Made by a program: the position numbers and the translations under genes. The notes below the pieces were generated by a model. The model worked only from the letters and a program-made list of their open reading frames with translations. It made no database searches and was not told the DNA's origin. From Cephalotus follicularis (Eukaryota; Streptophyta; Magnoliopsida; Oxalidales; Cephalotaceae): a stretch of 64,000 nucleotides of DNA. Shown one piece after another: positions 1-64,000 of this stretch. The stretch's first letter is position 1; every line of letters begins with the position of its first letter. The stretch covers positions 1-64,000 of the forward strand of contig BDDD01002678.1 in assembly GCA_001972305.1 (NCBI GenBank). Reading direction: 5' to 3'.

Positions 1-610
1 TTTACAAGATTTTTGCAAAGAATGGAGGATTGAACATAGGCTTTCCTCCGTAGCCTACCCTTATAACAATGGCTAGGCAGAGGACATCAATAGAGAAATT
101 ATCTTAGGGTTGAAGAAACGCCTCGAAGCTAGCAAAGGAAGATGGACAGAGGAGCTACCCAGTGTATTATGGGATTATAGAACCACTTCTCGGACCACAA
201 TTGGAGAGTCCTCATTTAGCCTTTGTTTTGGATCAGAAGCTATGATACCAGTCGAGATTGGGGTGCATTCTCCTAGAGTTGAGCATTTCAATGAAGCTAA
301 TAATGAAGAAGGTTTAGGGAATCTCCTCGACTTAGTGGAAAAGCTCAGAGATAAAGCTGTCATCAGAGTAGTAGCCTTCCAGCAGAGGGTGAGCCGCTAC
401 TATAACAAAAGGGTGAACCTCGGAGCACTAAGGAAAGGAGACCTAGTCCTCCGCAATGCGACAATCGCTGATCGTACTAGTACTTGAGGGAAATTATCTC
501 ATAATTGGGAAGGACCCTACAAGGTGAAGAAGGTGCTCCGACCTAGAACATTCAAACTGGGGGGGCAGAGAGATTCCTAGGGCTTGGAATTCCAAGCACT
601 TGAGCAAGTA
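1..610 (+). pseudogene. gypsy integrase, C-terminal part (family B, fossil)
   Basis: Remnant of the pol polyprotein. Readable stretches match the end of the integrase core and the C-terminal region of the better preserved family-A copy at 8340-9447, for example the ELPSVLW, YRTT and RVSRYYNKRV segments. The protein would have joined element DNA into the host genome. It is broken. After it come an AATAAA-like site (about 653) and the pol-antisense spacer. Confidence 0.85.
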
Positions 611-818
611 TTACCAATGAAGTTGTAAAAATGTATAATTATTCTAGACATATCAATAAAGATCATTTTTTCACTCAAGAGGTAGTTCCAAGTTTGTAAG
701 GGACAGGAGGTCCAATGTTCACTTTCTTAAACCTTTTAACAGCCTCCAATAGCTCCCACAACAAATGCTTTAATTCAAGATTGTCAGACCACACTCCCAC
801 GGGAATAGTCAGAGAAGA

Positions 819-1130
819 CTCCCAAGGGAGACGTCAGAGCAGGTCGTGATACAGGACCAGAGCTCTCCCAAATCTCAAGAAGACTAAAGACTCATAAGGG
901 AGCATGTAGGAGAAGACTCCTAAGGGAGCAATGTTAAAAGACTCCTAAGGGAGTAATGCTAAAAGACTCCTAAGGGAGCATGTCAGAGAAGACTCCAAAG
1001 GGAGCAATGTTAAAAGACTCCTGAGGGAGCATGTCAGAGAAGAATCCTAAGGGAGCAATGTTAAAAGAATCCTAAGGGAACAATCCTAAAAGACTTCTAA
1101 GGAAGCAATAGGTAAAGACTCCCAAGGGAG
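819..1130. repeat. array of about 11 short units, each a mini inverted repeat CTCC-NNNN-GGAG
   Basis: Units of about 24-26 bp, consensus near AGACTCCTAAGGGAGCAATG. Each contains a small palindrome (CTCCTAAGGGAG or CTCCCAAGGGAG). One unit at 1094-1105 reads CTTCTAAGGAAG: both arms changed and pairing kept. The array lies in the noncoding spacer between pol and the antisense gene. Family-A elements carry equivalent arrays in the same place (9753-9894 and 26666-26784). Confidence 0.85.
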
Positions 1131-1579
1131 CAAATGCTGATCGGCAAAGCCATAAGAACTTACCAGACTAAACCAATATCGTATCTTGAAAGGCGAGCAC
1201 ATATGAACTCGCAAAAATCAAGTTTGTATGACTAAGCGCTTTAATACAAGTGTCCCCATGAGGACTACAAGTTCAGACGACCTGGTCTGAAAAATATCAG
1301 ACCAGTACGAGATCCTGGTCTGCAAATCCATAAGATCTTGTCAGACCAGAACAAAAATCTTGGTCTTCGAAAACTTAAGAATTCGCAAAAGATCAAGTAT
1401 CGTTGGTTAAGAGCTTTGATACAAATTCCCTACATGGGCTAAAAATCTTAAGCAACTTGGTCTGATAAATATTAGACCACTACAAAAAATGTGTATACAT
1501 GCACAAAAATTCCTAAGGGATTGAAAGAGCTCAAATGAAGCAAAAAAGTTTTATTTTATTGCATAAGACAAGAATTACA

Positions 1580-4021
1580 AGTTACAAAAACAAAGAAAAA
1601 TTTACACATATTCATCCCCTAAGGGGGCACTATTTACAGGAGAAGAAGATGGCTCTTGGAAGTTCTCAGATTGAGGAGTCAAGATAGTCTCTGCTGTAGG
1701 TCCAGAGTATGGGACAATTGCACTGAGTGCTCTGCCCTCTCTTCATTCTCTTAGGCAAGGCGAGCTTTTTCCTCCTCGGTCTCAACTCCCTCAGGAAATA
1801 ACTTAAAGGCTTTCGTCGCTTGACAACAAACAATATGGTCTAAGGAAGCCTCTGGATGAAGAGCAGCCACCCAATTGCGACAAGTTTAGAAGCCCCGACG
1901 ATAGAGTGTCGCGGACTCCATTAAGACTTCCTCCTCAAAATCTGGGGAAGCCTTATAGTCCATCACGACGCTCTCCATTAATGTATGGAATTCAGTCGAA
2001 TCTTTGAACTCTATAAGGGCTTTATCCACGGCCATTTGGATCTAAGCAGCCTCCATCTCTTGGAACTTGGAGAACCTTTCATTTGTAGCCTACAGCAAAG
2101 CACGAAGTTTGGTATTGCTATCAACAGCTACTTTTCTTTCCCTTTTATCCTTTGCCAAAGCTTTCAGAGCTTGCCTCTTCTCCTCCAGCACAGACTCCTG
2201 GGCCCCGAGAACATCTTCCAGCTGGGTGTGGGCCGAATTAGCCGATTGCTTAAGCTCTGCGACCTCTTCACGAAGCTGGTTGATGATTTCGTGGTCGGCC
2301 CTAGAGTTTTCCATCATTAGATGGATATCATTCAAAGCTTTCCAGAGAAAGATCATGGTCAGAGGAAGAACAAAGAATGTATATAAAAAAAGACAAAGAA
2401 AAAAAGACAAAGAAGTCACGTACCCTAAAGTTGCTCTGAAGGCAGTGATTCCATAGTTGGTTGATGGTCCAACCCTTTCTTACATTAAGCTCGGCAGGAA
2501 GGAGGCATAACCTGCTGAGCTCAAAACGAGCCCCTGGAATGTTCAGGTCAACGCCCAAGTTGCCGAGCAGATCAAGCTCTTCTTCCACCCGGTTGGTATA
2601 CCCGGGCACACCAAGTCGGACGGGGTCCTAAGAACCCACCAAGGGGGGAACATCACTTTGCTCCTGAGAAGAGCCTTCTCCGTCTCTTTTCCTCTTTTGT
2701 TTTTTTCGGTGGACAGGGCATGTCATCCCTAACTTGCTTGCCACGAGGGGACCTTATCATGGCAGCCTCAACAACAACAGCCTCTTCCTATGCTATCCTC
2801 CCTGTCACCTTAGCCCTTTCCCTCAAGGCTCTCTGCCTTACCTCCTCGGCAGCACCCTCTTCCTATGCTATCCTCCCTGCCATCTTAGCCCTTTCCCTCA
2901 AGGCTCTCTACCTTGCCTCCTTAGCAACACCCTTTTCTTTCCCTCTGGAAGCCCTTAATACATGAGTCAAAGGTCTCCGAGAAAATATTGTTGTAGAGAA
3001 CCATGAAGATAAAGTTAGAAACATGAATAACAAAAAATGGTGAGTGAACAAAAGGAAGGAATAAGAAGCAGAGGAGGAGAGGAATGCTTAATACAGCTTT
3101 CCCCCTTATTAACAAGTGCATCTCCAGGTTCTTCTGCGCTATTTTGAACTCATTCTCTCTCTATCCCCTCTGGGATCTCCTCCTCATCATCCAAGGCATC
3201 TCTATGTCCCGCGGACATACTCAGCCCAACGCCACGAAGAGGATCCTCGAATATGATGGAATTCACCTCCTCTGGCTTCAGCACCAAGAGCTTTGCAAGG
3301 TCTGCCTTCTCTGCCTCAGTTAAAATTGTTCTCTAATTGAGGCGGTTGGTATCCAGTGAGTCACACCAGTTGTAAAGAGTAAAGCCGGGAAGATTCCTGA
3401 CAAGGAAGTACCTCTCCCTCCAGCCTTTGATAGACTTCGTAGAATCCACCAACAGTTTCTTGGTCAGACCTATGCACGACTTGAAAAAGTAACCGCGCTT
3501 GCCAGGAGATGAATTGAGGGTGTGAAACTCCTTTAATAGCACCGCCGTGGGCGTTACCCCCGTTTCCAAGCACCTCACCAAGAAACCCATGATGAAGGCC
3601 CAAGACTGCGCTTGAAGCAAAGAAGGATGAATTTGGAAGTTCCTTAAAATCGTAATAGCGAAGGACGGTATGGGGAGTCTCAGGCCATGCGACAGAGCAT
3701 CCTCAAAAACCACAAAGAGACCAGGTTTGCTTCTGTGGTCTCCTTGGGATCTCGGAGAAGGGAGACCTCCAAGCTTATAGGGAAGCAGTACTTTTTGGCT
3801 AGATTTATCACTTGTTCTCGGCGAAGCACTCTCCTGTCGAAGTGAGTCCTAAGAACTTGGGTCCCAACTTCAGTAACGGTGACATCAGGACCACCCACTG
3901 CAACAGCATCCATGGCTTCCTCTGCGCCAAGAGGACGCTCAGCAACCGTTACCTCCTCAGTCATACAGCGCACTTCTCTTGATTCAGTAACTTGTCTAGA
4001 GGTTTGCTTAACCCTAGCCAT
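1580..4021 (-). pseudogene. antisense gene of family-B gypsy element, Transposase_28-like (fossil)
   Basis: Gene on the strand opposite to gag-pol, starting at the ATG at 4021. The N-terminus reads MARVKQTSRQ, close to the histone H3 tail. It is followed by a region like the Pfam family 'putative gypsy type transposon' (Transposase_28), recognised from the HPSLL-QAQSWAFIMGFLVRC, LKEFHTLNSSPGKRGYFFKS and WRERYFLVRN segments. A Lys/Ala/Arg-rich middle follows, then a C-terminal block around 1750-1990 resembling RRGF-(x)-C(R/K)NWVAALHPE of the family-A genes. The copy is broken. Function of the protein family is unknown. A TATA-like TTTAAAT on the same strand near 4252-4258 sits where family A has TATAAAA. 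Confidence 0.75.
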
Positions 4022-4563
4022 TTGGAACCTCAAGAGAGAGAGAGAGAATATGGGAAGCAAAGAAAAACCCAAAGTGACGCCCTAATTAGTTTGCAAAGCA
4101 AACAGAAGAGAACGACTCGCCTGAGATTTTTGCAAAAGAAAATTCGAAAGGATCTTGATTGGAAGGTTGGGAGATCAAAAATCTTGGAAAATCAAAAGCT
4201 TTGAAATCTGAAAAATTGTAAAGAAACTTCTCTAAGAAGAAAAGAGTAATTTAAAGGGCTCTAGATTGATTTCAGACCATTAGATCTTTGCGGAATCAAA
4301 TGGCCTAGATCAGCCCATCAAATTAGATATGAAAGATGAAGAGACTATGCGCGACAAATGAAAAGATATAAATGGGAGTTACGCTTTCTTTGCCACGCCA
4401 TAGTTGATGCCAGAGGTGGGCCAGATAATAAGGCTCAAAAGCCAAAATAGTCCTGACTGCGTATTAAAGGCCTAATTGCGCTCCAAAAGTCAGTCCAAAG
4501 TAAGACCACATCACTAATACTCCTCCTCTGCTAAGGGCAGAAAAGGAAGACCAAGGGGGCATA

Positions 4564-5035
4564 CAATATGGGAAAAAATCAACTGTTATTGAGGCACTGA
4601 CACGTGTCCAACTGCTCCACAATCAAATCAATTAATATCACAGTGATAATGGAGGAATAACGCCTTCATTCAAATACAAGAAAACGCCCCCAAGTCCGGT
4701 CGTTTTATAGGGACCATTAATCCTCCACCGAGATGCTAGCAAGAGCAGTTACAGAGTTAAGTCTATAAATATCCCAAAGAAACACTATATACAGGTCGGT
4801 CAATTCTAGACTAAAAACTACCTTATTGTTCATTCTCTGCACTTAACTGACTTAAACATCGGAGAGTCCCCGGGAGTGAAAACTCATAGTCTTTTGATAT
4901 ATTACTTTCTCTTTGTGCAGGGATCACTGAAGAACATCAACCCAATATCATCATCGGAGCATTCGACGCGTTTTCCTCTACAAATTAAACCTCTACAAGT
5001 AGAGGACTATTGTGTTGTTGATTTCAACATCAACA
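4564..5035 (+). repeat. 3' LTR of family-B gypsy element, copy B1
   Basis: About 472 bp. Matches the family-B 5' LTR (40080-40544) and is nearly identical to 49947-50418 and 56854-57325. It ends in ATCAACA. The expected TG start is degenerate (CA). A purine-rich tract (ACCAAGGGGGCATA) lies just upstream, as expected of a polypurine tract. It contains a TATA-like TATAAATA. Confidence 0.88.
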
Positions 5036-5698
5036 AATGTCAAGGATCGTTAACAATTTGAACGTACTAGCTTTTGAAGAAAACTTGGTAGTCGTCGTGA
5101 TTGATTGTGTCAAACAAAAAACATAAAGAGAAGACTAAATAATTGGCAATGGATTTATTTCGAGAAACAATGAGATTGTAAACTTATTTGAACAAGTTGA
5201 CAAACCTTTAAAGCTATTTGGACAAATAAACAATATTGATACTTCAAATGATTGTCGTCATATGAGGGTAAATGAATTTAGTTGAGTTAAAATATTTATT
5301 ACTATAGTTTTTGTATTAATCTACCAATTTGGTTTTAAATGGAATATATGCATTGACATAAAAAGGAAATGATGAATATACGTTAAAAGATCTTGATTTT
5401 ATGAATTCAGATAGGTATAAGTATCAAATTCCTTAATTTTGATTTTGGGCAAATGTAGGATTTAGACTTCCAAAACAGTGTCAATGTGGATTTAGACTTC
5501 CATTGATGGATTAAAAAAAACAAATGGTGTTGGTGTGGACTTAATGGTGATGATATGTCAATTATAGGTGCTACCGTGTCAAAAAAAAAACTACGAAAGC
5601 TTTGTGTTTTGGATGTATGAGTCCTCGACCCTGAATTGAGTTTATGACGAAATTTGATCTTATCTCTAAAAGTTTATGAAGCAATTTGATACTTATGC
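5036..5698. other. host flank between family-B LTR and solo LTR C
   Basis: AT-rich stretch with no convincing gene. It begins AATGT and ends TATGC, the 5-bp target sites of the element on each side. Equivalent copies are 50419-51081 and 57326-57987. Confidence 0.6.
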
Positions 5699-8119
5699 TG
5701 TCACGCCCCAAACCGTGGAATAGGTCCAACGGCCCGATACGTGGCAATCTGTACATTTATCATAATCATTAATCATTAAAATTTAAAACTTAAATAAATC
5801 ATAAACATAATCCTTTATTTAATGTGTGGATATACAGACCCAGTTCGATACAATAAAAATACACTGCTATAATCAGCAGGTAAATACATACATATTTATT
5901 AATCATAAAACACACCGTCGAGGAGGAACTTATGATGTCTTTATCCTTGGCGATGCTGTGATGGGCCTCCACTACCTATTCCTGTACCTGGCACATTCAA
6001 AGGAATGGGTCAGCAACCCTGGGAGTTGTGTAGGTTACTACATATACGGGCACATACTAAAAGAAACAACAATACAAGCAGAGGAGAAAATATAATACAT
6101 GCGTGCATACCATAAAACATCATATAAAAGTCATCCTTTGTCCTCGGACTACTCTACTCAACCATACATATCAATAACATAACATAGGAGTCTAGTCCGG
6201 TCATCCTATGGTCTTGCCAGTATGTAAGGTTCACCTTTAGGCTCACCAGTCCAGAGAATTCTCCTCCAGGTTCACCTGCCGAGCAGAATTCGCCCTTTGC
6301 TCACCTGCTCTGGCGATTCACCCTTTGGATCACCAGCTCTGGCGAAATTCACCTTTAGGTTCACCATTAGGCAGATTCGCCCGAAGATCACCTGCCTCGC
6401 GGTATTCACCCATTGGGTTCACCTGCTCGGCGGAACTCTCCCTAGTTGGGCTCACCTGCCTGGGACCATCTATATATATTTCCTAGGATCATTCTTATAT
6501 TTCCTTCATTATTCTCATTTCATCCTATTCATAATCATTTATCTCTATATAGTACCACGACTCTCCCCGGGTGTACTTCATCATACACACTAGCGCTCAT
6601 CCACGTAACACAGCATGCATGGGTACATGCAAGCAACCTTTAGCGCTCAACTTGCAAGAAATGCATGGCCTGGCGCATCCAGGGTAAGTATCTTTCTCAC
6701 CACACTTTCCAGGGACATATGCAACTAGGTGCTGTTTGGGCATGCGCATGCAAAGGACGCATGTGTGCATGCACGTGGTTGCCTCTTCTTCTCGAGCGCA
6801 TGTAGAGAAAACATGCTCAGTACTGTAGTTTGCCAAAACAGAGGATGGCACTTCACCTCTGGCGTGTAGCGTCCCTGGTGTATCATTTCAATATCTCTAA
6901 CGTATCACCATGGTACCTCTGGCGCACGACAGACCAGGGGATGTATGCATGGCGCATGCAAGGTAATACTTGGTGCTCTGTGCGTACTGAAAACATGCCT
7001 ATCGTATGCATAGTACATGACGTGCTCCTTGGAGTCTCGGCACTTGCCAGGGATGAGCCCAATTGACATGGCAACTGTGGTGCACTGGTTTGGAGCATCC
7101 ATGGGCGCATGGGAAAGGAGACCGGGGTGCTTGCATGGTAGGGAAGAGCCATGACGGCTCCTCTGGCATGGCACCTCCGGCATGGCACAACGGGTATGGT
7201 TCCCGGGCATCTCCATCTCGGCGTATGTCTTCCCAGGCACGACTCCTCTGGCTTTGTCACCTCAGGCACATATCTCCCCCGGCTTCGTCACCTCGGGCTC
7301 CTCTGGTAAGGCTGCCCAACACATCGCCACCTTTGGCATTCGACCATGGCATCACTGCTTGGTAGGGGAGCTCGGGCATGGCTGCTTGGGCAAGACGGTG
7401 GAGCTCGGGCATGGCAGGGGAGCTCAGCACCGTACCTCGGCACATTATCCAGGCGCATACCTGGCTCCCGACACCACTGGCGTTAACAATGGAGCTCGGC
7501 TCACGCCTGGTATGGATGCGCAGACAATATTCAACATGCCTAGATGCACGCATAGTGTACGCCGGCGACGAGGGGTGCTCGGTGCTTGCCGGGGAGGAGC
7601 TCGGGCGTCTCGCCATGCTTGGGCGCATGGCCAGGGAAGCTCAACTCCACACGGCACCTCTGCATATGGCGTCACTGTGCAAAACGCATAGTTTGTGCGT
7701 GAGGGACGAAGCGCCAGGGAATGAAACACATGCATCTTGTGCGTATAGGGACGCATAGAATGGGGAGAGGAATGACCACGTGCTATGCGTATGGCTCGGC
7801 TAATGGCGCATACCCGGGAACTCATATATGTGTAATTCTACTTTACTAAACAATTGCACACCATGCACACAAACAATAAAACACATACAACACCAAACAA
7901 ATAACAAACACGCATAGCAGGCACACACACAAGCTGGTAGGCACTCGGACATGAAGTAACCTAACTGGAGGGTGGTTGAAAACGGAGATCGCCTTATCTG
8001 GACTTCCTTCCTGGTTGAGGACTGCTACACACCATTAGCTTTCCCAAATTTCTCCTCCTTTGCACAATCCTTGTTCCCAGGGAAATGGTTTATATACCAC
8101 TGGAGTGCAGGGGACATGA
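5699..8119 (+). mobile_element. LTR of family C, partial, first copy (fossil)
   Basis: Starts TGTCACGCCCCAAACC after TATGC, a start typical of plant LTRs. Complete equivalents at 51082-53958 and 57988-60864 are 2877 bp, end CTTACA and are flanked by TATGC on both sides. This copy stops at about 8119, where family-A pol sequence begins. It holds a tandem array (6230-6470) and a GC-rich stretch (about 6600-7830) full of GCGCATG and GAGCTCGGGCATGG words. Many long open frames on both strands in the GC-rich part follow from base composition and I do not regard them as genes. Confidence 0.85.
6230..6470 (+). repeat. degenerate tandem array, unit about 30 bp (GGTTCACCTGCTCGGCGAAT)
   Basis: About eight or nine imperfect units built on GGTTCACCTG...GGCGAATTCGCCCTTT. 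The array recurs in LTR C at about 51613-51845 and 58519-58751, so it is a component of that LTR. Confidence 0.75.
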
Positions 8120-9447
8120 AGAAAAACCAAACAGTGTTAGTTGACTACCTGGAGCATCCAACCATCTCTCAGGCAGAGGTAATGGACATAGATGGTCCGC
8201 AGGAGCCAAATTGGATGACTCCCTTCATCAGTTGGCTAAGGGATGGGATCCTACCCGAGGACCCAGTGGAGGCAAGGAAGCTGGTTTACAGAGCCAACAG
8301 GTTCCAATTCCGAGATGGGATCCTCTACAAAAGGTCTTTCTCGTTTCCCTGGCTGAGATGTCTAAACCCTTCAGAGGCCGATTACGCTCTAAGGGAAGTT
8401 CATGAAGGAATTTGTGGCAACCACACTGGGGGCAGGACTTTGTCTCACAAGCTGTTAAGGCAAGGTTACTACTGGTCGACAATGCATCAAGAAGCAATAA
8501 ATTTGGTGAGGAAGTGTGACAAATGTCAGAGGAACGCCAACATAAGTAGAAGGCCTTCTCAACCTCTGACATCAATAACGGCCCCCTGGCCCTTCGCACA
8601 ATGGGGAATGGACTTCGTCGGACCACTACCAATGGCTATGGGCCAGAGGAAATTTCTCATTGTAGCAGTAGATTACTTCACTAAGTGGGTAGAGGCAAAA
8701 TCCTTGGCCACAATTACAGAGAAGAACACAGAAAGCTTTGTGTGGAAGTCAATCATCTGCAGATTTGGAGTTCCGAGGACCATCATCACAGATAATGGTA
8801 AGCAATTTGATTGCCAAGCTTTCAGGGACTTTTGCAGAGAGTGGAGGATACAACATAGGCTAGCCTCAGTAGCCTATCCCCAAAGTAATGGTCAAGCCGA
8901 GGTGATTAATAGGGAAATCATCTCGGGCTTGAAAAAGCGTTTAGAAGACAGCAAGGGGAGGTGGACAGAGGAGCTACCAAGTGTGTTATGGGCATATAGA
9001 ACCACTCCTCGGACCACCACCGGAGAATCCCCATACAGCCTATGTTTTGGGACAGAAGCCATGATACCAGTAGAGGTTGGAGTACAATCACCAAGAGTGG
9101 TGCACTTTACCGAGAACAACAATGAAGAAGGGCTGAGATGCCTCCTCGACCTTGTAGAAGAACTCAGAGATAAAGCTACAATTAGAGTTGCAGCTTATCA
9201 GCAGAGGGTGAGCCGTTACTACAATAAGAAAGTAAGCCCAAGACCACTAAGGCAAGGAGATCTAGTCCTATGCAACTCAGCAGTTGCAGATCCTACTGGT
9301 ACCAGAGGAAAGCTAACCCCTGCCTGGGAAGGCCCATACAAGATCAAAAGGGTCCTCCGCCCAGGAACATTCAAACTTGAAACTTCGGGGGGTAGGGAGA
9401 TTGCCAGAGCTTGGAATACCGAGCATCTGAGGAAGTACTATCAATAA
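8119..9447 (+). pseudogene. gypsy integrase region of A2 (fossil)
   Basis: The best preserved integrase in the window. In order: an HHCC zinc-finger region (H-x-G-I-C-G-N-H...C-D-K-C-Q, about 8400-8530), a DDE core (WGMDFVGPLP; ITDNGKQFD; YPQSNGQAEV, about 8590-8910), and a C-terminal region with RVSRYYNKKV and PAWEGPYKIKRV (about 9200-9400). Upstream, its reading frame continues for about 49 codons into LTR C, so the first residues of the open frame are a by-product of the fusion. RT and RNase H are not present, so it belongs to a defective element. Confidence 0.9.
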
Positions 9448-9752
9448 ATTATAAGATATTTTCAATGAAAGTTTGAAATTTTTCTAAGATCTATGTTCAA
9501 CATTATAGTTCCAAGTTTGCAAGGGACCGGAGGTCCAATGTTCAAGTCCTCAAACCTCTGAACAGCCACCGATCAGTTCCCTCAGATCTACTTAAAGCAT
9601 CTCGGACCATGCCCTCAAGGGGGCACCAAGATCCGAGGATTCCTAAGCCTCACGAAGGCTGATCCTCAAAAGGAAAACCAACACAAGTCAAGGTCTCAAG
9701 CAGACCAGTCAAACGGGCGTTTAAGAGCATCCAAGGATGCACTTACAAAAGC

Positions 9753-9894
9753 CTCCTTCCGAGGAGCACATAAAAAGCCTCCTCCCGAGGAGCATACAAA
9801 AGCCTCCTTCCGAGGAGCACGCAAAAAGCCTCCTTCCGAGGAGCATACAAAAGCCTCCTCCCGATGAGCATATTAACAAAGTCTCCCAAGGGAG
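9753..9894. repeat. array of mini inverted repeats, CTCCTTCCGAGGAG type (A2)
   Basis: About six units of CCTCCTTCCGAGGAGC plus a final CTCCCAAGGGAG, in the pol-antisense spacer. Arms CTCCT and AGGAG pair within each unit. It is the family-A counterpart of 819-1130. Confidence 0.8.
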
Positions 9895-10956
9895 CAAGAA
9901 CTGGTTGGCAACACCATGGGAACTTGTCCAACCAGACCTAAAGTCGTGACTTGAAAGGCGAATCCATGGGAACTCGCAACGATCAAGCTCGTCGGACTGA
10001 GCACTTTAATACAAGTGTCTCTAAGTGGACTGAAAGCTCAGTCGGCCTGTCCTAGAACATCCTAGGTCAGACGATACTCTCCTCGGCAAACCCATGGGAA
10101 CTTGTCCGAGCAGACCAAGAACTCAAACTATGAGTATAAGGATATTATGAAGACTAAGATGCTGTCAAATTAAAGCACTCTCAAAGGTGAAGGGTCCTAC
10201 GTGGACTATCAAAATCGTGTGACCTCGCCCACCAAAGGTTAGTGATTTGTGCTAAGACAAAAGGTCTAAGGAACTATCAGTATACATACACACTCAAAGC
10301 TCAAACACGTGTGGAGCTGATTAAGTCCGAGAATACAAGGGCCTGCTCTTTTTTACTTAAGCCTTTTTGGAGTTATTTGCTTATTTATGCAAGAAATCCG
10401 AGGTCACAACAAGAATAAAATTCCCAAGGGAATCATCAATACTTATATATTTTGTTCAAGTATTCAAGTATTCCGAGAAGATGAAGCCCGAGGAGACAGA
10501 GTTCTTTTCATTTATATTTTTGAGTTACTTAAGTTCTGTTGAACTTAAGTGTTCATTTATGGGAAAAGTCCGAGATCACTGTGAAGACAAAAAAATTCCT
10601 AAGGGAATTGTTAACAAGCTCAAGCATACAGAGATCAACCACAACACTTAGCAGAAAAACTTAAAACACAAAGTCAGAGAATGAGAAAGGAAATTTTTCA
10701 TTGATGATCCGAGAAGGTTACAAACAATGAAGAAAAAACTATTACAGGAGAAAAACAAAAAACTAGGCTTGAGGAGCATCCTCTTGTTCTGAAGGAGGAT
10801 CTTCGGTAGGGGCAGGAGGAAAGAAGGCCGCAGTGGAAGGCAAAGGAGGATCTCCAATACCAGCAAAAATGTCTTCTGGAGTCAAAGAAGGAGCAAGAGC
10901 AGAGGAGTCCACCACAGGATCCGAGGAAGCAGTACCAGGATCCTTGGGAAGAATGA

Positions 10957-13210
10957 CTACTTCTGGAGAAGAGTAGGAGTTGTCGTCTCGCCCACAGGGG
11001 CAGCCGAGGTCTCTTGAGCCAACCTCTGACGGACCCTGTCCTCTACCTCGTCAATCCCCTCAGGATAGAAGTCAAATGCATCAGCAGATTCGCAATACAC
11101 CACTTCGTCCAAAGGAAGATCAGGCGTCAGAGAAGCAACCCAGTTCCGACAGGCATAGAACCCTCGGCGAAAGTACTCGAACGACTCCTCGAAGACTGCT
11201 TCATCGAACTCCTCCGAGTTCTTGAAGTCAGCCACGGCCTGGATTCTTTCCCTCCTCAGCTTTTCCAGTTCCATCCTCTGCTGTTCTATTTCCCTCCTCT
11301 GCTGCCGATCAAGCTTTGTTACAAGGTCGTCAACCTTGTCCTCGGCCCGTTTCAGCTTGGCCTCCAGCACCTTCATCTCGGCTGTCCTCTCCTTCAAGTC
11401 CTCAGCTGCCTGCTTCTTCTCCTCGGCCAGGGACTCCTGAGCCTTTAGAACCTCATTCAGCTGGGCTTGAGCCGAGCGAGCGGTTTTTTCAAGGGTGGCC
11501 ATGCTCGACCTCAGTTCTCGGTCCCTGGCCACAACCGTACGGAGGTTGTCCACAAGCAGCTGGGTATCGTTCAGAGACTGTCAGAGAGATAGAAAGTGTT
11601 AGATATTATAAAGAACTAAAGTACAAGAAAGAGTGAGGTGACCAAGGATGAGATCACTTACCCTCAGCTGCCTCTTCAAACAAACAGTGGACAAGTCTTC
11701 ATTAGTCCATCTCTGCCTTGCCTCCAACTCCCGGGGCAAGAAGACCAGACGGCTGAGTCTTTGAGGGACTCTAGGATCGTTCAAGCTCAAGTTCTCAGCG
11801 TCCATCTCGTCAAACCCATCGAGCAGTTGGTCCACCGACAGAGATGGGGGAAGGATTATAGGGTCCTGGGAACTAGCTCCGAGGGCAGCCACGTCCTCAA
11901 CTTCCCGGACCTTCTCGGCGCCCTCCACAGCTTTCCCCTTTCTACTCCTCTTGGACAGAGGAGCATGCTCAGTTGAGGGGGTCTTGTCGGCCGGCCTCTT
12001 ACCGGTCTCCTTCCTCTTCTCGGTCACACCAACCGGAACCCTAGCAGAGGGAGGAGGAGGGGGGGTCTTGGTCGGCGCCCTTGTCTTCTCGGCCGTGGGA
12101 GTATTGGCCTTGGGCTGAGTCCCAATAGAAGTAGAGGCCTTCTTCTTGTCAGTGGACCTGATGATTGCAGAGAGATCTCGGCGAGGACCCATTGCTGAAA
12201 TAAGACAAGAAATTCAGAGTCAGAGATCAGAGATTAGAAAAAGTAAGAGTTGGTAAGAACAGAATTAATGGAAGAGACAGAGAAGACGAAGATGGTATAC
12301 AAGTTTGCTTAGACACTAGGGGCGGAGGACTGTCCTGCTCTTCCTCGCCCTCTGATTCTTCCTCCTCGGATCCGTCCGAGGAGGACTCGTGTTCCAGGAG
12401 CTTACTAAGTCCTGCTTGGACCAGACGATCCTCGGTCACGGTGGAGTTCACGTCTTCTGGCTCAAGAGCCAGAAGGTTGCTAAGTCCCGTTTTTTTAGCC
12501 GAGGACAGACGGGCTTTTTTGTTCAAAGATGAGACGTCCAAGGACGTACACCAAGGGGAGGGAATGAATCCCTCAAAGTCTTTTATCAAGAAATATTTCC
12601 TTCTCCAGTTTTTTATTGATTGGGTGGGGTTGAGAAGAAGTTTTTTAACCCCAGAACAGGATTTGAAGAAATATCCGTTTGTTTTGGGGGTAGCCGAGAT
12701 GACATGAAACTCCTTGAAGAGATTCACAGTAGCTGTCACCTCGGACTCTATGCACCTAACTAGGAAACCTATCATGAAACCCCAAGACTGAGGTTGAAGA
12801 AGAGAAGGATGAAGACTAAAGTTCAGGAGGACCGAGATGGCAAAAGAGGGAACAGGGACCCTCAAACCATGGGCAAGAGCAGCTTCGAAGACCACAAAAA
12901 GGCCTTCTCGGCTCTCAGTAACTACCCGAGGATCCTTGGAAATACTGAAGGTCAACCCACGAGGGATATTATACTTTTTAGTAAGCCTTTTAACCTCGGA
13001 TTGGCTAAGCTTACTCAAACCAAAGGCACAATCCTCGGGCAGAGGATTGACCTCGGCAGTGGGTGCATCAGGGACACCCACAGCAGCCCCTACACTACCT
13101 TCCACATCATTTGACCTCTCAGCGAGGGGAAGCACCATAGCCAAAGGTGCAATGGACAGGGGGGAAGGAGAAGAAGAAGAAGATCCAGAAGATAGCTCTT
13201 GATTAGCCAT
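10957..13210 (-). pseudogene. antisense gene of A2, Transposase_28-like
   Basis: Opposite-strand gene, start ATG at 13210, seen as three open blocks (about 13210-12250, 12192-11600, 11553-10957) with short non-coding gaps that look like introns. The first block carries the Transposase_28-like region (RVPVPSFAISVLLNFSLHPSLL, then FKEFHVIS, YFFKS, NWRRKYFLIKDFEGF). The second is Lys/Pro-rich. The third is a charged coiled coil followed by a conserved end (FRRGFYACRNWVASL, LPLDEVVYCESADAFDFYPEG). The N-terminus (MANQELSS) lacks the H3-like peptide seen in A1 and B. Function unknown. It is treated as part of a fossil element. Confidence 0.75.
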
Positions 13211-13413
13211 TAAAAGAAGAAGAAATCACAGAAAGAAGAAAATAATCTGGGAAAACAAGAAAAGTTGGTAGAAACTTACCAAAAGTTCGTGATTCGAAAG
13301 GTGAAAGAGGAAGATTGGAGACACTGCAGACTCAAAAAGCTCTTAAAAAGCACTGGGAGTGTGAGTTCTGAAGATTGGGGAACTAAAAGTTGTGTTGTGT
13401 GAAGAATCGAAGG

Positions 13414-13420
13414 TTTTATA
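13414..13420 (-). promoter_or_regulatory. TATA box candidate for A2 antisense gene
   Basis: Minus strand reads GGCCTATAAAACC, about 205 bp upstream of the ATG at 13210. The same motif (GGCCTATAAAAGG) lies about 226 bp upstream of the A1 antisense ATG, at 30253-30259. Conserved position and sequence support a real promoter element. Confidence 0.55.
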
Positions 13421-13827
13421 GGCCCTTTCCTCGGATCCTAGCCATCCACCTCACATCAGATCCAACGGTGGGAAGTCTGACCGTCAAATCAAGCGCGGGA
13501 AACGAAAGGGCAGATGCGGGAATTGCTTTGCAAATGCCACGTGTGAAGCGTACTTAATACGCAACTTAAAGGCTAATCATGACAGTTCAAAACTCGAGGC
13601 AACTTAATGACAGAGAAGGCAGACCAAAGGTCAAGAGTTAGTTCTCGGCTCAAGCAGACTACGTCATGTGTCAGAGGAGCCACAAAGGCAATGCTCTCGT
13701 CCTCAGCCAATTTGTAAAAGCAAGAACTACCAGGAAGTATTGCAGAGGAGTTTTGCCTGGGCCACGGCTCTCAACTCTGGTCCTCCTCCTCTGACCAAGC
13801 TCAGAGAACAAGGACCAGGGGGGCATA

Positions 13828-14266
13828 TGATGGAGGAAAAATATGCTTACAATAGCAAGGACACGTGTCCACTCCACACTTGACCAACTGTCCATGGGGG
13901 ATTACAGGCTTATCAGCAAGCCGTGCCGAGGAGCACACTCAGGGCAAAGAATGGCCTTCTCGGACCAAGAGCCGAGGATCATTACTTTTCGAAGATAACA
14001 CTCTGAGATCACAAGTCCGAGGACACTCCTCGAAGGTCAGCAATTTTTACATTCAAGAGAGTATAATATTTCATCTGCACTTGACTAACTTGAGCGTCGG
14101 AGTGTCCCCGGGAGTACAACCTCCTGGACTTTCTATCATTGTTGTTACTTGTGCAGGTGTCCGAGATCAGTTTCTTCCTTACAGGCATCAGTGACAAAGC
14201 GTTTCTCTTAACAAATCAAAGTCCTCCACGTAGGATACTGTTGAGAGAAGGATTTCTGTATCAACA
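13828..14266 (+). repeat. 3' LTR of A2 (short form, 439 bp)
   Basis: Begins TGATGGAGG after a GGACCAGGGGGGCATA polypurine tract and ends TGTATCAACA. It matches both ends of the 885-bp A1 LTR but is about half as long. It contains the conserved GAGCGTCGGAGTGTCCCCGG stretch seen in the A1 LTRs. Confidence 0.85.
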
Positions 14267-14479
14267 CTTGGTATTAAACCTTAGATATTTAGATATAAAT
14301 AATTTAATAGAGGCTAAGTCAATGTAAATGGGTTGATTAGTTACTTTTTTTATTTATTCGAACGGTATTGTTTAATATAATAACTATTGCTTGGATTGCA
14401 TGCTCACAATTTTTAAGCGTTTGAGTTTTGTTTAATGTTAAATTTTTTTGATACATGTTTTCTTTTAATTTTGGTGAAG

Positions 14480-16260
14480 GTGGAACCAGAAATTATAATT
14501 AGGGATTCTTGGAATTGGCAGTGCCGTCAAAAATTAATTGCAGTACGTATCTTTATTTACAACTTTAAATTTAATTTTTTTTATATGATTTGTCATAATA
14601 ATGAAGTGTTCATACTCACTCTCTTGCACTCCTACATACCCTACGTACCCTTATCATGACAGATAGATGGACAAAAAGACACGGTAAAATCCATTCGAAA
14701 TTACATCGGTTGTTTGTCCAAATTGAGTTGTTTTATTTGTTTATTTTTGTCAAATTACATGAAGTTATATATATACCGGTAAAGTTGGTATGCGGCGCAT
14801 TCCAATTGTGCACCCAAATAAAACAGGCTATCAACTCACCACTCGTGCATTGCTCTCTCTCCCCCAATCAAAAAACGAACCCTTTACCATTCACTCGTGT
14901 GTGTTGTAAGTTTATACTTGCAATTGTTTCTTGGTTTGAATAGGTTATGCACTGCAAACTTATAACTTTAGCACTACTAGTAAATCATTTATTAGTAAAT
15001 CTAATGCATATTTTGTTATTTTAAGCACCGTAGGTATTATTGTTTATTAAACAAATAAGAATGTGATACACTTTAGAATGCATGGTAGATTTCAAGAACT
15101 GATGAACTGATTAAGAGATTGTGTATTGAAGAAGAAGAAGAGGAGTGAGAAAGAAAAATAATTTTGATAGTATTCACTTGTAACAGTGTTTTTATACTCA
15201 TTGTTCTAAAATGAGAATTGGCTTGTTACATTCTCTTTTTATTAACAGAAGTTAACTATCGATAGCTAACTCATATTGTGATTTATTCTGTAATTAAAAA
15301 AAAAACTTAGCTATGCAATGTATTCCTGCATCTGACTAGCTCCCTTTTACTCCTGTTGTTTCCCCTTTCCTTCTGCATCTGACTAGCTTTTCCATTATAT
15401 ATTGTTGTATCATAATGGGTTTTGTTGTTATTGGTTTTTCAAATGTGTTAGTCACTAGCTTTTCCATTATATATTGTTGTATCATAATGGGTTTTGTTGT
15501 TATTGGTTTTTCAAATGTGTTAGTCAAAAGAAAAACAAGTTTTGTATTGAAATGCACAGCAAAATCTAATAACTTTCGACCTAATTGAATGTTTATATAC
15601 GTTTAATGTGCACCTTTGACAATGAAGAGTGGATTATTTTGACAGGATATTTAAAACTGGAGAGACAAATCTGCTAAGTCCTGTTAGAGACCAAATAGAA
15701 CGTAGTAAGAGAAAAATGCTCACCTGATTTGTTCATTGTTTTAGATAATATTGTCTCACGCTTATTATTGCTTTAAAAATTGTAGACAGATTATTGTTGG
15801 GCAATTTCAGCTGTTGAGGCCATTGAAGTAAACAGGCCAAAGTATCCAAATGATGAGCTTTTTCTTTTATCAGTACAAGAACTGGTAAATTGTGTGGTGC
15901 CAGAAGAAAGGTTTCCTACGCAAAATCAATAAATGAAGCGTTTAGGTATATCATAAAGAATGGGTTAGCAGAGGACGATGATTGTCCATTTGTCGCCGCA
16001 AAACAACATTGGCAACAAAATTTGAAAGCAAGTTATCTAAGTTTTTTATTTCTCTATTTTCAATCATATTACTAATTTGTTTTATTGATGAGGGTCGGAT
16101 CATGGAGCTTAAACAAAATCCTACTTAGATATACGAGAACATTCAATTACAGAACAGAATCTTATGCAGATATGAATGCATATGGTGATGGTAGCACTCA
16201 GTGTACTCGGTTGCCTGACCTTAAACCTCGCTCTCTTACACTTATACATACAATTGTAAT
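14480..16260 (+). pseudogene. papain-like (C1A) cysteine protease pseudogene, copy 1
   Basis: Decayed host gene of the papain family (secreted or vacuolar endopeptidases). The piece at about 15785-15900 reads DYCWAISAVEAIE...LSVQELVNC, matching the catalytic-Cys block CGSCWAFSAVAAVE...LSEQELVDC. The next, about 15917-15990, in a different frame, reads SINEAFRYIIKNGLAEDDDCPF, matching [20 protein letters not shown]. The GCNGG motif expected between them is missing and a frameshift separates them. An upstream exon-like piece at about 14480-14540 (VEPEIIIRDSWN) may be the remains of the mature N-terminus and is followed by GTACGT. No catalytic His or Asn region is recognisable. The second copy at 62640-64000 keeps about 29 nt before the Cys exon that this copy has lost. 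The A2 LTR ends only about 215 bp upstream. Confidence 0.7.
15383..15526 (+). repeat. 72-bp tandem duplication in protease pseudogene intron
   Basis: Two adjacent copies starting CTAGCTTTTCCATTATATAT, at 15383 and 15455. The paralogous locus at about 63622-63700 has a single copy, so this arose after the segmental duplication. Confidence 0.9.
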
Positions 16261-16960
16261 GACGGTTTCAATGTTGGTTCTGTCATTCTTTTTTTAATTA
16301 TAATAATAGTAATTCCTGATATTTTTTCTCTTTTTTAAATAGAAATTTAATGATGTTATACATCTCTCAAAGTCCAGAAAATAATTTAAAAGACCCAAAA
16401 GCACCATAATTAATTTTTCAATCAAGCATTAACAATATTAATTTGTAGATTTAACTTTTAGTTTATGTTGTTTATAACTCTACTTATGGATACACAATAC
16501 GTAATCATTCAACAATAAAAAAAAGAATGAACATAATCAATTAATAGCAAAACAATAATAAATATAAAGAATTTAGATTAAAATAAAAAAAAATGGGAGA
16601 AAAAAATCTTAGAAAGCCATTTTATGAGTATTTTAAAAGAAAATAAGTAACATAAAAGTCTTGCTCATAAATATTATATAAAAATTTTATTGATACAAAA
16701 GTATTAAACATTTTGTATCCTAGTCAGTAACAAGTTATGTTTATAAGTCTACCTTTTTGTTGGGAATTTGAATACAAGAATTGTCTAACACGAAGAAAAC
16801 TAATATTCTTAAAAAATGTCTTTAACAGTTAGTCAATATGACATAGAGACGGAAAAAAAGACAAATTAAAATCCATTCGTAATTTCGCCAGTTGTTTGTA
16901 CAAATTGAGTTGTTTTATTTATTTATTTTTGTCAAATCACATTAAAATTCAGTGTTGTTC
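16193..16960 (+). repeat. diverged partial third copy of protease-locus sequence plus AT-rich repeat
   Basis: 16193-16260 (ACTCGGTTGCC...CCTTAAACCTCGCTCTCTTACAC) resembles 62815-62890, and 16830-16960 resembles both 14650-14760 and 62895-63000. Between them, 16290-16800 belongs to an AT-rich repeat family also found at 35800-37100 near the NAC gene (shared words TTTAAATAGAAATTTAATGA, TTTTTCAAT-AAGCATT-ACAATATT, GAATTTGAATACAAGAA). No gene is visible in it. Confidence 0.65.
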
Positions 16961-17601
16961 TCCCCTTCATCATTCACTTGTGTGTTGAAAGTGATTGAAA
17001 ATTATTTTAATTTTTCAAGAAAAATAAATTTCCTAGAAAATAGAAAGTTATTTACTTAAAACATATTTTTTTATCTTTACTGAATGAAGCCCCCTCGAGT
17101 TTCAAAACAAATTGCCCCATCGAGTTTCATTTTTAACTAAATGCCCATATTTAGTTATAAATATTTACTTATAAAATATTATTTTATAAAAATTATAAAG
17201 ACTCAATTAGATTATTGATTGATGGATGATGGCTTAATCAATCATATACATGTTTGAGTTGCAAAAATCATCCACCAAAAAAGAAACAGTCATAAACATC
17301 TATACGCTTTTAACTTACAAGACCTAATCAAAGAGTACGTTATCAATTTTATTAATTAAATCTTTAATTTTGTTATTTTTACATCAACTTTAAAGTTTTG
17401 TTAATCAATTGTTTTTTGTATCAACTGCTGGTTGTGTCACTGAATTGAACCAATGGATGACATGATAATCATAAAAGCACTCAAGTCACTACTACAACAA
17501 TCAGTCCCAAACCACATATAATAATAGAAATACTCTCCATTTCATAGAACATGACTAAGGGCCTAATAGATACAATCAAAGAAAAAGTTTTGAAACCTTA
17601 A
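16961..17601. other. AT-rich intergenic DNA
   Basis: No convincing coding or RNA gene. It contains a CCCC(A/T)CGAGTTTCA motif twice (about 17090-17130). It lies 3' of the TraB-like pseudogene. Confidence 0.5.
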
Positions 17602-19490
17602 TCAATGAACCTTTACATTCTTTGAACAATACAAAATGGATTCCATCAGTTCTTGAATCTTTAAGCTATTTGAATGTCTAGCTTCTTGAGATGCTTGGTG
17701 CGATCTTCGGATTCCATGTCCCAAACAAGCTATGGAGGATGTTGCAGGAAGAGATTCTGCAGCACATCCAATCCCATCTCCATAAATGAACAATCCGGTC
17801 CATATGACCAAACCACAACCAAATGTTGCCCACAACATTGAGCGAATTCACTGGCCTCGTTTCCTCATTATTTCATATAACGCTGTCTGCATTATTGAAA
17901 AGTCGGTTCCCTCAGTAGAGACTATGATACTATGCACCACAGTGTGGATTTTGACTCCATAACTTGCGATTCCATGAGCTACCAAATTTGATGATCCAAA
18001 AGCTTTTCCAAGGGTAAATGTGGTTGCCTTTTGGGTGTATGCCAATAGTATTTTAAGTGGAAAGGGGACGTTGAACGTAACCACCTTTATAAATGTCGGT
18101 ATACTTATTATCCTGGGGATTGATGAAACACCTATAACTGCTGTTGCTCCAGCCGCAATTGCTACTATTGGTTTGTCGGTTAATTTCGTAATTGATACAC
18201 TCTCTTCTTCTACTTTATACCTGGTTAAGGACTGTTTAACCAAACCCTCAGTCTCCCATGAAATAGGATTCTTCCAGTGCCTCCTAAGGCCTCTTAAGCT
18301 ACTAGTTTCAACAATGGCTACAATGGACTTGAAATTTTTAGTCTGGCTTCTAATTGCTTGTGCTAGAAGGATGTGAGACTTCTCATTTAATGGAAGCTCA
18401 GGAAACTCCATTCTGGCTACCTTGAGGAGCTCCGTTGTGCTAACGGGGCAACGAGCAGCATTATTGAGTGCAATTCTCAATCCCTCAACATCGATTCGGA
18501 AGGTTTGAACATCAAATAGGAGTTCGGCATCAACAGATTCTCCTCTATCCACATAAAGAAGCATCTTCTGAGCATTGACCAATTCCTTACCTATTGATGG
18601 GAGATCAACAAAGATATCATAAATTAGTGAGTAAGGGATAAATGGGCGGCGCAAATGGTGGAGCTTGGTAATTGCACCGTGGTAGGTAGTCTCCACTTTC
18701 CACCTTGTCAGACAAAAGTGACCGACTTTGAGGCCGAAGAGGCAATAAATGAAGACATGGATTTTACCATCTACAATTGGAGATCATCAGTGAGACATAA
18801 TTTTATTGGGGAAACAAGACCCACATTGGGTGTACTCAAACCGCATTGTTGTAGCAACAGATCTTGGAATTTGTTGTGCGCGTCGGATTCCTTGCTAGTG
18901 CTCCCCTCAACATATAGTAAAGGAGATCAAAACAAAAGAAAGGCGGAACTAACCTTTTCTGCCGCCCTTTTAGCTGTCAATAGATGCCCATGAAAACCAA
19001 TACCAAAGATTTCTTGCAAAACCAAGTTACCTGCCACATTCTCATATATATCTTTTTTGATCTTATTAACAATGCATTCTTTGAGAACCCCGAAAGAACT
19101 AGTTGGCATTGAGTTCACAAGATCATCCCTTGATTTGCTTCCCTCAGATAGAATCTCAATTTGTGCTGACCTTGAGATTTGAGCCACCACTGCTTACAGT
19201 TAAACTTCCCTAATGAGACACTCAGTATCAAGAGCAGCTCTCTCAGATAAGTTCTGAGCTGTCATAATGTAAACCACAGACATTGATTCTGGTTCATGAA
19301 TAACAAAAATAAACTGTTTTGTTTGCTCGGACAATGAAAGCCCGCGAACTATTCTGTCCGATATTTTCAAATCATCAAGCTTGCACGAAGAAAAAGGCCA
19401 GATGTCCAACAGGCGGGTAAGATATTCAAGCACCATGTGATCTGCCAAAGAGTTCTAGACTGCCAAATCCAATCTTGGGTTAGATTGACT
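17602..19490 (-). pseudogene. TraB-domain-related plant protein, pseudogene
   Basis: Decayed host gene read on the minus strand without visible introns over about 1.85 kb. N-terminal part: YIMTAQNLSERAALDTECLIREV...AVVAQIS, which I match to the plant TraB/PrgY-like family (GTAHVS-like start, then a Pro-Asp/Glu-x-Val region), and MPTSSFGVLKECIVNKI with YENVAGNLVLQEIFGIGFHG. Middle: YQAPPFAPPIYPL, IFVDLPSIG, VEGLRIALNNA. C-terminal part: hydrophobic segments (PIVAIAAGATAVIG) and WATFGCG...IYGDGIGCAAESLP, near the end at 17602. Damage: at least four in-frame stops (two adjacent to CLIREV, one after SSAFLLF, one TGA just before the WATFGC block where relatives I recall have Arg) and a frameshift near 18650. 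The bacterial namesake TraB/PrgY acts on pheromone signalling; the plant protein's role is not established. Element A1 sits about 290 bp 5' of it. 19491-19783 holds nothing I can identify. Confidence 0.65.
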
Positions 19491-19927
19491 CACCATTAGT
19501 TGTTAATGGAAACATCTAACAAACCATTTCAATGATCTCAAGTTTTCGCCAAAAAGATTACAATGAATATCGCAACTGAACCAAGGGACATCCTCTTGAA
19601 ATGAAGCACTCATTACAAAAATTGTACAATAAATATAGTTCTGCGGGAGTCAATGCCTATCCAACATTACTGATACAAATTCACCTGAGACCTCAAAATT
19701 TCACAAAATCGTCAAGTCACAATAGAATTAGAACTGGCCCATGCCCATGATATGGGAACTCCCTGAGAAGACATAAACCAAAGTGATATGGGGAAAAATT
19801 AAGTTAAATCAAAAGCGACACGTGTCCTCTTCCAAACACGGCCAGGTGTCCAAGCAAGTCAACAGATGGCAAATTGAGGTCAGAGGAAGCTAACTAGCAA
19901 CAAATACAGTAATACAAGGAGAATTCC

Positions 19928-20047
19928 TCCTCGGCATAAGTGCCGAGGACCCATCCAGTTGTACCAGTACAAATATCATCCTCCTCGGCGTCGGGTCCGA
20001 GGACACCTTCTGAAGCACAACCGCCGAGGACCTCCTCGGCTATAAAA
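19928..20047 (+). promoter_or_regulatory. three CCTCGG hairpins followed directly by TATAAAAA in the LTR
   Basis: Stems: TCCTCGGC/GCCGAGGA (19928-19949), TCCTCGG/CCGAGGA (19982-20003), GCCGAGG/CCTCGGC (20023-20040). The TATA-like TATAAAAA begins at 20041, touching the third hairpin. All three hairpins are kept in the 3' LTR (about 30806-30927). They could be regulatory protein sites or structured DNA/RNA. Function is inferred only. Confidence 0.55.
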
Positions 20048-20408
20048 ACAGAAGATCATCCATTTCTAATACAAGTCCATGGACGTAGTGGACCTTAAAG
20101 CAAAGGGTCTGTTTGCTTCATTGACAGCAGAGAAGTTCTCTTCCTCGGCCAATCTGCAGAGAAGGACCTCCCCCTCATTTACGGAATGAGGCCATGGAAT
20201 TAGCCTAACTACAAGGGATCCATATCTTCTAAAGATAAATACTAAGATAAGGATAACTACCAGTAAGGAAAGGAGATAATCCAGGAAAAGATAAAGGAAA
20301 GAAGAGATAATTCAGGTGGAGATAAGGGAAATCCTGAGATCCTCGGAATTTCCTTAGGGGATAGGTATCACCTCCGTTTTTCACGCTCAATCAATTACCA
20401 AACACCAC

Positions 20409-20415
20409 TATAAAT
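20409..20415 (+). promoter_or_regulatory. probable LTR core promoter (TATAAAT)
   Basis: CACTATAAATACAAG about 260 bp before the LTR end. Family B has the similar GTCTATAAATACCCC at about the same distance (40273-40280), which favours this box as the start of the genomic transcript over the one at 20041. Confidence 0.6.
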
Positions 20416-20670
20416 ACAAGTTCAATAGACTGAACAAAGGTCAGCCATTTTTACTTTGCAAAGAACATTGTTTCATCTGCACTTTGTCTAACTTGAGCGC
20501 CGGAGTGTCCCCGGGAGAACAACCTCCTGGACTTTCCACCATTTCTGTTACTTTGTGCAGGTGTCCGAGATCAAAGTCTTCCTCCAGGCATTCATTGCAA
20601 GCGTTTCTCTTAACAAATAAAAGTCCTCCACGTAGGATACTGTTGAGAGAAGGATTTATGTATCAACAGT

Positions 20671-20688
20671 TGGCGCCGTCTGTGGGAA
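20671..20688 (+). other. primer-binding site of A1
   Basis: TGGCGCCGTCTGTGGGAA, two bases after the 5' LTR, the usual place for the tRNA primer site in plant gypsy elements. Family B has TGGCGCCGTCTCTGGGAA. The tRNA species was not assigned. Confidence 0.8.
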
Positions 20689-20713
20689 ACGCAGTAAAAA
20701 GTCAATAACAATC

Positions 20714-22420
20714 ATGCCTCGGAGGAAGAATACCCAGGGTGGAGCCACAGGAAGCCAACAACCGCAGATCACGGCTCCTCCCCCACAAGCCGTTCAAGAA
20801 GCGGCCCAAGAACAGGTTCCCGTTACGGGGGAACAACTCAATCAGCTCCTCCAAGGCATTGAGCGAATCACTGATCTGTTGGTCACAACTTTGGCCAACC
20901 AACAGCAACAGGTTAGGCCCGCTCAGCCAGTGGTCCGAGGAGTGCCTGGTCCCCATAGACCAGAGGTGGAGGAACGGCACCCACGAGGTGCCAGGCGAAA
21001 CCCGTCCAGGGGAGATGAACTTCCCCTCAGGTGGTCAGGGGACAACAATCCCCTGGGAAGGAGGCCTGAGATCAATGTATCTCAGAGAGCTGAGTCCTCG
21101 ACCGCTAGAGATCACCCCAATGATCCCAGAAGAGTGCACCCTCAGCACCAGGCCATGGACGTGGATCCTCGGCAGGAGGCCAGTGGAGTAGAGGAGGCCC
21201 AAGTGCGTTCCAACGCTCCACGTAGAGCTGGCACGGTCCGAGGAAGCAGGGTCAATCCCCCAACCTCAGTGGCTGGGAGGTCACATGTTTCTAGCAGAGT
21301 TAGGAACATAGAAAAGGTAGAGCAAGCAGTGGATAGAAGGCTTGCAGACTTAGAAAGGAGGTTCCGAGGAGTGGAACGGCATGGGGGGCACCTATCTGAG
21401 GTGCAAAATATCAACGCTCACCCCTTCACGGCCGAGATCATGGCTAAGCAAGTCCCCAGTGGGTTCTGAAACCCAAGCCTTGATAAATACGATGGGTCCA
21501 CGGACCCCATCCAACATGTACGCTCATACATCCAGGCTATATGGATGTATCAAGCCTCGGACGTTATGCTTTGTCGAGGATTCCCAATGACCTTGATTAG
21601 AGCTGCTCAGTCATGGTACTTTACCTTGGCGAGGAATTCAGTGAAGAGCTTCGATCAGTTTACGGAACTGTTCGTGACAAAGTTCCTCAACAGCACCACA
21701 CAGAGGAGAAACTCCACCCACCTCATGAAAGTTGTGCAAGGTAAGGATGAATCACTGAGAGACTACCTCACCAGGTTCAACAAGGAATCACTCACGGTGA
21801 AAGACTTGGAGCCTTCCTTTGCTCTGGCAGCCCTGAACAACGGGCTGAGGAGCAACTCGTCATTCACCTTCTCTCTATTGAAGAAACCAGCAAAAGACAT
21901 GGCAGAATTGCTTAAAATGGCAGAGAGATATGTCAATGCTGAGGAAGAGATGGTGTCCAGGAAGCAAAAGACACCCTGGACTGGCCATCAGGAGGAGAGA
22001 AGGGAGCACTCACGAAATGCTCCCGAGAGAAGAGAGAAGAGGAAGGAGAGGTCAGACCTGTCCAAGGAAAACCTCAGACATAAACTCTCCAGGCGAGAGG
22101 GTACATCCAGGGGTGGGGCACAATTACCATCTTACAACACCTTTTCCCCCCTCCTGGATACACGAACCAGAATACTTGCCAAGGAGCAAGATAAAGTCCC
22201 TTTCCAGTGGCTTGAGAAGCTGAGGATCCCAGCAGAGAACATGAATGTGGAGAAGTACTGCCGGTACCATCGTGACCACGACCACGATACAGAGGAGGGC
22301 AGGCAACTAAAAAATCAGATTGAGGACCTGATCAGAAAGGGAGACCTGTGCAAGTATGTGGATATAGATGCTCCTCAAGGAAGAAGAGAGCAGAGAAGAG
22401 AAGAGGCTCCTCGGCAGTAG
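20714..22420 (+). pseudogene. gag region of A1 (fossil)
   Basis: Starts MPRRKNTQGG. A Gln/Pro-rich N-terminus is followed by a retrotransposon gag region (YFTLARNSVKSFDQFTELF; TQRRNSTHLMKVVQGKDESL; RFNKESL), then a charged Arg/Glu-rich stretch and the NVEKYCRYHRDHDHDTEEGR segment. Gag forms the particle that packages element RNA. The region is broken. Confidence 0.85.
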
Positions 22421-22534
22421 GAGGAGCAACAACAGCAGCAACCTAGAGGTGTCATCCATACCATCTCTGATGGGGTCACATCCGGGGGCGACCATTCAAA
22501 TGCAAGAAAGGCCTATGGGAGACAGTCCCTTGCT

Positions 22535-25500
22535 GTGCAACAAGTCCCTCACAGCAAAAGGCTCAGAACTGGAGGAGATGAGGAGGTGATAACCTTCTCA
22601 GAGGCGGACTATGAGGGAGTACGTCTTCCTCACGATGATCCAGTGGTGGTGACTCTTCTGGTAGAACTCTTTACCATGAAGAGGATCCTCCTCGATAGTG
22701 GCAGCTCGGCCGATATCCTGTACAAATATGCCTTTGACCAGCTAAGGATACCGGCCGACCAACTAAAGCCCGTGAAAACCCCACTGGTTGGCTTCGCAGG
22801 TGAGACGATCCATCCTCTGGGATCTATCAACCTGTCCGTGGTTGCAGGAACGACCCACGCCAGACTCAGGTAGAGATGACATTCCTGGTGGTGGATACCC
22901 CAAGCCCATACAATGCTATAGTGGGGCGACCAGGTCTGAACTTGTTGGAGGCCATAGTGTCCACGAGATACTTATTAATGAAGTTTCCCACAAGGTTTGG
23001 CGTGGGAGAGGTCCGAGGAGACCAAGAGGTGGCAAGACGATGTTATAAAACTGCCATCTCGGATAAGGGGAAGGGCAAGGTTCTCCCCATAGCGAACGTG
23101 GAGCTCAGAGGAGACATGGAACCTGAGCATCCACAGCCGGTAGAGGATATCCTCCAAGTGCCCGTGGAAGAGGGCAACACAGAGAGAGTACTCCAAGTTG
23201 GCTCACAACTTGGAGAGGTGGAGAAGGAGGAATTAATAACATTCCTCCGAGATAATAAAGATGTTTTTGCATGGTCGACAGAGGAGGTCCCTGGCATCAG
23301 TCCAGGTATAATGGTTCACAAGCTAAGTGTGGACCCAGCCAGGCCCCCGATCAGACAAAAGAAGAGGAACTTTGCACCAGAGAGACAGCAAGCGATAGCC
23401 GAGGAGGTGAGTAAGCTATTGCAGGCAGGTTTTATCAGAGAAGTGCACTACTCGGACTGGTTAGCAAATCCGGTGTTGGTCAAAAAAGCCAACGGGAAAT
23501 GGAGGATGTGCATAGACTTCACAGATCTCAATAAAGTCTGCCCAAAGGATCACTTCCCTCTTCCAAAGATAGACCAACTGGTAGACGCAACCTCAGGTTA
23601 CAGAATATTAAGCTTCTTGGACGCTTACTCGGGATATAATCAAATCCCCATGTACAAGCCCGACGAGAACAAGACAGCGTTCATAACCGACCGAGGAATG
23701 TACTGTTATAAGGTTATGGCTATGGCTTGAAGAATGCAGGGGTCACCTACCAGCGCCTGGTCAACAAAATTTTTGAACCTCAGATTGGGAAGAATATGGA
23801 GGTGTACATAGACGATATGCTCGTCAAGACCCCTGCCAGGAACCCTCACGTAAAAGACTTGGAGGAGACATTTGGAGTGTTAAGGAGGTATAGTATGAAG
23901 CTCAATCCGTCCAAGTGTACATTTGGGGTCACCTCGGGAAAGTTCCTCGGATTCATGGTCTCTAGCAGAGGAATAGAGGCCAATCCAGAGAAGATCTCGG
24001 CGATTCAAAGCATGAGACCACCTCAAACCATCAGGTATGTCCAGAGGTTAAATGGAAAGATTGCAGCCCTGAGTAGGTTTGTGTCCAAGTCGGCAGAGAA
24101 GTGCCTTCCCTTCTTCAAAATACTTAGAGATCCCAAGGGATTCTCGTGGTCCAACGACTGTCAAGCAGCCTTCGACAAGTTGAAGGGGTATTTGGCTTCT
24201 CCTCCTCTGATCTCAAAACCTAATGATGGAGAAGACCTGTTTTGTACCTTGCGGCCACCTCAGGCGCAGTAAGTGCAGTGTTAGTCAGAGAAGAGGATAA
24301 AGTTCAAAAGTCAGTGTACTACGTGAGCAAGGCTTTGAACGATGCAGAGGGGAGGTACCCAGAGGTGGAGAAGTTTGCTTATACTTTGATCATCTCGGCC
24401 AGGAAATTGAGGCCGTATTTTCAAGCCCATACAATCAAGGTTCTGACTGACAAACCACTCAAACAAGTTCTTGCCAAGCCTGACACCTCGGGCAGGCTAA
24501 TCAAGTGGTCAGTCGAACTAGGCGAGTATGATGTGAAGTTCGGAGCCAGACCAGCAATCAAATCACAGGTACTGGCCGACTTTGTTGGAGATAATACACC
24601 TACGGAGTGTATGGAGGAAAACCCTTCCGAGAACGAGAAGGGAATATGGAAGTTGTCAGTGGATGGATCCTCATGCCTCACGGGCAGTGGGGCAGGGATA
24701 GTATTGATAAGTCCAGATGGTTGGACATTGGAGTATGAACTGATGTTCAAGTTCAAAGCTACAAATAACGAAGCTGAGTGGGAAGCTCTGATAGCTGGAC
24801 TGACAATTGCAAAGCACTTGGAGGTGTAGAGGATTGAAGCCTCAAGTGACTCTCAGCTAGTGGTTGGTTTGGCGAATAGGGAGTATGAGGCCAGAGAAGA
24901 CCTTATGATGAAATACTTATCCCATTTTCAGGGCATGAAGTTAGCCTTCGAAGTCTTGAGAATTATTAAAGTGCCCAGAGCAGAGAACGTCAGAGCAGAC
25001 CAATTGTCAAAGATGGCAACAGCAGAAAACTTGGAGAAAAATCAAACAGTGCTAGTTGACTACTTGGATTGTCTGACCATCTCTCAAGCAGAGGTAATGG
25101 ACATAGATGTTCCTCAGGAGCCAAATTGGATGACTCCCTTCATTAATTGGCTAAGGCACGAGATCCTGCCCGAGGACCCCGTAGAGGCAGGGAAGCTAGT
25201 TTACAGAGTAAACAGATTCCAATTCCGAGATGGGATCCTCTACAAAAGGTCATTCTCATTTCCTTGGCTAAGATGCTTGAACCCCTCTGAGGCCGATTAC
25301 GCTCTAAGGGAAGTTCATGAAGGAATTTGTGGCAACCACACTGGGGGCAGGACTTTGTCTCACAAGCTACTAAGGCAAGGTTACTACTGGCCGACCATGC
25401 ATCAAGATGCTATAAACTTAGTGAGAAAGTGTGACAAGTGTCAGAGGAAGGCCAACATAAGTAGAAGGCCTTCTCAACCTCTGACATCAATTACGGCCCC

Positions 25501-26361
25501 ATGGCCCTTCGCACAGTGGGGAAAGGACTTCGTCGGACCGTTACCTATGGCAACAGGCCAAAGGAAATTTCTCATTGTAGCGGTTGACTACTTCACCAAA
25601 TGGGTGGAAGCAGAACTTTTGGCCACAATTACAGAGAAGAACACAGAGAGCTTTGTGTGGAAGTCAATCATCTGCAGATTCGGAGTCCCGAGGACAATTA
25701 TCACCGATAATGGAAAGCAGTTTAATTGCCAAGCCTTCCGGGACTTTTGCAGAGAATGGACGATAGAACATAGGCTTGCCTCAGTAGCCTACCGTCAAAG
25801 TAATGGCCAAGCCGAGGTGATCAACAGAGAAATCATCTCGGGCTTAAAAAAACGGCTTGAAGATAGCAAAGAAGGTGGACCGAGGAGTTACCAAGTGTAT
25901 TATGGGCATACATAACCACTCCTCGGACCACAACTGGAGAATCCCCGTACAGCTTATGCTTCGGAGCATAGGCCATGATACTAGTAGAGGTTGGAATGCA
26001 ATCCCCAAGAGTTGTGCACTTCACTGAAGACAACAACGAAGAAGGGCTTAGATGCCTCCTCGACCTTGTGGGAGAACTCAGAGATAAAACTGCAATTAGA
26101 GTTGCAGCCTACAAACAGAGGGTAAGTCGTTACTACAACAAAAGAGTAAGCCCAAGACCACTAAGACAAGGAGATCTAGTTCTACACAACTCAGCCGTTG
26201 CAGATCCCACTGGCACCAGAGGAAAACTAGCCCCTACCTGGGAAGGGCCATACAAGATCAAAAGGGTCCTCCGCCCAGGAACATTCAAACTTGAAACTTT
26301 GGGGGGTAGGGAGATTGCCAGAGCTTGGAATACCGAGAATATGAGGAAGTATTATCAATAA
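22535..26361 (+). pseudogene. pol region of A1: protease, reverse transcriptase, RNase H, integrase (fossil)
   Basis: Order is protease (ILLDSGSSADIL, about 22690), reverse transcriptase (about 23330-24000, with WRMCIDFTDLNKVCPKDHFPLP and YIDDMLVKT), RNase H (about 24240-25000, with YYVSKAL and LSVDGSS) and integrase (about 25320-26361). RT before RNase H before integrase is the Ty3/gypsy order. The region is broken in several places. After integrase comes the hairpin spacer. Confidence 0.9.
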
Positions 26362-26665
26362 TTGTAAGACATTTTCAATGAAGTTTGAATTTTTTCAAGT
26401 TTTGTGTTCAACATTACAGTTCCAAGTTTGCAAGGGACCGAAGGTCCAATGTTCATGTCCTCAAACCTCTGAACAGCCACCGATCAGTTCCCTCAGTCCT
26501 AAGCTAAGCATCTCGGACCACGCCCCCAAGGGGGCATCTCAGGATCTAAAGCTTCCTAAGCCTTACAGAGGCTAGTTCTCGAAAGGAAAACCAACACAAG
26601 CCGAGGTCTCAGACAGACCAGTGAAACAGGCATTCAAGAGCATCCAAGGATGCACACACCAAAAC

Positions 26666-26784
26666 CTCCTTCCGAGGAGCATACCAAAGACTCCTTCCGA
26701 GGAGCACCTATATTCATCAGCTAAGACTCCTTCCGAGGAGCACGCTTAAAGACTTCCAAGGAAGCACTAAGACTCCTATGGGAG
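26666..26784. repeat. array of mini inverted repeats in A1 spacer
   Basis: Units CTCCTTCCGAGGAG (three), CTTCCAAGGAAG (26753-26764) and CTCCTATGGGAG (26773-26784). Every unit can form a stem although the words differ, including a paired C-G to T-A change. Confidence 0.8.
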
Positions 26785-27651
26785 CAAATTCTGGCCGACA
26801 ACACCATAGGAACTTGTCCAACCAGAACTAAAATCGTGACTCGAAAGGCGAATCCATGGGAACTCGCAACGATCAAGCTCGTCGGACTGAGCACTTTCAT
26901 ACAAGTGTCTCCAAGTGGACTGAAAGCTCAGTCGACCTGTCCTAAACCATCTTAGGTCAGACGATACTCTCCTCGGCAAACCCATAGGAACTTGTCCGAG
27001 CAGACCAAGAACTCAACCTGTGAGTGCAAAAGTTTTCTTGTAATTACTTAAGTATTTTTAGAAATAAGGGGTCCTATGAGGAATGTCAAAGCTTGAGTGA
27101 CCTCATCCATCCAAAGTTAGTGATTTGGGCTAAGTAAAAAGTCCTAAGGAATTATCAGTACACATGTACACCTAAAGCTCAAACACCCAAGGAACCAATC
27201 GAGGATAAAGTCCAAGAAGGCAAAGCCTTTTTATTTATATTTCTGTTAAGCATTTATGAAATCAAATGTTCATCTGTGCGAGAAGTCCGAGGTCACAACA
27301 AGGATAAAATTCCTAAGGGGATTGTCAACCAAGTATATACAAGCAGAGATCAACCACCACACAGGAAGTAATTCGAAAACAAAGTCCAAAGATACAAGTT
27401 TTATGTCAGTGATTGTGTTAAGTTACTCTTAAATTGTTTTGGAGTAGTGTCTGCTTCTACGGGAAGTCAGAGGTTCCAGTGCATAGAATCATTAAGGAGT
27501 TTGTAAATATATATGCTAAGTGCAAACACAAGCTCACAATGCAAAAACCAAAAGCGAAGCAGAGGATGCAAAAAGTTTTCTTCATTCATGTATTGAAAAT
27601 TACAAGTACGGAAAGAGAAGAAATCATTACAAAAAGGAAAGAAAGAAAAAG

Positions 27652-30027
27652 CTAGGCTAAGGCAGGAGGAGGATCAGAAGAAGCTGCATCTTGAGGAGGA
27701 GGAGGGACAAAAGGTTCAGCCTGAGGAGGTTGAGGAGTTGCGAGGTCTGAAGCGGGATCATCAAGGGCGAACTGAACTCCTAGTTCCTCTTCCCCAACTC
27801 CTTGGTCGGCATTCATTTCCAAGGCCTCCCCGGCTTTCAACTCCTCAGCTTCGTATCCACCTGGATAAAAATCGAAGGCCTTGGCAGCCGAGCAGTAGGC
27901 AACCTCGTCCAGGGGAATCTCTGAATGCAGAGCCTTGACCCAATTTTTGTAAGTGTAGAATCCCCGACGGTAGTACTCGGTAGATTCCTTGAAGACCTCT
28001 TCGTCGAAGGCCTCAGAAGCTCTGAAGTCCTCCATGGAGGCTTCCATTAGGCTATGGAACTCGTCAGAGGACCTGAACTCAGCAAGGGCGTCCTCCACAG
28101 CCTTGGCTTTTTCCTCCTCGTGCCTCTTCATAGCCTCCTCATACCTCCTCAATGTCTCCTCATGCTACTTCTGCAAAGATTGGAACAAGTAGCGAGCCTT
28201 AGCGTGCTATTTTTGGGATTGGTCCTTTTCCAGGACAGCTCTGTTCCTCTCCTCAACGGTAGCCTCTTGAGCCTTAAGGACTTCCTCAAGTTGGGCCTTG
28301 GCAAGACGAGAAGTTTCCTTCTCCATCCATCACCTCCAACCTCAGCTTGTCGCACCTCTCCAAGAGGATTGAGTAGTTCTCAACCAAGAGGTGGTGGTTA
28401 TTCAAAGCCTGCAAAGAAGAATGAAGTTAGAACAGAAAATGCAGAAGTACAAACTACACAGTCAGAGGATCTCCCTTTACCTCAAACTGGCTTCGCAGTG
28501 AATTATGGACGAGGTCCTTGCTGGACCAGTCCTCCCTTTCCTTCAGCTCGTCCAGGAAAAGACAGAGAGAGCTGAGAGCAAATGGCACCCCCTGAGTATC
28601 CAGGCTAGAGGAGCCCTTCCCAACTCCCTCTAGCTCGTTGATCATCCTCTCCACGTCCCGAGAAGGAGGCAAGATGATAGGGACGCCTAAAGTTCGTCCG
28701 AGGATGGAGTCCATCTCGGGCTCGGTGATGAGTCTCCCCCTTTTACTTGGAGGACAAGGAGGACTGCCAGAGGTACGTCCACTGGCAGGACGCTTAGAGC
28801 CTTTATCCTTGGCTGCGACTGCAGCCTTCTTCAATTGCTTGGCCCCGGCAGCAGCAGCCTTGGCCCTCTGCCTGGCCCCCTCGGCGGTGGCCCTCTCCTT
28901 CTGTTTAGCTGCCTCCTCGGCAGCCCTTTGTCTAGCCGCTTCCTCGGCGGCTTTTTGCTTGTCCGCAGCAGCACAGGAGGACTTAGAGCTCTTGGTGGCA
29001 CTGCACAAGGCATCGAACCCTTTCCGAGAAGACATTGCTGCATAGACAGAGGTCAAAAGTGTTAGTGACTTAAAATTGAACTACAATGTTAAAAATTTGA
29101 AGACAAGAAAGACGGAGGAGACGAAAACTTTATACAGTTTTCCCCCATCTCTTGGGGCATGGATTGGACTGGGGACCCCTCGTCCCCTGAGGATTCCTTG
29201 ACCTCGGCCGAGTGTGACCCTTGGCTTGGAGCAACACTTAGCCCAGCCCGGAGCAGACGCTCCTCAACCACGACAGAGTTCACCTCCTCGGGCTCCAAGT
29301 GGATGAGCTTATCGAAGTCCAAGTTCTCGGCCATTGTCAATATGGGCCTCCTGTTGAGACGTGTAGTCTCCAGGGAGTCACACCATACAGGAGGGGTGAA
29401 CCCTTCAAAATTTTTGATGAGGAAGTATCTCTTCCTCCAATTTTTGATGGACTGGGTTGGTTTGGTGAGAAGCTTTGTTATGCCAGGACGTGACTTAAAA
29501 AAGTAGCCACGTTTCCCTGGCGAGGACGAGATGACATGGAAATGTTTAAACAATCTCACTGTGGCAGTCACCTCGGACTCCTGACACCTAACGAGAAAAC
29601 CTGTTATGAAGCTCCATGACTGGGGTTGAAGAAGAGAAGGATGGACGGTAAACGCCTCCAAAATGGACAAGGCGAAGGAAGGAACGGGGATCCTCAGACC
29701 ATGAGAAAGAGCCCCCTCGAAGACAATAAAGAGGCCCTTTTTACTCTCTGTGACCTTCCGAGGATCCTTGGGAAGATAGAATTTCAACCCAGGAGGGAAG
29801 TTGAACTTGTTGGAGAGCTCAACCACCTCCTGGCGAGAAAGAGCACTGGTCCCAAAGCCATCAGGGGCAGAGGAATCAGTCTCGGTGACGAGAACATTTG
29901 GTTCACCCACTGCAGCCCCCAGGCTACCCTCAGATGAAAGGGGACTCTCAGCAGAGGGAATCACCATAGCCAGGAGTTCAACCTCTAAGGGAGGAGAAAC
30001 CCTAGCAGTACGTTTGGTTCTGGCCAT
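27652..30027 (-). pseudogene. antisense gene of A1, Transposase_28-like, with histone H3-like N-terminus
   Basis: Opposite-strand gene of the retroelement, ATG at 30027 (an in-frame upstream ATG exists at 30066, but MARTKR matches the start used in family B). Three open blocks, about 30027-29120, 29050-28460 and 28150-27652, separated by gaps that look like introns. Block 1 carries MARTKRTARVS and the Transposase_28-like region (LRIPVPSFALSILEAFTVHP, KHFHVISSSPGKRGYFFKS, NWRKRYFLIKNFEGF). Block 2 is an Ala/Lys/Arg/Glu-rich helix (EEAARQRAAEEAAKQKERA). Block 3 has the conserved end YRRGFYTYKNWVKAL, PLDEVAYC, KAFDFYPGG. It has its own TATA-like box at 30253-30259. Function unknown. A nuclear, chromatin-linked role would fit the N-terminus but is inference. 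Confidence 0.75.
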
Positions 30028-30252
30028 TTGGGTCAAAATAAACAAAGGAGATGAAGAAAAAAGCAAGAAAGAAAAACAGGAATCAGTTTAGAACAGTAAA
30101 GGGACTGTTAACTTACTCAGAAACTTGTACGAAGATGATTAGAAGACGAAGATTCGAGGTAGAAGGCACAAGAGAAACTAGAAATCTCAAATTCTCAGGT
30201 GTTGGCAAAAAGCAAGAAGGCGTAAAAGAGTGGCTTAGTGATTTAGGGTTCC

Positions 30253-30259
30253 TTTTATA
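30253..30259 (-). promoter_or_regulatory. TATA box candidate for A1 antisense gene
   Basis: Minus strand GGCCTATAAAAGG, about 226 bp before the ATG at 30027. Conserved with A2 (13414-13420). Confidence 0.55.
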
Positions 30260-30661
30260 GGCCCTAGCTCTGATCCTGGCCCTCCATCTAGCAAAGATCC
30301 AATGGTTGAGAAATCAACCGACATACCAAGCGCGGGAAACGAAGAGGCAGAGGCGGGAAACGCTCTGCTTGTGCCAGGTGTGGTGTGTGCTTAATACGCT
30401 ACTTAAATGCAATAACTTGGGCTCATAGCACGAGGTCCATTGGATGGGACAGGAGAAGACAAGGGGGCAGTCTTGATCCTCTGCCAAGGAGCATTCCATC
30501 TCGTGCAAGGGAAAATTCAAAGTGACACCATTCTCCTCACCCCGTTTACCAACAGGAAAATTAGTGGCAAGCTTTGCAGAGGAGTATTGCCTGGGCCACG
30601 GCTCTCAACTCTGCTCCTCCTCCTCTGACCACGGTCAGAGAAGAAGGACCAGGAGGGCATA

Positions 30662-31546
30662 TGATATGGGGAAAAATTAAGTTAAATCAAAAGCGACACG
30701 CGTCCTCTTCCAAACACGGCCGGGTGTCCAAGCAAGTCAACAGATGGCAAATTGAGGTCAGAGGAAGCTAACTAGCAACAAATACAGTAATACAAGGAGA
30801 ATTCCTCCTCGGCATAAGTGCCGAGGACCCATCCAATGGTTCCAGTACAAATATCATCCTCCTCGGCGTCGGGTCCGAGGACACCTTCTGAAGCACAACC
30901 GCCGAGGACCTCCTCGGCTATAAAAACAGAAGATCATCCATTTCTAATACAAGTCCATGGACGTAGTGGACCTTAAAGCAAAGGGTATGTTTGCTTCATT
31001 GACATCAGAGAAGTTCTCTTCCTCGGCCGATATGCAGAGAAGGACCTCCCCCTAATTTACGGAATGAGACCATGGAATTAGCCTAACTACAAGGGATCCA
31101 TATCTTCTAAAGATAAATACTAAGATAAGGATAACTACCAATAAGGAAAGGAGATAATCTAAGAAAAGATAAAGGAAAGAAGAGATAATTCAGGTGGAGA
31201 TAAGAGAAATCCCGAGATCCTCGGAATTTCCTTAGGGGATAGGCATCACCTCCGTTTTTCACGCTCAATCAGTTACCAAACACCACTATAAATACAAGTT
31301 CAACAGACTGAACAAAGGTCAGCCATTTTTACTTTGCAAAGAACATTGTTTCATCTGCACTTTGTCTAACTTGAGCGTCGGAGTGTCCCCGGGAGAACAA
31401 CCTCCTGGACTTTCCACCATTTTTATTACTTTGTGCAGGTGTCCGAGATCAAAGTCTTCCTTCAGGCATTCATTGCAAGCGTTTCTCTTAACAAATAAAA
31501 GTCCTCCACGTAGGATACTGTTGAGAGAATGATTTCTATATCAACA
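30662..31546 (+). repeat. 3' LTR of A1
   Basis: 885 bp, begins TGATATGGGG after the purine-rich GAAGAAGGACCAGGAGGGCATA, ends TATCAACA, followed by CAAAG. About 97% identical to the 5' LTR by eye. Confidence 0.95.
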
Positions 31547-31551
31547 CAAAG

Positions 31552-32309
31552 CAACATCAATTATATCACATCTTTAAAATAGAAAACCCAGAAAATCAAA
31601 CACCTGGATCTCAGTCTTGGACTATGCAAGAAAACATATTAACCTGATACACTGTTGTTGCAATTTGCAAGGGGTCATATAGCTAAGGTTCATTATTATT
31701 ATATCTCATTATTAAATATAAAACTGAAAAATATATCTCAAACAGAATATTTTTTTTTTACTTAATTACAAGCTTTTAATTACTTTATAAAACAACTTAA
31801 ACTCTCTCAAAAATCAATTTTTTAATAAACCTATGACATAAAAAGATCACTAAACATAGGATTCCAAATTTGACTCACGGAGAAAATGTAAGGTCGGACT
31901 ATTCGTAAATTTTGATGTACTATTTTTTTATCATAATCAAGTGCATACCCTAAATTTATCTTCTACACGTGGACACGGACTCAAGAAAATAATCATAAAA
32001 AATCCAGCAATTCATTACTAAAATGAAAGAAAATTTCCACAATTACAAGTCACATTTAATTCAATATATACTCGGTTGGTTCAATGACACTTCTTTTCAT
32101 TGTCACATGGAAAGATGAGAAATGTCAAATACAGTTGCATCCCTTAGCTAAATTAAATTCTCCCAAAAACAAAGCCCTAATAAACAATTAATGATAATAT
32201 TAATAATTATTATTATCAATTATATCCAAATTTAATTTAAGTTCCGATTTTCTCGTTAAATCATTAGTCCTCGTAGTTTTAATATTATTTTATTTAAATA
32301 ATAATAATA

Positions 32310-32356
<47 letters not shown>

Positions 32357-32820
32357 GGGAATACTAAATAAATGCGTTATTTACAATGAGGAAAGGAGAT
32401 TCACAATTGATTTACAACGAGAAAGGAAGATTCACAATTGAATCTTTGACATATTTCTATGAAATATGGAAATGTAGTGCATTTATTATCATGATAACAA
32501 CCCTCGAAATAGATTAATAAGAAAACACAACTCAAAACATTTCAGTCTTGAAGATGGCAACTTGGCCTGAGCTGCATATTTCTCCATCAAACTCCTCTAA
32601 ATAATTACAATCAAAATCTATTGAAAAATCATCCCATGGAATTCATGTAGAGAAAAAAAAAAAACCCATGTGCTTTGATTACTATGATTGATCAAAAATT
32701 AAAGGGAAAAATCAAATAGCCTATCAAGAAAGACAGCCTATCATCCTCTCAGCTAAGGAAAGAAATCAGATAACCAAATTGGGTGTGTTGCACTTTCTAC
32801 TAATTTTTTTGATAGCATAA
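31552..32820. other. AT-rich host intergenic DNA
   Basis: No recognisable gene. It contains the ATT microsatellite listed separately and a short local duplication (ATTCACAATTGATTTACAA / ATTCACAATTGAATC at about 32390-32445). Confidence 0.5.
32295..32356. repeat. (AAT)n/(ATT)n microsatellite, head-to-head
   Basis: A few AAT units turn into about 16 ATT units, giving a perfect palindrome core at the switch (AATAATAATTATTATT). Confidence 0.95.
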
Positions 32821-32824
32821 AGGT

Positions 32825-32983
32825 TCACACCCTTTTGGGCTTCTTGTTTTCACCCCCTACTTTTTTAAGTCCCTCTGCAGCCTTCTTTTTGTCCTTCCTA
32901 TCCCTCTTCTTAAGTGCGGTCATGTGGGCCTTCAGGATGGTTGCATAAGAAGCTTGGAAGCGCTGGTGATCCTTGGCCCCAAC
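32825..32983 (-). pseudogene. SRP14: SRP14 terminal exon (signal recognition particle 14-kDa subunit), orphan fragment
   Basis: On the minus strand a TTTCCTCTTGCTTTATTTT tract and AG acceptor lead into an open exon of 52 codons ending in TGA: VGAKDHQRFQASYATILKAH, MTALKKRDRKDKKKA, then a basic tail ending KPKRV. This is the C-terminal signature of plant SRP14, which with SRP9 forms the Alu domain of SRP and slows translation during targeting to the ER. I cannot find the SRP14 N-terminal exons (MVLLQLDPFL-type start) in the 1.8 kb upstream on this strand. The nearest exon-like piece (33509-33648) does not resemble SRP14 and is out of phase. Probably a captured or stranded last exon; a very long intron reaching past the NAC gene is less likely. 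Confidence 0.7.
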
Positions 32984-33508
32984 CTTTCGGATAAAATAAA
33001 GCAAGAGGAAACGTTAACTTGGCCGAAACAACAATAGCATTTACACAAACTGGAAAAAAAACAGGAGAACCAATGCTAATCATGCCTAGTTGGTTTGAAT
33101 TTTTTGCTATGCTAAGACAGGAAATATGTTGCCAAAAAAAAGACTATTTAGCTTCAAGTTGCACCACTTAATTGATTATTTTATATCCATGATTTTATGA
33201 CAAGTGCAAAACTTTCTAGTGGCATTATAACATTTCATGAAATGATGAGTTAGACGCTTATATAGAACAGAAATGGAGTTGATTCACCAGCAAGACCCAT
33301 CATACTGCACCTAAGTATTAGTGTACGACAGAGAAAGGTGATCTTATTCCTTTAATATTCATTTTAAAAGAGTATCCCCCCAACTTTTATCAAACCACTG
33401 TCCCAAAAGAGTGCAAGGCAGGCATGAGAATAGCTGTCAAAACTCAAAGCCTCCCAAACAATATCACTTCAATCACAAAACAAAGAATCCAGAGTGAAAG
33501 ACTTATAC

Positions 33509-33648
33509 CTTGCAGGTCAAAATCTTCTACATATCCACCTGGAAGGAATGAAAACAGTGCTTCTTCGGACCATTTCCTTACTTCCAGTGGAGAAGAATCA
33601 ATCAAATCCTGAAATTCCATCACATATGCTCCATTCCATTGACTTCCT
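33509..33648 (-). pseudogene. orphan exon-like piece, unidentified protein
   Basis: A CCCCTAG acceptor precedes a 140-nt open stretch (GSQWNGAYVMEFQDLIDSS, then PLEVRKWSEEALFSFLPGG, YVEDFDLQ) ending at a GTATAAGT donor. A second possible exon at about 33737-33805 (GYKVLPIVMDSKGVPE, then GTTTAT) lies upstream, but the phases do not match. Amino-acid composition and splice-like edges suggest real ancestral exons. I do not recognise the family. Confidence 0.4.
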
Positions 33649-33849
33649 CTAGGGGACAAGAAAGGCGAACTTTAAGCATTCAAAGATAAAAGTGCTAAAC
33701 CAACAACAGCTATAAACATGAAGAAATGCATAAACCTCTGGTACCCCTTTACTATCCATTACAATTGGTAGGACTTTATAACCAGATCCCCTCAAATTTA
33801 CTGTATTATCGCATTCTTTTTACATTTCATATGACAGATTCTGAGATGT

Positions 33850-34806
33850 ATTATAACTGTAATTCCAAACTGTGGGATGTGAACAAAAAATAGAGACGTT
33901 CGATGAAGGAAGAAGACTAGAAATTTTCAATTTTACACCACTGAACCAACTAGAGAAACATTCAGGAAACTTAAAATATGCATTAACAAAAAATGAAAAC
34001 AAAACAGAACCACGACAAGTTGGTACACAAAACCTTTTTTCTCAACTATTCTGAAATTCAACTCAAGTGAGAAAGTATAAATGGGCTGTTGAAGTAGAAG
34101 AAGAAGAAGAAGAAGAAACTTTGGTTAGGGTCTTTGCTTCATTTTTAGTAGAATATCTTTCTGATAAATTGCAGTTGCTTAAACTGCTAATAAAATAACA
34201 CTGCTGCAATTAAGGAAAAAAAGAAGCAAGCAAACTAGCAGCTTTGCTAAGCCAACAAGGGTTGTACACAGAAAGAAAAAAAAATGTTTCTTTACTTGCT
34301 TTAAATATAAGGTGTGTGTATATATATGATATTATATAGATTTGTGCAATTTGGGAAAAGGAAAAGGCAAATAACGATAGCTTAATTAAAGAGTTATCGC
34401 GTTCGAGTGTGCCATCTTATCATTATCATTTTCACAAAATATGTTGTACCTATTAGTCTGTCTCATTTTACATATATTTATGCAAGTTGGACAATCAAGA
34501 AAGCTAACAAATTTCTCTGGATATCCGAGAATGATATGCGGTGTCAATTCCAGCAAAACCATTAACTGTGCCAACCATACTATCTTCCGCCACTCAGACT
34601 ACAGAAAAATAAATAAAAAAAATAAAAGATGAAATGATGCATCCAGAGCAGTCCCATGTTAATTGTTCACCAGTCCCAGCATCTACAGATCTACTGACAA
34701 TAAATCACGTATGTATCCCCCTGAAATGCTTAAGAGTTACCAACATTCGAAGAGCAACAAAATTCATAACAATCCAAATCACAAAAGTCCCGATTAGTAG
34801 CAAAGA
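33850..34806. other. AT-rich region between orphan exons and NAC gene
   Basis: No gene recognised. Contains a (GAA)n run at about 34098-34118. The part next to 34806 is likely the NAC 3' untranslated region. Confidence 0.45.
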
Positions 34807-35646
34807 TCAAACTTGTTCAAGCCTATTTTGATTCCAATATAAAAGTGAGAATATTACCAAAATCCCTAAAATACTATGTTTTTTCCATGGTTGGAATACT
34901 GCAACAGCACTGGTTTCAGTAGCGCTGCTGTCAACATGAGGAGCCGAATAAGTAGTATATTGCCATTGGAGGAGTGGTGTCACAGGCACACTAGAATAGG
35001 ATGTCATTTGCACAGGAGGATAAGGAGTGGTGATCGTCAGCTGAGATGGAGCTGTTCTAGTGCTGCTTGACGATGATTCCTGATCAGCGGAGGCCCTAGC
35101 CCTAGCCCTAGCCCTGATAGAAGAAGGAAGTTCCTTCTCCCTCTTGACACGGCAGATGACAAGATCATGACGATGATAGCTGTTGAGGCAGGGGCTTTTG
35201 ACGTTGTCGTCGAGAAGGATACCGTCAAGGCGGAACTCATGCATGACAAATCTTCCATTGTGATTGGGATTGTTGTTGTTGGGTATGAAGGAGAAGACCC
35301 TCTTGGAGCCGATGTGGTTCCTGTTAGAGAGAGAGGTATCACCACCAGGATAATAGTATATGGGATTATCCTTCTGGGATTTCCATGTCCCACATGCACC
35401 GGCGGTTCTATCGACGCGTGAGCCGTTTTTGGTCTTCTTCTTCAACTGGGTGTAGAAATAGAACTCCTTCTTCCCTGTGGCATCGAAAACACTCCTCCAT
35501 AGTTGATTCTCTTCGTACACATCAAATTCCATTATGGGGTCATTGATTATCTCCTTGCTGTAAACTTTCCTGAACAAGAAGTAGCCGATTAACTCAATCT
35601 CTCTTGGGCTAAACTTAAACCCTTTCTTGCTCGCCGCCATATTCAT
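34807..35646 (-). CDS. NAC-domain transcription factor
   Basis: Intact 279-residue frame, the only whole host gene seen. The NAC DNA-binding domain occupies roughly residues 9-172: subdomain A GFKFSPREIELIGYFLFRKV (9-28), B FDVYEENQLWRS (41-52), the EFYFYTQLKKK strand (61-71), C-like TAGACGTWKSQ (81-91), D SKRVFSFIP and GRFVMHEFRL (114-140), E YHRHDLVICRVKR near 158-172. A basic ARARARARA run follows, then a Ser/Thr/Pro/Tyr-rich region typical of NAC activation tails. The last 23 residues contain a hydrophobic run SILGILVIFSLLYW, which may be a short membrane anchor as in NTL-type NACs. Start: the ATG at 35646 has a weak context; the ATG two codons in (35640, A at -3 and G at +4) is stronger. 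Unusually, no intron interrupts the NAC domain; an intron near the 3' end, read through here, remains possible. TATA-like TATAAGTATAAG on the minus strand near 35725-35740. Confidence 0.88.
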   Translation of the reverse strand: MNMAASKKGFKFSPREIELIGYFLFRKVYSKEIINDPIMEFDVYEENQLWRSVFDATGKKEFYFYTQLKKKTKNGSRVDRTAGACGTWKSQKDNPIYYYPGGDTSLSNRNHIGSKRVFSFIPNNNNPNHNGRFVMHEFRLDGILLDDNVKSPCLNSYHRHDLVICRVKREKELPSSIRARARARASADQESSSSSTRTAPSQLTITTPYPPVQMTSYSSVPVTPLLQWQYTTYSAPHVDSSATETSAVAVFQPWKKHSILGILVIFSLLYWNQNRLEQV

Positions 35647-35809
35647 CTACTCTCTCAATTCTCAATGCTTTCTTCCTTCACTTGTATCTCTATTCTTAAC
35701 CTCACTCTCACCTCACTTATACTTATACTTATATGTCGGTTTGTTTTTACTAATCCTTTCCTATCTCGTTTTTATTTTAACGCTGAAGAATACTAATAAT
35801 AGTAATATC

Positions 35810-37130
35810 TAGCATTTCCTTTTTCTTTTAAATAGAAATTCAATCTAGTTATACATGATCTCTCAAAGTTAAAACAGTAGTTTAAAATACCCCAAAGCAA
35901 AAAAATAAAATAAAATAAAATAAATACCATATTTCATTTTTCAATAAAGCATTCACAATATTAAATTTCGAATTATCTAAATAGAATAATAATAGTAATT
36001 CTTAACATTTCCTTTTTCTTTTTAAATAGAAATTTAATGAAGTTATACATTTCTCTCAATACTCTACCATAATTACTTTTTCAATAAAGCATTCACAATA
36101 TTATATTTGTAGATTTAGCTTTTAGTTTATGTTATTTATATTCCGAAATAAATTTATGCGTATTTATAATTTATAATTTCATACTTTATAAATATTGATA
36201 CTCTAATCTGAACTGTAAGTTATTATATGAAAATAAGCGTGGAACATACACGATCAACAATAAAACAACAATGAACAATATTCAATCAATAGCAAAACAA
36301 GAATAAACACAAAAGATTTTTCATTAAAAACAAAATTGGGAAAAAAAACTTATAAGCCATGTTTACAAGCAAAAAAAACCCAAAAGCAAAAAAATAAAAT
36401 AAAATAAATACCATAATTCATTTTTCAATAAAGCATTCACAATATTAAATTTCCAATTATCTCCCTTTCATTTTTTTTTTCTCAATGAAATAGAATAATA
36501 AATAGTAACTCTTAACATTTCCTTTTTCTTTTTAAATAGAATTTTAATGAAGTTATACATGTCTCTCAAAGCTCTACCATAATTACTTTTTCAATCAAGC
36601 ATTCACAATATAGATTTGTAGATTTAGTTTTAGTTTGTATTATTTATATTTAGAAAAAAAATTATGAGTATTTTTAATTTATAATTTCATACTTTATAAA
36701 TATTGATAATCTAATCTGAAGTGTAAGGTATTATATGAAAATAAGTGTTGGAACATACACAATCAACAATAAAACAACAATGAACAATATTCAATGAAAT
36801 AGCAAAATAAGAATAAACACAAAAGATTTACGTTAAAAACAAAAATTGGAGAAAAAACTTAAAAGTCATGTTTACAAGTATTTTAAAGGTAAATAAGTAT
36901 ATGGGGGTTAACTTAGAAGTCACGTTTATAATTATTTCTAGAAAAAAAAACCTTATTGATATAAAAGTACTAAAATACTCTCAAACTATCACACACTTTC
37001 TATCCCAATCAGCGGCAAGCCAGATCGACGAAAGCATATCATAAATTAACAATACTTCTATGCAATATATTCCCAAGAATTTGAATACAAGAACTATCTA
37101 ACATGAAGAAAACTATCCACCTCCGGCTAT
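35810..37130. repeat. three tandem, diverged copies of an AT-rich repeat upstream of NAC
   Basis: Words TTTCCTTTTTCTTTTTAAATAG, ATGAAGTTATACAT, TTTTTCAATAAAGCATTCAC and TAGATTTAG-TTTTAGTTT recur at about 35815-35960, 35990-36360 and 36490-36900. The end (GAATTTGAATACAAGAACTATCTAAC, about 37080-37105) matches 16766-16790 beside the protease locus. No coding potential seen. Confidence 0.75.
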
Positions 37131-37787
37131 TGCTTAGGCTGCTGCTACTTCCACCTGGCTTAAATAGCTCAATAAAATGTTTAGGAAATGATTGAAAATA
37201 GAAAAATGACTCAAAATGGAAAAAATGATATAAAGGTAATTTTATCTTGATTTTCTATTTTCTAGAATTTTAGTGCCTTTAGATTTACAAAATAAAAACT
37301 ATGGATAATTGAAATATGAAAGAGTAAGAGGAGTCGGTTCCACACTAATGTGAAACGACACATTCTCCTAATATATTTAGGTCCAACACGAGTCAAGAAA
37401 ACTATCGTTTACGTATTTGAACTTAGACACCCTAAAAATCTAAAAATATGGATCAAGGGTTTTAGAGCCTTGTATCTGTTAGATTGCAAATAAGGGGTCA
37501 TAGCATCTCAATCGATGCTATAGTCTTCAAGGATCACTCCATATCTCTAAGTTCAAATGTGTCTCTACCATTCCTCAATAATCGTTTTCATTTATTTTTG
37601 GCATCCGTTCATGCTAGTTTGATTGTAGTGTGGTATATATTGAATTGTTTAAGGGAAACAGGGGAGTTGGTTGTAGTTGAGACACGTTTCTTGGATTGTC
37701 GATGTGGATTTTTTGAGATGGTTAACCACTTTTTAACCATGAGATGGGGGTCATTCAGAACCCACTGGTTCCATAGCGGAAGTTTCC

Positions 37788-37990
37788 CACGTGGAATTAG
37801 ACAAGTTATTAATGATGGCTTATCTGATTGTCACATTGGTTTTGCTGTGCAGTTAAAAGCTATGAAACAAGTATGCGATGTAGTTCAAACCTAGAATTGG
37901 CATAATATCGTAAAGGGGACACGCTCTCAATTTGGTGTAGAGCTTGATGCTGCTACTCGGACATTACTCAATAGAGGTGAAAGGCTGATC
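37788..37990 (+). pseudogene. atpA: mitochondrial atpA-like fragment (NUMT candidate), first copy
   Basis: In one frame: RGIRQVINDGLSDCHIGFAV, QLKAMKQVCD, then after a fixed gap QFGVELDAATRTLLNRGERL. This is collinear, with the same spacing, with the C-terminal region of ATP synthase subunit alpha (RGIRPAINVGLSVSRVGSAA, QLKAMKQVCG, QFGSDLDAATQALLNRGARL). MKQVCG and LDAATxxLLNRG are the plant mitochondrial wording; the plastid protein has MKQVAG and LDKATQNQLARG. About 20 of the first 30 residues agree. One in-frame stop lies in the gap. The flanking sequence on either side is not atpA. It is a decayed nuclear copy of an organelle gene. Confidence 0.65.
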
Positions 37991-38350
37991 AATAGAGGAT
38001 ACTGGCAGGCTAGACGAGTTGTGTCACAGAGACCAGGCTCTCAGGCTGTTTACTTGCTTAAAAAATGAATGGATGAGGACACACAATTGAACTGTGTAAA
38101 AAGAAGACTACAATTGTATAATATCGTCACGCTCTCAATTTGGTGTAGAGCTTGATGCTGCTACTCGGACATTACTCAATAGAGGTGAAAGGCTGATCAA
38201 TAGAGGATACTGGCAGGCTAGACGAGTTGTGTCACAGAGACCAGGCTCTCAGGCTGTTTACTTGCTTAAAAAATGAATGGATGAGGACACACAATTGAAC
38301 TGTGTAAAAAGAAGACTACAATTGATGACAAACATTTAAATGTTTAATAT

Positions 38351-39231
38351 TGATATGAAAAACAATCAGCTGTTATTGAGGCACTGTCCAACTGTTCCAC
38401 AATCAAATCACCTAATATCACGGTGATAATGGAGGGATAACGCCTCCATTCAAATACAAGAAAACTCCCCCAAGTCCGGCCGTTTTCTAGGGACCATTAA
38501 TCCTCCACCGAGATGCTAGCAAGAGCAGTTACAGAGGTAAGTCTATAAATACCCCAAAGAAACACTACATACAGGTCGGTTAATTCTAGACTAAAAACTA
38601 CCTTATTGTTCATTCTCTACACTTAACTGACTTAAGCATCGGAGGGTCCCTGGGACTGAAAACTCCTGGTCTTTAGATATATTGCTTTCTCTTTGTGCAT
38701 GGATCACTAAAGAACATCAACCCAATATCATCCTCGGAGCATTCGACGCGTTTTCCTCTACAAATTAAACCTCTACAAGTAGGGGACTGTTGTGCTGTTG
38801 ATTTCAACATCAACAGTTGGCGCCGTCTCTGGGAAGCACGACGAAAAGCAATTTAACCATGCCTCCAAGGAGAATCACCAACTCTGCAGCCACTGGCAGT
38901 CAAGCAGCCACTGGCAGTCAAGCTCCAAAGCAAGCTCCCATCACCGATGAGCAATTCAACCATCTGCTCCAAGAAATGGGGCGCCTCACTACCTTGCTGG
39001 CTAATAATCTAGCCAACCAACCCAGAAGAACAACAGCCCCAAGGGGCTAGGCAAAACTCGCCTAGGAGGGCCATGCGTCTTCCGAGGCAGTCAGAGATTG
39101 ATACATCTCTGAGGGTGGAATCTTCAAGCGCAAGGGATTATAGTTATAATCCCCAACATGACATTCCAGAGCAAGATCTGATGGAAGATGATTGCTCAGT
39201 GGAGGAGGAGGAGACCCGTGCATGTTCCTAC
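38351..39231 (+). mobile_element. duplicated 5' end of family-B element: LTR, primer site, gag start (fossil)
   Basis: LTR 38351-38815 (465 bp, TGATATGAAA...ATCAACA), primer site TGGCGCCGTCTCTGGGAA from about 38818, and the first part of gag (MPPRRITNSAATGSQ...). It stops where the second tandem unit starts, so it was made by the duplication and is not a separate insertion. It is broken. Confidence 0.88.
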
Positions 39232-39614
39232 ACTATCGTTTACGTATTTGAACTTAGACACCCTAAAAATCTAAAAATATGGATCAAGGGTTTTAGAGCC
39301 TTGTATCTGTTAGATTGCAAATAAGTAGCATCTCAATCGATGCTATAGTCTTCAAGGATCACTCCATATCTCTAAGTTCAAATGTGTCTCTACCATTCCT
39401 CAATAATCGTTTTCATTTATTTTTGGCATCCGTTCATGCTAGTTTGATTGTAGTGTGGTATATATTGAATTGTTTAAGGGAAACAGGGGAGTTGGTTGTA
39501 GTTGAGACACGTTTCTTGGATTGTCGATGTGGATTTTTTGAGATGGTTAACCACTTTTTAACCATGAGATGGGGGTCATTCAGAACCCACTGGTTCCATA
39601 GCGGAAGTTTCCCA

Positions 39615-39815
39615 CGTGGAATTAGACATGTTATTAATGATGGCTTATCTGATTGTCACGTTGGTTTTGCTGTGCAGTTAAAAGCTATGAAACAAGTATG
39701 CGATGTAGTTCAAACCTAGAATTGGCATAATATCGTAAAGGGGACACGCTCTCAATTTGGTGTAGAGCTTGATGCTGCTACTCGGACATTACTCAATAGA
39801 GGTGAAAGGCTGATC
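39615..39815 (+). pseudogene. atpA: mitochondrial atpA-like fragment, second copy
   Basis: Near-identical duplicate of 37788-37990 in the second tandem unit. RQV is RHV and CHIGF is CHVGF here; CHV is the state closer to the mitochondrial SRVGS. Confidence 0.65.
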
Positions 39816-40079
39816 AATAGAGGATACTGGCAGGCTAGACGAGTTGTGTCACAGAGACCAGGCTCTCAGGCTGTTTACTTGCTTAAAAAATGAATGGATG
39901 AGGACACACAATTGAACTGTGTAAAAAGAAGACTACAATTGTTGACAAACATTTAAATTGTCACAGAGACCAGGCTCTCAGGCTGTTTACTTGCTTAAAA
40001 AATGAATGGATGAGGACACACAATTGAACTGTGTAAAAAGAAGACTACAATTGATGACAAACATTTAAATGTTTAATAT

Positions 40080-40544
40080 TGATATGAAAAACAATCAGCT
40101 GTTATTGAGGCACTGTCCAACTGTTCCACAATCAAATCACCTAATATCACGGTGATAATGGAGGGATAACGCCTCCATTCAAATACAAGAAAATTCCCCC
40201 AAGTTCGGCCGTTTTCTAGGGACCATTAATCCTCCACCGAGATGCTAGCAAGAGCAGTTACAGAGGTAAGTCTATAAATACCCCAAAGAAACACTACATA
40301 CAGGTCGGTTAATTCTAGACTAAAAACTACCTTATTGTTCATTCTCTACACTTAACTGACTTAAGCATCGGAGGGTCCCTGGGACTGAAAACTCCTGGTC
40401 TTTAGATATATTGCTTTCTCTTTGTGCATGGATCACTAAAGAACATCAACACAATATCATCCTCGGAGCATTCGACGCGTTTTCCTCTACAAATTAAACC
40501 TCTACAAGTAGGGGACTGTTGTGCTGTTGATTTCAACATCAACA
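40080..40544 (+). repeat. 5' LTR of B2
   Basis: 465 bp, TGATATGAAA...ATCAACA, TATA-like TATAAATA at 40273-40280, followed by primer site TGGCGCCGTCTCTGGGAA. Confidence 0.9.
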
Positions 40545-40587
40545 GTTGGCGCCGTCTCTGGGAAGCACGACGAAAAGCAATTTAACC

Positions 40588-42150
40588 ATGCCTCCAAGGA
40601 GAATCACCAACTCTGCAGCCACTGGCAGTCAAGCAGCCACTGGCAGTCAAGCTCCAAAGCAAGCTCCCATCACCGACGAGCAATTCAACCATCTGCTCCA
40701 AGAAATGGGGTGCCTCACTACCTTGCTGGCTAATAATCTATCCACCCAACCCAGAAGAACAACAGCCCCAAGGGGCTAGGCAAAACTCGCCTAGGAGGGC
40801 CATGCGTCTTCCGAGGCAGTCAGAGATTGATACATCTCTGAGGGTGGAATCTTCAAGCGCAAGGGATTATAGTTATAATCCCCAACATGACATTCCAGAG
40901 CAAGATCTGATGGAAGATGATTGCTCAGTGGAGGAGGAGGAGACCCGTGCATGTTCCTACGCTTTTCGTAGGACTAAAATTTTACAAAGGAGCAGGTCAA
41001 ACCATTCAGTCCGACTTTCCATGGGTACATAGCAGGTTTCTAGCAGGATTATGAACATTGATGATGTAGAGCAGACCATGAACAAAAGGTTTGCTGAGAT
41101 GGAAAGGAGGCTCAAAGGAGCCGAGCAGTCAAAGGGGTACCTGTTAGAGGTACGAAACATAAATTGTACGTCCTTCACACTAGAGATAATGAGGGAACGT
41201 GTTCGAAGAGGATTCCGGTTCCTGAATCTCAAGGAGTATGACGGGTCCACTGACCTCATCCAGCATGTACGTTACTACACTCAGATCATGCTGGTTTATC
41301 AGGCTTTAGATGTTGTGCTTTACCGAAGATTTTAGGCAACTCTGACCGGTGCAGCCCAGGTATGGTACTCCACTCTATCTCAAAATTCAGTGGCAAATTT
41401 TGAGCAATTCACAGAGATATTTGTCACCAAATTCCTCAACAGTACCACACAGAGAAAAAATTCAAATCATCTGATCAATGTGGTGCAGGGGAAGAATGAA
41501 TCCCTCAGAGACTACATCACTAGATTCAACAAGGAGTCTCTGATGGTGAAGGACTTGGAGCCATTTTTTTCTCTGGAAACTCTGAATAGTGGGTTGAAAG
41601 ATAACTTACCCTTTACCTTTTCCCTCATGAAGAAGCATGTTCTGGACATGACAGACCTGTTGAAAAGAGCAGAGAAGTATGTGAATGCAGATGAGGCTAT
41701 GGTAGCTAGGAAGCAGAAGACTTCCTAGTCGGATCATCAGGTGAAGAAAGAGGAGCACTCAAGAAGTGCTCTAGGGAAAAAGTAAAAGAGAAAGGGAGGG
41801 CCAGAGCTGACAAAGGATGACCTAAGGCATAAGCTCTTCAAGAGAGAGGAGTCACCAAAAAGGGGAACCCCAATCCCCAGTCACAATAATTTTGCCCCTC
41901 TCTTGGAGACACAGACCAGAATACTGGCGGTAGAGAAGGGCAAGGTCCCAATCCGTAAAGGTCATCTACAAAAATACATAGAAAGGGATGATCCTCAGAG
42001 AAGAAAGGAGCACAGAGAAGAAGCTTTGCAGCAGAAAGAGGAGCAACAACCCATGGATGTGATACACACCATCTTTGGAGGGGTCACATCTAGTAGCGAC
42101 CATAGCAGGGCTAGAAAAGCCTATGCTAGACAAAAATTTACCGTGCAATA
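40588..42150 (+). pseudogene. gag region of B2 (fossil)
   Basis: Starts MPPRRITNS with a doubled ATGSQA motif. Later stretches match A1 gag: FEQFTEIFVTKFLNSTTQRK, VVQGKNESLRDYITRFNKES, FTFSLMKKHVLDM. It is broken. Confidence 0.85.
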
Positions 42151-43396
42151 ATACAAGCATAGTAAAAGGTTAAAAACTGGTGGAGAAAAGGAGGTAATAT
42201 CCGTCTAACAGGCAGACTTAGAGGGAGTACATCTCCCTCATGATGATCCAGTAGTAGTAACTCTTCAAGTGAAATTATTCACTATGAAGAGAATCTTCCT
42301 TGACAGTGAGAGCTCGACGGATATCCTCTACAAGCATGCCTTTGATCAGTTGAAGATACCAGAGGACTAGCTAAGGCCGGTGAAGACTCCTCTGGTAGAC
42401 TTCACGGGAGAGATGGTCCATCATCTGAGATCCATCGATTTGTCAGTCGTGGTACAGCCCCCCACCAAACACCAGTGCAAATGACTTTCCTGGTAGTTGA
42501 TACACAAAGCCCATATAATGCAATAATTGGGCATCTAGGATTGAACATAATGAAGGCCATAGTGTCAACAAGGAACTTACTTGTGAAGTTCCCGACCAGG
42601 TTTGCTGTGGGACAAGTCAGAGGAGACCAGCAAGAAGCAAGACTATGCTATCAGACTGCTCTGAAGAACAATGGGAAGGGAAAAGTCATTCTTATAGCAA
42701 ATATGAAACTTAGGGGAGAGGTGGAGCATGAGCCTCCACAACCGATAGAAGATGTGGTGCAGGTGTCGTTGGAGGAAGGCAATGCAAAGAAGGTCTTCTA
42801 GGTTGGCTCCCAACTTAGTGAGGTAGAGAAATAAGAACTAATAACGATCCTAAAAAATAACAGAGATGTATTCTCCTGGTCGGCACAGGATGTCCCAGGG
42901 ATTAGTCCAGAGGTAATGGTCTACAAGCTAAGTGTGGATCCAATGTGGCCTCCGACCAGGAAAAAGAAGAGAAACTTCGCCCCTGAGAGGCAGCAGGTGA
43001 TAGCAGATGAAGTGAACAAACTCATGCAAGCGGGATTTATAAGGGAAGTGCAATTCTCTGATTGGCTTGCGTACCCGGTACTAGTCAAGAAGGCGAATGG
43101 CAAGTGTAGCATATGCATAGACTTTATAGACCTAAACAAGGCTTGTCCAAAAGACAACTTCACCCTCTCGAAGATTGATCAACTAGTGGATACAACCTCC
43201 GATATAGAATGTTGAGTTTCTTAGATGCTTACTCTAGCTATAACCAAATTCCTATGTATAGACCAAATGAGAACAAGACAGTTTTTATCACAGATAAGGG
43301 TATATATTGCTATAAAGTCATGCACTTTAGATTAAAGAATGCTGGAGCGACCTACCAACGGTTGTCCAACAAAAATTTTCAACCTCAAATCGGGAG

Positions 43397-44560
43397 TGAA
43401 AGTCCTATATGGCAACTTTTAATTAATAAATTTGTTTACAGAAAGATAAATTAAACTATGAATATAAACAAGCACACAAAAACAATCAAACAATTACAAA
43501 TAATAAAGAGAGAGAGTTAGAGAGAGTGCAAACACGATTTTATAGTGGTTCGGCCAAACTCTTGCCTACGTCCACTTTCCCAAGGTAGCACCTTGAGTTT
43601 CTACTAGAATCCACTAGCACCATTTGATTTTGGATTGCGGATGCAAATCAAAGAAAAACACCTTACAAGACTTAGGTTCACTCCCAGTGATAATCCTACT
43701 AAAGGTTCACTCCCCTTGATTATCTCTCTAAGGGTTCACTCCCCTTTTACAATAAAAGTTTGTAATGATATTTTGTGTTGTTTACAATTAACCTCTCAAA
43801 GGTTGGATATTGCTAAGTAAGGCTTGCAAACAATAGCTATCTAAGATAGGCCAAGCTTTGGTATTGATTTGAAAGGTGTAGGATTGCTCTTGAGTTGGTT
43901 AGAAGAAAAATGTGTATAGTCTTGTTATTATCTCTTCTTTATAATGAAACCTCACTCTTTCTTATATAGAGATGCACCAACGGATCAATTTTTTAAGTTT
44001 AAGACCAAATCCAGTTGGCTGGATTTTCCTGGCAGTCGGCTGGAGAAGTTGTTGTGCATTTATGATTATAGCCGTTGGAGAAGGCAGTCGGCTGGATGAA
44101 CTTGTCAGTCAACTGTTTGCCTAAACAGTCAGCTGTTTCCCTACTTTAGTCGGGTATTGTGAGAAAATTGGATTTCCCAAAAGCTACTGGTCTAAATGCG
44201 CACTTCTTGACAGTCGGCTGGAGATCCTTGCCAGTCAGTTGTTTTGTCTTGGCAGTCGGCTGGAGCCCTGATACAGTCGGGTGGATGGAATGCAATTTCA
44301 GATTCTGGGATTCTTTGAAGTTCCAGTCAGCTATTCATCCCAGGCAGTCGGCTACTCAATCTCAACAGTCGGCTGTTCATCATGGGCAGTCGGCTGTTTG
44401 TGCCTGTATCTGCAACTTTAAACTTTGCAACACTTTCGACATACAATCAAGTGAGTAGATGAGTTTGTAAGATATCAAAACATGCATACAAGTATTTCTT
44501 GTTTGTTAATCATCGAAATATAACGCTTTAACACATTTAAAGGGGTGGCAAAAGCCAACA
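43397..44560 (+). mobile_element. solo LTR of family D, copy D1, nested in B2 RT (fossil)
   Basis: 1164 bp, TGAAAGTCCTATAT...AAAGCCAACA, with perfect 5-bp target duplication GGGAG on both sides (43392-43396 and 44561-44565). No internal domain, so it is a solo LTR left by LTR-LTR recombination. The GTGGTTCGGCCAA...TTGCCTACGTCCACTTTC stretch is common in plant Copia LTRs, so Copia is my tentative guess. Confidence 0.9.
44010..44400 (+). repeat. degenerate array of CAGTCGGCTG words in LTR D1
   Basis: About a dozen copies of CAGTCGGCTG(G/T) or close variants (CAGTCAGCTG, CAGTCAACTG) spaced irregularly by about 20-40 bp. Confidence 0.85.
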
Positions 44561-46098
44561 GGGAGGAATATGGAGGTTTATATTGACGACATGCTCGTCA
44601 AGACACCAGCGAGGAGTCCGCATATCAGAGACTTTGAGGAAACATTTGGGGTGTTGAGAAAACACAAGATGCACCTCAATCCTTCCAATTGCACTTTTGG
44701 GGTCACCTCTGGTAAGTTTCTCGGGTTTATGGTCTCCAGCAGAGAAATAGAGGCCAACCCAGAGAAGATCTCCGCTATTCAGAGCATGAAGCCTCCTCAA
44801 TATATTAGGGATGTGCAGACATTGAATGGCAAAATCATAGACCTGAGCAGATGTGTCCCCAAATTAGCAGAGAAGTATCTTCCTTTTTCAAAATATTAAG
44901 AGACCTCAAGGGGTTTATCTGGACTGAAGAATGTCAAGCAGCCTTCAAAAAATTAAAGGAATACTTAGCTTCCCCTCCTCTGATATCAAAACCAAAAAAT
45001 AGGAAAGATTTGTATTTGTACTTATAGGCGACACAAGGCGCAGTGACTGCAGTGCTGCTAAGAGAAGAAGACAAGGTTCAAAGGCCGGTGTATTATGTAA
45101 GCAAGGCATTGAACGATGCTGAGGGGAGGTATCCAGAGATGGAGAAGTTTTTCTATGCTCTGATCATTGCGGCGAGAAAGCTAAGGCCGTATTTTCAAGC
45201 TCATACTATCAAAGTTTTAACCGATGAGCCACTTAGATAAGTACTAGTAAAGCCAGACATGTCAGGAAGACTAGTCAAGTGGTCTGTCAAATTGGACGAA
45301 TACTATATGAAGTATGAAGTCAGACCAGCAATAAAATCACATGTCTTAACTGATTTTGTAGGGGATAATACACCCACGGAGTTTATGGAAGAAGACTCCT
45401 CCGAGAATGAGAAGGGGTTATGAAAACTATCAGTTGATGGGTCATCCTGCGTCTCCAAAAGTAAAGCAGGATTGGTGCTGACTAGCCTAGATGGGTGGAC
45501 CTTGGAGTATGCTCTGAGATTTGGGTTCAAAGCAACAAATAATGAACCAGAATGTGAAGCTCTAATTGCCGGATTGACAATAGCGAAGCACTTAGAGGTT
45601 CAAAAACTAGAAGTCTCTAGTGATTCTCAGCTGGTGGTTAGTCTGGTAAGTGGAGAGTACGAAACCAGAGAAGATACCATGGCTAGATACTTAGCTCATT
45701 TTCAAAGTTTGAATTCCACTTTCCAAGTCTTCCGGGTTTTAAAAGTTCCCCGAGTAGAAAATGCCAGAGCAGACCAATTGTTGAAACTAGCTACAGTCGA
45801 GGAATTAGAGAAGAATCAGACTGTGCTAGTAAACTAGCTAGACAAGCCTACCATTTTTGAGGTGGATGTGATGGATATCGATGTCTAACATGAGCTAAAT
45901 TGGATGAGTCCATTCATTAGTTGGCTAAGGAATGGTATTTTGACAGAGGATCCAGAGGAGGCGAGAAAGTTAGTATACAGATCCAACCGCTATCAATTCA
46001 GAGAAGGGATTCTCTACAAAAGGTCATTCATTTTCCCTTTGTTGAGATATCTGACTCCCTCAGAGGCCGACTATGCTATAAAGGAGGTCCATGAAGGA

Positions 46099-47338
46099 TG
46101 AAAGTCCTATATGAAAACTTTCTAAAATTATATAGATAAATTGTTTGCGGAATAAACAAAATTAAATTAAGAACATAAACAATCGCACAAGAACCATAAA
46201 ACAATTATAACTAATAAAGAGAAAAAGAGTTAAAGAGATGCAAACACGATTTATAGTGGTTCGGGCAATCTCTTGCCTACTTCCACTTTCTCAAGACTCC
46301 CTTAAAATTCCAATAGATATCAACAAGTACCCTTTGATTTTGGGTTACGAGTGCAAATCAAAGAAAACACCTTACAAGGGTTCACTCCCCTTCGGGTTCA
46401 CTCACCACCGATAATCCTACTAAGGGTTTACTCCCCTTGATTATCTCACTAAGGGTTTAACCCCTTTTTACAATGAAAGATTGTTTTGTGTTTTGAGATT
46501 TGGATATAACCTCTACAAGGTTTGATATGAAAGTGATAATAATCTAGACACAAGCTTTGAAAATGAAAGTGTAGACTTGCTCTTGATGTTCTTCTCTTCT
46601 TGATTTAGAGTAGTGTAAGTTGAGCTCTTCTCATAGGTTTTGGCTAGTTACTTTTGTTCATTTTTGATATTGTGTTTATAGCTGAATTTGAATTGTTGAA
46701 GCTATGAATTTTGCCTTGGAAAGTGCTACTTTTTGTCTTGAGACTTGTTACTTTTGTCTTGGGACTTGATACTTTAGTCTTAAAACTTGATACTTCAGTC
46801 TTGGGACTTGTTATGAATTAAAACGCACTCAAAAAGTGGTCCAGTTAATTTATGTCCGTGCCCAAAGCGTCTCCGGAATAACACTAAGCGTCGACGCTTA
46901 TGTTACCGTTAGAAGATTGAATTTTGAATTCTTTGCTCAATCCGCTGGCGCTTTGTTGCAAGTGTCGGCTGTTTGGCATAAAGTGCTGACGTTTTCTCTT
47001 GAGCGTCACCGCTTTGAGTTCCTCAATTGATTCCACAAGTCTCTGGAATAAAGCTCTGATATGTGCTCCTTAAGCATTGACGTATGGGTCCAAACCGCTG
47101 ACTCTTTCTCTGAGACCGTCGGCGCTTTAAGCAATTTTAGCTTAGAAGAGTTCAACTGTTGGCGCTTTGCTCATAACCTACGTAGCTTTGTTAAGCGCTG
47201 ACGCTTTGCTCAAAACCATCGGCACTTTGCTTTGTTACTGCACTTTCTTGTTTTGTTTATCTTTTACTTGCACACTAAGAAACGATATCAGGTGCTTTGT
47301 TATCATCAAAACCAGGATTGTATGGTCAAAACCTAACA
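46099..47338 (+). mobile_element. LTR of family D, copy D2, nested in B2 integrase (fossil)
   Basis: Starts TGAAAGTCCTATATG, is clearly related to D1 in its first about 350 bp, and probably ends CAAAACCTAACA near 47338. No clean target duplication: the right side runs about 30 bp of unassigned sequence into the tail of integrase at 47369, so the right boundary is uncertain. Confidence 0.75.
46730..47235 (+). repeat. two word arrays in LTR D2 (ACTTG-TACTTTTGTCTTG; GCGCTGACGCTTTGCT)
   Basis: 46735-46812: about four units of GGGACTTGTTACTTTTGTCTT. 46860-47235: about ten variants of CGTCGGCGCTTTG / GCGCTGACGCTTTGCT. The second array sits where D1 has its CAGTCGGCTG array. Confidence 0.7.
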
Positions 47339-47368
47339 AACGATATTAGTGCAATTTGATTGTTAATC

Positions 47369-47573
47369 TTTACAAGATTTTTGCAAAGAATGGAGGATTG
47401 AACATAGGCTTTCCTCCGTAGCCTACCCTTATAACAATGGCTAGGCAGAGGACATCAATAGAGAAATCATCTTAGGGTTGAAGAAACGCCTCGAAGCTAG
47501 CAAAGGAAGATGGACAGAGGAGCTACCCAATGTATTATGGGATTATAGAACCACTTCTCGGACCACAATTGGG
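47369..47573 (+). pseudogene. integrase tail of B2 (fossil)
   Basis: Matches 1-205 almost base for base, then passes directly into antisense-gene sequence. Confidence 0.85.
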
Positions 47574-47579
47574 TGTGGG

Positions 47580-49406
47580 CCGAATTAGCCGAGAACATCT
47601 TCCAGCTGGGTGTAGGCCGAATTAGCCGATTGCTTAAGCTCTGCGACCTCTTCACGAAGCTGGTTGATGATTTCGTGGTCGGCCCTAGAGTTTTCCATCA
47701 TTAGATGGATATCATTCAAAGCTTGCCAGAGAAAGATCATGGTCAGAGGAAGAACAAAGAATGTATATAAAAAAAGACAAAGAAAAAAAGACAAAGAAGT
47801 CACGTACCCTAAAGCTGCTCTGAAGGCAGTGATTCCATAGTTGGTTGATGGTCCAACCCTTTCTTACATTAAGCTCGGCAGGAAGGAGGCATAACCTGCT
47901 GAGCTCAAAAGGAGCCCCTGGAATGTTCAGGTCAACGCCCAAGTTGCCGAGCAGATCAAGCTCTTATTCCACCCGGTTGGTATACCCGGACGTACCAAGT
48001 CGGACGGGGTCCTGAGAACCCACCAAGGGGGGAACATCACTTTGCTCCTGAGAATAGCCTTATCCATCTCTTCTCCTCTTTTGTTTTTTTTGGGTGGACA
48101 GGGCATGTCATCCCTAACTCGCTTGCCACGAGGGGACCTTATCATGGCAGCCTCAACAACAACAGCCTCTTCCTATGCTATCTTCCCTGTCACCTTAGCC
48201 CTTTCCCTCAAGGCTCTCTGCCTTACCTCCTCGACAGCACCCTCTTCCTATGCTATCCTCCCTGCCATCTTAGCCCTTTCCCTCAAGGCTCTCTACCTTG
48301 CCTCCTTGGCAGCACCCTTTTCTTTCCCTCTGGAAGCCCTCAATACATGAGTCAAAGGTCGCCGAGAAAATATTTCTGTAGAGAACCATGAAGATAAAGT
48401 TAGAAACATGAATAACAAAAAATGGTGAGTGAACAAAAGGAAGGAATAAGAAGCGGAGGAGGAGAGGAATGCTTAATACAGCTTTCCCCCTTATTAACAA
48501 GTGCATCTCCAGGTTCTTCTTCACTATTTTGAACTCATTCTCTCTCTATCCCCTCTGGGATCTCCTCCTCATCATCCAAGGCATCTCTATGTCCCGCGGA
48601 CATACTCAGCCCAACGCCACGAAGAGGATCAGAGAATATGATGGAATTCACCTCCTCTGGCTTCAGCACCAAGAGCTTTTCAAGATCTGCCTTCTCTGCC
48701 TCAGTTAAAATTGTTCTCTAATTGAGGTGGTTGGTATCCAGTGAGTCACACCAGTTGTAAAGAGTGAAGCCGGGAAGATTCCTGACAAGGAAGTACCTCT
48801 CCCTCCAACCTTTGATAGGCTTCGTAGAATTCACCAACAGTTTCTTGGTCAGACCCATGCGCGACTTGAAAAAGTAACCGCGCTTGCCAGGAGATGAATT
48901 GAGGGTGTGAAACTCCTTTAATAGCACCATCGTGGGCGTTACACCCGTTTCCAAGCACCTCACCAAGAAACCCATGATGAAGGCCCAAGACTACGCTTGA
49001 AGCAAAGAATGATGAATTTGGAAGTTCCTTAAAATCGTAATAGCGAAGGACGGTATGGGGAGTCTCAGGCCATGCGACAGAGCATCCTCAAAAACCACAA
49101 AGAGACCAGGTTTGCTTTTGTGGTCTCCTTGGGATCTCGGGGAAGGGAGAACTCCAAGCTTATAGGGAAGCAGTACTTTTTGGCTAGATTTATCACTTGT
49201 TCTCGGCGAAGCACTCTCCTGTCGAAGTGAGTCCTAAAAACTTGGGTCCCAACTTCAGTAGCGGTGACATCAGGACCACCCACTGCAACAGCATCCATGG
49301 CTTCCTCTGCGCCAAGAGGATGCTCAACAACCGTTACCTCCTCAGTCATACAGCGCACTTCTCTTGATTCAGTAACTTGTCTAGAGGTTTGCTTAACCCT
49401 AGCCAT
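47580..49406 (-). pseudogene. antisense gene of B2, Transposase_28-like (fossil)
   Basis: Duplicate of the copy-B1 antisense gene. ATG at 49406, N-terminus MARVKQTSRQVTES, Transposase_28-like region around 48720-49130, charged middle around 48100-48350. The C-terminal end present in B1 is absent here. It is broken. Confidence 0.72.
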
Positions 49407-49946
49407 TTGGAACCTCGAGAGAGAGAGAGAATATGGGAAGCAAAGAAAAACCCAAAGTGACGCCCTAATTAGTTTGCAAAGCAAACAGAAGAGAACGACT
49501 CGCCTGAGATTTTTGCAAAAGAAAATTCGAAAGGATCTTGATTGGAAGGTTGGGAGATCAAAAATCTTGGAAAATCAAAAGCTTTGAAATCTGAAAAATT
49601 GTAAAGAAACTTCTCTAAGAAGAAAAGAGTAATTTAAAGGGCTCTAGATTGATTTCAGACCATTAGATCTTTGCGGAATCAAATGGCCTAGATCAGCCCA
49701 TCAAATTAGATATGAAAGATGAAGAGACTATGCGCGACAAATGAAAAGATATAAATGGGAGTTACGCTTTCTTTGCCACGCCATAGTTGATGCCAGAGGT
49801 GGGCCAGATAATAAGGCTCAAAAGCCAAAATAGTCCTGACTGCGTATTAAAGGCCTAATTGCGCTCCAAAAGTCAGTCCAAAGTAAGACCACATCACTAA
49901 TACTCCTCCTCTGCTAAGGGCAGAAAAGGAAGACCAAGGGGGCATA

Positions 49947-50418
49947 CAATATGGGAAAAAATCAACTGTTATTGAGGCACTGACACGTGTCCAACTGCTC
50001 CACAATCAAATCAATTAATATCACAGTGATAATGGAGGAATAACGCCTTCATTCAAATACAAGAAAACGCCCCCAAGTCCGGTCGTTTTATAGGGACCAT
50101 TAATCCTCCACCGAGATGCTAGCAAGAGCAGTTACAGAGTTAAGTCTATAAATATCCCAAAGAAACACTATATACAGGTCGGTCAATTCTAGACTAAAAA
50201 CTACCTTATTGTTCATTCTCTGCACTTAACTGACTTAAACATCGGAGAGTCCCCGGGAGTGAAAACTCATAGTCTTTTGATATATTACTTTCTCTTTGTG
50301 CAGGGATCACTGAAGAACATCAACCCAATATCATCATCGGAGCATTCGACGCGTTTTCCTCTACAAATTAAACCTCTACAAGTAGAGGACTATTGTGTTG
50401 TTGATTTCAACATCAACA
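49947..50418 (+). repeat. 3' LTR of B2
   Basis: 472 bp, nearly identical to 4564-5035 and 56854-57325, preceded by the ACCAAGGGGGCATA polypurine tract. Confidence 0.9.
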
Positions 50419-51081
50419 AATGTCAAGGATCGTTAACAATTTGAACGTACTAGCTTTTGAAGAAAACTTGGTAGTCGTCGTGATTGATTGTGTCAAACAA
50501 AAAACATAAAGAGAAGACTAAATAATTGGCAATGGATTTATTTCGAGAAACAATGAGATTGTAAACTTATTTGAACAAGTTGACAAACCTTTAAAGCTAT
50601 TTGGACAAATAAACAATATTGATACTTCAAATGATTGTCGTCATATGAGGGTAAATGAATTTAGTTGAGTTAAAATATTTATTACTATAGTTTTTGTATT
50701 AATCTACCAATTTGGTTTTAAATGGAATATATGCATTGACATAAAAAGGAAATGATGAATATACGTTAAAAGATCTTGATTTTATGAATTCAGATAGGTA
50801 TAAGTATCAAATTCCTTAATTTTGATTTTGGGCAAATGTAGGATTTAGACTTCCAAAACAGTGTCAATGTGGATTTAGACTTCCATTGATGGATTAAAAA
50901 AAACAAATGGTGTTGGTGTGGACTTAATGGTGATGATATGTCAATTATAGGTGCTACCGTGTCAAAAAAAAAACTACGAAAGCTTTGTGTTTTGGATGTA
51001 TGAGTCCTCGACCCTGAATTGAGTTTATGACGAAATTTGATCTTATCTCTAAAAGTTTATGAAGCAATTTGATACTTATGC
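50419..51081. other. host flank between B2 and solo LTR C
   Basis: AT-rich, no gene recognised. Same as 5036-5698. Confidence 0.5.
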
Positions 51082-53958
51082 TGTCACGCCCCAAACCGTG
51101 GAATAGGCCCCACGGCCCGATACGTGGCAATCCGTGCATTTATCATAATCATTAATCATTAAGATTTAAAACTTAAATAAATCATAAACATAATCCTTTA
51201 TTTAATGTGTGGATATACAGACCCAGTTCGATACAATATAAATACACTGCTATAATCAGCAGGTAAATACATACATATTTATTGATCATAAAACACACCG
51301 TCGAGGAGGAACTTATGATGTCTTTATCCTTGGCGCTGCTGTGATGGGCCTCCACTACCTATTCCTGTACCTGGCTCATTCAAAGGAATGGGTCAGCAAC
51401 CCTGGGGGTTGTGTAGGTTACCACATATACAGGCACATACCAAAAGAAACAACAATACAAGCAGAGGAGAAAATATAATACATGCGTGCATACCATAAAA
51501 CATCATATAAAAGTCATCCTTTGTCCTCGGACTACTCTACTCAACCATACATATCAATAACATAACATAGGAGTCTAGTCCGGTCATCCTATGGTCTGGC
51601 CAGTATGTAAGGTTCACCTTTAGGCTCACCAGCCCGGAGAATTCTCCTCCAGGTTCACCTGCCGAGCAGAATTCGCCCTTTGCTCACCTGCTCTGGCGAT
51701 TCACCCTTTGGATCACCAGCTCTGGTGAAATTCACCTTTAGGTTCACCATTAGGCGGATTCGCCCGAAGATCACCTGCCTCGCGGTATTCACCCATTGGG
51801 TTCACCTGCTCGGCGGAACTCTCCCCAGTTGGGCTCACCTGCCTGGGACCATCTATATATATTTCCTAGGATCATTCTTATATTTCCTTCATTATTCTCA
51901 TTTCATCCTATTCATAATCATTTATCTCTATATAGTACCACGACTCTCCCCGGGTGTACTTCATCATACACACTAGCGCTCAACCACGTAACAAAGCATG
52001 CATGGGTACATGCAAGCAACCTTTAGCGCTCAACTTGCAAGAAATGCATGGCCTGGCGCATCCAGGGTAAGTATCTTTCTCACCACACTTTCCAGGGACA
52101 TATGCAACTAGGTGCTGTTTGGGCATGCGCATGCAAAGGACGCATGTGTGCATGCACGTGGTTGCCTCTTCTTCTCGAGCGCATGTAGAGAAAACATGCT
52201 CAGTACTGTAGTTTGCCAAAACAGAGGATGGCACTTCACCTCTGGCGTGTAGCGTCCCTGGTGTATCATTTCAATATCTCTAACGTATCACCATGGTACC
52301 TCTGGCGCACGACAGACCAGGGGATGTATGCATGGCGCATGCAAGGTAATACTTGGTGCTCTGTGCGTACTGAAAACATGCCTATCGTATGCATAGTACA
52401 TGACGTGCTCCTTGGAGTCTCGGCACTTGCCAGGGATGAGCCCAATTGACATGGCAACTGTGGTGCACTGGTTTGGAGCATCCATGGGCGCATGGGAAAG
52501 GAGACCGGGGTGCTTGCATGGTAGGGAAGAGCCATGACGGCTCCTCTGGCATGGCACCTCCGGCATGGCACAACGGGTATGGTTCCCGGGCATCTCCATC
52601 TCGGCGTATGTCTTCCCAGGCACGACTCCTCTGGCTTTGTCACCTCAGGCACATATCTCCCCCGGCTTCGTCACCTCGGGCTCCTCTGGTAAGGCTGCCC
52701 AACACATCGCCACCTTTGGCATTCGACCATGGCATCACTGCTTGGTAGGGGAGCTCGGGCATGGCTGCTTGGGCAAGACGGTGGAGCTCGGGCATGGCAG
52801 GGGAGCTCAGCACCGTACCTCGGCACATTATCCAGGCGCATACCTGGCTCCCGACACCACTGGCGTTAACAATGGAGCTCGGCTCACTCCTGGTATGGAT
52901 GCGGAGATAATATTCAACATGCCTAGACGCACGCATAGTGTACGCCGGCGACGAGGGGTGCTCGGTGCTTGCCGGGGAGGAGCTCGGGCCTCTCGCCATG
53001 CTTGGGCGCATGGCCAGGGAAGCTCAACTCCACACGGCACCTCTGCATATGGCGTCACTGTGAAAAACGCACAGTTTGTGCGTGAGGGACGAAGCGCCAG
53101 GGAATAAAACACATGCATCTTGTGCGTATAGGGACGCATAGAATGGGGAGAGGAATGACCACGTGCTATGCGTATGGCTCGGCTAATGGCGCATACCCGT
53201 GAACACATATATGTGTAATTCTACTTTACTAAACAATTGCACACCATGCACACAAACAATAAAACACATACAACACCAAACAAATAACAAGCACGCATAG
53301 CAGGCACACACACAAGCTGGTAGGCACTCGGACATGAAGTAACCTAACTGGAGGGTGGTTGAAAACGGAGATCGCCTTATCTGGACTTCCTTCCTGGTTG
53401 AGGACTGCTACACACCATTAGCTTTCCCAAATTTCTCCTCCTTTGCACAATCCTTGTTCCCAGGGAAATGGTTTATATACCACTGGAGTGCAGGGGACAT
53501 GAGGGCTCACTTGAACATCACCCTTTTGTCCCCTTCTCACACTTTTGCCAGAATCTGGCCCCCATTTCCCACTTTCTCACCTCTCTCGATTTCTCTAGAT
53601 CCATGGAGTGCAATAAAATGGCTAAAAGTGTGTCCCAAGGCTATCATCAGCCTTTTATATACATGTGAGGAAGAGTCTAGAATTTCTTAAACAAACTCCA
53701 ACAATGCAGGGCCTGCCAAGGCTTGGGCCAAACTCCCATTTTGGGCCAAATTACACTTTCTACATCAAAGCCCAACAAGTCAATTATCATATTAAATTCG
53801 GCCCAAGGAGAATAACATAATCTCATTAGCCCAAAGTCACAAATTTTATTCTATTAAGGCCCAAATAAATACTTTATAAAATTCAGGTCCAGCCCAAAAG
53901 GTGGAAAAATAATTACAAAACCCAATAATAATACTTTATAATATTTAGGGCTCTTACA
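51082..53958 (+). mobile_element. solo LTR of family C, complete copy (fossil)
   Basis: 2877 bp, TGTCACGCCCC...GGCTCTTACA, with perfect TATGC target duplications (51077-51081 and 53959-53963). No internal region, so it is a solo LTR. Superfamily not assigned. Confidence 0.9.
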
Positions 53959-55123
53959 TATGCAATTTAGATAAAATGCAAGTTGATAAAAAGATTTTTG
54001 TGTAGACTCGGTACATCACGTGGCTATACACTAAACAATAGTATATAGCAACATAAGTTTAAAACTAAAATTTTAAGATAAATAAGAGATAAATAACCAA
54101 TTAATACTTATATGATAATAAATAAAACCGTTTCTTGATTTTATAACGTGAATGTGGTTTCTCTTCGAGTATATCAAGATTGAAAATCTTCTCTATAATT
54201 TCATTGATACAAAGGGTATACATATATACAATATGATAGCAGTAATAATAACAGAAGAAACTTAAGTCATTCCCAAGCACGATAGCACGATTACATACGT
54301 AACAATCACACACGGGTCATCTAATAAATAGTCACAGTCTTAAGAAAGAAAGGAAGAATAATATATAAAAATACATAATTAAGAAGTTAAAAATGAAATA
54401 CTTGCACATGCAAAAAAAAAAAAAAACTAATATATATAACCAAAGTTAAGATTTATTACCACATGATGACAAACTTATAAGTTTGTCACCCTATCTTTTA
54501 TCATTTAATAGATTTACATCAAAAATCTTAAAATATATGTACTCTATACATTCTTAGATATAAGTTTATTGATAGATATAAAATAAATTGAGAAATTATA
54601 AACCTATCATCAAGTGTCAATAAATCTTCCCTTATATAACTGTATATATAAAAAAATCTTGCTGATGCTAGTGCTAAACCCTTGCAACAGCTAATCCTAA
54701 TAACTGGGCCTGGCTTAAATAGCTCAATAATATATATATGTTCAACACGAGTAAGGCAAAACAATCGTATAGATATATTGGAAGACACTCAAAAATAAAA
54801 AAATATGGGCCAAGTGTTTTAGGGTCTGGTAATGCAGACAAGGGGCCATAGCATCCGAGTTTTGTTAATATAGGCTTCAAACATAAGCCCATATGCCCAA
54901 ATAATATTTACAACTCTCATTGGTCCCGTTCAGTCAAAAATTCAACTCTTACTTTTGCATTATAACTCTTATTTCAAAAACTCAACAACTCACACTTTTT
55001 GCATTGCAACAACAACTCCCATATTTGTATTACAACTGTCAACTCTCATCATTGTTCTCAACAACTCCCATTATTGTATCACAACTCTCATTGTTTTGAT
55101 TCAGTCAAAAACTCAATAACTCA
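53959..55123. other. AT-rich host spacer after solo LTR C, unit 1
   Basis: No gene recognised. About 54690-54890 (GGCCTGGCTTAAATAGCTCA, CAACACGAGTAAGG, AGGGGCCATAGCATC) is a diverged copy of 37155-37560 next to the atpA-like fragment. 54950-55120 is a simple CAACTC(T/C)-rich stretch. Confidence 0.6.
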
Positions 55124-56313
55124 TCTGCCTTACCTCCTCGGCAGCACCCTCTTCCTATGCTATCCTCCCTGCCATCTTAGCCCTTTCCCTCAAGGCTCTC
55201 TACCTTGCCTCCTTAGCAACACCCTTTTCTTTCCCTCTGGAAGCCCTTAATACATGAGTCAAAGGTCTCCGAGAAAATATTGTTGTAGAGAACCATGAAG
55301 ATAAAGTTAGAAACATGAATAACAAAAAATGGTGAGTGAACAAAAGGAAGGAATAAGAAGCAGAGGAGGAGAGGAATGCTTAATACAGCTTTCCCCCTTA
55401 TTAACAAGTGCATCTCCAGGTTCTTCTGCGCTATTTTGAACTCATTCTCTCTCTATCCCCTCTGGGATCTCCTCCTCATCATCCAAGGCATCTCTATGTC
55501 CCGCGGACATACTCAGCCCAACGCCACGAAGAGGATCAAAGAATATGATGGAATTCACCTCCTCTGGCTTCAGCACCAAGAGCTTTACAAGATCTGCCTT
55601 CTCTGCCTCAGTTAAAATTGTTCTCTAATTGAGGAGGTTGGTATCCAGTGAGTCACACCAGTTGTAAAGAGTAAAGCCGGGAAGATTCCTGACAAGGAAG
55701 TACCTCTCCCTCCAACCTTTGATAGACTTCGTAGAATACACCAACAGTTTCTTGGTCAGACCAATGCACGACTTGAAAAAGTAACCGCGCTTGCCAGGAG
55801 ATGAATTGAGGGTGTGAAACTCCTTTAATAGCACCAACGTGGGCGTTACACCCGTTTCCAAGCACCTCACCAAGAAACCCATGATGAAGGCCCAAGACTA
55901 CGCTTGAAGCAAAGAAAGATGAATTTGGAAGTTCCTTAAAATCGTAATAGCGAAGGACGGTATGGGGAGTCTCAGGCCATGCGACAGAGCATCCTCAAAA
56001 ACCACAAAGAGACCAGGTTTGCTTTTGTGGTCTCCTTGGGATCTCGGGGAAGGGAGAACTCCAAGCTTATAGGGAAGCAGTACTTTTTGGCTAGATTTAT
56101 CACTTGTTCTCGGCGAAGCACTCTCCTGTCGAAGTGAGTCCTAAAAACTTGGGTCCCAACTTCAGTAGCGGTGACATCAGGACCACCCACTGCAACAGCA
56201 TCCATGGCTTCCTCTGCGCCAAGAGGATGCTCAACAACCGTTACCTCCTCAGTCATACAGCGCACTTCTCTTGATTCAGTAACTTGTCTAGAGGTTTGCT
56301 TAACCCTAGCCAT
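55124..56313 (-). pseudogene. antisense gene of family B, tandem copy (fossil)
   Basis: N-terminal two thirds of the gene at 47580-49406, ATG at 56313 with MARVKQTSRQ. Broken, and cut at 55124 by the tandem junction. Confidence 0.72.
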
Positions 56314-56853
56314 TTGGAACCTCGAGAGAGAGAGAGAATATGGGAAGCAAAGAAAAACCCAAAGTGACGCCCTAATTAGTTTGCAAAGCAAACAGAAGAG
56401 AACGACTCGCCTGAGATTTTTGCAAAAGAAAATTCGAAAGGATCTTGATTGGAAGGTTGGGAGATCAAAAATCTTGGAAAATCAAAAGCTTTGAAATCTG
56501 AAAAATTGTAAAGAAACTTCTCTAAGAAGAAAAGAGTAATTTAAAGGGCTCTAGATTGATTTCAGACCATTAGATCTTTGCGGAATCAAATGGCCTAGAT
56601 CAGCCCATCAAATTAGATATGAAAGATGAAGAGACTATGCGCGACAAATGAAAAGATATAAATGGGAGTTACGCTTTCTTTGCCACGCCATAGTTGATGC
56701 CAGAGGTGGGCCAGATAATAAGGCTCAAAAGCCAAAATAGTCCTGACTGCGTATTAAAGGCCTAATTGCGCTCCAAAAGTCAGTCCAAAGTAAGACCACA
56801 TCACTAATACTCCTCCTCTGCTAAGGGCAGAAAAGGAAGACCAAGGGGGCATA

Positions 56854-57325
56854 CAATATGGGAAAAAATCAACTGTTATTGAGGCACTGACACGTGTCCA
56901 ACTGCTCCACAATCAAATCAATTAATATCACAGTGATAATGGAGGAATAACGCCTTCATTCAAATACAAGAAAACGCCCCCAAGTCCGGTCGTTTTATAG
57001 GGACCATTAATCCTCCACCGAGATGCTAGCAAGAGCAGTTACAGAGTTAAGTCTATAAATATCCCAAAGAAACACTATATACAGGTCGGTCAATTCTAGA
57101 CTAAAAACTACCTTATTGTTCATTCTCTGCACTTAACTGACTTAAACATCGGAGAGTCCCCGGGAGTGAAAACTCATAGTCTTTTGATATATTACTTTCT
57201 CTTTGTGCAGGGATCACTGAAGAACATCAACCCAATATCATCATCGGAGCATTCGACGCGTTTTCCTCTACAAATTAAACCTCTACAAGTAGAGGACTAT
57301 TGTGTTGTTGATTTCAACATCAACA
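56854..57325 (+). repeat. 3' LTR of family B, tandem copy
   Basis: 472 bp, same as 49947-50418. Confidence 0.9.
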
Positions 57326-57987
57326 AATGTCAAGGATCGTTAACAATTTGAACGTACTAGCTTTTGAAGAAAACTTGGTAGTCGTCGTGATTGATTGTGT
57401 CAAACAAAAAACATAAAGAGAAGACTAAATAATTGGCAATGGATTTATTTCGAGAAACAATGAGATTGTAAACTTATTTGAACAAGTTGACAAACCTTTA
57501 AAGCTATTTGGACAAATAAACAATATTGATACTTCAAATGATTGTCGTCATATGAGGGTAAATGAATTTAGTTGAGTTAAAATATTTATTACTATAGTTT
57601 TTGTATTAATCTACCAATTTGGTTTTAAATGGAATATATGCATTGACATAAAAAGGAAATGATGAATATACGTTAAAAGATCTTGATTTTATGAATTCAG
57701 ATAGGTATAAGTATCAAATTCCTTAATTTTGATTTTGGGCAAATGTAGGATTTAGACTTCCAAAACAGTGTCAATGTGGATTTAGACTTCCATTGATGGA
57801 TTAAAAAAAACAAATGGTGTTGGTGTGGACTTAATGGTGATGATATGTCAATTATAGGTGCTACCGTGTCAAAAAAAAACTACGAAAGCTTTGTGTTTTG
57901 GATGTATGAGTCCTCGACCCTGAATTGAGTTTATGACGAAATTTGATCTTATCTCTAAAAGTTTATGAAGCAATTTGATACTTATGC
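57326..57987. other. host flank, tandem copy
   Basis: Equivalent of 50419-51081. No gene recognised. Confidence 0.5.
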
Positions 57988-60864
57988 TGTCACGCCCCAA
58001 ACCGTGGAATAGGTCCAACGGCCCGATACGTGGCAATCTGTACATTTATCATAATCATTAATCATTAAAATTTAAAACTTAAATAAATCATAAACATAAT
58101 CCTTTATTTAATGTGTGGATATACAGACCCAGTTCGATACAATAAAAATACACTGCTATAATCAGCAGGTAAATACATACATATTTATTAATCATAAAAC
58201 GCACCGTCGAGGAGGAACTTATGATGTCTTTATCCTTGGCGATGCTGTGATGGGCCTCCACTACCTATTCCTGTACCTGGCACATTCAAAGGAATGGGTC
58301 AGCAACCCTGGGAGTTGTGTAGGTTACAACATATACAGGCACATACAAAAAGAAACAACAATACAAGCAGAGGAGAAAATATAATACATGCGTGCATACC
58401 ATAAAACATCATATAAAAGTCATCCTTTGTCCTCGGACTACTCTACTCAACCATACATATCAATAACATAACATAGGAGTCTAGTCCGGTCATCCTATGG
58501 TCTGGCCAGTATGTAAGGTTCACCTTTAGGCTCACCAGCCCGGAGAATTCTCCTCCAGGTTCACCTGCCGAGCAGAATTCGCCCTTTGCTCACCTGCTCT
58601 GGCGATTCACCCTTTGGATCACCAGCTCTGGTGAAATTCACCTTTAGGTTCACCATTAGGCGGATTCGCCCGAAGATCACCTGCCTCGCGGTATTCACCC
58701 ATTGGGTTCACCTGCTCGGCGGAACTCTCCCCAGTTGGGCTCACCTGCCTGGGACCATCTATATATATTTCCTAGGATCATTCTTATATTTCCTTCATTA
58801 TTCTCATTTCATCCTATTCATAATCATTTATCTCTATATAGTACCACGACTCTCCCCGGGTGTACTTCATCATACACACTAGCGCTCAACCACGTAACAA
58901 AGCATGCATGGGTACATGCAAGCAACCTTTAGCGCTCAACTTGCAAGAAATGCATGGCCTGGCGCATCCAGGGTAAGTATCTTTCTCACCACACTTTCCA
59001 GGGACATATGCAACTAGGTGCTGTTTGGGCATGCGCATGCAAAGGACGCATGTGTGCATGCACGTGGTTGCCTCTTCTTCTCGGACGCATGTAGAGAAAA
59101 CATGCTCAGTACTGTAGTTTTCCAAAACAGAGGATGGCACTTCACCTCTGGCGTGTAGCGTCCATGGTGTATCATTTCAATATCTCTAACGTATCACCAT
59201 GGTACCTCTGGCGCACGACAGACCATGGGATGTATGCATGGCGCATGCAAGGTAATACTTGGTGCTCTGTGCGTACTGAAAACATGCCTATCGTATGCAT
59301 AGTACATGACGTGCTCCTTGGAGTCTCGGCACTTGCCAGGGATGAGCCCAATTGACATGGCAACTGTGGTGCACTGGTTTGGAGCATCCATGGGCGCATG
59401 GGAAAGGAGACCGGGGTGCTTGCATGGTAGGGAAGAGCCATGACGGCTCCTCTGGCATGGCACCTCCGGCATGGCACAACGGGTATGGTTCCCGGGCATC
59501 TCCATCTCGGCGTATGTCTTCCCAGGCACGACTCCTCTGGCTTTGTCACCTCAGGCACATATCTCCCCCGGCTTCGTCACCTCGGGCTCCTCTGGTAAGG
59601 CTGCCCAACACATCGCCACCTTTGGCATTCGACCATGGCATCACTGCTTGGTAGGGGAGCTCGGGCATGGCTGCTTGGGCAAGACGGTGGAGCTCGGGCA
59701 TGGCAGGGGAGCTCAGCACCGTACCTCGGCACATTATCCAGGCGCATACCTGGCTCCCGACACCACTGGCGTTAACAATGGAGCTCGGCTCACGCCTGGT
59801 ATGGATGCGCAGACAATATTCAACATGCCTAGATGCACGCATAGTGTACGCCGGCGACGAGGGGTGCTCGGTGCTTGCCGGGGAGGAGCTCGGGCGTCTC
59901 GCCATGCTTGGGCGCATGGCCAGGGAAGCTCAACTCCACACGGCACCTCTGCATATGGCGTCACTGTGCAAAACGCATAGTTTGTGCGTGAGGGACGAAG
60001 CGCCAGGGAATGAAACACATGCATCTTGTGCGTATAGGGACGCATAGAATGGGGAGAGGAATGACCACGTGCTATGCGTATGGCTCGGCTAATGGCGCAT
60101 ACCCGGGAACTCATATATGTGTAATTCTACTTTACTAAACAATTGCACACCATGCACACAAACAATAAAACACATACAACACCAAACAAATAACAAACAC
60201 GCATAGCAGGCACACACACAAGCTGGTAGGCACTCGGACATGAAGTAACCTAACTGGAGGGTGGTTGAAAACGGAGATCGCCTTATCTGGACTTCCTTCC
60301 TGGTTGAGGACTGCTACACACCATTAGCTTTCCCAAATTTCTCCTCCTTTGCACAATCCTTGTTCCCAGGGAAATGGTTTATATACCACTGGAGTGCAGG
60401 GGACATGAGGGCTCACTTGAACATCACCCTTTTGTCCCCTTCTCACACTTTTGCCAGAATCTGGCCCCCATTTCCCACTTTCTCACCTCTCTCGATTTCT
60501 CTAGATCCATGGAGTGCAATAAAATGGCTAAAAGTGTGTCCCAAGGCTATCATCAGCCTTTTATATACATGTGAGGAAGAGTCTAGAATTTCTTAAACAA
60601 ACTCCAACAATGCAGGGCCTGCCAAGGCTTGGGCCAAACTCCCATTTTGGGCCAAATTACACTTTCTACATCAAAGCCCAACAAGTCAATTATCATATTA
60701 AATTCGGCCCAAGGAGAATAACATAATCTCATTAGCCCAAAGTCACAAATTTTATTCTATTAAGGCCCAAATAAATACTTTATAAAATTCAGGTCCAGCC
60801 CAAAAGGTGGAAAAATAATTACAAAACCCAATAATAATACTTTATAATATTTAGGGCTCTTACA
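57988..60864 (+). mobile_element. solo LTR of family C, tandem copy (fossil)
   Basis: 2877 bp with TATGC on both sides (57983-57987 and 60865-60869). The target duplications were copied with it, showing that the LTR was already in place before the tandem duplication. Confidence 0.9.
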
Positions 60865-62440
60865 TATGCAATTTAGATAAAATGCAAGTTGATAAAAAGA
60901 TTTTTGTGTAGACTCGGTACATCACGTGGCTATACACTAAACAATAGTATATAGCAACATAAGTTTAAAACTAAAATTTTAAGATAAATAAGAGATAAAT
61001 AACCAATTAATACTTATATGATAATAAATAAAACCGTTTCTTGATTTTATAACGTGAATGTGGTTTCTCTTCGAGTATATCAAGATTGAAAATCTTCTCT
61101 ATAATTTCATTGATACAAAGGGTATACATATATACAATATGATAGCAGTAATAATAACAGAAGAAACTTAAGTCATTCCCAAGCACGATAGCACGATTAC
61201 ATACGTAACAATCACACACGGGTCATCTAATAAATAGTCACAGTCTTAAGAAAGAAAGGAAGAATAATATATAAAAATACATAATTAAGAAGTTAAAAAT
61301 GAAATACTTGCACATGCAAAAAAAAAAAAAAACTAATATATATAACCAAAGTTAAGATTTATTACCACATGATGACAAACTTATAAGTTTGTCACCCTAT
61401 CTTTTATCATTTAATAGATTTACATCAAAAATCTTAAAATATATGTACTCTATACATTCTTAGATATAAGTTTATTGATAGATATAAAATAAATTGAGAA
61501 ATTATAAACCTATCATCAAGTGTCAATAAATCTTCCCTTATATAACTGTATATATAAAAAAATCTTGCTGATGCTAGTGCTAAACCCTTGCAACAGCTAA
61601 TCCTAATAACTGGGCCTGGCTTAAATAGCTCAATAATATATATATGTTCAACACGAGTAAGGCAAAACAATCGTATAGATATATTGGAAGACACTCAAAA
61701 ATAAAAAAATATGGGCCAAGAGTTTTAGGGTCTGGTAATGCAGACAAGGGGCCATAGCATCCGAGTTTTGTTAATATAGGCTTCAAACATAAGCCCATAT
61801 GCCCAAATAATATTTACAACTCTCATTGGTCCCGTTCAGTCAAAAATTCAACTCTTACTTTTGCATTATAACTCTTATTTCAAAAACTCAACAACTCACA
61901 CTTTTTGCATTGCAACAACAACTCCCATATTTGTATTACAACTGTCAACTCTCATCATTGTTCTCAACAACTCCCATTATTGTATCACAACTCTCATTGT
62001 TTTGATTCAGTCAAAAACTCAATAACTCCCATCATTGGTCTCATTCAGTCAAAAAAACACAACAAATAAGTTACTGATTGTTAGTCTTCATTGTTGAAAT
62101 GGTGAGGGTTTCTTTTTTTATGATGTGAATCGCACAAACAACCACATTTCAGATCTTCTATTCTCTTTGGTAGCCTCAAAACCCACAAAAAAACACACAA
62201 ATTCTTTGTGTCCTGACACCTAGAATTTTCTCTCTCACTTTCCTATCTATTTTTTTACATTTCATGATTCATGACGCCTGCTATCGGTAAGTTTTCAATT
62301 TTTTTTTTGCCAGATCAGAGACAATAGATGTATATGAAGGTGAATCTGAGCATATTTTGTATATTTAACTATTTAGTTGTTAAGAAATGTGAATTTATAA
62401 CTTTGTTGAAGATAAGTAGAAATGAGTTTGGTTTACTTAG
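60865..62440. other. host spacer after solo LTR C, continuing to the protease locus
   Basis: As 53959-55123 up to 62026, then single-copy sequence to the point (62436-62440, CTTAG) that matches the A2 insertion site at 14267. An ATG followed shortly by GGTAAGTTTTC (about 62272-62295, ATGACGCCTGCTATC) could be a first exon and donor of the protease pseudogene; evidence is weak. Confidence 0.5.
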
Positions 62441-62639
62441 TATTAAACCTTAGATATTTAGATATAAATAATTTAATAGAGGCTAAGTCAATGTAAATGG
62501 GTTGATTAGTAAATTTTTTTTATTTATTCGAACGGTATTGTTTAATATAATAACTATTGCTTGGATTGCATGCTCACAATTTTTAAGCGTTTGAGTTTTG
62601 TTTAATGTTAAATTTTTTTGATACATGTTTTCTTTTAAT

Positions 62640-64000
62640 TTTGGTGAAGGTGGTACCAGAAATTATAATCATGGATTCTTGGAATCGGCAGTGCCGTCAA
62701 AAATTAATTGCCGTACGTATCTTTATTTACAACTTTAAATTTAATTTTTTTTACACTGTGTATATGATTTGTCATAATAATGAAGTGTTGTTATTATTTG
62801 AAGGTAGTAACCAATATACTCGGTTGCCACTTTTTTTTTCTGTTTTTGAGGACCTTAAACCTCACTCTCTTGCACTTCTACATACCCTTATCATGACAGA
62901 TAGATGGACAAAAAGACACGTTAAAATCCATTCGAAATTACATCGGTTGTTTGTCCAAATTGAGTTGTTTTATTTGTTTATTTTTGTCAAATTACATGAA
63001 GTTATATATATATACCGGTAAAGTTGGTATGCGGTGCATTCCAATTGTGCACCCAAATAAAACAGGCTATCAACTCTCCACTCCTGCAGTGCTCTCTCCC
63101 CCAATCAAAAAACGAACCCTTTACCATTCACTCGTGTGTGTTGTAAGTTTATACTTGCAATTGTTTCTTGGTTTCAATATGTTATGCACTGCAAACTTAT
63201 AGTTTTAGCACTACTAGTAAATCATTTATTAGTAAATCTAATGTACATTTTTCTATTTTAAGCACTGTAGGTATTATAGTTTATTAAACAAATAAGAATG
63301 TGATACACTTTGGAATGCATGGTAGATTTCAAGAACTAATTAAGATATTGTGTATTGAAGAAGAAGAGGAGGGAGAAAGAAAAATAATTTTGATACTATT
63401 TTGATAGTATTCACTTGTAACAGTGTTTTTATACTCATTGATCTGAAATGAGAATTGGCTTGTTAGATTCTCTTTTTATTAATAGAACTTAACTATCGAT
63501 AGCTAACTCATATTGTGATTTATTCTGTAATTAAAAAAAAAAACTTAGTTATGCAATGTATTCCTGCATCTGACTAGCTTCCTTTTACTCCTGTTGTTTC
63601 CCCTTTCCTTTTGCATCTGACTAGCTTTTCCATTATATATTGTTGTATCATAATGGGTTTTGTTGTTATTGGTTTTTCAAATGTCTTAGTCAAAAGAAAA
63701 ACAAGTTTTGTATTGAAATGCACAGCAAAATCTAATAACCTTTGACCTAATTGAATGTTTATATATGTTTAATGTGCACCTTTGACAATGAAGAGTGGAT
63801 TATTTTGACACGATATTCAAAACCGGAGAGACAAATCTGTTTAAGTCCTGTTAGAGACCAAATAGAACGTAGTAAGAGAAAAATGCTCACTTGATTTGTT
63901 CATTGTTTTAGATAATACTGTCTCACGCTTATTATTGCTTTAAAAATTGTATCGCGGTTAATCATTTTGTTCCTATGCGTGACAGATTGTTGTTGGGCAA
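62640..64000 (+). pseudogene. papain-like cysteine protease pseudogene, copy 2, cut by window end
   Basis: Collinear with 14460-15803. An exon-like piece at about 62650-62715 (VVPEIIIMDSWNRQC) is followed by GTACGT. At 63950-63985 sequence reading IAVNHFVPMRD, resembling the GAVNPVRDQG stretch before the catalytic Cys, is present here and missing from copy 1. The window ends at DCCWA, the start of the catalytic-Cys motif. No element interrupts this copy. Whether the rest is intact cannot be seen. Confidence 0.65.

Follow-up and report, generated by a model that had tools for sequence, protein, structure and literature searches.

Retand-lineage LTR retrotransposons carry antisense ORFs with a TRP28 domain, which lie between pol and the 3' LTR and were missing from only two of the 63 Retand clusters that had 10 copies or more; the encoded proteins are predicted to bind DNA and their function is unknown (Vicient 2025, PMC11963269). 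As Transposase_28, the same domain was reported in 23% of Retand elements (Neumann 2019, PMC6317226). In maize, the antisense protein of Grande is reported to be nuclear and to be transcribed from a promoter located upstream of it (2020 review, PMC7264820). The gene described here, which belongs to an element of Cephalotus follicularis that we call element A1, is by its domain and position the TRP28 ORF usual in the Retand lineage. It agrees with the published ORFs, among them Retand ORF4 (PMC11963269, PMC7264820), in its antisense position between pol and the 3' LTR, in a PF04195 score above the cut-off and in the presence of further antisense ORFs downstream.

The antisense gene of element A1

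The window, that is, the whole stretch of DNA that was analysed (64,000 nucleotides of contig BDDD01002678.1), contains element A1 with its 5' LTR at 19784..20668 and its 3' LTR at 30662..31546, both on the plus strand and with limits set by BLAST. The gag, reverse transcriptase (RT) and integrase domains are on the plus strand, and TRP28 is located on the minus strand ahead of the 3' LTR at 30662. Exon 1 of the antisense gene (29089..30027, minus strand) is an open frame of 312 amino acids with TRP28 (PF04195, Transposase_28) at residues 101-166 (E 1.5e-10, 41.6 bits); the homologue in a second element of the window, A2, scores 35.8 bits (E 9.7e-9), the curated cut-off being 26.2. The preliminary description of this locus had proposed an antisense retroelement protein, and the TRP28 domain together with the minus-strand ORF opposite gag-pol bears this out. 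A two-sequence structure model of the A1 protein was of no use for the fold (mean pLDDT 30.6), and a profile search of the PDB gave no match below E 0.6.

Splice-like sites at the joins suggest that the antisense gene has three exons or more and is spliced. A second antisense ORF, rich in Ala and Lys (28454..29035, minus strand) and homologous to 11599-12192 in A2 (E 4e-10), is preceded by an acceptor-like TATGCAG and has GAG|GTAAAG at its end. The donor-like T|GTAT at 29135 and the acceptor-like TATGCAG ending at 29038 agree in phase and would join exon 1 to this second ORF (29038-29135). By eye, A2 also presents T|GTAT at the aligned place. The third antisense ORF is a charged remnant (27652..28131, minus strand) with an acceptor-like AG ending at 28409 (TTTGCAG); the frame that follows from the predicted joins stops after 40 codons, and the later coding-like frame is a different one, with two stops. 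Given this frame change and the in-frame stops between the 28409 acceptor and the ORF, the third exon is broken in this copy. In addition, gag-pol is broken into six ORFs of at least 120 codons and pol is broken, RT (PF00078) being found in two pieces. Since gag-pol is split, RT is in two pieces and the third antisense exon is interrupted, we regard this copy of A1 as decayed. The LTRs of A1 show 26 differences over 885 positions; on this basis, the 33-base start would be expected to have gained about 0.5 substitution after the element inserted.

Relatives of the A1 antisense protein were searched for in viral contigs (with the A1 protein and with an A1/A2 profile), in prokaryote genome contigs (with the A1/A2 profile) and in plasmids (with the A1 protein minus its first 11 residues), and none was found in any of these sets. 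The integrase profile found nothing in viral contigs either, and the RT fragment matched one viral contig (L048), where the five ORFs tried gave no match to the antisense gene (best E 0.42). Outside the element, a 279-aa ORF at 34807-35646 (minus strand) has a NAM (NAC) domain (E 2.6e-21) and is possibly a host NAC gene or a fragment of one.

A histone H3-like start in two families

The A1 protein starts with MARTKRTARVS (29995..30027, minus strand) and, without Met, 8 of its 10 residues are those of histone H3 1-10 (ARTKQTARKS), namely A1, R2, T3, K4, T6, A7, R8 and S10 in the numbering of the histone. The likeness to the H3 tail after loss of Met, with R2, T3, K4, T6 and R8 kept, had been described before, and we read the same start from the minus strand at 30027..29089; the earlier coordinates (29998-30027) cover codons 1-10, but Ser of MARTKRTARVS, at 29995-29997, falls outside them. 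A more distant family, B, starts with MARVKQTSRQV at 3989..4021, 49374..49406 and 56281..56313, always on the minus strand, in agreement with the previous reading (MARVKQTSRQ at 4021, 49406 and 56313, with R2, K4, Q5, T6 and R8). Its identity with H3 1-10 is 6/10 (A1, R2, K4, Q5, T6 and R8). K9 of H3 is missing in both families, being V in A1 and Q in B, and T3 and A7 are also changed in B.

The three B starts should not be counted separately. The ORF of the first copy breaks near codon 95, the second is a near-identical duplicate, and the third lies inside a 6.9-kb block that matches the one around the second at 99.26% identity; since the B blocks are 98.6-99.3% identical and all three copies share the frame break near codon 95 and the later stops, they represent one observation. 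The two 6.9-kb blocks that hold B antisense exon 1 (48217-55122 and 55124-62028) form a direct tandem, and most of the block is present for a third time at 2832-8119. In this repeated block, long ORFs overlap on both strands at 7182-7691, 52565-53107 and 59471-59980 (MAQRVWFPG...).

The homologue of A2, also a TRP28 ORF (12227..13210, minus strand), starts at 13210 with MANQELSSGS, and the absence of an H3-like start that had been noted for it is thus correct. A2 is closer than B to A1, both in pol and in the antisense ORF: its DNA is 84% identical to A1 along 2.3 kb that cover pol and the sequence downstream of it, and its exon 1 protein is 53% identical, whereas the gag-pol blocks of B are 67-79% identical to A1 in DNA and its first 94 codons 38% identical in protein. 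In tblastn, the alignment of A1 with B starts at residue 1, and that of A1 with A2 only at A1 residue 19. The start of A2 reads MANQELSSGSSSSS, with a TCT-rich run. Over codons 2-9, the ungapped DNA identity was 13/24 for A1-B (shuffle p 0.003), 14/24 for B-A2 (p 0.0008) and 10/24 for A1-A2 (p 0.05). Because B-A2 at least equals A1-B, the DNA likeness by itself cannot single out the A1-B pair; furthermore, as the DNA of A2 resembles that of B at this place, A2 may carry the A1/B start with its residues lost.

Among the 2,267 ATG starts on both strands of the window, A1 is the best with 8/10, the three B starts reach 6 and all others at most 4. In 60 mononucleotide shuffles, with one strand scored, the best ATG start was at most 6, a value reached only once. 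When all 10-mers in six frames were considered (127,940 positions), 21 had at least 5 H3 matches, and an unrelated one, RRKNQRARKS at 12366 on the minus strand, also reaches 6/10, so that the score of B alone is unremarkable. Given Met-Ala, the probability of at least 8/10 is 4e-8 to 7e-8 by composition, calculated with a generic amino-acid composition. An 8/10 match is therefore unlikely for any single protein; it should be noted, however, that the likeness was picked post hoc.

A pattern for MA[R/S]TKxTA[R/S], which covers some of the routes to 8/10, was run once over the prokaryote contig collection and found 47 stretches. Seven of them (L008, L014, L018, L022, L031, L046 and L047) look like genes, or first exons, of histone H3; they were told apart by their translations, and 11 of the 47 loci were viewed at length. 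L018, L022 and L047, as well as L008, L014, L031 and L046, sit in records labelled as bacterial MAGs, and these H3-like genes are apparently eukaryotic contamination. Five of the 40 non-histone stretches score at least 8/10 (L002, L006, L007, L017 and L033), with ORFs of 12 to 90 codons, and none of the 40 combines such a score with an ORF of at least 100 codons. Such a start can therefore arise outside any histone context, although it would rarely head a long ORF. We reject capture of an H3 gene as the principal explanation, since the likeness ends at residue 10-11 and the remainder of exon 1 is a TRP28 protein.

Codon pattern and use of the start

The A1 and B sequences differ at 11 of the 24 bases of codons 2-9 (9 transitions and 2 transversions), and five of the eight residues are kept (A, R, K, T and R), each of them with a synonymous difference. 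When the same changes were placed randomly in 50,000 trials, five or more residues were kept in 0.7-0.8% of them. The pN/pS of A1-B is 0.25 in the start segment, against 0.84 and 0.65 for the two segments that follow. With p 0.0075 (uncorrected), the start ranks lowest of 83 eight-codon A1-B segments; the next independent one, PNVLVTET/PDVTVTEV, has p 0.016 and likewise five residues with synonymous changes only. This pattern, which comes from eight codons of one family pair in an alignment anchored at the ATG, suggests purifying selection on the peptide; the A1/B start has probably been inherited and held under constraint, and it is probably translated. No constraint was observed in the comparisons with A2: for A1-A2, one of eight residues is kept (Ala), with pN/pS 1.89 and rank 285 of 303, and for A2-B the pN/pS is 1.54. 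One relative would then be able to do without the start or to replace it. The earlier proposal of selection on a peptide shared by two families stands in part: the peptide is common to both, apparently by descent, and the codon pattern points to purifying selection, but the three copies of B are one case and A2, the nearest relative, keeps only Ala.

By eye, the A1 coding start also contains a telobox-like motif, AAACCCTAG at 29997-30005, that specifies A-R-V; the start of B holds TTAACCCTAG, which gives A-R-V at codons 2-4. A constraint at the DNA level could contribute to the residues common to A1 and B.

As regards expression, A1 has a TATA-like box, CCTATAAAAGG, at 30253..30259 (minus strand), 232 bases upstream of the ATG. 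Similar boxes are located 210-234 bases upstream in the three families: TATAAAA in A1 and, at -210, in A2, and a weaker TTTAAA at -232/-234 in B. No other ATG lies between the TATA-like box of A1 and the one at 30027, and the start context is CAAATGGC in both A1 and B. ATG is absent from the last 200 leader bases in A1, A2 and the three B copies, which is weak evidence alone because 7-14% of shuffled leaders also lack it. The leaders of A1, A2 and B resemble one another weakly, with z of 2.2 to 3.0 against shuffles.

Readings of the start and known systems

The reading that we favour, tentatively and at somewhat less than an even chance, is that the A1/B start is an inherited and selected M-A-R-x-K-x-T-x-R that would serve as a basic arm for the TRP28 accessory protein encoded antisense in a Retand-type Ty3/gypsy element. 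It builds on direct observations, namely the sequence, its homology, the TRP28 domain and the codon pattern. The antisense position, what is reported of the Grande protein, the TATA-like boxes at comparable distances, the ATG-free leaders and the start context of A1 and B also speak for it. The protein would be expressed from a putative promoter of its own within the element, opposite gag-pol, with translation presumably from the ATG at 30027. The nine-residue start would have been passed down from the common ancestor of A1 and B, and selection on the peptide would have preserved it. Its likeliest role would be to form a basic arm, short and flexible, on a predicted nuclear, probably DNA-binding, regulatory protein, and this arm may contact nucleic acid or chromatin or serve nuclear import. 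The H3 likeness would be partly coincidental within a basic start rich in Ala, Thr and Arg. The copies seen are damaged, the third exon of A1 being broken and B frameshifted, and this weighs against a basic arm, as do the lack of constraint in A2, the DNA likeness of B to A2, the second low-p segment PNVLVTET/PDVTVTEV and the candidate 5'-UTR intron of A1. We favour a constrained basic arm over a true H3 mimic, and coincidence is the next alternative. By coincidence we mean that an ATGGC context, which gives Met-Ala, and a basic stretch came by chance to resemble H3, the likeness being without function and the similarity between A1 and B due to descent only. This is unlikely in our estimate, even if several observations agree with it: the likeness is a post hoc pick among an indefinite number of sequences and motifs, MARTKRTAR-type ATG starts occur without histone context in 40 of the 47 prokaryote stretches, the window itself holds an unrelated 6/10 stretch, A2 has no H3-like start, and a phmmer search of the PDB set with the first 23 residues of A1 matched no chain, not even H3, at E<=10. 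A per-protein probability below 1e-7 by composition, the lack of non-histone stretches (0/40) with at least 8/10 and an ORF of at least 100 codons, and the codon pattern of A1-B, which suggests selection, argue against coincidence.

A functional mimic of the H3 tail is improbable in our judgement. Met would be removed and the free A-R-T-K end would occupy an H3K4 reader, eraser or writer, such as a PHD finger, a WDR5-like protein or an LSD1-type demethylase, TRP28 would bind element DNA, and the element would thereby recruit or block a chromatin factor in a SNAG-like manner. We also consider it improbable that, in a lineage of plant retrotransposons, the antisense and probably DNA-binding TRP28 protein bears a copy of the H3K4 tail, selected and perhaps formerly nearer to ARTKQTAR, with which it recruits or blocks LSD1-type demethylases or readers of H3K4 on the DNA of the element; if true, this would be a SNAG-like anti-silencing or self-restraint device inside a transposable element. 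Identities of 8/10 and 6/10 at the extreme N-terminus, which exceed all other starts of the window, agree with mimicry, as does the fact that the five residues common to A1 and B are all H3 residues and that positions 1-8 are each H3-like in at least one family. Mimicry of the H3 N-terminus is reportedly, by its title, the subject of a work by Chen et al. in 2021. There is also a precedent in the SNAG domain, which occupies the cleft of LSD1 as an imitation of the H3 tail (PMC5896174, PMC12612597). Against mimicry, A2 has no H3-like start, K9 is gone in A1 and B, T3 and A7 are altered in B, and the likeness was chosen post hoc. Furthermore, H3K4 readers require a free alpha-amino group on Ala. 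The preliminary description assumed that removal of Met would expose it; in plants, however, proteins that start with Ala are canonical substrates of NatA, including GR1 with its A-R-K start (PMC8831508), and because Ala-Arg starts of this kind can be acetylated, which would block the amino group, removal of Met need not expose a free Ala. The least probable of the readings is that the peptide is absent from the A1 protein, through a candidate 5'-UTR intron that could remove the ATG. It would run from GTAAGT (30111..30116, minus strand, at -89) to the AG of codon 3, the first past the pyrimidine tract, or a later one, and translation would start at the conserved Met21 (LAMV). This GTAAGT aligns with the A2 hexamer at -69, the A1 sequence is free of AG from -77 to +8, the AG at +8 falling inside codon 3, and the similarity between the A1 and A2 proteins begins at residue 19, just ahead of Met21. 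However, such an intron leaves the A1-B pattern in codons 2-9 unexplained, splicing at the acceptor-like AG of B, located at -7 after a pyrimidine tract, would preserve the ATG, and the position and context of the A1 ATG described above speak for its use.

TRP28 antisense proteins are encoded by 97% of the published recently active Retand clusters (PMC11963269). If constrained, the H3-like start would offer a definite lead towards a role in chromatin for them and, if it is merely a basic arm, the A1/B start would still mark a conserved functional start. The peptides ARTKRTAR, ARTKRTA, ARVKQTSR, MARTKRT and MARVKQT did not occur in the main text of the papers searched, and an H3-like start of Retand-type antisense proteins is undescribed in the titles and abstract openings among the matches listed.

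Compared with the N-terminus of histone H3, the likeness is 8/10 for A1 and 6/10 for B, but the similarity is over by residue 10-11, K9 is missing and no captured H3 gene is apparent past the start. The SNAG sequence itself is unlike ARTK. As in the SNAG factors GFI1 and SNAI1, a very short H3-tail-like peptide heads a DNA-binding protein, predicted as such in the case of A1; those factors are human and their binding has been demonstrated, whereas for A1 it is putative, and we claim no sequence homology (PMC5896174, PMC12612597). The closest relatives remain the TRP28 ORFs of Retand elements, for which the text consulted mentions neither an H3-like start nor a multi-exon structure nor N-terminal conservation (PMC11963269). 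This kind of antisense ORF is thus already known, and what is new in A1 and B is the codon pattern of codons 2-9.
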